DNA from: Periplaneta americana
Taxonomy: Eukaryota > Arthropoda > Insecta > Blattodea > Blattidae
Length of the DNA stretch: 64,000 nucleotides
Reading direction: 5' to 3'
NCBI RefSeq assembly: GCF_040183065.1
Contig: NC_091123.1
Span: forward strand, 7,349,501 to 7,413,500
Part shown: positions 1 to 64,000 of the stretch, in pieces
Position numbering within the stretch: position 1 is the first letter of the stretch
How the letters are laid out: each line of letters starts with the position of its first letter
Position numbers and translations under genes: made by a program
Notes under the pieces: model-generated
Told to the model about the DNA's origin: nothing
Database searches by the model: none
What the model saw: only the letters and a program-made list of their open reading frames with translations

Positions 1-385
1 ATCGTATGATGACGCAGAATATCTGCATGGAAATATCATATGTACTTCGGTACATTAAAATAATATATATGATATGCGTAAATCACTTCGTGATTTAAGA
101 CGGCGCTTATTCCGTCGGATCCCGGCCAACTAGTCACTCATTACGAGTGCACCTCAGCACATGTGTGGACTTCGATCCTAGGTTCATAGATATCTATGAC
201 GTAGTGCAGAGGGCGGCCACTAGAGGGAACCCAAGAGTTGGAACTTAAAACTGAGACGATTCTTCCGACGCCGGGGTGGAATCCGGTGTGGCTTAGTGGA
301 TAAAGCGTCAGCACGTAGAGCTGAAAACCCGGGTTCAAATCCCGGCGCCGGAGAGAATTTTTCTCCGTTCCATTACTCTTTCATC
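1..385 (+). repeat. tRNA-derived SINE-like repeat
   Basis: Positions 289-352 resemble the 3' part of a tRNA: an A-box-like GGCTTAGTGGATAAAGCG and a B-box GGTTCAAATCC in the T-arm, followed by an inverted GGAGAGA...TCTCC. There is no proper anticodon arm, so it is not a functional tRNA gene. The upstream 1-288 looks like the body of the same dispersed repeat. Its right end, about 385, is where similarity with the P450 downstream unit begins. Confidence 0.6.
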
Positions 386-422
386 GTAAAATGTACTTAA
401 AACAAGATACGAAAGTACAGAT

Positions 423-479
<57 letters not shown>

Positions 480-545
480 GTTTTATTTTCACTGGCAGAG
501 TTAAGGCCATCAGACCTTCTCTTCCACTCATCCAGGATCAAATCA
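423..545 (-). mobile_element. (AAT)n tract plus 3' end of a LINE
   Basis: A pure AAT array (424-478) runs into TTTTATTTTCACTGGCAGAG and a short stretch matching the 3' end of the LINE at 7984-8728 (the AAGGCC...TCAGRCCTTCTC hairpin). The triplet array is probably the old 3' tail of this reverse-oriented copy. Confidence 0.55.
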
Positions 546-559
546 CACACAGAAAAATT

Positions 560-2340
560 CATACCGGTTTACAAATATGGCATTTACAGCAACACTGAAA
601 TTAAAAAAAAAATCATTTGAAATTGATGGAAAGAAGTAAGTCTGACGATCTACCTTCAACTAGTAATTCAGTGCCAGTGGACGGATTTAGCAGAGATCTG
701 TGTGAAATGATGGTGTATACCAGTGATGTCAAAGCAAGCGCATTTTTCTGACCTTGACGTCGTGCGCGGGCAGCAATCGCTAAGTATGGAAAGAGGAAGG
801 GTTGTGTATGTGAATAAGCAACCTGTTGGATTAAGAAAACAGTGGTGCACAAACTTCAAACGGAACGTGAAATTTTATGTCTTTATTTTTATATGGCTTC
901 TTTCTGTTTAATATTATCTATATTGTCTGTGAAACAAAAGTACTAACACTGATTTCTTAATATTGCACTTTTGTTTTAAATCTTAATAACGTAATAGAGA
1001 GTTAAGAAGGAATATTCACTTAAATTCCATAGTATATAATATTATACTGTATTAAGTGGATGAAACACATCATTCATAAAGAAAGTGATATTCTAAAGAA
1101 AGAGATAGAGTATGACATGATAAGTTGGAATTTATATTGATGGTATCTTTAACCTTACAAAAGTAATCAATAAACTAATCAAAACAATATTACAGTACAC
1201 AGCAAAATTACCTAGGTACTGTATCTGTTTTAAGTGTAACTAATATTACATAACAAAACTCTTATCACATTATGCTTTTAAGGTGATTTTTGTGAGCAAC
1301 TTCCTATCATCAGAATATTAAATTATTTTCTCGAAATCTGCTGAACCTATAGAGTTGACATTTTTACAAAAGATGGGCACGTATCTTTTGCTTGTGATGT
1401 AACAGTAGTTGCTTTGTTAATTCATTTCCTTACAAACAATTTCCATGCTAATATTTTCAAAATTTTCAATACACTATCTTCAGTAATACGTATATACGGT
1501 ATATTAGATTTACGAAAACATTCTGTAAGGCTACTAAATAAATAGGCCTGTACCTGAAAATTTCACTTTTCTATACGAAAAGTTGAGAAAATATTTCTTT
1601 TGAATATAAAAATCAAGCTTGTGAAAAATGAACATTAAAATTAAAACTTACATTCTTATAATGCACTTATACTTCTCAGGCAAATCTAAAAATTAACATG
1701 GATACAGTTTTAATAAGTTCTCTTCCCTTTACCTATTGAATCAGTGCTGGCCATCCCTGAATATAGCTCGACCAAGCGGCATATACCACCGCTTTCATCT
1801 GTCTCTTTCCTTTCCGCTGTAAGCGCTCAGGCTCTCCTGGGCTCTAAAGCGCGCGCTTGCTCCTGTGGACATCAATTGACATGCCTGGTGTTTACCAACA
1901 TTCCTTTCAACAAAATTGAGGCCAAGCACTTTAAATATTTTATTCGAAAGTACACTTGTACACAAGGACAGTACCTGTGTTATAGTAGTACCGGTATTTT
2001 AAGTTAAATTTTACATTAAATATTATTGTAATATAGGCATAAACATTTCATTCAGGGCAGTACCTGTGATACATTTGTATCGGTGTTTTAAGTTAAAGTT
2101 TTTCAACAAGGATTATCGTAATATAGACATAAATATTGATTTAAGAGCGGTACCTGTGAAATAGTAATATTTGAGGTTTTACATCAAATTTTACATAACA
2201 ATTATTGTAATATAGGATTAAACATATTGTTAAAAGCAGTGCCTCTGATACAGTAACTTTTAAGTTAAATTATTACATAAAATATTGTTGTAATATAGGC
2301 TTAAAAATTCCAACTAGAGTAGTGCCTGTGAGGCGGTAAC
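560..2340 (+). repeat. P450 downstream duplicated segment with transposase-like remnant (unit 1)
   Basis: Positions 600-720 and 1895-2340 match 25260-25790 and 39060-39600. Together the copies encode a degraded region resembling insect hAT/CGBP1-like proteins: a VCNLCK...HLQQH zinc-finger trace (clearest at 25200-25265), then EFSRDLCEMM and a TKLRTKHF-like segment. Unit 1 has about 1.2 kb of extra sequence in the middle (720-1895). Downstream are three or four diverged repeats of a GTACCTGTG...TTTTAAGTTAAA motif spaced about 80-100 bp. Confidence 0.5.
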
Positions 2341-2379
2341 ATTTTAAATTCAAAGTTTACAGAAAAAGACTCTATTTAT

Positions 2380-3520
2380 TCTTTTGTGCGAGATCGTGCG
2401 TATTTGCTTGTTTTCCGCACAGAACTAATACGCGGTAAGTGTGAAATACCACATTCAGTATTCCCAACGTAACACACATATCAATTTCCCTCTTCTTACC
2501 GCTTAAGGGCGACATTCATTTTACTGCTTTAGGCTTTTAACATATTATTTTTAGAGACGTTTAACATAGTAATAATTATAAATTGGAAACTTACCACTGC
2601 AATTTCACCTAAATTGCAATGTTAAGTTTTTAAATATTTGCAAAAATTAAGTAAAGTCTACTACTCCACGAAACTTACTGCATTCCTGATACAAGTAACA
2701 TTAAGATTCCAGATGCCGATGTTATTACTGCAATATGTTATATAAATAATATTGTTAAAATATTAAAATGAAAAATAAATCATTACATAACCTTACCGTT
2801 TGTTTTAAGTTCGAATTTATAGACTGGAGGAAAAAAAAGACAGATGTATATCACGGCCTGCTGGAGTATAGTAAACACAGAAAACATTTTATAGCAACAA
2901 TGTTGAAGAAAGATATTTTGGTTTTCCGAAATTGCCGTCATTAAATAGAAACCAAGATGGGGATTTCATTTCAACTAATTAGAAATTCGTCTTTCAGGTA
3001 TGTAATAAATGATCTTCGCACAAAATAATGTACGATACACGAGCGGTATGTTTGTTTTCATGTTCTCGGAAATTAAAAAAGCTAACTAAGTTTCGCTTTT
3101 TCAATCTATTCCTCCACCATGAAAACGTCAATATACCGCTCTTGTAACGTATATTACTATTGTAATACACATCTCTATTGTTGCAATCATTCTTTAATGT
3201 GTGTGTTTGTTATCCTACATGCAGGAATTGTCTATTTTCTTCGTACATCAGCACGCGCCACTGCTCGTTAAGTAATTTGACTCATTGCACGAACTCCGTA
3301 CTCACTTAACTTCAAAGGATAGTGGCTAAAGTTCCCATATCTACTTATAAATAGGGTTCAGAGATACAGATTTCATTGGCTGTTTGTCGCTTCATTCCCA
3401 TATATGTTACATAAGATGAAATTTTTCCGCTGCTTATGCTCTAACCAATTTGTCTTCAATTTCATGTTCTTAATCGAATGCAGGATGCGGTATGAAAATC
3501 ATAATTTCAGGTCATCGTAT
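2380..3520. other. AT-rich flank downstream of P450 copy 1
   Basis: No gene seen. Positions 3180-3520 match 26520-26850 and 39860-40220 and are part of the duplicated unit; the rest is AT-rich and unrecognised. Confidence 0.5.
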
Positions 3521-3527
3521 TACGTAA

Positions 3528-6318
3528 TCAGGTGTGTCTGATGAAAGTCATCGGAATCTTTTCTTTTGGCGACAGGCTGAAAGCCCTGCGGTCTAGACTA
3601 AGGGGGATGGGTGTATCCTTGCAGGGCGCCACCTCGTATCTGGATAAGATGTGGACCAATCCCGTCTTCACCTGCATCAAGCCAAACCGCTTTCCTGTGG
3701 AGATCATAAAAAAATTGTATTATATGTGTAGTGTAAATTGTAATATAAAACAAGGGTCTCTGTGATATGGCTCCAGAATATCGTAATATTATTTTAATTT
3801 TTTTCATGTAATCACTAAAGGTTGCCATAGACAAGAATGCCATGATACAATAAATATGGAGTAAATGCCTTGAGGCTTGTGAAACATGTAAGTTTGTGCA
3901 TCATGAGTTTAGAAATATCTTTATCAGCGGTTCCCAAAACCTGAGTCACGACGCAAGTCAAATGATAATACCCTACTGTGTTAAGTGTGGAAACTTAGCT
4001 GGTTTAGAAATAATATTTATTCCGTTTGAATACTAAATGAATTAACACCTGCCGAGATATGAGTACTTGTTCCTCGACATGATAGGACATTTCCATTAAA
4101 ATTACATTTAGTACATAATATATCATGTGTTAGGAAATTCTTATGTAAATTATATAAGAACTATGTGTAACATGCTTTTATTTACCTAAGCATTTTCTGG
4201 GGCCATCTCCAAATGGCATATGAAGCATATTGGATCGATTCCTTTTGTTGTCTTCTGAAAATCGTTCCGGGTCGAAATTTTCCGGATTCGGGAAGTATTT
4301 TGGATTGTTCTGAATTCCAAAGTTTGAGATGTAGACAGCTGTTCCTGCAGGAAGGATGATAGTTCCACTGCCGTGTGGGTCAGGTATCTCATAGTCTCTC
4401 TCGCACCTCCGGTCCAGGAACGGCAGTACTGGGTACTTCCTTTGAGTCTCTGTGGACAAGATGGGTCCAGACTCAGAGATAGATTCTGGCCATATTAATT
4501 AATGGGTCTTGTATATAGAAATACGAAGAATAGAAGTGAATTAGAACAGTTAAATATTTGATGAGATTATTATGACTTTTTTATATTAATTATCATTAAT
4601 TTGAGTTCTTACAGAAGAAGAGATTTTCTCATGAAATTGCGACCAGTATGTAGAAAAACAAAGAGAACAAAGGGAAGAGGAGTAGAAGGAAAGGATAACA
4701 AGGAAATACAAGCTGAATTAGAGAAATACAAGAGCAAGATAATTACAAGAAGGAAAAAAGAATACATAGAAAACAGTTGGAATACAAGGAGAAGAAGGGT
4801 AATACAGCGATAACAACAGAATGCAAGGATAACAAAAGAAAATTAGAAATTTAACAAGAAAAGTAAGGGGGAACTAGAGAAAGACAATAGCAAGAGGAAT
4901 ACAAGGAGAATAAAGGGAGATACGCGGAAAATAAAGGTAGTGCAAAGAGACAATAGGAGTACAATGTGAACAAGAGAAAAAGGCTAACAAGGGAAATAAA
5001 AAGAAAACAAAGGGAATAAAAAGAGAACAATAGAATACATGGAGAACAAGTGAATACAGGAGCAACAAGAGGAATAGAAGGAGAACTAGAGAAATGCAAG
5101 AAGAACAAGAGGAACCTAAGGGTAACAAGGGGAATACAAGAAGAACAAAATAATACAAGAAAAAGGGGAATTCAAGAAGAACTATGGCAATAGGTGGAGA
5201 GCAAGGGACTACAAGTATAATAGGAGACCTACGAGGATAACAAGGGGAACACACGGAGAATAAGGGGAAGACCACAGGAACAAGTGAAATACTAGAAGAA
5301 AGAGAAATACAATGATAGCAAAAAATACAAGAAGAACGAAAGGAAATAGTAAGGAGAAGAAAATGAAAACAAGTAGACGAAGAATGCTAGAGAATAAGGG
5401 TTAAATAAGAAAGGAAAAGAAAGGAGATGATAATAAGAACAAGGGGAAGACAAAGAAGAAAAATGAATACATTGAGAATAAGGGAAAAGCAAGGAGGACA
5501 AGGGAAGAGAAGGGAAATATAAGGTACACAAAGAGAACAAGCGAGAATAGAGTGAGAAGTAGAGGAATACAAGCGAACACAGCGAGAACCTTTTTATGAA
5601 CGTGGAACTATTGGGATTCCAAAAATCTCGGCAAAAATGTAGAACTAATTGTGCATATGGTAACTAATTCCTCCTAAACGTAGTGGTCTTGAGACATATT
5701 GGACTGATTGTTTTCACTCATCTATTTGTATTATGCAGGAAACAAAATTAAAAGAAAATAAAATCAATTTCGAGGTCATCGCCAATTTATGTTTTTGATT
5801 TGAAAGAAAAATCTATTAAATATTTACTAAAATTGTTGTGTAATCCTTGGATAAAATGACACATAAATTCTGAATAGGAACACAATTGGTCTGATAGAGT
5901 ACGAAGAAATCATTATGCACAGTCGATGAGACAGGAAGGCGGCATGCCAGAAAGACACTTTCCTGGACCAGGGGTGCTGAAAACTGGTAAATCCTTGAAA
6001 ATCTGCACATCATTTTTCGTACCTGCCACCACCATGTCCAGGTAATGCAGTTCCTGTAAGTTGTCATAGGTGAGTTTATTCTGGTGAGGGGCCAATACTC
6101 GGGCTATCTCCTCCCTCACTCTCCGCTGAATGTCAGGGTGCAAAGCCAGCTCGTATAGGGTGAAGCACAGAGTAGTGGAGGAAGTCTCGAACCCGGCAAC
6201 CAGGAATAGGAAAACCTGTGCAACGTAGTCATCACTGTCCAGGGCTGTCGGAGAAGTCATACGGTAGAGATCATTAGCAGAATTCGAAGAAATACATGAA
6301 TAAATGAGTGATGAACAA

Positions 6319-6370
<52 letters not shown>

Positions 6371-6683
6371 TTTTTACCTTAATGTGTATACAAAATGCTA
6401 GAGAATCTTATAGTAGAGATCTGAGGAAGAAATCGGTATGTGTAAGGAAATAACTTACTGGTTTTCGTGCCATTACTAGCGTCCATCTTTTCCTGGTTCA
6501 TGAGCTCATTCAAACGATCCAAGAAGTCGTTGCGCTCTGTGCTATGTTTTTGTCTGTAATTAATAGTGATTGCACATAGTTTGTTATTATTACTAATGGC
6601 TTCGTTTGCTTCGTTAACACAATTCTAACATAGTTAAAGGCCTGTTCTTTCTATGATGATGGTGATAAAAATGATAATAATAA

Positions 6684-6725
<42 letters not shown>

Positions 6726-9700
6726 TTTCTTTCTTTCTTTTTCTCTTTCTCTCTCTTTCGTTCTTCTTTCTTTCTTTCTTTCTTATTAATATTAATATTC
6801 TAGCCCACAACAGTTGTAGAATAATAGGCTAGGACATAAATATAGAAATAATAAACATCAAAGTGGAAACAATAACAATTACATTACATTGAATATTGAC
6901 AAAATTGCACAAATAGGCCTATACAAAAATATTTTATGGGTTAAATTGTTAATATTAAAATGTAATGTTAAAAATGGCAGAATATTAATTCATAATGTTC
7001 TATTCAAGACCACATCTTTCACTGCAAACTCAGCACTATCCAGTCTTTCCTTTTCCATCTTCTCCAAGTGTCCGTATAAGATCCGTGCCTCTTAACAAAA
7101 CAATAACAATTAAAAATTAAGGATTAACTTTGATATTAGTAATAATCATTTACGAATTAAAGAATTGTCGTTACCATAAACAATCAAGTCTATACAATGA
7201 ATAGATTGAATTCACAGCCATGCATGCTGGCATTGTAATGCATCTGGAGACCGGAGATTAGAAATGTTGAATTTCTGTTATAGAAAAGTTTGTAAGCTCT
7301 CACACATTTCATCGGAACACGAAAGCTAACATTGCTTATGAAAGAATCACATGTTATATCACCTTTGAGGACCTTACATAATAGACCATTGAGTTCCTGG
7401 CGTCTGGAATATAAGCTTCGACAATTGGAAGTAATCAGACTATTTCATGACTATTCCCGGAGTCAACTGGGCAGAAATCTGTGTGAAAATAACGAAGTGA
7501 ATTTTCCTTTAATAGGCCTACTTTATAGTTTAACAGAGTCAGTCGTTTTAATTGAATTCCAGACTACAGGTACATACCAATCGAAGTAATGTATAGTAGA
7601 GTATTATAGTCAGTCGAGTGGAATATCGTGACGAGTACCGTTAAACGCTTTCTTAAGGAGTTCCGTACATTTTTTTTTTCATATATAAAAATATTTAGGC
7701 TGTGTCTCAAAGCTCAAGTCCATACTACACACTAGTGACTAGCAACTAGGTGACTTGTGAACTACACACTAGAGAGCTTTGAACATGTATGCTTTACAGT
7801 GACTGTAGTATGCTGGAATCATGGCCTTCTTCACAGACTATTTTTTCTAAAAAATCATGATATCACTGATGATAGCACTGAATTAAGAGGGCAGTGTCCT
7901 AATGCTGTTTCATTACGAGTTCTGTGGAAAGGATAAGGACCTAATATAGTAGTAGTAGTATTTCTACCCTATATGTAGTAGTAGTAGTATTTATTTATTT
8001 AACCTGGTAGAGATAAGGCCGTCAGGCCTTCTCTGCCCCTCTACCAGGAGATTCCAACTACAATATCAACAATAAAATTACAATTAGTATTAAATTTACA
8101 ATTACAATTACAAATAATATTACAGTTAGTATTAAATTTACAATTACAATAAAATCAAAGTACGAAAAGATTACCTGAATAATTAAAGCTAGATAATTTA
8201 TCATAGAGAAACAAAGAATATTTTATATTTACTGAATTACAAATTAAATCTAGATTAACAAAATTGTATAGTGATGAAATTACTGAATATTGAAATATTT
8301 TGTGATAGATTAAAGAAACTATTTACAAGTAATCAATTACTGACCAAGTGCCTAGTAAGTTTTCGTTTGAATTCAATTTTATTTCGACAGTCCCTGATGC
8401 TAGCAGGTAGCGAATTCCAGAGTCTTGGCAGGGCTATTGTGAAAGAAGATGAGTATGAGGAGGTGCGATGGGATGGTATTGTTAGTATTGTTTCATGACG
8501 AGAGCGTGTGTTCAGATTATGGTGGGAAGAAAGGTAATTGAAGCGAGACGACAGGTACGAAGGAATAGAAGAGTTCAAGATTTCGAAGAGAAAGAGAAGT
8601 GAATGTAAATTTCTTTTCTTATCTAGTTTAAGCCAACCTATTGCTTCCAGGGATGGGGTAATATGATCATATTTACGAACATTGCTTACAAAACGTACAC
8701 ACAAATTATGAGCACGTTGAAGTTTCATTTTGTTGTCGCTGGAGAGGTCAGTAATATTTAAAACATCGTAAAGAAAATATTGACAATTCCAATATTCAAA
8801 GTTAACGTTTTATCTACATTATATTTTTCATTATTTCACTTTCAAAGCATCTTTAGATATCATAACCCCAATTGCTGATGAGGTATCCATGTTTGTTTAG
8901 TGAACAAGTCAACAGTCAAGCAAGCATTTTCGTTTACTAGCTACTACGGACTTGATTGCTATTTACTACGTAGCTTTGGATCGTAACTTCTGATGTCACA
9001 TCCGTTTATTTAGTCAACAATCTAGTTCACTTCAGCTGAAAATGCAGCTTTGAGACACGGCCTTAGTATTTGTTAATTATTGTACATTGGAGTTGCACCA
9101 AATGCATGCAGCCAATGCGCTCATTACTGGGCCCATAGTTCCGGCCATTGAACGAACTGTTGACGAACAGAAGAGATTTGCTGCGAATAGTCATGGTGGC
9201 AGGTTTAAGAAAGGGATGTCAGATTTGAAAAGTATTAAATGTAATAAATGCAATTAACAATGAAAATTATACAAGATATTTGAGAAACAGTACGACAAAG
9301 GTGAAATGAATATTTATGTGTAAATTATTTTAGTATAGTTATGAAGTTAATGCGAACTGACAAATACCGTACGTACCTTTAATTTATTGACTTCAAGTAG
9401 GTTAATTCAACCTTGTATATAGGTATAATGCACGTTACAGGGCACTACGGTATATAATGAAGATTTGCTTGATATTATGGGTAGTATGTATATGTTATAA
9501 AAATGATTTGAAGTATATGTTTTGTGTTATGTTAAGGCTCATTCACAATGAAAATTAAACATAACGTAAGCGTTAACTTAAGAATATAAACGTTACGGTA
9601 AAATCAATAAGTCATACCATCATTCACGATGGGAACATAAACATAACCGCAAATATACTTGGTAACCATGGAAACATAACAACGATCCATTTCCTCATAT

Positions 9701-10358
9701 TCTGTCGTATACTTCAGCGCTCCACGATTGTGTTCTGTTTGCAAATCACGTAAGCATAAGCATGAAAGTTTGGAAATGCAAACTTTCATGTTAACGTCTT
9801 ACGATAATGTTTATGTCAATGCTTATGTGAATCATTGTGAATGATCCCATTTGGTAGCCTGGGCGCAAACTTCTGTGTTTATGTTACGGTTATGTTTAAT
9901 TTTCATTGTGCATGGGCCTTTACTTTATTATTTTTAAATATTACGTAGGCCTATATGTTGAAGTAATAGTTGTGGTTATAGGAATAACATCCAATAGATC
10001 CGCCCAAAAAAGTATGCCAAAGTTAGAATTTATTAATTATTTTGAGGAACATCGTGTGACATATAACAACACGTAAAATAAAATGTATATCATGTATACG
10101 TCATGTAAAATTAATGTAGAAACAGGAAATAATGCCACAAAACAAGGAAAAAGCTAATAATTCAGTTCATGGTGTATGCATATGTATGCATATGTTGGTA
10201 AGCCTGGAATCTGGAAAGTAACTATATCGTAAAAGAAGTAAATTTCGATGTAGTTTGAAAGAAAAATATTGTTTATTTTTCATCAATACTCTAAGATATA
10301 TTACATGGTGTTCTTCTTATTTGAAAGTTGTTAGTAATAATTGAATTTTAATGAATAA

Positions 10359-10415
<57 letters not shown>

Positions 10416-11982
10416 TCTTTAAAGCGAGATAAAAGGGGTCAAGAGTGAAATGGAAAGCAACTTTCTTTCCATAGAAACCTATACAATCTCAATTAAAAAG
10501 TGTAATTCCAAAACGCGTTAAGTCCATTTTTATGAAAGGTAGTCGGTCTGCGGACTGAGTGACTTTTCAGATGACATGCAAAACAACACGAACTTTTAGT
10601 CAAGGATTGGCGTTGCTTTCGAAGACAACAATATTACAATATAATGATAGAGGTCTGAAACACAATCATATAATGTATAAATCATAAATATGGCCAAATG
10701 CACATAGCGGGTTTCAGGATCACACTGTTCAATTGACCTATTCCTTTTTTCCCCGTTTAATTTCCTTTCTGGATCTTACAAGGCTGTGCCCATAGGCAAC
10801 GGATAATTTTGTGGATCACACACGAGACATTCACAATTGAGGGACCCACCTGGCGAGGAAAGTCGACGTGGGGACTTCGCTTCAAGATAATACGATCACA
10901 TACTGTATATAAGCAACGGGCAGAACGTTCGGTGTAGTTGCAAAGTAGATTCCAATTTGGCATTCCCCTTTGCAAGTGGAGAGAACATCACACTCGGACT
11001 GGCCGATCTCGGGATTGGAACCCAAGCCATCCGAGTGACAGTCCGAGACGATAACGCCTCGACCAACCCTCTCGTTGTTGGACATTATTCACTTAACTTT
11101 CAAATAACTGTAACGAGTTTTTTTTTTTTTTTGCTAAGAAGGTGTCGCTGTTTATAAACAATGTAATGAAATAAAAAAACGAGGCAATTAGAAAGTTATG
11201 CAGATCTTGCATACATACAAAGTGACCTCGGTTTCCTCATAAATTATCTGTTTCATAACTGATGGTAAACTAACCGTTATAAAATAAAGTAGCTGGTGAC
11301 CAACATTCGATATTCCTTAACATCAAAACAACGTAATTTCAGAGACAACAGCGCTGGACGTACTTCCGACACAGGCTGTACATCTGTTTGCATAGAGAAA
11401 CGGGGATGAGTGACTGATTGAAAAGGCTGGAGAACGGATTCTTAAATTTCAATATAGTAACTTCCTGCCCTGAAGACGAGTCCAACTCAAATTCCACTCT
11501 TGGCTTTGTAGGATGAAATCTACAGTACTGCAAACTTGTCGAGGTCACACTGTGAGGTCGATATGTTAACTCGGAATTTACTTATACATGTTTCCGTGTT
11601 ATAGACATGTCGTTTATACAGGGTGTTGAAGAAGCATTCAGTGTTTTGTGAGGTGTTAATAGTCATCAAAACAACAAACAATAGTTTAAGAAGTATGGGC
11701 TGAAATTAATATCTTTCGAGATATCAGTTCTTGTTCATGAACATCGTAAGAAATGCTCAATGTGATTTCTATTCTCTATAACTCATCCTTCTCCCCTATG
11801 TCTTATGGAATCACACCTTGTTACCCCTTTGTTTTCTGCATTTCTGATATGGTACCCAATTAAAAACAAGAAAAGACTTCGTATTAGAAAATGGATAGGC
11901 TATGTTATTCTTACAATATTAATTAGAAGTTGTCGTTTCATACAAAATTTAATTTTAGGACCCATGGAAATAACGACCTTCT

Positions 11983-12021
<39 letters not shown>

Positions 12022-15000
12022 GTGAAGAAGAACATGTACTCATATCTGAAAACATATTAATTTTAGGACCCAATTTTACTAGACATTTTTCTTGTTTTGA
12101 TGAATATTGCCATCTCTTAGAATATTGAATCCTTTTTTTTTTAAGTGGAAAACACATTGAACATATATGATGTGTACTAATATGTATTCATATATATGAA
12201 AATATTAATTTAGGACCCATGTTTATTTGACTGTTTTTCGTTGTTTCGATGAATACTACCAGTTTTTAGTATATCGAATGCTGTTTTTAAAACGGAAATC
12301 ACATTCAATATCTCTGTGATGGTGATGAACAAGCAATCACATTTCCGAAGTTATTAGTTTTAGGACTCATGTTTAGACTTTGTTTCTTTGCTGGATGAAT
12401 AAATGCTACGTCTCAAATTATTCAGTGCTTTTTGACATCCTGTATTTAGTGAGACTATTCTGACTTCTCTCACGTTAACAAAGTAAACAGTGTGAGTTAA
12501 CCTGTACTCCACGGTGGTCCACACCAGCCTCCTGAGAAACTCGGAGGTGTCCTCGTCCACGAACCGCAGCTTGAAGAAGCTCTGCAAGGCGGGACACACG
12601 AACATGGTGAGACTGGCCAGCCCCTTCCTGATGGAGAAGTCCATGACGCCCGCTATGTACTTCTTGTATTCGGAGTCCGGGTTCTCCAGAGAGTTGCCGT
12701 CGATGCCCAGGACGCAAGAGGAGATCACGTCCATGGTGTACCGCATGGTGGCGTCCCTCACAAGCACGGAGGAACCTGGGGACCGCGTGTTGAGTAAATT
12801 AGTTCATCCTGCCCAGCCTTCTGGAAAACATATGGCGCTTGTCTCTACTGGGCAAAAGGAAAGAAGGAAAGAAAGAGAAAGCGAGAAAGAAAAAAATTAC
12901 ATTAGTTTATGAATGGATAGTTGGGTAGGTAGAAAGAGAGACAAAGAGGCATGCGTACGGACGGACGGAGATAGTTATGTAGGTTGATAAGTAGACAGGT
13001 AGATAGCTAAGTAAATATATAGATAAGTAGCTAGATACATACCGTGTGAACCATAAGTAATGGCATTAGTTTCAGGAGGTTATTTTTTTAGATGTTTCAT
13101 ACAAAGCTTAATACAATTTTGCTCGTTTATACTTCCTTTTCGAGATGGAAATAGTTTTATATGAGAGATTTCATAGCGTATTTTAGGAAAGGAATTAATT
13201 TACTTCTCAATAAGCTCAGTGAGTTTAAGAGAGAAGTTTATTATGATTATGCATTATTCAACGAATTTTAATTTTGTCCTTTAAATATGCAGAAGTGCTG
13301 TACTATGCTGAAGTTTTCCGTGCAATCACGGATGATAGGAGGAGATCAGAACATTGTTTAGCACAGGGTGTCGGACATTTTGAACAATTACTATGGAGAG
13401 TGTACGTACATAAACAACACACATTTCTCAGAAAGTACCATTTTTGTTGCTTTGTGAGTAAATAATAAAAGTTAGAAAAAAAGTTTCAGTAAAAGTTGTT
13501 TCTTTCAATGACCCATGTTCTCATTTGAAATTTCGAAGCTGACCAAAGGTACCCCTACTTCCGGTTTGTTACGCGAAATGGTACTACCAGTAATCGATTC
13601 TTTACATAGGTTTTAGTTATCAAAATTTTTTACGAACAACCAGTATCATATAGTTTTCGAGAAAAAGGCTGATACGGGTGGTCTGAAACACCCAGTATAC
13701 AGTATATAAGTAGATGGTCAAGTACGTAAATAAGTAAGGAAGAAAACACATAAATATTGTGACAGCTGCAACGGGGTTCGAACACGCGTCCGACGAAACG
13801 ATGGTACGGGGAGCATCTGCATGCTGAAGGGCAGAGGGGGTGTATTACGTCAACGCGGCGAGGGGAGGTTGCGCGCGCAGCTGCTACTTGCGGAGTGAAG
13901 GGGGGACGGACCCTCTCGAATCGTCCAGAGGAGTCCGTCGAAGCGGAGATATCCAGATAATTCGAGAGAGCTATCTCTGGACACCCGTAGAAATTTCTCG
14001 TAACTAAGGTTTAGCTATAAAAGAAGAAACGCGAGCGAACTTGAGCAGTTTTCAGTCATTCAGCCAGTCAGTAAGGCAGTGCAGTTAAAGTCAGTGGAGA
14101 GCAAGCAGACAGTCTTGTGTAGCAGTGAAGCCAGCTTCGAGACCAGAGCGCGACTTGAGTTGTGTCCGTAACTGTGGAGCCTGAAGCCCGGAGTTCGAGT
14201 GCAGTGGAACGCAGTTGGGGGACCTGAGTTCGAGTACAGTGGACTGTTTCTGAAGGTCTGTGGTTCGAGATACTGTGAACTTGAGTGACTGAGCTAGAAG
14301 AACTGTGAACTGAGAACTGACCGTTCTGTGTTGTAAATAGTGCTTTGTAAATATTAAGTTAAGATTAACAGTTCATTGTTGTTCGTAATAGTCCAAGTAA
14401 ATTGTCATTGTCGTCTGTGGAGTGCACTAACGAATACTGTGTTACTGTGTGGAGAGCAAATCCTATTGTTGAGATAATAAAGTTACATTGTTGTCTAGTT
14501 TAAAAAGTTATAATATCAAGTAAGAAATAGAAAGCCAGTGAAGCAAGTAGATAAATGACTAGTTAACTGCTAGATATATTGGTAAGTGAACAGTTCATTG
14601 GATATTTAAGTATGTAGTTCAAGTGTTACTTAATAAAGTAGAAATTAGTTACTGTGCGTGGAACACAGACGAAGGACTGGATGCACAAACTCACAGATGC
14701 TCACACTGCAGAACTGATTACTGACCTGATCTCATGTACTCACCGTCAGCCGTTGTTTCTTCCAGCATACGAGTCAGTTGTATGGCGCAGGCTTCAACCT
14801 GTTCGAACATTTTCTTCGTCTTTCCAGCTGAGAAGGATGGCTCCAATTTCGTCCTTACGTGCCTCCATCGCTGTCCTTTCAACAGAGGAATACATTTCCC
14901 CATAAAGGGGTCGACTTTCTCATCAGCCGTCATAGCCCTGTCTATAAAATTGTGCGAATCCTTAATAAGAATATTCTTGACTAACTCCAAGTCCACCACC

Positions 15001-15266
15001 ACCAAACACGGCTGGTCGAAACAAAAGATCCCCACGTACGGTTTGTCCTGGTTTTCATCGTACACTTTCTTCAAGAAGAGTCCTATGTTTGTCTTCTGGA
15101 GGACTGTGTCCTTCAAGTTACCCACGAAGGGAATCGGTTTTAAGTATGGAATACCGAGTTTTTTCCAGAAATTAAAATTCCTGACCATGTAACAATATAG
15201 AGCGACGAGAATTAGAGTTAATAAGGCGATTGGATATAAAATTATCGATGCTAAGGTCACTTCCAT
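3528..15266 (-). CDS. Cytochrome P450, CYP6-like (copy 1), six exons, complete
   Basis: Microsomal haem monooxygenase of clan 3, probably oxidising xenobiotics or other hydrophobic substrates at the ER membrane with P450 reductase. Exons in transcript order: 15266-14744, 12775-12502, 6553-6459, 6244-6023, 4449-4186, 3694-3528. All junctions are GT...AG and the frame stays open (1545 nt, 514 aa), a usual length for the family. Seen: N-terminal hydrophobic anchor (residues about 5-28), a PYLKPIPFVGN proline hinge, helix C WRHVR, helix I AGFETSSTT, K-helix ETQR, FDPERF, haem loop FGDGPRKCLG and a final IRHT before TGA. The start codon follows CAAA and is the only Met before the anchor. CYP6 assignment is by recalled resemblance, not a search. 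Introns 2 and 4 are filled with mobile elements and repeats. Confidence 0.93.
4650..5590. repeat. Purine-rich minisatellite in intron 4 of P450 copy 1
   Basis: Nearly 1 kb of plus-strand purine-rich DNA built from variants of GGAATACAAGGAGAACAAG, irregular units of about 15-20 bp. In the P450 transcript it is CU-rich. The same array occupies the same intron in copy 2 (27975-28660) and copy 3 (41335-42270), so it predates the duplications. Long open frames on the minus strand here are composition artefacts. Confidence 0.85.
6324..6367. repeat. (TA)n microsatellite
   Basis: Pure TA array in intron 3 of P450 copy 1, between exons 3 and 4. It is missing from the matching intron of copy 2. Confidence 0.95.
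6672..6785. repeat. (ATT)n and (CTTT)n compound microsatellite
   Basis: An ATT array running directly into a CTTT/CT-rich array, at the start of the part of intron 2 that copy 2 does not share. Confidence 0.9.
7698..9062. mobile_element. Harbinger-like TIR element with a nested LINE
   Basis: Ends are inverted: GGCTGTGTCTCAAAGCT at the left and AGCTTTGAGACACGGCC at the right, flanked by TTA at 7695-7697 and 9063-9065. A 3-bp TTA duplication and GG-starting ends are typical of PIF/Harbinger. No transposase is seen. The LINE at 7984-8760 lies inside it, so the element is a MITE of roughly 580 bp enlarged by a later insertion. Confidence 0.75.
7984..8760 (-). mobile_element. 5'-truncated LINE (jockey/CR1-like), 3' part of RT ORF
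   Basis: Minus-strand frame 8728-8333 encodes the C-terminal region of a LINE reverse transcriptase, with LQRAHNLCVRFV, HNLNTRSRH and LWNSLPASIRD, typical of jockey/CR1-type elements. The 3' UTR includes the AAGGCCGTCAGGCCTT hairpin and ends near a TAG-triplet tail. Nested in the TIR element 7698-9062. Confidence 0.8.
9535..9919. mobile_element. Harbinger-like MITE, 385 bp
   Basis: Inverted ends AGGCTCATTCACAATG and CATTGTGCATGGGCCT, extending to about 30 bp, flanked by TTA at 9532-9534 and 9920-9922. No coding capacity. Confidence 0.8.
10363..10411. repeat. (AAT)n microsatellite
   Basis: AAT array of about 16 copies in intron 2 of P450 copy 1. Confidence 0.95.
10950..11110 (-). repeat. tRNA-derived SINE fragment
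   Basis: On the minus strand an A-box-like GGTCGAGGCGTTA is followed by a B-box GGGTTCCAATCCC, with TGATGTTCTCTCC beyond. The spacing fits a tRNA-derived SINE promoter; arms are too poorly paired for a tRNA. Confidence 0.6.
11619..12442. mobile_element. TIR element with TA target (mariner-like MITE) in intron 2
   Basis: CAGGGTGTTGAAGAAGC at the left is the inverted counterpart of AAAAAGC...ATCCTG at the right, each next to TA. Inside are several diverged units of about 130-150 bp, each with TTAGGACYCATGTTT and a TGATGAAT...ATTGAATGC block, plus a GAT microsatellite (11984-12020). Copy 2 keeps only the right part (about 34735-34954). The lone left end at 49483 belongs to the same family. Confidence 0.6.
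12950..13040. repeat. Degenerate GATA/GGTA simple repeat
   Basis: Runs of GATAGNTAGGTA-type tetranucleotides in intron 1 of copy 1; intron 1 of copy 2 has the same kind of sequence at 35440-35510 and 36090-36330. Confidence 0.7.
13364..13695. mobile_element. Short TIR element (MITE), about 330 bp
   Basis: Left end CAGGGTGTCGGACATTTT; right end inverted, GGTCTGAAACACCCAG. Related ends to other CAGGGTGT elements in the window. No ORF. Confidence 0.5.
13758..14512 (+). mobile_element. Solo LTR of an LTR retrotransposon (fossil)
   Basis: About 755 bp beginning TGTGACAGC, with a TATAAAA box near 14015 and an AATAAA near 14477, and no internal region. It is flanked by ATAT (or AATAT) on both sides. 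P450 copy 2 shows the unoccupied site (near 36445), so the insertion is younger than the gene duplication, or was lost from copy 2. Gypsy-like family is a guess from layout. GC and CpG content are clearly higher than the surrounding intron. Confidence 0.65.
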
Positions 15267-15401
15267 TTTGGTATGGAAATGTTAATGTGATGTTTGTGAC
15301 AGGATCAGAGTTCCCTCTTCTGTAGAATAATGAAATGTGAAAGGATTAAACGTAGAATTTCAGCTGCACTTGCATAGGAGTAATGCAGTACGTGGACTCG
15401 A

Positions 15402-15417
15402 GATAACCAGGGTTATC
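15402..15417. promoter_or_regulatory. Palindromic GATA pair upstream of P450 copy 1
   Basis: GATAACCAGGGTTATC, an inverted pair of GATA cores, about 140 bp upstream of the start codon. The same place in copy 2 (37337-37352) reads GATAAGCAGGGTTATC, so both GATA cores are kept and one arm base differs. GATA factors control many gut and fat-body detoxification genes in insects; binding here is inference. No convincing TATA box was found. Confidence 0.35.
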
Positions 15418-15889
15418 TGTATGTGTGAACTGTATGAACTGTATGACAGTTATTATTTGCCGTCAGATCGAACAGATAAAAAACACGACCTTCTCGTAGA
15501 AGGTCGATTTTTTTCATGGATTCCAGATATCAAATAAGGAGACACGTATTGTTTTATTTCCGCAATTATTAAGTATTAGTGTAGTTATAAGTATTTGAAA
15601 TTACGCAAATTATGCGCGCGTTCTTACATAACATCACTTGGATCTCTGTGTTTATATAGACCTATAGTTGAGATTTCGGGCTCGGCGCATTTGAGAGACT
15701 AAATACAATACTTTTTATTACTTTAGGCCTATTACAAATAAATTTAAAATGTAGCTCAATTTTTTTATCATTTATTTTTCAAAGCAAAATTACTACATTA
15801 AATAGAGAAGTTTGAAAAACCTTAAAAATAAATAAATAAATGGACTTGTTCCCTGATTATTATCTGTAAACTACTGCATTTAAAAATGT

Positions 15890-16070
15890 AGGATCTGCAT
15901 ACATACATTTGCAACAATTTATTTTCCGAAGGCATGCACGCGCTCGCGATCTCCAGCTAATGAACCATTTGCGGCCGTAGGCCTACACGATACACGTGTG
16001 CTAGAAGGCTGTGCGCGGAAAGTTTTACGAACTCCTCCGTTGCATATTATAACTGATGTGGCCACACTAC
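15890..16070. promoter_or_regulatory. Conserved CpG-bearing block upstream of P450 copy 1
   Basis: About 180 bp that match 37797-37990 upstream of copy 2 with only a handful of differences, although DNA on both sides has diverged more. It contains CACGCGCTCGCG (an XRE-like GCGTG core on the minus strand), ACACGTGTGC (E-box) and a GCGGCCG. AhR-type factors acting on GCGTG cores are known to regulate insect P450s. The block may be an upstream control region, or simply a younger shared repeat. Confidence 0.35.
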
Positions 16071-16393
16071 ATCATTGTGCTGCTTATGATTAGGTTTTTC
16101 TCCAGGGCGGTTGTTTGTGCGCTTTCAATCGGAGACCTCCGGTTGTCTCCGATTGATGCCACGCGGGTTGCATATGTGCTGCGGCGCAGACATACATTTT
16201 CCGTTAAGCATTCGTTTAATCGGATCAGGTAGTGATTCGAGTCCGCTGACGTCCGCGTATCTTTTATATAATTTGTAATTTTTTGTTGTTTATTTTATCT
16301 TTTTTATTTACCTCTCTCTCTCTCTTTCTTCGGCTCTTCTTTTTTTCTTATTTTGCCTGAAGTTCTATGTTAGCTGACAGATTTTTTTTCTAA

Positions 16394-17005
16394 ATAATTT
16401 CGAGGGAAAAATTGTTCCGGAGCCGGGTATCGAACCCGGGACCTTTGGTTTAACGTACCAACGCTCTACCACTGAGCTACTCGGGAACTCTAACCGACAC
16501 CGATCCAATTTTTCCCTCTATATCCACAGACCTCAAAGTAGGCTGACAAACGTCAAGCAACCAACTTCGAGTGCACACTAACTCCGTGTGACTTAAATTG
16601 TGGTTTTCTGTTAACGAACAGTGACGTGTATTATGCAAATCAAGATTTTCAGGTATAACTCCCTGTAAAGTTGATTTGAATAATTTCGAGGGAAAAATTG
16701 TTCCGGAGCCGGGTATCGAATACACGTCACTGTTCGTTAACAGAAAACCACAATTTAAGTCACACGGAGTTAGTGTGCACTCGAAGTTGGTTGCTTGACG
16801 TTTGTCAGCCTACTTTGAGGTCTGTGGATATAGAGGGAAAAATTGGATCGGTGTCGGTTAGAGTTCCCGAGTAGCTCAGTGGTAGAGCGTTGGTACGTTA
16901 AACCAAAGGTCCCGGGTTCGATACCCGGCTCCGGAACAATTTTTCCCTCGAAATTATTCAAATCAACTTTACAGGGAGTTATACCTGAAAATCTTGATTT
17001 GCAGA
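16394..17005. repeat. Inverted pair of tRNA-Asn-like repeats
   Basis: Two opposed copies of a repeat of about 290 bp. Each carries a near-complete tRNA cloverleaf: plus strand 16863-16937 and minus strand 16488-16414. D-arm GCTC/GAGC, a 5-bp anticodon stem (TTGGT/ACCAA), T-arm CCGGG/CCCGG and an acceptor stem with 6 of 7 pairs; loop ACGTTAA would give anticodon GTT (Asn), but position 33 is C, not T. The centre (16634-16719) repeats the element's end in inverted order, which implies that units were once tandem. Confidence 0.75.
16863..16937 (+). tRNA. tRNA-Asn(GTT)-like sequence within a repeat, probably not functional
   Basis: Folds into a cloverleaf with intact A-box (TAGCTCAGTGGTAGAGC) and B-box (GGTTCGATACC). 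C at position 33 and one acceptor mismatch, plus its place inside a duplicated repeat, argue for a SINE-type head rather than a working tRNA gene. The opposed copy is 16414-16488 on the minus strand. Confidence 0.4.
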
Positions 17006-17880
17006 TTTTTTTATAGTTTAGAAATTCATAGTATATGTGGAAAAGCGTATTAATTTAAGTCAATGATCAAATTAATAACATTAAAATTAACTGAAAACTA
17101 ACGCAGAAGTAAAGCTTTTCAGTAGGTAATGTAAACATTTATAATTTTCCTGGAAATACTTGTTTATTCACAAACAGTTTTTGTCAATTATTATTCTAAT
17201 CGGTTTAGTTTAACGTAAAATATATTAAGGGAGTTTCAGAATGGAACAAAAGAAACGTGTGGCATCAATGGATTAAAGTTTACTGTCCAAAATAATTTAT
17301 TCAGATTCTTCACCGGACAGGATTGTGATTATTGTGTTAAAGGGTGCCAGTATTCAAATTTTGAACTGTCTCTTCTAAAACGCGTCACTCTTCCTCTGTA
17401 ATAAAACATATATAAGCTGATATCAACTTAAGGGTAATCGTAATTATATTATTACCACACGTTTATTTAGTTTGAGAATGAAACTCAATATTTTAATCTA
17501 AACATTAAAATATAATTCAAGTTGCCTTTTACATATTCCATATAAGTTATATAGGCCTATGTTTTTATTGCCTCGAAAGTTACATTTTATAGAAATTTCA
17601 AGACTTTCTTCTAGACTGTGGAACTTTGGAACAATAGCACAATATGCTGGATCAATCTTAGAGGGTCCTTTTTTTTCTGAAATTCTTCTCCTTTTTCAAT
17701 TTTTCATTCGCAATGTTACTCTATCTACACATCAAACCACGAAATTATTTATTAGAACTTTTATATATAAATCAAAGTAAACACGCTTTTCAAAAGAGTT
17801 CAAAAGTGTTTTGAACAGTTAAATTTACTTATTTGAAAAAAGTGACGATTGCCGAAAAGTGTGAGAGAAATTCACCCACA
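17005..17880. other. AT-rich interior of the hAT relic
   Basis: No convincing coding signal; it lies between the nested tRNA-like palindrome and the recognisable transposase traces. Confidence 0.4.
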
Positions 17881-19033
17881 TCTGGGGTCTTATAAATTCC
17901 TACTTTCACTGTAAGTTTCAAGCTGTGCGTACTACAACCTAGATGGCAAAAATTTAATTTTTTTAACGGCAGCAACCATATTTGGGGCATTGTCTGTGAC
18001 AGTGGGAGAAACTCTGTTGTTTAGTCCCCATGAATTAATGACTTGAATTCAACCAGCAATTTTGTCGGTTGGATGACTTCCCTTGATGATGGATAAGTCC
18101 AAAGAACAGAAGTTAATTGTTACTGTTAACGTATCCATCTTACCTGTTGGAGGACCAACAATTTTTTAAGTCCTTTAATTCCGTTCGCAGTTTATTCTGA
18201 ACGCTGTCGTATAAGTCGCATAATATAACTTGCAATCTTCACGTAAAAGTAGACACCAATTGAAAAAAGCAACTAAGAACCCTGGTTAGTTAAATGATAA
18301 TGAATAGTTTTTTATGTTTTCTGCACACTATCACAATGTTTTTATCATGTAAACCACGTGATCTATTTACTTAGACTACATGAGAAAAAATGTTACGACA
18401 CTGCAGTGAATATCTTGGGTTTAAACCCTTGACGAGATATTTAAATCCGGCATCTTTGACCTCGCTGAGTGGTTGCATATCATTGGACATAAACTGAATT
18501 AAAAGTTCATCCAATTTAACATTTTCAGCACTGTTCGACAGTTGTGCTGAGTGTACGAGCTGCTGTCCAACATATTGTCGGCGCTTTCTTCAAGTTCGCG
18601 ATTTTGCGATCGCTTCAAATGGTCTAACAAATTCGAAGTCCCGCTACCCTTAGAGTAAATTCGCCCACAAAATTCACAGCGTGCGACTTTGTTATTATCT
18701 TCAACTAAATTGTAGAATTTCCATGCGACGGATATTCGATTTGGTGCCATTTTATTCCATTCCAACTACCCTCAGTCCGTACGCGCCGGTCGTCCTTGGG
18801 CTCTACGTCCTCCAACTTCGCTTCGCTCCGAACCACCGCGTCCCTCCGTATGTTACCTGTTCCTCCTACGATAGTATCGGAGATCACCGGTGGAGAGCTT
18901 TATTCGTAATCTCCGATTCCTCCGCGGTAGTAGTCACCCCGATGAGCAGCACTACTACACAACAAATGCATGCATGCATCAAATGATTAATACCTTAAGG
19001 AACAGTAAACGTCTTATCTAAATTTATTTTATT

Positions 19034-20015
19034 ACTAGCCGTACCCGTGCGCTCCGCTGCACCCGTTAGAAATAAATATAAAGTAATTATATAATTAAAA
19101 TAGGGCATTTGATCCAGGGATCATTCGTGTTTGATAGAAGGACAAATCGTTTATTATGTTACTTAATTTAAATTTAATTAAAAAATTAAAATGCGATCAT
19201 TTTGATCCAGAGACCACTCATTTGGTCATAAAAATTAGTTTAGGAAATACAGGAAACGAATATACAGAATAGCCTATCAAGTTTTCTGTGCATAAGAATA
19301 TATTTTAATCTTACCTGTCCTCGATTCACTCAGAAGTTACTATGAAAACATTATAGCATTATGTCCATCTAGAGAAACTACACTTTCCAATGCTGAATTA
19401 GTAATTAATTATACAAATCGGTTAATTAAGCTTCTGATATTACTTCATAGAAACGCAGAAACATTATCTATAGGCTATCTTTCATAGCTTTCGATTGTTG
19501 CTGTCCAAGGCCCCTTATAGACGAAGTCATTTGTTTTTTAATTCATTACACGGCCTTAGATGGCAGTTATTTTAATTTTAAAACTCATTTATCTCATTAA
19601 ATATCAGTCCTATCAAAATTTTCAAAGAATAAAACTTATCGGAAATGATTTTTAAAGAAATTTTTATTATGTAACATTTTTCATATAAATCAATAATAAG
19701 CGAGATATTTCGATTTATTTAATTCAGGCCCCCTTATAACCCCCCTTTTAAATAATGTATTTTGAATGCCATATAGCCTATAATCTAAGTTACGACGAAC
19801 TTAATTTATATTCCAATTTTCATCGAAATCCGTTCAGCCATTATCGCGTGAAAAGGTAACAAACATACAGACAGACAGACAGACATACAAACAAAAATGT
19901 CAAAAAAGCGATTTTCGGTTTCAGGGTGGTTAATTATATATGTTAGGACCAATTATTTTTGGAAAATCGAAAATTACCAGAAAAATTTCGGCTACAGATT
20001 TATTATTAGTATAGA
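19034..20015 (+). mobile_element. Non-autonomous RTE-like retroelement
   Basis: About 0.98 kb present in unit 1 but absent from unit 2 (join near 38058). It begins TAGCCGTACCCGTGCGCTCC and ends with TTATTAGTATAGAT. Near the 3' end, CATCGAAATCCGTTCAGCC and AAAGGTAACAAACATACAGAC are the kind of 3' UTR seen in many arthropod RTE-type elements. No ORF. Confidence 0.6.
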
Positions 20016-20249
20016 TTTTCAGTTCAGCTAAGAAGGAGCCCTTAACGATTCTGTATGTTTATTCTGTACTATATAGTCAAGTGTTAACGATAGCAAGGCT
20101 GGGTAAGGCAATAAACTTCGTGAAGATAAACAGATGGCCGAAGACAAAATATAGAAGAGAAAAATAATCGGTCAGGGTTTGAATTTCATGGAGTGAAGTT
20201 CTGTGTGTCGAATATTAACGCTTGTGACGTGACTTCTACAATACGAGTG

Positions 20250-20617
20250 ACGGTAAAGATCGCATAATATATAACCAGTTTTTAAATCCATTTGACCTTC
20301 CTAATCACGGTTTAAAAGAGAAAAGTACACTAAGTCGCGTAAGTCGCGATTTATTGATAAAGCTCAATTTAGTGGAGTCTTTGAATGTGCGAATATGTGG
20401 TTCGTGCCGTAAAAATGTCTATCTTCCGGATAGGTCACGTGAAATTATATGTGAAGCCGGTAGTTGTTGTGATATTAATAAACATGAACGTAATGAAAGT
20501 AGTGCGGACAAAGAAAGTGATAATTCCAGTTCTGGTACATTAAAATTACATTATTTAATTCCTTTGGCAAAAACTGAAGTTTCAGTAAAACAATTTTCTT
20601 TCGAGAAAGAAGGTTAG
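20250..20617 (+). other. ORF fragment with a CxxC zinc-binding-like motif, shared by both units
   Basis: A reading frame in which NPFDLPNHGLKEK is followed by VRICGSCRKNVYLP, then an acidic, serine-rich tail. The arrangement resembles the N-terminus of a widespread insect repeat-encoded protein family whose role I cannot name. Unit 2 (38330-38500) has a shorter, disrupted version. Probably transposon-derived, not a host gene. Confidence 0.4.
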
Positions 20618-20639
20618 CAAGTGAAAATTTAAGGTACAG

Positions 20640-22064
20640 AGTGAATGAAAACAGACGTTTAAATTGCAAAATGTACAAATATTTGAAGATATCATAATAA
20701 GTGAATACAAGTGTAAGTTAGCAGTGTTTCCTCGGGCGACTTGATCCGTACTGTGTGTAATGTTGTAACGTTCACTGGATCATCCAGTGCTGATAAATCT
20801 CCCAGCGCGCAGTCAGCTCTTCTCGTCCAATGGTGCTGCGCCGGTCTGCTACGCATTGTTTTGTAAATAATTAAATTTCCATTAAACTATTAGAGATCCC
20901 ATTGTGATTTTTCCTGGATTTATTAGGAATACTTCAGTGTACTTAGTGGCCATTTTTGCATATTTTTAATACGGCTATTTGACATTCATATCTAACTTTA
21001 AAAAAATTGAATCATAAAAAATATTTGTAATAATTACATTAAAATCAGTTAGTAAATATTTAACAAAAGACAGTATTTCAAGCTTTCATTTTCAGTCTTC
21101 AAAAATATTTTAACATATTATGCTCAAAATATGACGCTTTAAATTTTGCATTGTGCGACATTTTTAACGAATTTTAACATGTAATATTTTAAAAACATGT
21201 GGACTTAGGAGGAAATAAAAATATGCTTGTTAGTTTATTAGATCGATAGAGTTGGTAAAAAAAATATAAACGCAATCAGGAGTATGAAGGTCAAAATTTT
21301 TACAATTTTGTGAGATTTGACGTGGAATGTGTGCAAGTAGGCGTACGTAATACTCGAATGATGACGTACTCACGCGGGTTTTATTGACCTTGTCTGGCAT
21401 ATGCGGTAGTAATTTTTCTGTTGTCGGTGGCAGTGAAGTTCAGTTATAGAATGGCTCTGGTAAAAATGTGTCGAACAGAGGCGCTATTTGTGAGGGGGAC
21501 AATGTTGGGCAGTTGGCCCCTCCTGAATTTAAGATTAAAAAATTAATAATTGAGTAGTACTACCAAAAAATATGTGAGAATTGAACGTTTAATGTTAAAA
21601 TATTGGTTCCACTTCCATAAAAGTTGAAGAAATAAATGAGGTTTGTTGGGATTAATTCAAGGAAATAGGAGTTTACTTATAAGACAACATCTCAACCTTA
21701 AAAAGTAAATTTTACAGGAGAAGGTTTTATCTGCATTATTCATTTCTGAATTATATTTTATTAACATGTTTTAGGTTATAGTTTTACATAGTAATTTTTG
21801 GGAATCAATGAAAAGATATGTTCTTTTTTGTGAAGTTTTAAAAGGCGTTCCTTATTTATGGTTTACAAGACCAATATTTTTATTAAATTATTAAAACGAA
21901 TGATAATGATTTTTTCTATTACATTCTGCATATATATCTCATATTTTAAATTTTGTGTTGTGTTGAATACAAAAAAATAACGCGTATTTAAGCTTGACTT
22001 GGCGTGTTGTTTTTATTTTAGCTCTTCTTTGCTGTACTGAATTAAATTTTGCTTCAATACTAAA

Positions 22065-22104
<40 letters not shown>

Positions 22105-22500
22105 CATCATAGTTTATTTCTAGAACAAAGATGAGTTACATATTTTTTACATATAAAAATCGCTCTAGCGCTCCGAGAAAAAACAGGCTACATACTCGTG
22201 ATCATGTGGCATTCCACAAAATTTTAAGACATTTTATTAATTAACATAGTAAAATGTAAAAAGATAAAAAGGAAAACTCATATAATTATTACAGTAATTA
22301 AAACTATGCTATACTTTCTCCATAAATAATAATTTTAGTTGATTTTTTTAAAATAAGGAGGATTAGCAAATTGAATGTTTGGTACTTTAACTTTATCTCA
22401 TTGTAGAGCCTTGAACCGAAGTTCTTCCTGTGATTATAAGCTACAGTTCTGGTACATAACATCATAAAAATAGTCTAGTGATCCTAGTGGTTTTCTTTTC
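20640..22500. other. AT-rich spacer, no gene seen
   Basis: Contains an AAT microsatellite (22069-22104) and a block at 21477-21635 matching 38513-38652 in unit 2. Positions 20484-21475 have no counterpart in unit 2. Otherwise unrecognised. Confidence 0.5.
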
Positions 22501-22839
22501 GTTAATGAATGTCAAGATGTCAAGACCTCTGCTCTTTTGAACCAGATTTTATCCGACTTTTCACATTCTCCATAGCCAATAGATTGTGCACGGGCAAAAG
22601 TATTATTGGAATAGTTGTTGGGTGGGGGGATATTGAAATCTTGCTGCTTTTACTCAATTTTTGTTCTGCATGTTTCTTGGTGGACGTTGTTGGATATAGT
22701 TTCGCTCCTGGCAACAGTGTTTCATTATCTTGCGCTTATTTTGTCTCCAGTCTGTAGGCTTAGCCATTTTTTCAGAAGAATTTCACAATCAGATTTACTC
22801 TTTTATCATATTGCAAGTATCACCATTTATACTCTAGGC

Positions 22840-23811
22840 CAGAGATGGGCATCGTGCCTCACTTGAGAATTTGTGCCTCACTAACCTTCACAGAGCTTAT
22901 CGCTCTGAGTGACATCACCTTCACAGTCCCCGTTCCTCCCTCACGTACCTCCTAGGCGTGGGCAGGTTCTATTTCAGTTTCATAAGCAATATCAGTGGTG
23001 GCATAATGGCATTATCAAAGCAGTGTGTACGCGTTAGAAAACGATTATTTCATGAGAAATGGGAGGAAGAGTTTTTTTTTTTTTGCTGTTTAGAAGGGGA
23101 GAACATACGATGTATGTTATGCTCGAAAATCCTATTAGGCATTAATAAATTTAATATACAACGATATTACTCCTTATGTCAAAGAACATGCTGAATTAGA
23201 AGGTAAGACAAATTAAATGTTATTTTTCGTACTATTCCGAAAAACATTTATGGTCTTAACATTTGCATAGTATACTAAATACGACATTATACCTTAAACA
23301 CGCTGCATTAAAAGGTACGAGGAATTAAATGTTGTTTGTACGTATTATTTCCAAAAGAAATTTATTTAAAAAAATATCTGAAATGTGTGTAGAAAACGAA
23401 ATATGATTTTCTGAAATTATTTTAGGTCGAGAACGTGCAAATCTATTAAGTAATCTCGAGAAACGCCAGAATATTCAATAAAGTAAACGTAGACAACGTG
23501 ATGGAATATTATTGGCTAGTTACGCAATTTCTCGCCTGTGATTTAAATCAATTCAATGATGGAGAAACAGTAAAGAGGTTTATGATTAAAGCTGCCGAAC
23601 TAATTTGCCAAATTGAATACAAGTTTTCGAGTCTCTCACGTTAACCCAGCGTTTTCCTAATAATTTGCCACTGACCGCCTTAGCGATTACGATAAGGTGA
23701 CGCAGGTCACAGCAGTTTATATTTCCCATCCTACTCTGCAGTCTCCTCTCCTAGTAAACAAACTATTTCAAATCGAGTGCCTCACGTAACCGAAAATTGT
23801 GCCCATGTATG
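22840..23811 (+). mobile_element. hAT transposon relic, 972 bp
   Basis: Left end CAGAGATGGGCA and right end TGCCCATGTATG are inverted, and 8-bp flanks CTCTAGGC (22832-22839) and CTGTAGGC (23812-23819) differ by one base, the hAT signature. The frame from 22984 starts MALSKQCVRVRKRLF and includes a finger-like CMLCSKILLGINKFNIQRYY, resembling the N-terminus of GTF2IRD2/SPIN-type hAT transposases; 23425-23640 has further hAT-like blocks (ASYAISRL, FNDGETVKRFMIKAAELIC). The C-terminal catalytic part is missing and the frame is broken. Confidence 0.75.
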
Positions 23812-24013
23812 CTGTAGGCCAAACTTGAATATGGTCTAGCAACATTTAACTTGCGATAACTGTACGCCGGAGTCTGTTACAAGATTGCAGAGAATTTTAA
23901 CTAGTGGTTAGGGTTAGATAAGTGACAGGGCGAGGTCTGTGACAGATACGGTTGTTAACTTATAACAAATCACAGAGAAATATGTGAGCGCCGTGTCAGA
24001 GCACCCTAGTCAT

Positions 24014-24087
24014 TTCATTCATTCATTCATTCATTCATTCATTCATTCATTCATTCATTCATTCATTCATTCATTCATTCATTCATA
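24014..24087. repeat. (ATTC)n microsatellite
   Basis: Pure CATT/ATTC tetranucleotide array of about 18 copies. Confidence 0.95.
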
Positions 24088-24402
24088 TTTCGTTGCTTTC
24101 CACTGTTCCCTCCTTCTTTATATATTTTCCTTTTTGATACGTGAAACGTCTATATTCGACCTACAAAAAGAAACAATTCGTAACTTTTGCCATCAAAGGA
24201 GCACCCTGACGTCACTCGTGGCACCATGGAAATAGAAATGTAAGGACTACATTGTGCCCCGTGCCTTTCGGTACGGTCTTCTCCCTAATGTGGCACCTGT
24301 TCGGCTGCGTAATACCTTGATTTATTTTGTTTAAGTTTTTATTCCATTTTGTTATAAATAAAGACCGTTTTCTTAGTCCCACAACATTGAAATGAGTATA
24401 AA

Positions 24403-25020
24403 GGTAAGCGTTCACTACATAGTATCGCACTGCTCGTACGAATCGCACGCAACGGATATTTTAAGTGCAGTGCGTTCACTGTAACGGCTTCACCTCATCG
24501 CCTCCACCTATCAGCTGTTTAAAACATGACGTCGTACGATATTGACACTACTGAAAGCAGAGGAGTTGAGGTTAGGTCTAATTACGTCTGTTAGCGAATA
24601 AGAATTTGTAATTGCTTCATGCGTCTTAATTGAAGAGGAAGAAACGAAAGAAATATTGGTTACATAATATATTTGCAAGAAACGACTTGATTACTGTAAT
24701 GGGAACGCCTCAAATTATATAATTCTTTGCAATTTTCTACACGCGAAATAAGTTTTCCGTCTGCCATTTTGGCGCGACACTGAACACGGCACAACATAAT
24801 AGTAACAGTTGACCAATTAAAATTGATTTATTAAAGAAGGCCATGATCGCAAGCATCGGAAAAGTTGCCCATCCGAGAAACGTGGACGGATTTGCCGAGA
24901 GGCGATGCGTCCGATACGATGTAGTGAACGCTGTTACATAACAATTACAGCAAAGATAGTATTTTTCCGATCCGTGCGATTCGTCCGATGCGTGCGATAC
25001 GATGTAGTGAACGCTTACCT
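24403..25020. mobile_element. Harbinger-like MITE, 618 bp, with precise empty site in unit 2
   Basis: Terminal inverted repeats of about 54 bp beginning AGGTAAGCGTTCACTACAT and ending ATGTAGTGAACGCTTACCT. TAA is duplicated at 24400-24402 and 25021-25023, and unit 2 has a single GTATAAGTGAG at about 38830-38840. The ends are rich in CGCACG/CGATGCG-type motifs. No transposase ORF. Confidence 0.88.
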
Positions 25021-25039
25021 TAAGTGAGCACGGAGATAC

Positions 25040-25790
25040 AACACGTACTCTTCTGTAGACACCCTGCTCACGATCGCAACAAATAACACGCACTACACGG
25101 TCACCCCAGTTGAAACAAACGTGCTTAAAACTAGTATACGAAGGTACAGATGTGAGTACAAAAATTCGGAGGAGTATATATCCGTGTAAGTGGGGCGACA
25201 TAATTGTGTGTAATTTATGTAAGGCTGACGTAATATGTTCTAAAAGATGGCATTTACAGCAGCATTGAAATAAAAAATAAATAAATAATTTGAAATTGAT
25301 AGAAAGAAGTAAGTTTCACGATCTACCTTCATCTAGTAATTCAGTGCCAGTGGACGAATTTAGCAGAGATCTGTGTGAAATGATGATGTATACTAACATT
25401 CTTTCAACAAAGTTGAGGACAAGCACTTTAAACATTTTGTTGGAAAGTACACTTGTACACAAGGACAGTACCTGTGTTATAACAGTACCGGTATTTTAAG
25501 TTAAATTTTACATTAAATATTATTGTAATATAGGCTTAAACATTTCATTGAGGGCATTACCTGTGATACAGTTGTATCGGTGTTTTAAGTTACAGTTTTT
25601 CAACAAGGATTACCGTAGTACGGGCTTAAATATTGATTTAAGAGCGGTACCTGTGAAATAGTAATATTTGAGGTTAAAATTTTACATCAAGGATTGTAAT
25701 ATAGGTTAAAAATTTCAATAAGAGTATCGCCTGTAAGGCAGTAATATTTTAAGTTAAACGTTTACAGAAAAAACTCTCTTTTATTCTTTT
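25040..25790 (+). repeat. P450 downstream duplicated segment with transposase-like remnant (unit 2)
   Basis: Matches 560-2340 and 38835-39600. It carries the clearest version of the finger trace VCNLCKADVICSKRWHLQQH (about 25203-25265) followed by the EFSRDLCEMM frame (25290-25499). Present in all three units, so it was fixed before the duplications. Confidence 0.55.
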
Positions 25791-25799
25791 GTAATACAC

Positions 25800-26525
25800 A
25801 ACACAACGCTATTAGATCTTTGCAAAAGATAGTAAATATCAATACCTTAAAAACAATATACTTTGCATACTTCCACTCGGTAATGAGTTTTGGAATAATG
25901 TTCTGGGGAAATTCCACAGATGGTAACAATATATTTCTATTACAAAAAAGAGTAATTAGAATAATAGTAGGTGCCAAATCTAGGGAATCGTGTAGGACTA
26001 TTTTAAAAAAACTACAAATAATGCCCATGGCTTGTCAGTATATCATTTCATTAATAGTCTTCCTCGTATGTAATCGTGAAAACTTTGTAACTAATTCAAC
26101 AGTTCATAGCATAAATACATGTCAAAAAATTACTTTCATACTCCATCGGTAAGTCTATCGTGCTATCAAAAAGGAGTGTGTTATATGGCAGTAAACTTTT
26201 AATAGCCTCCCTATCGATATAAAAAATGAAACTCAAAACATAAGATTATTTAGGGCCAAATTAAAGAAGTACCTAATTTCTCACGCCTTCTATTGTGTAG
26301 GTGAATTCATGACATTCAATAACACTTCATGAAATTGATACTAAAACTATGTGTTGTACTAGTAGACTATATTGTAAACCTCTTCTGTATATATTTCATC
26401 TAGACTGTGACTATAAATTAAGATTTTATAATAGTATTAAGTTTTTTGACTTGTTCCATAGTCTAGCTGTAAGCATGCATGAATACCATGGAATGTTAAT
26501 AAATACAATACAATACAATACAATT
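25800..26525 (+). mobile_element. 5'-truncated LINE (jockey-like), inserted in unit 2
   Basis: Plus-strand frame encodes the C-terminal part of a LINE reverse transcriptase: VNINTLKTIYFAYFHSVMSF, FWGNSTDGNN, LLQKRVIRIIVGAKSRESC. The 3' UTR ends in an (AATAC)n tail. Units 1 and 3 lack it at this place. Confidence 0.8.
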
Positions 26526-26856
26526 ACTGCAATCATTCTTTAATGTGTGTGTTTGTTATCCTTGATGCAGCAATTGTCTGTTTTCTTCGTACATCAGCAT
26601 GCGCCATTACTCGTTAAGTAATTTGGCTCATTGCACAAACTCCGTACTCACTTAACTTCAAAGAGTAGTACCTAAGGTTCCGATCTCTACTTATAAATAG
26701 AGTTCAGAGATACACATTTAATTGGCCTGTTTGTCGCATCGTTCCCATCATCTGTGTTGCACCATATTAAATTTTTCCGCTGCTTATTAAAAACAAATTG
26801 TCTTCAGTTTCATGTTGTTCATCGCATGCGGGACTTCATGTCATCGTATTACGTAA

Positions 26857-29800
26857 TCAGATGTGTCTAATGAAAGTCATCGGAATCTTCTCCTTTGGCG
26901 CCACATTGAAAGCCCTGGGGTCTAGACTAAGGGGAATGGGTGTTTCCTTGCAGGGCGCCACTTCGTATCTGGATAAGATGTGGACCAATCCCGTCTTCAC
27001 CTGCATCAAGCCAAACCGCTTCCCTGTGGAGATCATAAAATATTGTGTTATATGTGTAGTGTAATTGTGATGTAAAACAAGGGTCTCTGCGATATTAATC
27101 CAGAATATTCTAATATTATTTCAATTTCTTCATGTAATCACTATAGGTTGCCATAGACAAGAGTACCTTGATACAATAAATATGGAGTAAATGCCTTGAG
27201 GCTCAGTGAAACATGTAAGTTTGTGCATCATGAATTTTTATAAACATCTTTATCAGCGGTTTCCGAAGCTTGGTTGGCGAGTGAAGTCAAATGTTGTTAC
27301 CCTGCTGTGTTAAATATGGAGCTATTTACAAATAAAGTTTATTCCGTTTGAATACTAAATGAATTAACACCTGCCGAGATATGAGTTACTTCTTCTTGGA
27401 CATGATAGAAGATTTCCATTAAAAGAGCATTCAATACGTAATGTATCATGTGTTAGGAAATGCTTATGTGAAGTATATAAGAAACTACGTGTAACAGCTT
27501 TTATTTACCTAAGCATATTCTGGGACCTTCTCCAAATGGCATATGAAGCAGATTGGACCGATTCCTTTTGTTTTCTTCTGAAAATCGTTCCGGGTCGAAC
27601 TTTTCTGGATTCGGGAAGTATTTTGGATTGTTCTGAATCCCAAAAATTGGGATGTAGACAGCTGTTCCTGCAGGAAGGATGATAGTTCCACTACCGTGTG
27701 GGTCAGGTATCTCATAGTCTCTCTTGCACCTCCGGTCCAGGAACGGCAATGGTGGGTACTTCCTTTGAGTCTCTGTGGACAAGATGGGTCCAGACTGAGA
27801 AACAGATTCTGGCCATTTTAATTGATGGATCTTGTATACAGAAATACGTAGAACAGAAGTGAATTAGAACAGTTAAAAATTTGATGAGATTATCATGACC
27901 TTTTTAAAATATTTTTATAATTAACGTGAGTCCTTACAGAGCAAGAAATTTTCTCATCAAATTGTGACTAGCATGTGGAAAAACAAAGGGAAGAGGAGTA
28001 GAAGGAAAGGATAACAAGAAATTACAAGTAGATTTAGAGGCATATAACAACAACGATTGATTACAAGGAGAGCAAAAGAATACATAGAAAGCAATTGAAA
28101 TACAAGGAGGAAAAAGGGGGATACGCGGAAAACAAATGTAATGCAAAGAGACAATATTAGAGTACAAAGGGAGCAAGAGAAAAAAGGCTAACATGGGGAA
28201 TAGAGGGAAAACAAAGGGAATACAAAGAGAACAATGGGAATACGTGGAGAACAAGGGACTACAAGTATAATAAGGGAAATACGAGGATAACAAGGGGAAT
28301 ACAAGGAGAATAAGGGGAAGACGACAGGAACAAATAGAATACTAGAAGAAAAGAAAAATACAAAGATAACAAAAAATACAAGGAGGACATGGGAAATAGA
28401 AGGAGAAGAAATTGAAAACAAGTAGAAGAAAAATACTAAAGATTAAGAGTTATATAAAAAGGAAAGGAGATGATAATAAGAACAAGGTGAAGACAAAGAA
28501 GAAAAACGAATACAGTGAGAATGAGGGAAAAGCAAGGAGGACAAGAGAAGATAAGGAAAACATAATATACACAAAGAGAACAAGCGAGAATGGCATGGTA
28601 AATAGAGGAATACAAGGGAAACAAAGGGCACGCAGAGAGAACAAGGGAAAGACGAGAAAAAGTGCGGTGACTACCTTTTTTATGAACTGGGAACTATTGC
28701 AATTCGAAAAATCTCGGCAAATATGTAGAACTAATTTGTGCATATGGTAACTAATTTCTCCTAAACATAGTGGTCTGGAGACATATTGGACCGATAATTT
28801 TCATTTATCTGTTTGTGTTATGCAAGAAGAAAATTAAAAGAAACTAAAATCAATTTCGAGGTAATCGCTAATTTATGTTTTTTGATTTCAAACTAAAATC
28901 TATTAAATATTTACAAAAATGTTCGTATAATTCTTGGATAAAGTGACTTATAAATTCTTAATAGGGACACAATTCGTGTGATAGAGTAGGAAGAAATCAT
29001 TATTGCACTGTCGATGGGACAGATAGGCGGCATTCCAGAAAAACACTTTCCTGGATAAGGGATGCTGAAAACTGATTTTCTTGTAAATCTGCACATCATT
29101 GTTCGTACCTGCCACCACCATGTCCAGGTAATGCAGTTCCTGTAAGTTGTCATAGGTGAGTTTATTCTGGTGAGGTGCCAATACTCGGGCTATCTCCTCC
29201 CTCACTCTCCGCTGAATGTCAGGGTGCAAAGCCAGCTCGTACAGGGTGAAGCACAGAGTAGTGGAGGAAGTCTCGTACCCAGCAAACAGGAATACGAAAG
29301 CCTGTGCTACGTAGTCATCACTGTCCATGGCTGTCGGAGAAGTCATATGGTAGAGATCATTAGCAGAATTCGATGAAATGCAGGAATAAGCAAGTGACTG
29401 GACAAATAAAGATATTATATAGATTAGTATCTATCTTAATCTCTACACAGAGTGTTAGAGAATGTTACACTGAAAAAGTCAGTATGTGTAAGGAAATAAC
29501 TTACTGGTTTTCGTGCCGTTACTAGCGTCCATCTTTTCCTGGTTCATGAGCTCAATCAAACGGTCCAAGAAGTCGTTGCGCTCTGAGCCGTGTTTTTGTC
29601 TGTAATTAATAGTGATTGCACATGGTTTATTATTATTACTAATGGCTTTGTTCGATTCGGACTCTTCAATTCCCGTTGTCACCTACAGATGAAGGCACTT
29701 CAGATCTATATAAATTGCCATGCGAATACAATTTTAATTTGGCATTGATGAAATTGGCTTTGAGGAACTTTCCCTTGTTGGAGGAACCGAGTATAATTTT

Positions 29801-32800
29801 AAATATTAACATATTTAGACTTCAACAATAGGTAAGAAGATATAGCTGCGAGTAAAATACCAATTCCAACAATTCTTCTTGTTCTAGAAGTAAAAGTATC
29901 AGTAAGGGTAAGTGTAAAGTTTTAATATATACACGTAATATTTGAGTTTAATTATAATTTAACGGTTCATAGCAAAGAATAACCAAATGAGATTCAGCAA
30001 GTTACCATTTTCCTAGGAGAAAAAACGAGTGTCACCTATAGGTGATGGTGACACGACCTATAGGTGACACGGAGAATTGTACGTCAATTTCCTAGGAGAA
30101 AATATGAGTAGGCTATCATCTATAGGTGACACGGAGAATTGTATGTCAATTTCCTAGGAGAAAAAATGAGTATCATCTACAGGTGACACCGGGCATTGTA
30201 TGTTAATTTCCTAGGAAAAAATATAAGTATCATCTACAGGTGACACGGGGCAGTGTATGTTAATTTCCTAGGAAAAAATATAAGTATCATCTACAGGTGA
30301 CACGGGGCATTGTATGTTAATTTCTCAGGAAAAAATATAAGTATCATCTACAGGTGACACGGGGCATTGTATGTTAATTTCCTAGGAAAAAAATATAAGT
30401 ATCATCTACAGGTGACACGGGGCATTGTATGTTAATTTCCTAGGAGAAAATATAAGTATCATCTACAGGTGACACGGGGCATTGTATGTTAATTTCCTAG
30501 GAAAAAATATAAGTATCATCTACAGGTGACACGGGGCATTGTATGTTAATTTCCTAGGAAAAATTGTATGTCAGTTTCCTAAGAGAAAATACAAGTATCA
30601 TCTACAGGTGACACGGGGCATTCATTGTATGTCAGTTTCCTAGGAGAAAATATAAGTATCATCTACAGGTGACACGGGGCATTGTATGGCAAATTCCTAG
30701 GAGAAAATAAATACATCTTGATTACACAACATTTAACACTGTATCACTTCGGAATATGTATTATGTGACTTTGTGTTAAATTCTATCGTACCCGGTTTAC
30801 ATGTTTGGACCTATTTTCGGTCATCCTCAGAAATGGTCATTGTTGGTCTTGGCGCCTCTTGTTTTGTTTCCTGTGAGGGTGTGTTCGTGTGGTATAATAT
30901 GGAGTCATAGAGTGTGTGTTCTGAAATTGAGTTGTGTGTTGAGAATTTAATTGGGGTGTGTTTTTGTATGTCTGTATATTTCATGTTGTTCTAGTGTGTT
31001 TAGTTTCTGGCTCTTTGGTTGGATGTGCAGTATTTCCATGTCTGTGGTGATGTCTCTGTAGATGTGGTTAACATTTGTGATGTGTTCTGCATATGTGGAG
31101 GTGTTTTGTAATTTTGTTATGGCTGTGATGTGTTCTTTGTAACGTGTTTGAAATGATCTGCCTGTCTTTCATATGTAGAAGTTGTTGCAGGTGTTGCATT
31201 TGAGTTTGTATACGCCTATGTGGTTGTATTTGTTTGTTTGTGGTGTTTGTGTGTTGAGATGTTTTTGTAGAGTGTTCTTTCTTCTGTATACGATTTGTAA
31301 TTTAATTTCTTAAATGAGGTTGCAATCTTGTGTGTGTTTTTGTTTTCGTATGTTAGTGTGATGTATTTTTTGTGTTCTTGTGCTTGTGTTGTATTGTTAT
31401 GTTTTTTGTGATTAAGTTTTGTCTTACGTATTATGTTGTCTATTATGTTGGGGTTGTATCCGTTTTCTTGTGCTATGTATTTGCTTGTGTTTAGCTCTTC
31501 GTTGTAATCCTGCTGGTTCATTGGTATGTTGAGTAGTCTGTGTACCATTGTTCGGAATGCAGCTTGTTTGTGTTGTGTATGTGTGTTGTTGTTGGGGGTT
31601 TTCTGTATAGACAAGTAGACAACAAATACACATTCAAAGTATACACAATAAATTGTATTATTTGTTATTAAAAATGTGATAATTCAACAAAGGGTTAATT
31701 GGCCTTATTAGGAACAGCGGTTCCAAATAAGACCAGCCCTGAATTTCCAAATTTTAGAAATAAACAGAGTTGATAAACTTTTCAATTGATGGAACAAACG
31801 ATTGAATAAAAATATATTTTATTTAATATAATAAAGAAAACTGTAAGTCATTGAGAAAATGGTTTGTACACTATGAATAGCACAAAACGTTTCAAATTAT
31901 ATCAGAACTCAATCATTTTCACATTCTGGGCACTCAAAATGTACAATTTTCTGTTGTTTTGTATTCCCTATACAATGTCCATGCACATATCTGTGACGAG
32001 ATTCACACAAAATCATATCTCTGATAACGTCCTCACAAATAAAACAGTACCATCTTAAATAAATTTAATTGATTAATTAATTAATTCTTAAATAAATAAT
32101 TAAGTAAATAAATAAAGAAAAACAAATAAATACAAATAATTAATGCAAAGAATTCAATAAATCATATGGTTCTGATAGATCCATCGCTTGGGCTTAAAGA
32201 GGTACATACGTTTCCTTTTATTTTGTTACGTAAAACAATTCTAATTTAAATTATATTATAAAAGTATTTAGAGAGCTCGAAAATAGATAAAACACTAGAG
32301 GCAGATGCTGCAAACTAAGTACAGTAGACGTTCAAATAAACATTTTACAGATTTATTTTCAATGAAGAATACCAGACATTCTGAAAGTTATTTGCTTCGA
32401 TAATAATGAAAGATACTCTCTCTCGAGCCAATACTGAAGAGAACCACGCATATAAATATCTACACCACACCGCCATTAAATATATGGAAAAGACCCAACC
32501 CCACTTGATTAATAACTATAAAAATATTTGATTTTCAATAATATTATTATCTTAACGTAAGTTTTATAGCTTTCAGTAACATATGCTATATAGCCGCCAC
32601 TCATTAAAATATAGAAATCAAAATCTAATTTAAGTTATTCTCTACATCTACTTATATAACCCCAAAACGTTTCACTTTCATATCATCAATATAGCATTAA
32701 TATGTATAATTAATGAAAAATAGTCACATCACGGCATTAACTACAATAATATTTCATTTCTAATAGTAATAATGTCATCAAACCACCTCAAGTTTTGTAG

Positions 32801-35800
32801 TTTTTAATATCCAATACACAGCTGTACCCAGAAAATTACACACCACAGAATCGAACCTGTAAATTATTTTTAGTAAGTAAAGTTTTTAATAACCAATTTA
32901 ATTTGAGCTCTAAATATATCAGCATTCTTGCAGATCATGGCCTTCGTGTAATATTGTTTACTGTAGTGTGTGTTTTGTTTTATTCTGAAATGCAACACGG
33001 CCGACTTGATGCTCGCTTCACTTCTTGTGAATGCAATTAGCTAGTTTAGCTAGTTCTAAAAACTGACGACAGATGGATTTTGGAAAATAGGAAAATTATG
33101 TAGAAAATTGACATTTCACTGAAAACTACTATTTTTCCGAAAAACGTTGGGTTCCAATCTTCAAAATGCGGGGCCATATATTAAAATCCGTTCGGCCGTT
33201 TTCCCGTAATTTCCATTACCAGTTCAAATTATATATATAGATACTATAATATATACATAACACACTTCATTTTCAAGATATATATAAGGAGTTTTAAACA
33301 AAAACGCACTTCCCGTGTGGTGGTGTCAACACAGTCAGGTTCGACCGCACAGCTTTCTTCCTCTATGTATTCACTACAACTGACCACAAGAGAGTGGTTT
33401 ATATGCCGTAACATTTAGCAGAGCATGCGGATGAGGACTATGCTGCCTTTATCACCAAAACATGACAGTTCTTCGAAAAACAGTAATTGGTCTTATTGGT
33501 CTACATGGCCTTATTTGGCACACTTACTTTAACTTACTCACATCTGGAGACTTTTCTTGTTTTCTTGTTTTGATGAATATTGCCACTCTGAGAATATTAA
33601 ATGATTTTTTTAAAGTTCAGGGACATCATTTTATTTTTACTAACATTTTTAATATTAACCTGGCTATACCTTTGGATTAATGATTCAGAGCCGGAAACAC
33701 CGTTTACTACCCCCTTCCACGATTGAATTTCGATGATACTGGCGTAAAATACAAACAAATCACTTTACTAGGTATACATAGAAGGGAAGGAAAGTAGTTC
33801 ATCCATTTACGTAAACTAGGAGATATCGTAATTTTGAATTTGATAATTTTCATCAGGTTTTTGTTTAATCAAAATATAGTACAGTATTAACAAGAGGCCT
33901 AAGTGTTTTTACTCACGAAATGAGTTATCCATGCGAACGTATTCATTATGCAGTGTATATTATACTATCTGCAGCACATTAGCGTACAATATATAGAATG
34001 AAGTTAAATTGAAAAATAATCATAATATGGATATTTAACCACAATTTTGAAAATGGTGGCCGTTCATTTCGATACAGGCTTCAGTTCTAATGTGCATATT
34101 ATCGCACTATAGATTATTGCATCTAATTCCAATTACCAGTTTCGTCATTCGTACTAGTAACTCATGTTGAAATAATTCTATACCTATTATGTAAATTATA
34201 TAAAAGAGTACCTTACGTACTGTAAATTCAATCTTCAGTTCTGCCCGACCCGCATAGATAAAATTACTCAGACATGCTATCTACTGTCCGTCCAAGTGGT
34301 ATGTCGCAGGATCGTAGTAAGGGGGGAAATCACGTGACAGTTAATTACTTTTTTTAAAGTTTTTTACACAGTTGAGGGTGAGGGAAATCGGGATGCGACA
34401 TAGGCAAACAGACGACAGTACCTGTGCGAAAATATGATTCAATATTGAAAGCTCTTTTGTCACTGGAAAACGCGAACATATTTCTGGAACGTACTATACT
34501 CACTAACTCAATACTGTTTGTGTTTACTACGACCTTAAGGCGACTTTGACTGTATACGCTTGGTTCTGTGAGGAGAACAGTTGGAAGTTCACTAGTAGAG
34601 GGGGTGGGAGTGAAGTACATTAAAAAACTCAGGTAAAATAAAAATTGAAGTAAAAATAAAATGATGTCCCTTTAGAAAACACATTGCACATCTATGATGT
34701 TAAGAATAAGTAGGCGTACTAATATGTGTGAAAATATAAATTTAGGACCCATGTTTATTTGACTTTTTGTTTTTGCTTTGGTGAACACTAACCACTTTTT
34801 AGAATCTGGAATGCTATTTTTAAAACGGAAATAACAGTGAACATCTCTGTGATGTTGATGAACAAGTAGTCAGATTTCGGAAGTTACTAGTTTTATGACT
34901 CATGTTTAGACTTCGTTTCCTCTCAAATTATTCAATGCCTTTTTTCTGACATTCTGTATTTAGTGAGACTATTCTGACTTCTGTCACGTTAGCAAAGTAA
35001 GCAGCGTGAGTTAACCTGTACTCCACGGTGGTCCACACCAGCCTCCTGAGGAACTCCGTTGTGTCCTCGTCCACGAACCGCAGCTTGAAGAAGCTCTGCA
35101 AGGCAGGACACACGATCATGGTGAGACAGGCCAGCCCCTTCCTGATAGAGAACTCCGCGATGCCCGTTATGTGCTTCTTGTATTCGGAGTCCGGGTTCTC
35201 CAGCGAATTGCCGTCTATGCCCATCGCGCAAGAGGCGATCACGTCCATGGTGTACCGCGTGGTGGCGTCCTTCAAGAGCACTGGTGAACCTGGGGATCGC
35301 GTGTTTAATTAGTTCATCCTGCCCAGCCTTCTGGAAAACATATGGCCCGTCTCTTTGCTGGACAAAAGGGAGGAAGAAAGAAAGAAAGAAGCGAGAAAGA
35401 TAGAAGGAAAGAAATAAAAAATTACGTTAGTTTATGAATGGATAGTTGGGCAGTTCATAGACAAAGAAACAGGAAGATAAGTAGACGATCGATAGGTAGG
35501 TAGATACGTACAGTGTGAAACATAAGTAATGCCATTAGTTTCAGGAGGTTATTCTTTGAGATATTTCAAACTAAGCTTAGTACAACTTTAGTCGTTTTTG
35601 CTTCCTTTTCGAGATAAAAATTGTTTTATATGAGACATTTCATAGGGTGATTTGGGAAAGTCTTTGATTTAATTCCCAATATGCTAAGCCAGTTTAAGAG
35701 AGCAGTTTTTAATGATAATGAATTATTGAAAGAATTTTAATTTTTTCCTTTAAATGTTCAGAAATTCATCCGAACAAATGTAACGTTGCAAATTTCCTTC

Positions 35801-36344
35801 GGAGAATGAACATTTAGATTCGTTCGGATCAAATTTCTGCACATTTAAGGGAAAAAATGCAATTGTTCTGATCACTTTTTATCATAATACACTACTCTCT
35901 TAAAATGACTGAGCATATTAGGCATTAATCAATGGCTTTCACAAATACGCTATAAAATGTTTTATATAAAACAACCTTTTTTCATGAAAAGGATGCAGAA
36001 ACGAGCAAAATAGTAGGGAACTTAAGTTTGTAATATCTCAATGAATAACCCCCTGAAATTAATGGTACTACTTAGGTTTCATTCTGTATAGTTAGATAGG
36101 TATATTGTTTAATAGGTAATGTAGATACGTAGGTAGGTTATGTAGATATGTAAGCAGGTAGCTGAAAAGAGGTGGGTAAGCAGAAGATAATTAAATACGT
36201 AAGGAGATAGATAAATAGGTAAGTAGGTAGGTAGCTGAAAAGGGGTTAGTTAGTACACAGGGAGATAAATAGGTACACAAGCACGCATATAATTAGTAAG
36301 GAAGCAGATATGTGTGTAGGTACATGAGCAGTTAAATAGAGCAG

Positions 36345-36411
<67 letters not shown>

Positions 36412-37201
36412 TACTTGATCAAATAGGTAGAAAAGAAAACACATAAAATATCAAGTAAGATATAGAAAGGCAAGAAAGCTAGTAGATAAATGACTAGTTA
36501 ACTAGTAGGTATATTTGAAAATAGGGAGCTGAGTGCATATTTAAGAATGTAGTTCAAGTGTTACTTAATAAAGTAGGAATTAGTTAGTGTGCGTGGAACA
36601 CAGACGAAGGACTGGATGCACAAACTCACAGATGCTCGCACTGCAGAACTGATTACTGACCTGATCTCATGTACTCACCGTCAGCCGTTGTTTCTTCCAG
36701 CATACGAGTCAGTTGTGTGGCGCAGGCTTCAACCTGTTCGAACATTTTCTTCGTCTTTCCAGCTGAGAAGGATGGCTCCAATTTCGTCCTTACGTGCCTC
36801 CATCGCTGTCCTGTCAAGAGAGCAACACATTTCCCCATAAGGGGGTCAACTTTCACATCAGCCTTTACAACTCTGTCTATAAAATTGTGCGAATCCTTAA
36901 TAAGAATATTCTTGACTAACTCCAAGTCCACCACCACCAAACACGGCTGGTCGAAACAGAAGATCCCCACGTACGGCTTGTCCTGGTTTTCATCGTACAC
37001 TTTCTTCCAGAAGACTCCTATGTTTGACTTCTGGAGGACAGTGTCCTTCATGTTACCCACGAAAGGAATCGGTTTTAAGTATGGAATACCGAGTTTTTTC
37101 CAGACATTAAAATTTCTGACCATGTAACAATATAGAGCGACAAAAATTACAATTAATAACGCGATTGGATATAAAATTATTGATGCTGATGTCACTTCCA
37201 T
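26857..37201 (-). CDS. Cytochrome P450, CYP6-like (copy 2), six exons, complete
   Basis: Tandem paralogue of copy 1 with the same role expected. Exons: 37201-36679, 35289-35016, 29599-29505, 29330-29109, 27772-27509, 27023-26857; every exon has the same length as in copy 1 and the product is again 514 aa. Motifs: WRHVR, helix I AGYETSSTT, ETQR, FDPERF, haem loop FGEGPRICLG, C-terminal IRHI. By eye it differs from copy 1 at about 18 of 174 residues in exon 1, 15 of 91 in exon 2 and 5 of 74 in exon 4; eight exon-1 changes lie in the B-C loop and all five exon-4 changes lie in or just before the start of helix I. Intron 2 (29600-35015) carries a 57-bp minisatellite, a Penelope-like fragment and a mariner-like element not found in copy 1. 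No coding break is seen. Confidence 0.93.
27975..28660. repeat. Purine-rich minisatellite in intron 4 of P450 copy 2
   Basis: Same GGAATACAAGG/AGAACAAGGG-type array as 4650-5590, about 250 bp shorter. Confidence 0.85.
30009..30707. repeat. 57-bp minisatellite, about 12 copies, in intron 2 of P450 copy 2
   Basis: Units of 57 bp with the order TTTCCTAGGA, AAATATAAGTATCATCTAC, AGGTGACACGGGGCATTG, TATGTTAA. Central units are nearly identical; edge units are diverged (ACCTATAGGTGAC variants). Each unit contains the short palindromes CCTAGG and TCACCTAYAGGTGA. It is absent from copy 1 and ends about 60 bp from the 3' end of a Penelope-like fragment. Confidence 0.93.
30766..31655 (-). mobile_element. 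Penelope-like retroelement, 3' fragment (RT end and GIY-YIG endonuclease)
   Basis: Minus-strand reading includes HKQAAFRTMVHRLLNIPMN, the RT-linker region, and then GVYKLKCNTCNNFYI...RYKEH, the GIY-YIG endonuclease with a C-x2-C knuckle typical of Penelope-like elements. It is 5'-truncated and its coding frame is broken. The 5' edge has a short inverted copy of its own sequence (31617-31652). A structured motif near the 3' end (30788-30830) is described separately. Confidence 0.85.
31660..33120. other. AT-rich intron sequence, no gene seen
   Basis: Within intron 2 of P450 copy 2. Very AT-rich with ATTAATTAATT and AAATAAATAA runs near 32060-32150; no ORF, tRNA or recognisable element. Confidence 0.5.
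33120..33242 (+). mobile_element. RTE-like 3' tail
   Basis: AAAATCCGTTCGGCCGTTTTCCCG followed closely by TTATATATATAGAT parallels the 3' end of the element at 19034-20015. Only the end is recognisable. Confidence 0.4.
33618..34672 (-). mobile_element. Mariner-like TIR element (1055 bp) in intron 2 of P450 copy 2
   Basis: Ends CAGGGACATCATTTTATTTT and its inverse ending ATGATGTCCCTT. Same family as 43357-44356. Copy 1 has the uninterrupted sequence at about 12125-12160, so this insertion is younger than the duplication. No transposase frame survives. Confidence 0.75.
36349..36409. repeat. (TA)n microsatellite
   Basis: Pure TA array of about 30 copies in intron 1 of P450 copy 2. Confidence 0.95.
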
Positions 37202-37796
37202 TTTGGTATGAAAATGTTAATGTGATGTTTGTGACGGAGTCAGAGTTCTTTCTTCTGCAGAATAATCAAATGTGAAAGGATTGTAAGTAGAATATCAACT
37301 GCGCTTGCATTGGAGTAATGCAGTTCGTGGACTCGAGATAAGCAGGGTTATCTGTATGTGTGAACTATATGAACTGTATGTGAGTTATTCCACGTGAAAT
37401 CGCCAGCAACAAAACACGACTTCTCGTAAATGGTCGAATTTTTTTTTTATGAATTCCAGACATCAAATAAGGAGACAAGTATTGTTTTCTTTTCAGAATT
37501 ATTGTTTGTGTAGCTATGGTCATTTGAAATTACGCAAATTATGCGCGCACTGTCATTTAAGCTCACTTGGAACTCTGTGTCTATGTATATTTGAGATTTC
37601 GGGTTTGGCGCATTTGAAAGACTAAATACAATACTTTTTATTACTCTAGGCCTATCACAAATAAATTTAAAATGTGGCTTAATTTTTAAATCATTTCCTT
37701 TTCAAAGCTAAATTGCTACATTAAATAGCCAAATTCAAAATGTGGAGAAAAAAAATAGACTTGTTCCCTGATGTATTATCTGTAAACTACTGCATT

Positions 37797-37990
37797 TAAA
37801 AATGTGGGATCTGCATACATACATTTGCAACAATTTCTTTTCCGACGGCATGCACGCGCTCGCGATCTCCAGCTAATGAACCATTTGCGGCCGTAGGCCT
37901 ACACGATACACGTGTGCTAGAAGGCTGTGCGCGGAAAGTTTTACGAACTCCCCCGTTGCATATAATGACTGATGTGACCACACTACAGAA
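37797..37990. promoter_or_regulatory. Conserved CpG-bearing block upstream of P450 copy 2
   Basis: Counterpart of 15890-16070, keeping the CACGCGCTCGCG, GCGGCCG and ACACGTGTGC elements. It ends where copy 1 carries the hAT relic, so it also marks the empty site of that insertion. Confidence 0.35.
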
Positions 37991-37999
37991 CAAATGCGT

Positions 38000-38835
38000 G
38001 CATGCATCAATTGAGTAATACCTTAAGGTACAATAAACATCTTATCGCAACTTATTTTATTATTATCAGCAGACCTACGAGCGAAAGCCCTTCACGATCC
38101 TGTACGTTTATACTGTACTATATAGTCAAGTGTTTAACGATGGAAAGGCTGAGTAAGGCAATAAATTTCATGACAGTAAACAGATGGCCGAAGACAACAT
38201 ATAGAAGAGAAAAATAATCGGTCAGGGTTTGAATTTCATGGAGTGAAGTTCTGTGTGTCGAATATTAACGCTTGTGTTGTGACTTCTACAATACGAGTGA
38301 CGGTAAAGATCGCATAATATATAACCAGTTTTAAATCCGTTTGACCTTCCTAATCACGGTTTAAAAGAGAAAAGTACAGGTCAATTTAGTGGAGTCTTTG
38401 AATGTGCGAATACGTGGTTCGTGCCTTAAAAAGTCTATCTTCAGGATAGGTCAGGTGAAATTATATGTGAAGCCGGTAGTTCTTGTGATATTAATAAACA
38501 TGAGGCGTTATTTGGGAGGGGACAATGTTGGGTGGTTGCCCCTCCTGAATTTAAGATTAAAAAATTAGTAATTGAGTAGTACTACCAAAAAACATTTGAG
38601 AATTGAACGTTTAATGTTAAAATATTGGTTCCACTTTCATAAAAGTTGAACATGGAAATGGAAATGTAAGGATTACATTGTGCCTCGTGCTTTTCGGTAC
38701 GGTCTTCTCCCTAATGTGGCACCTGTTCGGTTGCGTAATGCCTTGATTTATTTTGTTTATCTTTGTTTTAGTTCTTGTTCCTATTGTTATAATTACAGAT
38801 CGTTTTCTTAGTGCGACAACATTGAAATGGGTATA
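38000..38835. repeat. Upstream part of duplicated unit 2, shortened
   Basis: Blocks match 18960-19033, 20018-20480, 21477-21635 and 24222-24399 of unit 1 in order, with the intervening 1.0, 1.0 and 2.6 kb absent. The 2.6 kb gap removes the DNA that contains the second hAT relic. Confidence 0.75.
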
Positions 38836-39610
38836 AGTGAGCACGCAGATACAACACGACACGTACTCTTCAGTAGACACCCTGCTCACGATCGCAACAA
38901 ATAACACGCACTACACGGTCACCCCTAGTTGAAACAAAGGTGCTTAAAACAAGTACGAAGGTACAGCTGTGAGCACAGGAATTCGGAGGAGAATATGTCC
39001 GTGTAAGCGACGACATAATTGTGTGTAATTTATGCAATGCTGACGTAATATGTTCTAAAAGATGGCATTTACAGCAGCATTAAAATAAAAATAAATAAAT
39101 CATTTGAAATTGATAGAAAGAAGTAAGTTTCACGATCTATCTTCATCTAGTAATTCAGTGCCAGTGGACGAATTTAGCAGGGATCTGTGTGAAATGATGG
39201 TGTCTACCAACATTCTTTCAACAAAGTTGAGGACAAGCACTTTAAACATTTTGTTGGAAAGTACACTTGTACACAAGGACAGTACCTGTGTTATAGCAGT
39301 ACCGGTATTTTAAGTTAAATTTTACATTAAATATTATTGTAATATAGGCTTAAACATTTCATTCAGGGCATTACCTGTAATACAGTTGTATCGGTGTTTT
39401 AAGTTACAGTTTTTCAACAAAGATTATCGTAGTATGGGCTTAAATATTGATTTAAGAGGTACCTGTGCAATAGTACACTAATATTTGAAGTTAAAATTTT
39501 ACATCAAAGATTGTAGTATAGGTTAAACATTTCAATAAGGGTATGGCCTGTAAGGGAGTAACATTTTAAGTTAAAAGTACAGAAAAAACTCTGTTTATTC
39601 TTTTGTAATA
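38835..39610 (+). repeat. P450 downstream duplicated segment (unit 3)
   Basis: Third copy of the segment at 25020-25790, with the EFSRDLCEMM frame at 39104-39313. It has the uninterrupted site for the MITE at 24403-25020. Confidence 0.6.
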
Positions 39611-39654
39611 CTCAACACAGATCTATTACTGCAATAATTCTTTAATGGGTGTGT

Positions 39655-39840
39655 TTATTGTATTGTATTTATTAACATTCCATGGTATTCATACTTTGCT
39701 TCACAGCTAGAATATGGAACAAATCAAAAAACTTAATACTATTATAAAGTCTTAATTTATAGTCACAGTCTAGATAAAATACATACACAGACGTGATTTA
39801 CAATATAGTCTACTAGTACAACACATAGTTTTAGTATCAA
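39655..39840 (-). mobile_element. LINE 3' end in unit 3
   Basis: Reverse-oriented copy of the 3' UTR of the LINE at 25800-26525, with the tail as TTGTATTGTATT at the left. It sits only about 40 bp (in unit coordinates) from the site used in unit 2, and in the opposite orientation. Confidence 0.8.
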
Positions 39841-39976
39841 TTATCCTTGATGCAACAATTGTCTATTTTCATCGTACATCAGCACGCGCCACTACTAGTA
39901 CAACACATAGCTTTAGTATCAATTATCCTTGATGCAACAATTGTCTATTTTCATCGTACATCAGCACGCGCCACTA
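39814..39976. repeat. Local tandem duplication of about 81 bp
   Basis: TAGTACAACACATAG...CACGCGCCACTAC occurs twice in direct succession (39814-39894 and 39895-39975), almost identical. It includes the last bases of the LINE fragment and adjacent unit DNA, so it arose after that insertion. Confidence 0.85.
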
Positions 39977-40221
39977 CTCGTTAAGTAATTTGGCTCATTG
40001 CACAAACTCCGGACTCACTTAACTTCAAAGTAGTGCCTGAGGTTCCAATCTGTACTCATAAATAGAGTTCAGAGGTACACATTTCATTGGCCTGTTTGTC
40101 GCTTCGTTCCCATCATTTATGTTACACCATATTACATTTTTCCGCTTATTCAATAAAATAAATTGTCTTCAGTTTCATGTTGTTCATCGCATGCAGAACT
40201 TCAGGTCATCATATTACGTCA

Positions 40222-41126
40222 TCAGGTGTGTCTAATGAAAGTCATCGGAATCTTCTCCTTTGGCGCCAGACTGAAAGCCCTGGAGTCTAGACTAAGGGGG
40301 ATGGATGTTTCCTTGCAGGGTGCCACCTCGTATTTGGATAAGATGTGGACCAATCCCGTCTTCACCTGCATCAAGCCAAACCGCTTCCCTGTAGAGATCA
40401 TAAAAGATTGTGTTATGTGTATAGTGTAATTGTGGTGTAAAAAAAGGGTCTCTGTCATATTAATCCAGAATATTCTAATATTACTTTAATTCTTCATGTA
40501 ATCACTATAGGTTGCCATAGACAAGAGTACCATGATATGGAGTAAATACCTTGAGGCTAGTGAAACATGTAAGTTTGTGCATCATGAGTTTAGAAACATC
40601 TTTATCAGCGGTTTCCAAAGCTTGGATCGGGACATAAATGAAATAATGTTAACCTACTGTGTTAAGTGTGGAAACTTATCTGGTTTACAAATAATGTTTA
40701 TTCCGTTTCAATACTAAATGAATTAATACCTGCCAAGATATGAGTACTTATTCATCGACATGATAGGAGATTTCCATTAAAATAGCATTACATAATATAT
40801 CATGTATTAGGAAATTTTTATGTAAAGTATATAAGAACTATATGTAACATGCTTTTATTTACCTAAGCATTTTCTGGGGCCTTCTGCAAATGGCATATGA
40901 AGCAGATTGGACCGATTCCTTTTGTTTTCTTCTGAAAATCGTTCCGGGTCGAAATTTTCTGGATTCGGGAAGTATTTTGGATTGTTCTGAATTCCAAAGT
41001 TTGAGATGTAGACAGCTGTTCCTGCAGGAAGGATGACAGTTCCACTGCCGTGTGGGTCAGGTATCTCATAGTCTCTCTCGCACCTCCGGTCCAGGAACGG
41101 CAGTACTGGGTACTTCCTTTGAGTCT
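40222..41126 (-). pseudogene. Cytochrome P450, CYP6-like (copy 3), only exons 5 and 6 remain
   Basis: Exon 5 (41126-40863, 264 nt) and exon 6 (40388-40222, 167 nt) match copies 1 and 2 in length, phase and splice sites. They encode the ETQR K-helix, FDPERF, haem loop FAEGPRKCLG and a C-terminus ending IRHT. Both exons are open. No exon 1-4 sequence is found on either strand in the 22.8 kb to the right. Homology runs through the intron-4 purine repeat to about 42270 and stops at a LINE. Without an N-terminus it cannot make a normal P450, so it is a truncated gene fragment, unless exons 1-4 lie outside the window, which is unlikely given the usual spacing. Confidence 0.85.
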
Positions 41127-41334
41127 CTGTGGACAAGATGGGTCCAGACTCAGAATCAGTTACTGGCCATATTAATTAATGGACCTCGTATATAGAAATA
41201 TGAAAAAGACAAGTGAAGTAAAGCAGTTAAATATTTTATGGATATTAATACGAGATTTTTTAAAATATTATTATCATTAACGTAAGTCCTTACAGGCGAA
41301 CGGATTTTCTCATCAAATTGTGGCTAATATATGG

Positions 41335-42270
41335 AAAAACAAAGGGAAGAGGAGCAGAAGGTAAGGATAACAAGGAAAATACAAGGAGATTTAGAGGAAT
41401 ACAAGAGCAAGATAATTACAAGGAGAACAAAAGAATACATAGAAAGCAATTGGAATACAAAGAGACGAAGGAGTATAGAAGGATATCAAGGGGAATACAA
41501 GGAGGAAAAGGGTAATACATCTATAACAACGGAATGCAAGGATAACAAAAGCAATGTAAGAAGTAAAAGGTAAATACAAATTTAACAAGAAAAGTAAGGG
41601 AGAACTAGAGAAAAAAAAAGATCCAGAGGAATATAAGGAGGAAAAATGGGGATATGCGGAAAACAAATGTAATGCAAACAGACAATTGGAGTAAAATGAG
41701 AACAAGAGAAAAAAGGCTAACAAGGGGAATAAAAGGAAAACAAAGGGAATACAAAGAGAACAAGAGAATACAAGGAGAACAAGTGAATACAGGAGCAACA
41801 AGAGGAATAGAAGGAGAACTAGAGAAATGCAAGGAGAACAAGAGGAATGTAAGGGTAACAAGGGGAATACAAGAAGAACAAGAGAATACACGAACAACAG
41901 CAGAACAATGGCAATAGGTGGAGAACAAGGGACTACAAATATAATATGAGAACTACTAGGATAAGAAGGGGATACAAGGAGAATAAGGGGAAGACCACAG
42001 GAAGAAGTGGAATACTAGAAGAAAAAAATACAAGAAGAATAAGGGAAACAGAAGGAGAAGAAAATGAAAACAAGTAGTAGAAGAATGCTAGAGGATAAGG
42101 ATTATATAAGAAAGGTAAAGAAAGGAGATGATAATAAGAACAAGGGGAAGACGAAGAAAAATGAATACAGAAAGAATAAGGGAAAAGAAAGGAGGAAAGG
42201 GAAGAGAAGGAAAACATAAGATACACAAAAAGAACAAGCGAGAATAGAATGAGAAGTAGAGGAATACAAG
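41335..42270. repeat. Purine-rich minisatellite of intron 4, P450 copy 3
   Basis: Same array as in copies 1 and 2. Its right part (AGAGGAATACAAGGG) is cut by the LINE at 42271, where homology to the P450 unit ends. Confidence 0.85.
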
Positions 42271-42838
42271 GGATCAATATCTGATCAATAGTTGATCTAT
42301 TACGCCTAAAACCACACTGATGATCCCCAATAATTTCATCTACATATGGAGTTAATCTTCTCAAAAGAATATTAGACAAAATTTTGTTCGACGTCAACAA
42401 AAGTGATATTCCTCGAAAGTTACTACAGATAGTCTTGTCCCCCTTCTTAAAGATAGGTACGATTATGGACTCCTTCCATTGTTCTGGTACAATTTCCTTT
42501 CCCAAATAGCAAGTACAAGTAAAAAGTAGGAAGAGAAGACGACTGGGAAATAGGAAAGTAAACGGTCTTATAAATTTCGTTTGTGATGGACAGAGCATGT
42601 ACCACGTATGGGCGAATCCAGAAATGCATATAGAGTGTTAGTTGGGAGGCCGAAGGGAAAAAGACCTTTAGGGAGGCCGAAACGTAGATGGGAAGATAAT
42701 ATTAAAATGGATTTGAGGGAGGGGGGATGATGATAGAGAATTGATTAATCTTACTCAGGACAGGGACCAATGGCGGGCTTATGTGAGGGCGGCAATGAAC
42801 CTGCGGGTTCCTTAAAAGCCAATAAGTAAGTAAGTAAC
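42271..42838. mobile_element. LINE with inverted 5' part, at the P450 array breakpoint
   Basis: The right part (about 42562-42838, plus strand) is the LINE 3' end, with encoded GRPKGKRPLGRPKRRWEDN-like residues and a (TAAG)n tail, and matches 51955-52215. The left part (about 42510-42271) is in the opposite orientation and encodes the RT N-terminal block PEQWKESIIVPIFKKGDKT...GISLL...GFRRNRSTIDQI. Inverted 5' segments are the known product of twin priming during LINE insertion. Confidence 0.82.
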
Positions 42839-43356
42839 AGGTTTCTTCCTAATTCCGTGAATTTATTCTCTTTCCTTGCTCTTCGGAAAAATGTTGACGT
42901 TCATACAGACAGACGTTGGTGACCGCTTATTATTCAGATGTGTTTTCTTCCTCGTCCGATTCTCTGACGTGCATGGGCTGCATAACAACCAGTGAACAGT
43001 CAACAAGGGCCGCTTTACTCAGTTTGCACTTAATGGCCTCTATTTAAATGTATGCGAAACTCGCTCCGTTGGGTTAAATGGGACTAGATGGTACCGACAC
43101 GTTTTCCTAGATGGCAGCATTGTTCAGCCGACCGCTGCATGATTTACGTCGTCACCTCCAAACTCCGTTCCTCCTCCATAGATAATCCTCGGTTTGTCGC
43201 CCACAACCTTCCGCAATAGTCGGGAAGTTGCACTCTTGTTTATGGACCCCCCTCCGTCTTCATTACGAGCGAGCTTTTTGCCTCTCGGCTTAATTTAGTG
43301 TCTAGGTCGGACTCTAGATGGCTCGTCTTCCCACTCTTAACGTTAAGTTTTTTATA

Positions 43357-44356
43357 CAGGGACATTACTTTATTTTTAGTAACATTTTTAACATTAACCT
43401 GGCTATACTCGGAAACACTGTTACCCTCCTTCCATTACAGGAGTTTGGAGTTGCTAGTGCAATATGTAAACAAATCATTTTACTAGTTATAGGAGGATAG
43501 AAAAGTAGTGTATCCATTTATGTTACAGGGAAATATAGGATTACGATTATCAGTTTGGTCATTACTTTACAGTATTTTATCAAAAAACAGTAGAATAGTA
43601 ACACATTTTTTTCACAAACTCAAGTCTTCAGGCGGTTGTATTCATTATGTAATGTCTACTTTATTCAGCATATTACTAACCTAATTTATTCCTGAGAATT
43701 TTGTGATCACTTCCGTAAGAAACCCCAATTTCTACAGCTAACTTCTTGACCGACTTATTAAAACCTCGCTGCATACTTTCTCTAGCATCTTCTGTCATCT
43801 TTGTTGGCCATCTTACACTTTTCTTCCTTTCTGTACACTCTGTTGCTCTAAATTTAGCTACCAGATTAATGACATTTCTACGAAAATATTCCGTAATGGT
43901 ATAATCAGGAAATTGTGAAAAAAAAAGGAAAACTGTTGTTCACATTCGGTTATATTGTAATTGCAGTTTCCATCATCGTCCTTCATACCTACAAACAGTA
44001 AAACAAAACTCTTGTTTAAATAATGCTGTTAAGTACCGTGCCATATTATAGGGTACCGTACTTTCGGTAACTCTAATCTTCACTTGTGCTCAGTCCACAC
44101 AGATAAATTCAGTTATGCAACACACCATACTTGTGTGAAAATAAACTTCAATAATATAAGCTTTTTCTTCTATAGAAAATGCAACATATTTCTGAAACAC
44201 ACTGTACTCTGTACTGCTTATTTCACTGCTAGCAACAGCGGCCGTAAGTTTGTGTGACTGACGTTAGCAAGGACATTAGTGAAAGGGGTGGGAGTCAAGT
44301 ACATTTAGAAACGCAGGTACAATAAAAATTGAAGTAAAAATAAAATGATGTCCCTG
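43357..44356 (-). mobile_element. Mariner-like TIR element, 1000 bp, with TA duplication
   Basis: Ends CAGGGACATTACTTTATTTT and AAAATGATGTCCCTG, flanked by TA at 43355-43356 and 44357-44358. On the minus strand about 43950-43700 encodes a helix-turn-helix-like block (TITEYFRRNVINLV, RPTKMTEDAR-like, KKLAVEIGVSYGS) resembling the DNA-binding N-terminus of mariner-type transposases. No catalytic domain remains. It abuts a Penelope-like element directly on the right. Confidence 0.75.
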
Positions 44357-45264
44357 TACATCACAATCACAAACGTAGACAACAAACACACATTCAAAGT
44401 ATACAGAAAACCCACAACAACAACAACAACAACACACATACACAACACATCCAACCACCCAACACAACACAAACAAGCTGCATTCCGAACAATGGTACAC
44501 AGACTACTCAACATACCAATGAACCAACAGGATTACAACGAAGAGCTGAACACAATCAAATACATAGCACAAGAAAACGGATACAACCCTAACATAATAG
44601 ACAACATAATACGTAAGACAAAACAAAACCACAAAAAAACAGAATAATACAACACAAACACAAGAACACAAAAAATACATCAAACTAACATACGAAAACA
44701 AAACACACACATAAAATTGCAACCTCATTCAAGAAATTAAATTACAACATCGCATACAGAAGAAATAATACTCTACAAAAACATCTGAACACACAAACAA
44801 CACAAACAAACAAATACAACCACACAGGCGTATACAAACTCAAATGCAACACCTGCAACAACTTCTACATAGGACAAACAGGCAGATCATTTCAAACTCG
44901 TTACAAAGAACACATCACAGCCATAACAAAATTACAAAACACCTCCACATATGCAGAACACATCACAAATGCTAACCACACCTACAGAGACATCAACACA
45001 GGCATGGAAATACTACACATCCAACCAAAAAGCCAGAAACTAAACACACTAGAACAATATGAAATATACAGACACACAAAAACACATCCAAATGAAATTC
45101 TCAACACACAACTCAATTTCAGAACGCATACTACACTATACAAACACACCCCCACAGGAAACAAAACAAAAGGCGCCAAGACTAGCAACAACTAGTTCTG
45201 AAGAAGGCCCATAATAGGCTGAAACATGTTAACCAGGTACGTTAAAATTTAACACAAGAAAGTC
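44357..45264 (+). mobile_element. Penelope-like retroelement, 3' part with GIY-YIG endonuclease
   Basis: The plus strand reads VDNKHTFKVYRKPT (end of RT core), AAFRTMVHRLLNIPMN (thumb/linker), then GVYKLKCNTCNNFYIGQTGR...RYKEH, a good GIY-YIG nuclease block, and a basic C-terminal tail. Second copy of the family at 30766-31655. It is 5'-truncated, broken in the coding region and has a structured motif near its 3' end (45198-45240). Confidence 0.88.
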
Positions 45265-45738
45265 TCATCATAGCCTACATCTTAAGTTTTTTGTTAAGCA
45301 GCTCTTAGTTTTTCAGTGTATACCGGTAGTAAAAATCCTTCATTGTTATAGGATCAGCATCCTTTCTCCTAAGCACATGCATTACTCCTAAGCAAACCAT
45401 TGGATTTGCATGTAATGTTATTGTGTGCTTATTAAATCACTTGATTTCTGTACGCTGAAGAAAATAAACTATACGCAGTAACATCGTGGTGACATGACAA
45501 AGGAACTGAGTTTTGAAGCGAGCAAAATCCATAATGTGAAAGTATGTATGAACTTCGTGGCACTATTTCTTTTTATGTATTTGATTTATTCGATTTTATG
45601 TCAGAGCGTCCTTTTACTTTCCTATTTTCCAGTCGTCTTCTCTTGCTACTTTTTACTTCTTTCTATCCTCTTCCGCAATTTTTCATTAATTCATTTCTCT
45701 TCTCTGACTGCCTTTAATTTCTTTCCATCTTCATTTAA

Positions 45739-45971
45739 AGAGTTCAGAGCCATAGTGGGCCAAGGGCCATTTATTAAAAACGGAGAAAGCAAGGGTTAAA
45801 GTTAAGTGAATACCACAGTTTAATGAAGACTGATATATCCTTTAGTTGTAATGTGTATACTTTATATTACTTGCTATATGTTTCCATTGAATTATGGTGA
45901 TAACTTCATTTTAACCCTTGTTTTCTACGGTTTTAGTAAATGGCGCTTGGCCCACTATGGTTCTGAACCCT
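45739..45971. repeat. Foldback element, about 233 bp
   Basis: Arms of about 65 bp: GTTCAGAGCCATAGTGGGCC at 45742 and its inverse GGCCCACTATGGTTCTGAAC ending 45968, with AAGGGTTAAA in both arms, around a loop of about 95 bp. CATTT occurs at both flanks and may be the target duplication. No coding potential. Confidence 0.8.
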
Positions 45972-45999
45972 TCATTTCCTCTCTTGCATCTTTTCTTTC

Positions 46000-47235
46000 T
46001 GTATTTATTTTTATTTTTATTTGCATTCTGTTTTATTTTCTTCTCCTTTTATTTTTTTCTTACTTTAATTTCTTATTTCCTTAGACCTAGCCTACTTTGT
46101 TCATGCATTTCTCTTTTCTTTTTACTATCATTAAGTTTTTATATTTAGCGTTTTTTTTTGTTTTCCTTCTCATTTATATCATTTCTCACTTCCTGTCCTT
46201 TTCCTTTTCTTCCCTATCTCCCCGCTTTTGTCCTTTTTTCACCATTTCTTTTCCTGTTCTCTTTTCTTCCCCATTTCTCTTCCTGTTTTTCTCCTTTATT
46301 TCTTCATTTTCCTTCCTGTTTTTATCCTTTTCTTTTCCTTTTCTCTCCCTCTTTTTCCTCCTTTTCTTCCCCATCTCTCTTCCTGCTTTTTCTTTTCTTT
46401 CCCATCTTTCTACATGTTTGTATCCTCTTCTTTCCCTCATCTCTTCCTATTTTTGTCCTTATTCCCAACTCTCTTCATGTTTTTCCCCTTCTCTCTTCCT
46501 GTTTTTGTCCTTTACTTGTTCTTCTCTTTTCATGTTTTTATCCTTTTCTTCCCCATTTCTCTTCGTGTTTTTCTTCTTTGTTTCACCATTTCCCTACACG
46601 TCTTTATCCTTTTCTTCTCCTTTTCTCTTCCTGTTTTCTACTTTTCTTCCCCATCTCTCTTCCTGTGTTTCTCCTTTTCTTCTCCACCTCTCTTTCTGCT
46701 TTTTCTTTTCTTTCCCAGCTTTCTACCTATTTTTATCCTCTTCTTCCCCTCATCTCTTCCCTAATTTTGTCCTTTTCCCCCACTCTCTTCATGCTTTTCT
46801 CCTTTCCCCCCCTTCTCTCTTTACTGTTTTTGTTCTTTTCTTCCCATTCTCTCTTCCTGTTTTTCTATTTCTTTCCCTTCTCTCTTCCTGTTTTTGTCAC
46901 TTTTCCCATCTCCTCATTTTTATCCTTTTCTTCCCCTCGTCTCTTCATATTTTTCTTCTTTATTCTCCTCTCTGTTCCTGTTTTTATCCTTTTCCTCCCT
47001 TTCTCTCTTCCTGTTTTCTTAATTTTCTTCCCCATCTCTCTTCCTGTTTTTCTCATTTTTTCCCAATCTCTCTTCTTGTTTTTATCCTTTTTTCCCCTTC
47101 TCCATATTTTTCTCCTTTTTCTCCTCTCTCTTCATGTTTTTATCCTTTTCTTCCCCTTCTTTCTTTCTGTCTTTCTCCTTTCTTGTTTAGTACCGGTAGT
47201 CTATCCTCTCTCTTTCCATCCTTCGTTTCGCCTTT
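46000..47235. repeat. Polypyrimidine tract, about 1.1-1.2 kb
   Basis: Plus strand almost only T and C, in irregular units of about 35-45 bp such as CTTCCCCATCTCTCTTCCTG followed by TTTTTCTCCTTTT. All three plus frames are open for hundreds of codons purely because stops need A or G; these are not genes. Confidence 0.93.
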
Positions 47236-47239
47236 CTCT

Positions 47240-47399
47240 CCTTCATGTGTGTAGTTTGTTATGAGCAATGATTAATTTTTAGATGTTATTCTATTGTAAC
47301 TTATTCATGTAAACTTAGTACGTTTCGAATCCTCCCCTGTACCCGAGAACACTCTTTCAGAGGAGTGCTAGAATTTTGTTAATTTACGATTTCTTTGCA

Positions 47400-47457
<58 letters not shown>

Positions 47458-48325
47458 GTGCGAGTGTGAGTGGAAATCTAGGATGTGGAAGTGAAAGCGT
47501 GGGGGGGAATAAAAGAGGAATAGAAGAAGAAGAAGAAGAAGAAGAAGGAAATAGAAAGAAAGACAGAGATAGAAATAAAGCAGAGACAAGCAGTAAAGAA
47601 AGGTCAGAACCTGCGACAGCTGAGGATATAGCAATGTTAATAGATATGATTAATAAATGTGGGGATATGATCAAAAAGTGCTAGTAAAGGGTAATTGTAA
47701 TTGTAAATGATAGAGAAGTATAGGGGAGCGAGAAAGTGTATAAGCTGATGTGTAGAGAGAAATATAAGATTTATAGGAAGTGAGAGTATTGTGAAAGGTT
47801 TAGGTGTAAGTGGAATAGAGAGAAAGTTGAAAGTGAGCGCAAATATGAATGAGTGAAAAGTGAAAAAGGGTTAAAAGAAATGAACAAGTGACAGCATAAA
47901 ATTAGTACTGACATTTGAACGTTGGAACAGTAAATGAATATAAGAGACAGAAGGAGAAAAGGTCAAAGAACAAGTAAGGCAAATAATTCAATATGATAAT
48001 TTGTAGAGAATAAGTGAAATTGAAATCTTAGTGAATAGTAGTTAGAGGAAAAAGGGGGTTTGAAAGGCATATATAAATTTAGATATATTACGATTAATGA
48101 TCAAATAGAGAATAGCAAACGAAATGCAGGAGAAATACTGAAAGGGAGATTGAACAAGTAATAATAAAAAAAAAGTAGATAGTTTAATTGGTAGAAGTTG
48201 TGTAGACATGTACTGCAAATATGTGTTAATGTAAGTGTTAATGGTGGCACCGGATACAGAAATGTGAGGTACACCATTACATGTAAAGAAGTGCTGTGAC
48301 CAAATATATCATATATCATATCATA

Positions 48326-48371
<46 letters not shown>

Positions 48372-48375
48372 GTTA

Positions 48376-48416
<41 letters not shown>

Positions 48417-49060
48417 GTATTTGTATTCTCATTCATTCATTTATCAACAACTTGTTTCCTCTCTCATCATTCCTCTTTGTTAAATTCTTTATGGTCTCAA
48501 TTATTATATTTTCTTTCTCTCTTGATTCCTATTTCATGTTATTAATTCTGGAATCATTAATATTCATTGTTCATTAAATGTTTGATTAACAAATTCTCTC
48601 CCTAAGTTATACGTTCAGTTATGCTTGACATGCGATGACAATCGTGTAGGCCTAATCCTCCATACATCATCGGAGATTGGAAAGTTAGCAGAGCTTTGTT
48701 TTATTTCTCAGAGAAGGCTCCTTGTGTCGTGCTGGCAGGATTAAAGCTCCCAGCTCATAATTAAAGGTCATTCCTAAATATCTACGACCCCATTAGCTTT
48801 GTCGCTGCAGTGAACATCCGAGCTGAAATGTATCGCTCTTCCTTTGTTGTGTATCTCGCAGTGAAGGTGGAAGCCCCAGCAGTCGGCCTTTAAATTAGAG
48901 GAAATTTCCTTAAACTTGCATCCGTGATAGGAATTTTAAAGTAGCTGCACGGGTTTCTAGTAGGAAATGAAATTAATTTATTGTATTAGATAGCTTGGAG
49001 AAGCCACATCATTTTCAGACATACTTAACAGATCAGAAGTACGCTAAAAATTACAAATTC
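47240..49060. other. Simple repeats and unrecognised spacer
   Basis: Holds TTA arrays at 47401-47457 and 48327-48417, an AAG array at 47524-47547, then AG-rich unrecognised sequence. The open frame 47376-47684 is simple-sequence driven (poly-Tyr, poly-Glu) and not supported as a gene. Confidence 0.6.
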
Positions 49061-49084
49061 TATCGTAAAAATGTCGCATTTCTG

Positions 49085-49345
49085 TTTCAGTCCACACCTG
49101 TGGAGTAACGGTCAGCGCGTCTGGCCGCGAAAACAGGTGGCCCGGGTTAGAATCCCGGTCGGGACAAGTTACCTAGATGAGGTTTTTTCCGGGATTTTCC
49201 CTCAACCAAACACGAGCAAATGCTGGGTAACTTTCGGTGCTGGACCCCGGACTCATTTCACCGGCATTATCACCTTCATTTAATTCAGACGCTAAATAAC
49301 CTGAGATGTTGATACAGCGTCGTAAAATAACCCAATAAAAATGTT
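49085..49345 (+). repeat. tRNA-derived SINE, near full length
   Basis: A-box GGAGTAACGGTCAGCG, B-box GGGTTAGAATCCC, then the body with CAAGTTACCTAGATGAGG, GCAAATGCTGGGTAAC and GTCGTAAAATAACCCAATAAAA at the 3' end. I recognise this type as abundant in cockroach and termite DNA (recall, not a search). Confidence 0.8.
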
Positions 49346-49482
49346 TGTGTGATAAAACTTATAACTTAGTACATTTAATATAATTTTTAAGTTTATTATC
49401 TTGAGATATTTTCCCTCATCAGAGAAGACCCTCCACTGTGCATGTCTTGAGTGTGATTTCTTTCCTATAATTATAATACAGG

Positions 49483-49660
49483 GTGTTAAAAAAGTGTCCA
49501 ATATTTTAGGGGGTGCGAGTATGCATCAAAACAAGAAAAAATGTCTAATAAACATGGGTCCTACAACATATACTTTCTAAGATCTGAACACTTGTTCATA
49601 GGAGTTGCTCAATGTGACGTCCATTCATGGCAATGCATTCCTCTGCCCTTCGACGTAACC
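49483..49660. mobile_element. Left end of CAGGGTGTT TIR element
   Basis: TACAGGGTGTTAAAAAAGTG followed by a TGCATCAAAACAAG block and GTTGCTCAATGTGAC, matching the left part of 11619-12442. The right end was not found. Confidence 0.5.
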
Positions 49661-49869
49661 CACAGTTGTTTCTTTCTTTTTCAGTAACATGCATGTTGTA
49701 ATAATTGAACTAATTGTAGCTGTTCTTCATTCATGGTGTTATAAACATAACGCGTAAATATTAGTATTAAACAAATCACAAACTTAACGCGTAAATATTA
49801 GTATCAACAAATCCTCGGAACACGTGTTAACTGTTGTGGAACAATAATTGTTCGGAGAGTTTTTGTTCC

Positions 49870-50026
49870 TAATTTTGTATGTATTTATTCACACTGCAAT
49901 GGGTATATACCCGGTGGCAGTGGTAACTAATTACACTCAATAATGACAATAATAAACTTATTAATTAAAAATACAATTAATAATAATACTAATAATTAAT
50001 ACTACTACTACTACTACTACTACTAC

Positions 50027-50077
<51 letters not shown>

Positions 50078-50500
50078 CAACAACAGGGAATATACTAAAT
50101 TAAATGAAACGATCACTTAAAATAACATTTGAAATATTCTAATTTGTAACTTAAAACTAAGATCGAACTAAAACCCACGAGTATATGTTCATATCTGCAC
50201 AAGTACCTTTCAACATTACACTCATTTCGCTGTCAACTCACTCACTGCACTGGAACTACGACACATTTCACTGATTCTATCCTGATTTCACTAACACTTC
50301 AAAAACATTTCACTGTTCAAATTCTTTGCACTGACACTATAAACTATAAAGCTTCACTCACAGGAACACGTTTCACTTACACAGCACACTTCACTGACAC
50401 GACATACTTCTTCACTGATAAAACACACTTCACTGACACAACATAATTCTTCACTGATACAACACTTCAATAACAACATATCATTTACACCCTTTAACTA
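49870..50500. repeat. Interspersed repeat with triplet arrays and TTCACTGACAC-type units
   Basis: Starts with ACTGCAATGGGTATATACCC, contains ACT then AAT/AAC arrays (49995-50085), and ends with a run of degenerate units around CACTTCACTGACACAACATA (50220-50470). Class unknown. Confidence 0.45.
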
Positions 50501-50673
50501 CTGTGTATAATTACCGTCTATTAGTAAGGTCCTTAAGCCTATTTTAGGTTATGTTTGATAAAATCTTTTATAAAAGATTTGATGTAGTGTAATACACCCC
50601 AAATCCTATCCTTTAGCAAAGGTCTTTGATAAAATATTTTATCATATTCTTTGTCAAAAAACTTTAATAGTAT

Positions 50674-50872
50674 AGGGGAGAGTCGGGTAGTATCGGACAT
50701 CGGGTAATATCGGACAGTGAGTTTCTTTCATCTACCACACGATGATAGTACCTGATTGACATGGTTACGTTTCTGTGATGTCGCATAGAGAAACGTAACC
50801 ATGTCATTCAGGTACTACCATATAGTGGTAGATGAAAGAAACGCACTGTCCGATACTACCCGACTCTCCCCT
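50674..50872. mobile_element. Palindromic MITE, 199 bp
   Basis: Almost wholly inverted repeat: AGGGGAGAGTCGGGTAGTAT at left, ATACTACCCGACTCTCCCCT at right, arms of about 80-90 bp apart from a small extra GTAATATCGGACATCGG repeat. AATAGTA flanks both ends (50666-50672, 50873-50879), fitting a hAT-like 8-bp duplication with one change. Confidence 0.85.
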
Positions 50873-50999
50873 AATAGTAGCCTCAAAGACATTGTATTTT
50901 CTTAGTGATTATTTGGACTCATCTTGAAAAACCGAAATCAAAAACTAAAACGAAAACGTTTGAAGCAGTACCTGATCGTTGATCGAACAGCACACACAA

Positions 51000-51240
51000 G
51001 CACAAGCCAGCGCAAAATAAATTCATAAGTAACTTACAGAAGCGGAAACTTTGGCCCTTGCCTTAATACAAGCCCACCGCGCAAAACTGTCCGCAAGCAG
51101 TTCGCTCCGACCCGTGCGGTGATGCTGAGTGACGTCACGAGCTAGTTCCTTGCGGCACTGCGGAGCCCAGTGCTGTGCAGTGCGGAAGCAGCCCACGGGC
51201 TGGGCCGTTGTGCAGGGCCCTGCCTCTTACACAGCTTACA
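51000..51240. other. GC-rich patch, unrecognised
   Basis: Much higher GC than its surroundings (GCGGCACTGCGGAGCCC, GGGCTGGGCCGTTG). No exon with splice sites is evident; it may be the end of an unknown element. Confidence 0.3.
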
Positions 51241-51364
51241 TACAAGGTCTCGACTCTTCATTTGTATTACATAAATTATGAAAGCATTCGAATTGATTTT
51301 TCGTTCTTTTTCTAATGAGAATAACAAAAGGTAAAGTCTATTTTCTTATTTGTATGCATTGTAC

Positions 51365-52215
51365 ATCAGCTTATTGTCTATGCTGATGACGTGAATATGT
51401 TAGGAGAAAATCCACAAACGATTAGGGAAAACACGGGAATTTTACTTGAAGCAAGTAAAGCGATCGGTTTGGAAGTAAATCCCGAAAAGACAAAGTATAT
51501 GATTATGTCTCGTGACCAGAATATTGTACGAAATGGAAATATAAAAATTGGAGATTTATCCTTCGAAGAAGTGGAAAAATTCAAATATCTTGGAGCAACA
51601 GTAACAAATATAAATGACACTCGGGAGGAAATTAAACGCAGAATAAATATGGGAAATGCGTGTTATTATTCGGTTGAGAAGCTCTTATCATCCAGTCTGC
51701 TGTCCAAAAATCTGAAAGTTAGAATTTATAAAACAGTTATAATACCGGTTGTTCTGTATGGTTGTGAAACTTGGACTCTCACTCTGAGAGAGGAACATAG
51801 GTTAAGGGTGTTTGAGAATAAGGTGCTTAGGAAAATATTTGGGGCTAAGCGGGATGAAGTTACAGGAGAATGGAGAAAGTTACACAACGCAGAACTGCAC
51901 GCATTGTATTCTTCACCTGACATAATTAGGAGCATTAAATCCCGACGTTTGAGATGGGCAGGGCATGTAGCACGTATGGGCGAATCCAGAAATGCATATA
52001 GAGTGTTAGTTGGGAGACCGGAGGGAAAAAGACCTTTAGGGAGGCCGAGACGTAGATGGGAGGATAATATTAAAATGGATTTGAGGGAGGTGGGATATGA
52101 TGATAGAGACTGGATTAATCTTGCATAGGATAGGGACCGATGGCGGGCTTATGTGAGGGCGGCAATGAACCTTCGGGTTCCTTAAAAGCCATTTGTAAGT
52201 AAGTAAGTAAGTAAT
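51365..52215 (+). mobile_element. 5'-truncated LINE, RT from the YADD box to the 3' end
   Basis: The frame begins inside the RT active site (IVYADDVNML) and runs open for about 250 codons through KFKYLGATV, VVLYGCETWTL, RRLRWAGHVARMG and GRPRRRWEDNIKMD, the usual C-terminus of arthropod endonuclease/RT LINEs. One stop precedes the last DRWRAYVRAAMN segment. The tail is (TAAG)n. GTACAT on both sides (about 51362 and 52208) may be the target duplication. The long open frame suggests a fairly young copy. Confidence 0.88.
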
Positions 52216-53085
52216 AGTACATGTTTTCATTTACGTATCTATGTTTTATGAAGAGTAGTTTAAGAACTGAATTATAAACATCAATGTAATTGGTATCCTG
52301 AAACACTCACTGTAGAAAGAAAATGCAGCCAAACAAGAAGTTCGGGGGAAATTGCATACGCACACGGACAAGTACCGGAATAATCTGTAATTTTAGTTAG
52401 AATGTTTAAGCTCAGACGAGGACCAATTTTTAATTAATTCCCTGCTTTCACATAGAGCCTGCAAGAAAGAATTCTGGTATTCGTCTGGCCTGGATTTTTT
52501 TATCTGCAACATTGTCGTTTACGGGAATGGCCATCGCCAGTGGCCGACGCATTAGGAGAAATGGGGAGTGAGTGGTTGACTTCCTTATGGCCCAGTTGAT
52601 GGCGTCTCCAGTTTTGTGGCCGCTTCTAGAGATACCGCGAGTGGAAATTGAATTCCCCAGCAACGACAGCAGCAGCAGCACAACAAACCGTCCGTAGGGG
52701 GCATTGCTGTTTTTCGTGTATTTCAGGATCCCGATATATTACCATAGATTCAAAAGTCTGAAGTATGACGGCGTTTTGGAACTGTCTTACATTTAATGGA
52801 AATTACAAATCAGTGGTGCAGTTACACAGACATTTCAGATGTAAAATATAAGATTGAAGGCAATAGAAGAAGTAAAATGTACCTACATATTACACTAACA
52901 ATGGTAGCCGTTCAATACTATGTTCGCAGATTCAAACCCTGCTGACGTCAGTGGATTTTATACCGTGATGAAATTCGAGAAGAAAGTAAAGCTACTACTG
53001 CTACTACCATTGCTACTTCTATAATTTTGTTGCTACTGCTATTAATACTATCACTACTAGTAGCCTACTGCTACTACTAGATGCC

Positions 53086-53300
53086 TCATTCATTCATTCA
53101 TTCATTCATTCATTCATTCATTCATTCATTCATTCATTCATTCATTCATTCATTCATTCATTCATTCATTCATTCATTCATTCATTCATTCCATTCCATT
53201 CATTTTATTCCATAGATCTTACATGAGCAATGAAGCTTTAAGATGTGGAACAAGTCAAAATTTTACAATATTAATTACAATTATAATTTTTACAAATTTT
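53086..53300 (-). mobile_element. (ATTC)n array as the tail of a LINE 3' end
   Basis: A TTCA tetranucleotide array of about 26 copies grades through CATTCCATTCATTTTATTCC into CATAGATCTTACATGAGCAATG...GTGGAACAAGTC, the reverse of a LINE 3' UTR related to that at 26430-26520. The array is best read as the expanded tail. Confidence 0.65.
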
Positions 53301-53374
53301 TACAGTTTTACAATTTAGTAATTTTCTACAATTTTTACAATTTTGTGCAATTTTTTACAATATTTTGGCGAGAT

Positions 53375-53540
53375 GTAGTGAGATGAGGTGAGGTCCGAGG
53401 ATTCGCCAAGAGATTACCCGGCATTTGCCTTTTGGTTGGGGAAAACCTCGGAAAAACCCAACCAGGTAATCAAATCAAAAGGGTTGATGCCGAGGACTCG
53501 CCATAGGCCATCCGGCTTCAGTCCACCGTTTCTACTATTA
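53375..53540. repeat. Dispersed SINE-like repeat
   Basis: GAGGTCCGAGGATTCGCC, ATTACCCGGCATTTGCC, GGTTGGGGAAAACCTCGG, then GCCATAGGCCATCCGGC. Composition and internal short inverted repeats fit a SINE-type repeat; class not certain. Confidence 0.45.
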
Positions 53541-53799
53541 CATAGGCCTGCGATGAAAAAAAAAAATTTAAAAACTTTTAAGCTCTCCTTTATGTATTTT
53601 TGTGTGCTGAAGCCAGAAATTATATAAAAAATGGCACATCACGCACCATTTTACACAAAACTATATTTTATATTATAAATACATTAGTGGATTTTCTGCA
53701 TCCATAATCCAGTGCTCTAACGTAAAATTTTGTATTAACCATTTGACGAGTATGAGAAACATAATCTAGAAGGATGTGCGATGTAGAGAGTGAAAGTCC

Positions 53800-54420
53800 T
53801 GAAGAGTTTAACAGATTGTACTCAGTGATTTAATAACAGATTTAGAATTATCCAAGGAAAAAGCTGAGCTCTTAACGCTCCAGATTAAAATAAATAAATT
53901 TGTTGACAACAGGAACGTTTCTTCATTGGTACATGAGTAGAGAAGAGAAATTTACTCCCTACTTTTTACAAGAGGTGCCTTAGTATACTGCAGTGATATT
54001 CCTGGTTTGATACAGAAGTTTAATGTACAGTACGAAATGGATGAATGGAGACTTTTATCGATTCCTCCAAAAGAAGTCTGAAGGCAGTGATCAGGGCTTT
54101 TGCACAATGGCAACAGTATGCTTCGTTACCTATTGGTCATTCGGTATACCTTAAAGAAACTCTTGAGAATCTTGAACAGTTCTTACAAAGATAAAATATA
54201 AAGATCATAACTGGATGATCTGTGGTGATCTGAGAGAGTTGTGCCTGCTTCTTGGTCAGCAGGCTGGGTATACTAAGTTTCCATATTTCCTCTGTGAATG
54301 AGACAGTAGGGCAAGAAGCAGTCATTGGGAACAAAAACACTGGCTACAAGGGATATCTCTTGAACCTCACAAAAGAGGAAAGGCAACAAACCCAACTTCA
54401 CCATGAAGAGAAAAAGCTGG
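53800..54420 (+). mobile_element. Degraded protein-coding repeat of unknown class
   Basis: Pieces of a conserved insect repeat protein are readable, best at about 54190-54300: GDLRELCLLLGQQAGYTK followed by an F-LCEWD-type block. I know similar sequences as high-copy, transposon-associated proteins in insects but cannot name the family. It is a fossil with several breaks, not a host gene. Confidence 0.45.
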
Positions 54421-54859
54421 TATAAACATTTCACTAAATGTGAGTTGTTAATTATGCCAATCTAATAGTTTTTGTAAAATATATCTTCAATATTTGCCAC
54501 AGGACATGTTTCACTCCATCACTTTTCTATATTAAATTCAATAACGCTACATTTACATTGCCAAAAGTGCCAATGCATGTTACGAAAAAATGGTAGATGA
54601 TAGAGAAATTATAAGATCAGTTTTGGATTGAACACCTCAAGAAACCATAAATGCAGCATAAAGTTTTAGAATAATTTTTATGAACCTTAATTTTGCAGAT
54701 CTGTGTTATTGATAGTACAATGTTATAATTAATTACAGTTCCCTATTGATCTTATATAATCTAGCATTTCTTCTTAAACTTTCCTTAATGCTGTAATAAA
54801 CGACTGAACTCTTTGGATAAAAACTATCACGACTCATAGTTACGAGCAGTATAAGTCTA

Positions 54860-55022
54860 CCAATGTAATTCGATTGTTATTGGTCAGTTGGACACAAATA
54901 AGTTCAGTGATTGGCCGATAAACATTAACGGGGAGTTACAAATGTACTTCGTTTGTTATTGGTCAGTTTGTGCATCAATAGGCTGACCTTGGTGATGGGC
55001 TGGAAAACGTTAGCGTGGAGTT
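54860..55022. repeat. Tandem duplication with ATTGGTCAG boxes
   Basis: Two diverged direct units of about 83 bp, each with TTGTTATTGGTCAGTTxG and ending CGGGGAGTTA or CGTGGAGTTA. The inverted CCAAT boxes resemble those of the elements at 55831 and 58425. Confidence 0.55.
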
Positions 55023-55258
55023 AACCAACCAGAAGCGAGATTTTTTATGTTTCGCACAGTGTCGTGGTATAGATACATCCAAAAGGAATGGCGAACCTGT
55101 CTATTGGAGCAGTTACCTGTCCAGGAGAAAATGTTTGGGTTCGGAAGACATATGTACTTTACGTGCCACTAACATTTCATTACGAGAGAAAATTGTCACG
55201 AATAATTCGACACATACTTTCGTATTATATGTTTCAAGCGTTTTGCAATAATTAATAT

Positions 55259-55456
55259 TAACACGCTGTGGGTTAAAGGTTAGCATGTCTGATCGTGGAC
55301 AAGTTACCTGGTTGGGTTTTTCCGGAGTTTCCCCCCCAGTCCATTAAGAGCAAATACTGGGTAACTTTCGGTGCTGGACTCTGGACTGATTTCACTGGCA
55401 ATATAATTTTCATTTCTCTCGGACGCTAGATAGCCATCGCGTTGATAAAGTGTCGT
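55259..55456 (+). repeat. SINE copy, diverged 5' end
   Basis: Body and 3' end match the SINE at 49085-49345 (GACAAGTTACCTGGTTGGG, AGAGCAAATACTGGGTAAC, GTCGTAAAATAATTAAAAA). The tRNA-like head is damaged. Confidence 0.75.
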
Positions 55457-55830
55457 AAAATAATTAAAAACTATCACTACTGATAGGTATTACTGCTACT
55501 AGTACTACTGCTGCTGCTATTAATACTGCTATTTACTAGCACTACAGTCAAATGTTTATTCTACCAGAAGAGCTTTGACATGTCTTTTAGCTTAACCTAA
55601 AATGTTACACAACCACTGGTATAATCATAGCCAGAGTTACGGGCCAAGGTTATACAACTTTGTTTTGGTAATTAATCCTGACCTAAGTTATTTAGATTTT
55701 AATAATTTTAAGAAAAAGTAAGCAATTTATTTAGTATTCATGTCCCTTTCTTCTTTTTATTTCTTTTAATATACTTTTCATTCAAACTTTTATTCTGTTC
55801 TTGGCTTGATTCTCTACTTTTATCTGTAGT

Positions 55831-57025
55831 AATGTCACGAGATGTCTGAGATTTGCCGATAAATCCACGAGCGAAGCGAGTGGATTTATATGGGAAATCT
55901 CAGACCTCGAGTGACATTTATTAGGACTATTTCGTGAATAAAATAAAAATGTAAATAAGATATCCCTAAAATTCGATCACAAAATGTTAATAATTGTATA
56001 TTAACGAATACTTAACCTATTCAGACATTGTGAAGTTGAAATACTCGTAGATGAATATCTGTTATTGCAATAAAGAAATTCGATGTTATTATTCAGTAAT
56101 GCCAATTGCGAGAAGCGAAATACAGGTTTAACAATGTTAATTACATGTACTGCACTTTTCTCTTATTATTATAACAAATACATTTTCATTATCTGCTGAT
56201 ATCTAAATTTAATTTAACAGTATCAGTGGGGACAGCTATATAGCAATGCTTATGTATTCACAGCGAGACATGTTGCTACACAGTGAAGCCATCTCTGTAT
56301 AGATAGGCCTAATTAAAACACGAATTTTATTACGCCATACGAAAGGCAGTTTGATCAAAGACATTATTACTATGCAAGGTCTTTGAGTTTGATATGCGAT
56401 GATGTTACATAAATTTGAATGTCTATTAATTGTTTAATTTCAATACAGATGTTATAGGCTACAATTTTATAGGTTACGTTAGGCCTACCTGTGGAAGCAG
56501 AACCAATGTCAGCTGTGCCTTGTTTCGACCGTTACTTATAATGCGTGCTACACGAAATCATTTTTTATAGCTCGTCAAACGCATTGTCGCTGTAGTGTGT
56601 AACGGAACTAAAGCTGCATCTACACAGTTCAATATTCCAATCGCGTATGCGTGCAATCTGGGAAGAATATTGAAAGAATAAAGTTTAATAGGTACGTTCA
56701 ATTAAGATGCATAACGATTTTGTGTCTACATGGTGCGCCGTTTTGAACGTGGTCTTCACTGCGTAAATATATTAATTAATATTAAATATCAATCTTGCAT
56801 TCATTGCTTTAAAGTTGAAAGAAAAGTTTAACCGTGTAGTTGCATCTTAATGTATTCATGATCATCAATTTACGGGGAAACAGTTGGCGACGACTAAACA
56901 AAAGAACGACCATGCGATAAATTGATAGCGATAAATCTAGCTGCAGAAATTATCGCAAAGTCTGACTGTGATTGGTTGGAATTCAAAATTTCATTACACT
57001 TCATTGGTCGAAAATGGAATGACGT
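55831..57025 (+). mobile_element. Non-autonomous element A: hairpin end plus CCAAT-box end
   Basis: Left end is a hairpin (55831-55919): GTAATGTCACGAGATGTCTG and its inverse around GATAAATCCAC-GAGCGAAGCGA-GTGGATTTA. The right end has GTGATTGGTTGG, CATTGGTCGAAAATGG and TGACGTCATATA. Element B (58425-59466) has the same two kinds of end in the opposite orientation. No ORF. Confidence 0.6.
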
Positions 57026-57124
57026 CATATAAACGAAATAGTCTCCCTAATTGTCCATGTTTTGTAATAATTGTGTCGGTTTTGTAATTGTATTGAATCT
57101 TTATTTTGTTCCCTTTAGTATCAA

Positions 57125-57320
57125 ATAGCCGAGCGAGATGGCTCATGCGTTCAGCATGGGACTCACATTCGGAAGGTCCGCGATTCAATTCTCCGGACCG
57201 ATCAACCCGACAGTGGTTTTCCCGTGGTTTTCCACATTTACTTAGGCAAATGCCGGGTTGGAAATTTCATTGCCATGATCCAGTTTCCTTCCTCTTACCT
57301 GTAGAAAAATAATTTAGATT
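57125..57320 (+). repeat. tRNA-derived SINE (second family)
   Basis: A-box-like GAGCGAGATGGCTCATGCG, a B-box-like GCGATTCAATTCTC, then GTGGTTTTCCCGTGGTTTTCC and ATTTACTTAGGCAAATGCCGGG. Distinct from the SINE at 49085. The GC-rich DNA at 57360-57715 may belong to an adjoining repeat that I do not recognise. Confidence 0.65.
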
Positions 57321-57814
57321 TCTTATCATATCATTCATCTTCATCACCTCATTCCATAGGCATATTCAGATCATGACGCATGTCTTCGTCCGCTTGCAGG
57401 AGGGGCGTCCTCACCGAAACCGTCTCTGGGTTCTGAGGCTTTCGCAATATCTCTGTCAGGATTCATTTCTTAAGAGAACTTCTGAGAACAGTCGGAATGG
57501 ATCCTGTACTTCTTGGTCACCTTGGCGGTAGCCTATGAACTTATGGCGGGGGGGGTGTAGGGGGCCCATTGGGTAAGCGGGTGAGGGGTCACTTGCGGCC
57601 GGTGGCCTGGTAAATCTCATAATTCATCCAATAATTCGGGGTGTACAATAGGCCACCGTCGAGCCGACGTGCTGAAGGGTTGCTCGTAACCCGCCTCTAG
57701 CCACTCAATACTAGTAAAAAATAGTTATTTATAGGAACTGTCCCCGAACACGAATTTGCTCAAACGTCCATAATATATATTCATTTTATATTGTATGTAG
57801 CACTAAATAGGCCT

Positions 57815-57915
57815 CTACATAAATAAATAAATAAACAAATAAACAAATAAATAAATAAATAAATAAATAAATGGATAAATAAATAAATGGATGGATAAAT
57901 AAATAAATAAATACT
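57815..57915. repeat. (AAAT)n microsatellite
   Basis: AAAT/AAAC array with GGAT interruptions. Confidence 0.9.
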
Positions 57916-58424
57916 GATACTGCTACTTCTATTACAATTAGTACTACTACTGTTTTAATACTGATAGTACTATTATTAGTAGGCCTACTGATAGTACTGT
58001 TAAAACTTTGGATTTTGGAGCTGCCTTGTGCACGACTCGTGGCGACATAAGTAACGTCGCAGCACACAGCGTCGCCTCCACGGGTCATGAGTTTGTGCAA
58101 TGTCGTGTCCAAAATTTACTGCTGCAGTCTTAAGACATGATCATTACAGCCAAATAACCCAATTAACACTTCATCACTGTCAGCCCTGTCGCCCGCACCG
58201 TGGCTATAAGAAATAACACACAGCGCTCTGCGTCTTGGTTACATCGAAACACTTTAATATGTTTTGTAATATACTCTAATCTCATGGTATTCCATTTACA
58301 CTGTTTTGGGGGCATTGTATTCTTCTTGTTACATGTTGGGGTAATTTGGGTATAAAAACAACATTTTTTTATGTTCAGAGACCCATAGCCTGTTACCATG
58401 ACTATTACACTTTTACTACGTCAC

Positions 58425-59466
58425 ACTACTTTTGACCAATAAGACGGTAGGAAAGGACGTCTTTCAACCAATCATGGCTGCTTATCGCACAGTTTTATCG
58501 CGTCCCTAGCATTTGTTTAATTTTATCGCGTCCCTAACATTTGTTTAATTTTATCGCGTCCCTAGCATTTGTTTCTTTGTTTGCCAACATTTCAAACTGT
58601 ACTGGTTTGGACGTCAAAAAACAGAAAATTACTAACCACTCCAGTCGATGCACAGCAGTTTAAAATATGACTCGCATTGGCATTCAAGAACAAGAATTAA
58701 TAAAGATCACTGGTTATATATGAAGAACACCATTCGGAAATCCTGAATAAGTTCAGGGATACATCATGTACATCAACGAGTTCACTTCTTTTACGCACAC
58801 GTCCAATATAACATCAACTGAACCACCAACCACTAAAACATTCAAATTTGAAAATTGTACTTTCAATAACTGTTTTTTTTTAATTATTCATGTTTATTTT
58901 TTATTTCAACATCGTTAATTAAAACGTTTCTTGTTTATTTCATCATCCCTAATTAAAACTTTTCTAACACTCGTTTATATTATTTAGGTTATGTTATAGC
59001 TTCTGCTATATGATATTATGGATAGTCACGTATCAGAGATTATTTAATACTAAGATTTATTGAAAATTATCTGTCAAGTGACGTTGATTACTGGGATCCG
59101 GATGATCGAAGTGGAATGCAAATGTTTTAATAAAAATGAAACTGAATCAACAAAGACTTCTTGACTAGTAACCGTCCACAGAGTTCATTGAAGATTCCAT
59201 AGTTGGCACAACTGATAACAAGAAAACATAATCATAAAACACTACTGCCATCTAGCGTAATGTTGAGATGGTACAATAATACATTTGAAGACAGTTGTAT
59301 TTTCGTAAGCCAATTAATATTTTATTGTATTATAGTACTTTGTTACTTCTAATCTTTATATACTTTCTTTTAATCGTGTAATAGTCAGTTTTGATTTTCC
59401 CGAGATAAATCTGCTCGTGTTCCACTCCCAGATTTATCAATAAAATCAAAACTTCTAGTGAGATTA
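58425..59466 (-). mobile_element. Non-autonomous element B, inverted relative to A
   Basis: Left end has CTACGTCACAC, TTTTGACCAATAAG and CAACCAATCATGG; right end is a hairpin (59378-59466) whose outer sequence GTAATCTCACTAGAAGT matches element A's GTAATGTCACGAGATGT. Near the left end a 33-bp unit TTTTATCGCGTCCCTAGCAT is repeated three times (58495-58572). No ORF. Confidence 0.6.
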
Positions 59467-59469
59467 CTG

Positions 59470-60370
59470 TTGATAAAATTTTCCAGTCAGATTTTTATGT
59501 CGTAGTACTTGACCTTTTAGAATGATTCGTGTGAATTTTCAAGTATGTTAGCCTCTTCTTATCATAATAATAATCCTAAGTCTATCTATATTCAATTTAC
59601 CCCATGGATGGGGAAATCTGGGTATGTGTATTACTGAAGTAAAACATGTTTTAAAGTCCTTATAAAATTAAATTATCCGAACTATAGGTTATTGCATAGA
59701 CGTCAGTCACGTCTTTGGGTAGGTTAGTGTATGTATGGTATTCTCTATCTAGGATTCTATCCTCTCCCTTATCAGAAATCTTAGTTCGCACTCTGCAGTA
59801 AGTAGGTACTTTTATGTTATCATTGAATTCTGGAACCCTAGATTCGAATCAAATCTGTTACAACGTTTTACCATTGAAAATTCAGTTTCCGTTTGCATTT
59901 CATACTCCGATAAATAAATTTCAAGAGTATGAAACCTGATTGATTTTGGGGGCTTAGGATTTCAAATTAAGCATTTGAAGTCGTGAAGAATATATTTAAC
60001 TCTTTAATTATTTTATTTTTAGTTTGTGGCTGTCATAATGTTTGTTATTGTACTTATTTATGTATTGAAGAATACAGCTCTCAACTATAAAACATTAACT
60101 AATGTATTTTGTAGTCTTTAAGGACGAAATCCTGCTCCTGGAGAACTATGCAATTAGTTTCTAAAAAAGTGAAATAATTTACGTAATTCATAGCAAAGTG
60201 CATTAAGTGGCAAAGAAAATTATTACGCGCAGCCCCGTATCGGTAGGCAAAAGCGGTGGCACTTGAGTTACGCCGGTAGTCTTCAAAGTGTTGTCAGGCG
60301 GTGCATAAAAAGGGTAGTCTGTTGGTTTTGACTGCTGTGACCAAACATCGTGCTCCGATTTTGTTAGATG
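59470..60370. other. Spacer, no gene seen
   Basis: AT-rich, with no supported ORF, RNA gene or element. Confidence 0.5.
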
Positions 60371-60377
60371 TGATACT

Positions 60378-60930
60378 GTGACAATGCTACTACTCGTATT
60401 ACAGCTACTAACGTTTACTACTGCTACTATCACTACTGCTATTATTGCTACTACTACTATTACTGCTACAACTACTGCTGCTACTATTACTGCTATTGCT
60501 ACGACTACTGCTGCTACTACTATTACTACTACTGATACTACTGCTACTACTGCTACTACTACTAATACTATTACTGATAGCCTACTGCTAATACTCCTGA
60601 TACTACTACTACTAATACTACTACTGATAGCTGTTACTACCATTATTACTACTACTGTTACTGTTGCTACTACTATTACTGCTGTTGCTACTACTGGCAC
60701 TACTACTACTATTACTACTACTACTGCTACTACTTTTACTACTGATACTACTACTGCTACTACTTTTACTACTGATACTACTACTGCTATTACTACTGTT
60801 ACTAATACTGAAGCTACTATTAGTACTACTACTGCTACTACTGTTACTACTGACATTACTGGTACTACTACTGCTTGTACTACTACTACTACTGCTACTG
60901 TTACTACCACCTCCGCCACTACTACTCTAT
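60378..60930. repeat. ACT/GCT triplet-repeat tract, about 550 bp
   Basis: Imperfect (ACT)n with frequent GCT, ATT and GTT variants. Three internal near-identical stretches (ACTACTTTTACTACTGATACT) show local expansion. Long frames (poly-Thr, poly-Leu, poly-Val) on both strands are artefacts. Confidence 0.92.
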
Positions 60931-61084
60931 TGTCCGCCTAAACTTCACAACTGTCTTAATTCTCGATTGTACTTTATTCCTCATTTTCAGGCGATATATA
61001 AAAACGGCAAATAATTAAACAAGCTTAAAATATTACAATGTGTTCCCTTATTATGTATGTATGTATGTTAAATGTTATGTTTTA

Positions 61085-61275
61085 TTTAACGACGCTCGCA
61101 ACTGCAGAGGTTATATCAGCGTCGCCGGATGTGCCGGAATTTTGTCCCGCAGGAGTTCTTTTACATGCCAGTAAATCTACTGACATGAGCCTGTCGCATT
61201 TATGCACACTTAAATGCCATCGACCAGGCCCGGGATCGAACCCGCAACCTTGGGCATGGAAGCCAGCGCTATACC
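61085..61275 (-). repeat. tRNA-derived SINE (third family), reverse orientation
   Basis: On the minus strand GGTATAGCGCTGGCTTCCATG is followed by AAGGTTGCGGGTTCGATCCC (B-box), then a GGCCTGGTCGATGGCATTTA body ending GTTAAATAAAAC. It lies just left of CATG/TATG simple repeats (61272-61325). Confidence 0.65.
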
Positions 61276-61489
61276 AATGTATGCATGTATGTCTGTTTGT
61301 ATGCATGTATGCATGTATGTATGTAACCTTATGTATTCATTCGTTCATGTATGCTTTTTAAGGTTCAAAATTTCGTAATTGAAATTTAATGGATTATTGC
61401 TGCTACATAAACATGGCTAGAAACTTCAAATATTGAAGTATTCTGTGAACGATCTTTGTGGTTGACAGGATCGTTAGGGATTGCTCATT

Positions 61490-61876
61490 ACCTGAGTTCA
61501 GGGCCCGTAATTCCATGCATCCGCTGGGTTGTTCCCACGCTGCTGATCGCACTGAATTATGGGAATGAGCTCGAATTGGCAAGCTGCATATGCAATCAGC
61601 GGGGAATAAGACGAAGGAAAGGGGGATGGGCCTGTTTTCACAGCTCACTACCCCGAGAGGGTGACCACAGTGCCAGGAAGGAGGGGGGCAACCACCTGCG
61701 GCCCGCGAGTGTGCGCGAGAGGAGCCTGCGATGTAGGTGACCCGCAGTACACGCGCCGGGCCCGTGCCGTGCGGACGTCCACTCCGTCCCAGCAACAGAC
61801 ATCTGTCGACGCTCAGCGTGTTCGTCCGTCCTTATCATGCTTTGTATGTGTGTTCAGATTCCGTCCTGGTGACACC
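61490..61876 (+). promoter_or_regulatory. CpG-rich promoter and 5' UTR candidate
   Basis: GC content and CpG density jump compared with the surrounding AT-rich DNA (CCCGCAGTACACGCGCCGGG, GACGTCCACTCCG, CATCTGTCGACGCTCAGCG) and fall again after the exon at 61951. This is the only such island next to a plausible coding start. No TATA box is seen; TCAGATTCCGT near 61855 could be initiator-like. Confidence 0.5.
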
Positions 61877-61951
61877 ATGGCGATCCTCCAATCCTGCTGC
61901 TGTTGGCGCTCCGTTCGTACCGGCAGTTATGCCAGCGCCATCTACACAGCG
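61877..61951 (+). CDS. First coding exon of a host gene, probable small multispan membrane protein (partial)
   Basis: ATG at 61877 in a good context (GACACCATGG) starts 25 codons, MAILQSCCCW then RSVRTGSYASAIYTA, ending at a consensus donor GCG|GTGAGT. The cysteine run right after the start followed by RxGSYAS resembles, from memory, the cytosolic N-terminus of insect LAPTM/tetraspan-like membrane proteins, where such cysteines can be palmitoylated; family naming is tentative. The remaining exons must lie to the right of the window. The intron starts at 61952 and contains the 147-bp array. Confidence 0.6.
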
Positions 61952-62039
61952 GTGAGTACTGCCTGCCCACGTGGTGATTTTCACATGGTTACGGTGTTTG
62001 TTTATGTAAATATACGATGTAGCGAAAACCACTATCGAA

Positions 62040-63240
62040 ATTCATCATAATTCGAGAAACTTTGACTTTAGCGTACTTGAAATTCGTCATAATAATATTG
62101 TTATATTTATGGAATCTTTATTTTAGCGCTCTTGAAATTCGTTTTACTTTGTAAATTCAAAATATTCTTCCTCTAACGCTGTACAGGTCATCATAACTGT
62201 TATATTCAAGAAATTTTAACGATGTCAAAATTCGTCATAGTAATCGTTAAATTTAAGGAATTTTTATTTTAGCGCTCTTGAAATTCGTCATACTTGACAA
62301 ATTCAAAATACTCTTTCTTTAACGCTGTACAAACTCATCATAATTGTTAGATTAAAGAAACATTAACGTTGTCAAAATTCGCCATAGTAATCGTTAAATT
62401 TAAGGAATTTTTATTTTAGCGCTCTTGAAATTCGTCATATTTGACAAATTCAAAATACTCTTCCTTTAACGCTGTACAAACTTATCATAATTGTTAGATT
62501 AAAGGAACATTAACGTTGTCAAAATTCACCATAGTAATCGTTAAATTTAAGGAATTTTTATTTTAACGCTCTTGAAATTCGTCATACTTGATAAATTCAA
62601 AATACTCTTCCTTTAATACCGTACAAGTTTATCATAATTTTGTCGTTAAATTTAAGAAACTTTGACTTTAGCGTTGTTGAAATTCGTCACAATAATTGGT
62701 AAATTTAAGGAATATTTATTCTAACACTTTTGAAATTCGTCATACTTGATAGACTCAAAATTCTCTCCTTTTAACGCTTTACAAACTCATCATAATTGTT
62801 AAATTCAAGAAACTTTAACGTTGTTGAAATTCGTCATAATAATTGTTAAGTGTAAGGAATCTTTATTTTAGCGCTCTTGAAATTCGTCATATTTGATAAA
62901 TCCAAACTACTCTCCTTTTAGCGCTTTACAAACTCATCATAATTGTTAAATTCAAGAAACTTAAACGTTGTTGAAATTCGTCATAATAATTGTTAAATGT
63001 AAGGAATCTTAATTTTAGCGCTACGGTATTGAAGTTCGTAACAGGTTCTTAGTAAATTCAAAATACTCTTCCTTTAACGCTGTTGAACTCATCATAATTT
63101 TTAAATTTGAGGAACTGATTTTACTTTAACGCTGTCGAAATTTGTCGCATTTGTTAAATTAAAGGCAATGGTAGAATTCCTCATAATAAGTGTTAAATTC
63201 AAGGGACATTTCTTTAACAGTATCGAAATGCGTCAAACAA
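62040..63240 (+). repeat. Satellite-like array, about 147-bp period, eight units
   Basis: AGCGCTCTTGAAATTCGTCAT recurs at about 62125, 62270, 62416, 62565, 62723, 62871 and 63016 (spacings about 145-158). Each unit holds three related blocks of about 45-53 bp, beginning CGCTCTTGAAATTCGTC, CGCTGTACAAACTCATC and CGTTGTCAAAATTCGTC. Central units are most alike; right-hand units are diverged. Confidence 0.9.
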
Positions 63241-64000
63241 GGTTGGCAAGTGCTTTTACAATATCGAAGGAAAGTTAGAAAAACGACCAAAGCGAGTTTT
63301 TTCAATTTTCGAGATTTTGTTATGCATTTCATAAACATATGTTATACAACACTTTTTGCACAATAATATTTTTAAAACTGCAAATACAATATATTTTGCA
63401 TTGAAAATTTAGAGCAATATTATTCCAAAGCCTTCGCAAAACTATACTGTAATGGTAACTAAGTAACAATAAGTGCACTGTAATGGATCTATTTCAGTAC
63501 AGTTTTATGTTATATAGAATGGTTTCCCTAGCAACAAATTTCTGTGTAAGAATTCTAACTTTCAAGACCTAACAACAATAACTGTAAATACAACAAAAAA
63601 CACGATCGTGCAAAGAATGAAAAAAATAACAGCCATAGCTATCATGAAGTGATTGTTTTTTTTTTTTCTCGAACCAGTTCAACAATAATACAATGTTTTG
63701 TATAAAATTACACAGTACTTGAAATATATAATTATGTTCAAAATATTGCACAGAAATTTATAAATCGTATGACATCTAGAAATGATATTTTATCCCTTCT
63801 CGGCTGATTGATTCTTTTTAAATGGGTTTTACTCTAACGTACTAAAAATTCATTTTACACCACAGAATCGTAAGTAAAAAAAAGTTTAGCATTTTCGTCT
63901 TATGACATGAAGTCAAAATATCACTTAATTTTGCCACTATTTCATAGAAAAAGAAAAATGTAGGGAAGTGCAACGAACAGTATTCTAATTCCTAATATTA
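63240..64000. other. AT-rich intron sequence, no exon seen
   Basis: Presumed intron of the gene starting at 61877. No exon with both splice sites, and no recognised element. Confidence 0.5.

Follow-up and report, generated by a model that had tools for sequence, protein, structure and literature searches.

How does the last gene of a cytochrome P450 tandem array come to stop short of its first four exons, and is the LINE that lies where it stops the reason for their absence? The Periplaneta americana DNA analysed here (the window: 64,000 nucleotides, C7:7349501-7413500, with zero N bases, in a genome of 3.23 Gb and 91 contigs) had been examined earlier by eye, and that sequence-only reading proposed that a twin-primed LINE may have removed exons 1–4 of the third P450 copy. 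We consider that one such insertion, with deletion of its target, probably did so. To our knowledge LINEs at the edges of gene-truncating deletions have been documented mostly for human L1, and among the papers listed by our literature search none reports an insect P450 gene truncated by a twin-primed LINE, which is no proof of absence. What the locus offers is a natural case resolved to the base: in an insect P450 array, a gene-truncating deletion has a LINE at its edge, and the six sister genes, along with numerous relatives of that LINE, serve as internal controls.

A P450 array and its incomplete last gene

The P450 genes of the window are on the minus strand (Pfam PF00067), and CYP3A chains are their top matches among solved structures. 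Searches by tblastn, with peptides of the copy 1 and copy 2 exons as queries, place seven P450 genes in C7:7280000-7423500, with all six exons found in six of the seven; for the four genes outside the window completeness is judged by exon matches alone. The same stretch has a lone exon-6 fragment at 7319806-7319886 (70% over 27 residues, tblastn) and a 5-kb block of N (7282501-7287501) that lies in neither the window nor the genes. Copy 1 occupies 3534..15266 (minus strand; exons 15266-14724, 12776-12501, 6555-6442, 6266-6021, 4489-4181 and 3710-3534; tblastn and Pfam PF00067, exon 1 having been missed by Pfam in a long translated stretch and found by tblastn) and copy 2 occupies 26860..37201 (minus strand; exons 37201-36659, 35290-35015, 29601-29488, 29352-29107, 27812-27504 and 27039-26860). 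Copy 3 (40228..41166, minus strand), the right-most and seventh gene, retains by tblastn only two exons, each of them open: exon 5 (41166-40858) and exon 6 (40404-40228). For these two exons dN/dS is 0.041/0.097 when compared with copy 1 and 0.049/0.086 with copy 2; for copy 1 against copy 2 it is 0.047/0.152. The haem-binding motif in copy 3 exon 5 (40858-41166) reads FAEGPRKCLG versus FGDGPRKCLG in copy 1, a possible sign of decay.

The edge of P450 homology

Intron 4 of copy 3 contains a purine-rich degenerate repeat with a unit of ~20 bp (41363..42273, plus strand), the last base of which is the last that derives from P450 sequence. Homology to copy 2 ends at 42273, with GGGA, and homology to copy 1 at 42276, with mismatches, while the mutual homology of copies 1 and 2 runs on past this stop to 6613/29659. 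The unit had been read as stopping at about 42270, with an inverted reverse transcriptase fragment beginning exactly there, and so it proves: the inverted arm of the LINE starts at 42276, 2 bp from the P450 end, the intervening TC (42274..42275) having no counterpart in the sister P450 copies or in the LINE relatives with which it was compared. P450 intron sequence continues past the breakpoint in five of the six sister genes, those readable there, and the sixth (at 7325 kb) can be matched to copy 2 from the first base past it onward; none of the six has a LINE at the equivalent intron 4 site (five read directly, the sixth by its P450 match). From breakpoint to exon 1 start the sister genes, which stand in here for an orthologous pre-insertion allele, span 6.2, 6.4, 6.7, 8.6, 9.7 and 10.3 kb, so at least about 6.2-10.3 kb is missing from copy 3.

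Was the join guided by pairing between the chromosome end and the LINE RNA? The eight bases GAATACAA occur in copy 3 P450 sequence at 42262-42269, 6 bp before the join, and the identical eight bases directly precede the LINE start point in 11 of the 13 listed relatives that carry the arm-1 sequence. In a sliding 8-base test, designed after this match had been noticed, matches of at least 8 bases to the last 24 P450 bases fell at 1-3 of 1554-1560 positions of the antisense LINE and at 2-5 positions of the sense LINE, in each of four relatives. The intron repeat of copy 3 holds GAATACAA seven times, and annealing of the LINE there would therefore have been easy. The left join is not a clean anneal-and-extend product since GGGATC intervenes between GAATACAA and the LINE; the TC could come from slippage on the LINE, where GATCAATA occurs twice.

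Two arms of one LINE

The inverted arm (42276..42519, minus strand) carries the putative start of the reverse transcriptase domain (RVT_1 3-54) and, after 47 foreign bases, resumes at the very next LINE base (42567..42581, minus strand), where 13 of 13 listed relatives continue without an insert. It shares CGTT (42578..42581) at the inversion junction with the forward arm (42578..42837, plus strand), the 3' end of the LINE with an (AAGT)n tail. That a (TAAG)n tail closes the forward arm had been recognized earlier, and it comprises TAAG three times over and a final TAA, the last base being 42837; the earlier start of that arm, at about 42562, has to be moved to 42578, and 42520-42566, earlier taken for LINE, is a 47-bp insert. 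In element reference coordinates the inverted arm runs from 579 to ~320 and the forward arm from 1501 to 1762, so within the element the inverted arm is the more 5' of the two, they do not overlap there, and ~920 bases between them are missing. Host DNA abuts the LINE on the left at an internal base of the element and not at its 3' end, which counts for twin priming because that is exactly what twin priming predicts. An inverted 5' arm, a forward tailed 3' arm and the CGTT overlap together make up the twin-primed anatomy that had been proposed.

The two arms belong to one family. A genome search with 42240-42860 gave at least 40 non-self matches, 29 of them listed as loci, and both arms match dispersed relatives at 92-98% among the matches listed, so that a chance match is not the explanation. 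The arm-1 sequence is present at 13 listed loci, in 12 of which the same element also carries the 3' end (L009 is the one without); the gap between the two is 0.90-0.93 kb in 11 listed relatives, and L027 has an internal deletion. The short arm scores 28.4 bits for RVT_1, where the cut-off is 29.6, and matches L1 ORF2p in PDB with an E of 0.00076; a second, 5'-truncated copy of the family in the window (51362..52214, plus strand) exceeds the cut-off at 32.6 bits. Six other pieces of the family lie in C7:7280000-7423500. Searches of viral contigs and of phages gave no LINE relatives, plasmids gave one 24% match, and prokaryote assemblies gave two partial matches to the LINE and none that matched the RT arm significantly. 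Two LINE-family pieces (L001 and L002) are in contigs titled as Rickettsiales and Nitrososphaerota MAGs, probably through contamination with animal DNA.

An insert of local origin

The 47 bases within the inverted arm (42520..42566, plus strand) are new here. Segment 42517-42565 matches 45658-45610 at 46 of 49 bases, on the opposite strand, with a score of 83 where the best of 300 local shuffles reached 40. Searching the 3.23-Gb genome with the insert, by a method that skips simple repeats and very common words, found two places only, itself and 45610-45658, the latter (45610..45658, minus strand) being its probable template; the insert was thus apparently copied from DNA 3 kb away, the three differences in 49 being too few for dating. 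All 13 listed relatives continue at 42519 either with (C/A)TTATAAATTTC or with that sequence shifted by one base, and their lack of the insert, with its sole other match in the genome search at 45610-45658, led us to reject both upstream LINE sequence and 5' transduction as its source. It is possible, if doubtful, that during synthesis of the inverted arm the polymerase left its LINE template, copied 47 bases of chromosomal DNA from the right-hand side and returned to the next LINE base. Were that so, a local genomic template switch would be recorded in a twin-primed insertion that also deleted >6 kb, and the right-hand side of the chromosome would have taken part in the insertion intermediate. 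The insert is a handle on the repair intermediate. Beside its template lies an imperfect 235-bp palindrome (45738-45972), MITE-like by eye.

Target-site duplication

LINE ends were compared in the 15 of the 29 listed relatives that have a clear 5' start. Ten of the 15 have exact end repeats of at least 8 bp (8-17 bp), seven of at least 12 bp; a further three have repeats of 5-7 bp and two have none of at least 5 bp. Among random pairs in the window 11 of 1000 reach 8 bp and 3 of 1000 reach 12 bp. At the ends of 42276-42837 there is no repeat of at least 5 bp, on which two separate comparisons agree: a looser comparison gave AAGTA only, which is located within the tail, and the forward arm by itself gave a 6-bp match inside the tail, a score equalled or exceeded by 6% of random pairs. 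This absence fits the deletion form of insertion because a deleted target would leave no duplication. As a counterweight, five of the 15 relatives likewise lack a duplication of at least 8 bp, as does the window's second LINE copy, with its 6-bp end repeat.

The right flank and the missing exons

Beyond the array, the right flank (42838..43347) matches only itself in the genome search, and the proposal that DNA past the LINE is unrelated to the P450 unit holds in substance. The matches to the unit within 42838-64000 are repeat-type elements at 43348-44365 and 44438-45272, together with short unclassified stretches (51-218 bp, 61-75%) around 48.1-49.6 and 57.8 kb. Exons 1–4 are absent from both strands of 42.8-64 kb and from the next 10 kb. 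With the exon 3-4 region of copy 2 as query the genome gave 36 matches, of which nine, at 77-100% over at least 356 bases, come from the six genes of the array and a single gene on C17; the other 27 are of 44-258 bases at 67-90%. The high-identity matches being these genes, no orphan exon 3-4 half is seen. The C17 gene (L050-L053, within C17:16560000-16599999) is a dispersed relative of the array genes with exons 1–5 and an intron 4 of 17 kb. C17:16569731-16597590 was considered as the missing half of copy 3 and rejected, for it carries exons 1–5 (exon 6 was looked for up to 16599999).

Other resemblances concern repeats or composition. The similarity of 43348-44365 to 33606-34681 (59%) was rejected as a resumption of the unit, since both have inverted ends and look like a DNA-transposon pair, which, diverged as it is, we take by eye to be Tc1/mariner-like; the 33606-34681 element sits inside the unit, and the copy 1 spacer (12139/12148) is without it. 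Segments 44438-45272 and 31608-30759 form a repeat pair (89%) with a frame that by eye resembles a Penelope-like GIY-YIG end, for which Pfam gave no match. Matches of 51-185 bp at 66-75% link 49476-49649 to the unit spacer at 11616-12446 and 34730-34908; they are unclassified, perhaps a dispersed repeat. A pyrimidine tract at 46.0-47.2 kb scores 156 bits against the P450 intron tract and was rejected as a homologue, the score being one of composition: shuffled tracts reach it in 2, 2 and 3 of 40 (k=2, 3 and 4), and the tract reversed without complementing scores 165.

How were exons 1–4 lost?

We file 42276-42837 as a LINE working like twin priming, in its deletion-associated form. LINE RNA would have served as template for reverse transcription at the right end of the tandem array, with the 3' end of the LINE primed at 42838, and a second DNA end, this one within intron 4 of the array's final P450 gene, would have primed inside the same RNA and so given the inverted arm. 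The two cDNAs would then have been joined via CGTT; the ~0.92 kb of LINE between them would have gone uncopied, and the stretch of chromosome separating the two DNA ends would have been lost, and with it exons 1–4 and the promoter. That this was a single event, with steps in this order and LINE endonuclease as the breaker, is what we infer. For the sequence-only proposal that the LINE removed exons 1–4 there stand the anatomy, edges no more than 2 bp apart, the missing exons, the absence of a duplication and the sister genes without the LINE. What is not borne out as stated is its supporting premise, considered below, and the 47-bp insert, which falls outside simple twin priming, also counts against it.

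We say 'probably', and no more, because a LINE patch of an earlier break would leave nearly the same trace. On that alternative, which we think rather unlikely, copy 3 had lost its 5' part earlier, to a double-strand break, and LINE RNA was captured, independently of endonuclease, as a patch that marks the loss without having caused it. The lack of a duplication at 42276-42837 would suit it, as would the extra TC and the 47-bp insert, and with truncated LINE arms the final anatomy would be alike. However, patch insertions are often 3'-truncated, and here the LINE keeps a complete 3' end and tail, just like the ordinary copies with which it was compared. Should the LINE fragments and the deletion instead be separate, with a later rearrangement breakpoint hitting or joining two LINE pieces, the density of LINE copies in the array, with the six other pieces already mentioned, would have provided opportunity; but independent breaks would have to coincide precisely with the two natural ends of a twin-primed element, and arms that have CGTT in common do not overlap within the element, all of which makes this very improbable. 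An assembly misjoin through the LINE, a multicopy repeat, deserves still less credence, as it would give an ordinary element with swapped flanks, whereas here the edge is an internal LINE base, the inverted arm carries DNA whose sole other match in the genome search lies 3 kb to the right, and the window is without N.

Comparison with known systems

Twin priming as the source of 5' inversions of human L1 was reportedly set out by Ostertag and Kazazian in 2001. The cockroach insertion is like the human ones in its inverted 5' arm, forward tailed 3' arm, short junction overlap and internal LINE deletion, and unlike them in belonging to another LINE family, in having no target duplication and in the 47-bp insert in the inverted arm. 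Twin priming of human L1 is described in PMC2912911 and PMC2837659. The premise that 5'-inverted LINEs are known for large target deletions finds no backing in the HeLa results given by the former: 17 of 17 5'-inverted L1 insertions in an assay by Gilbert et al. had duplications, of 10-17 bp, and target deletions accompanied 5'-truncated insertions (PMC2912911). An inversion with a big deletion is therefore unusual, and the pairing of a 5' inversion with lost target DNA runs contrary to what the HeLa data would lead one to expect. L1-mediated deletions in tumours have 5' junctions with 1-5 bp of microhomology in 47 of 63 and insertions of 1-33 bp in 9 of 63 (PMC7058536). Like those, the present case has a tailed LINE at a deletion breakpoint and no duplication; unlike those, it is in a reference genome and is 5'-inverted, and its insert is inside the inverted arm and not at the host junction. 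Transposons in insect P450 loci are the subject of PMC1852546, for which alleles of Helicoverpa zea P450 loci were scanned; transposon activity at xenobiotic P450 genes is the common feature, but that was an allele scan and here the subject is an end-of-array copy without four exons.

Relative age

Sequence divergence is compatible with, and no proof of, a LINE insertion later than the P450 duplications. Intron 5 of copy 3 differs by 11.4% from that of copy 1 and by 10.8% from that of copy 2, and the 3' flanks of copies 3 and 2 differ by 5.4%; the closest relatives of the LINE among the matches listed are 95.1% identical for the 3' arm and 97.6% for the RT arm.
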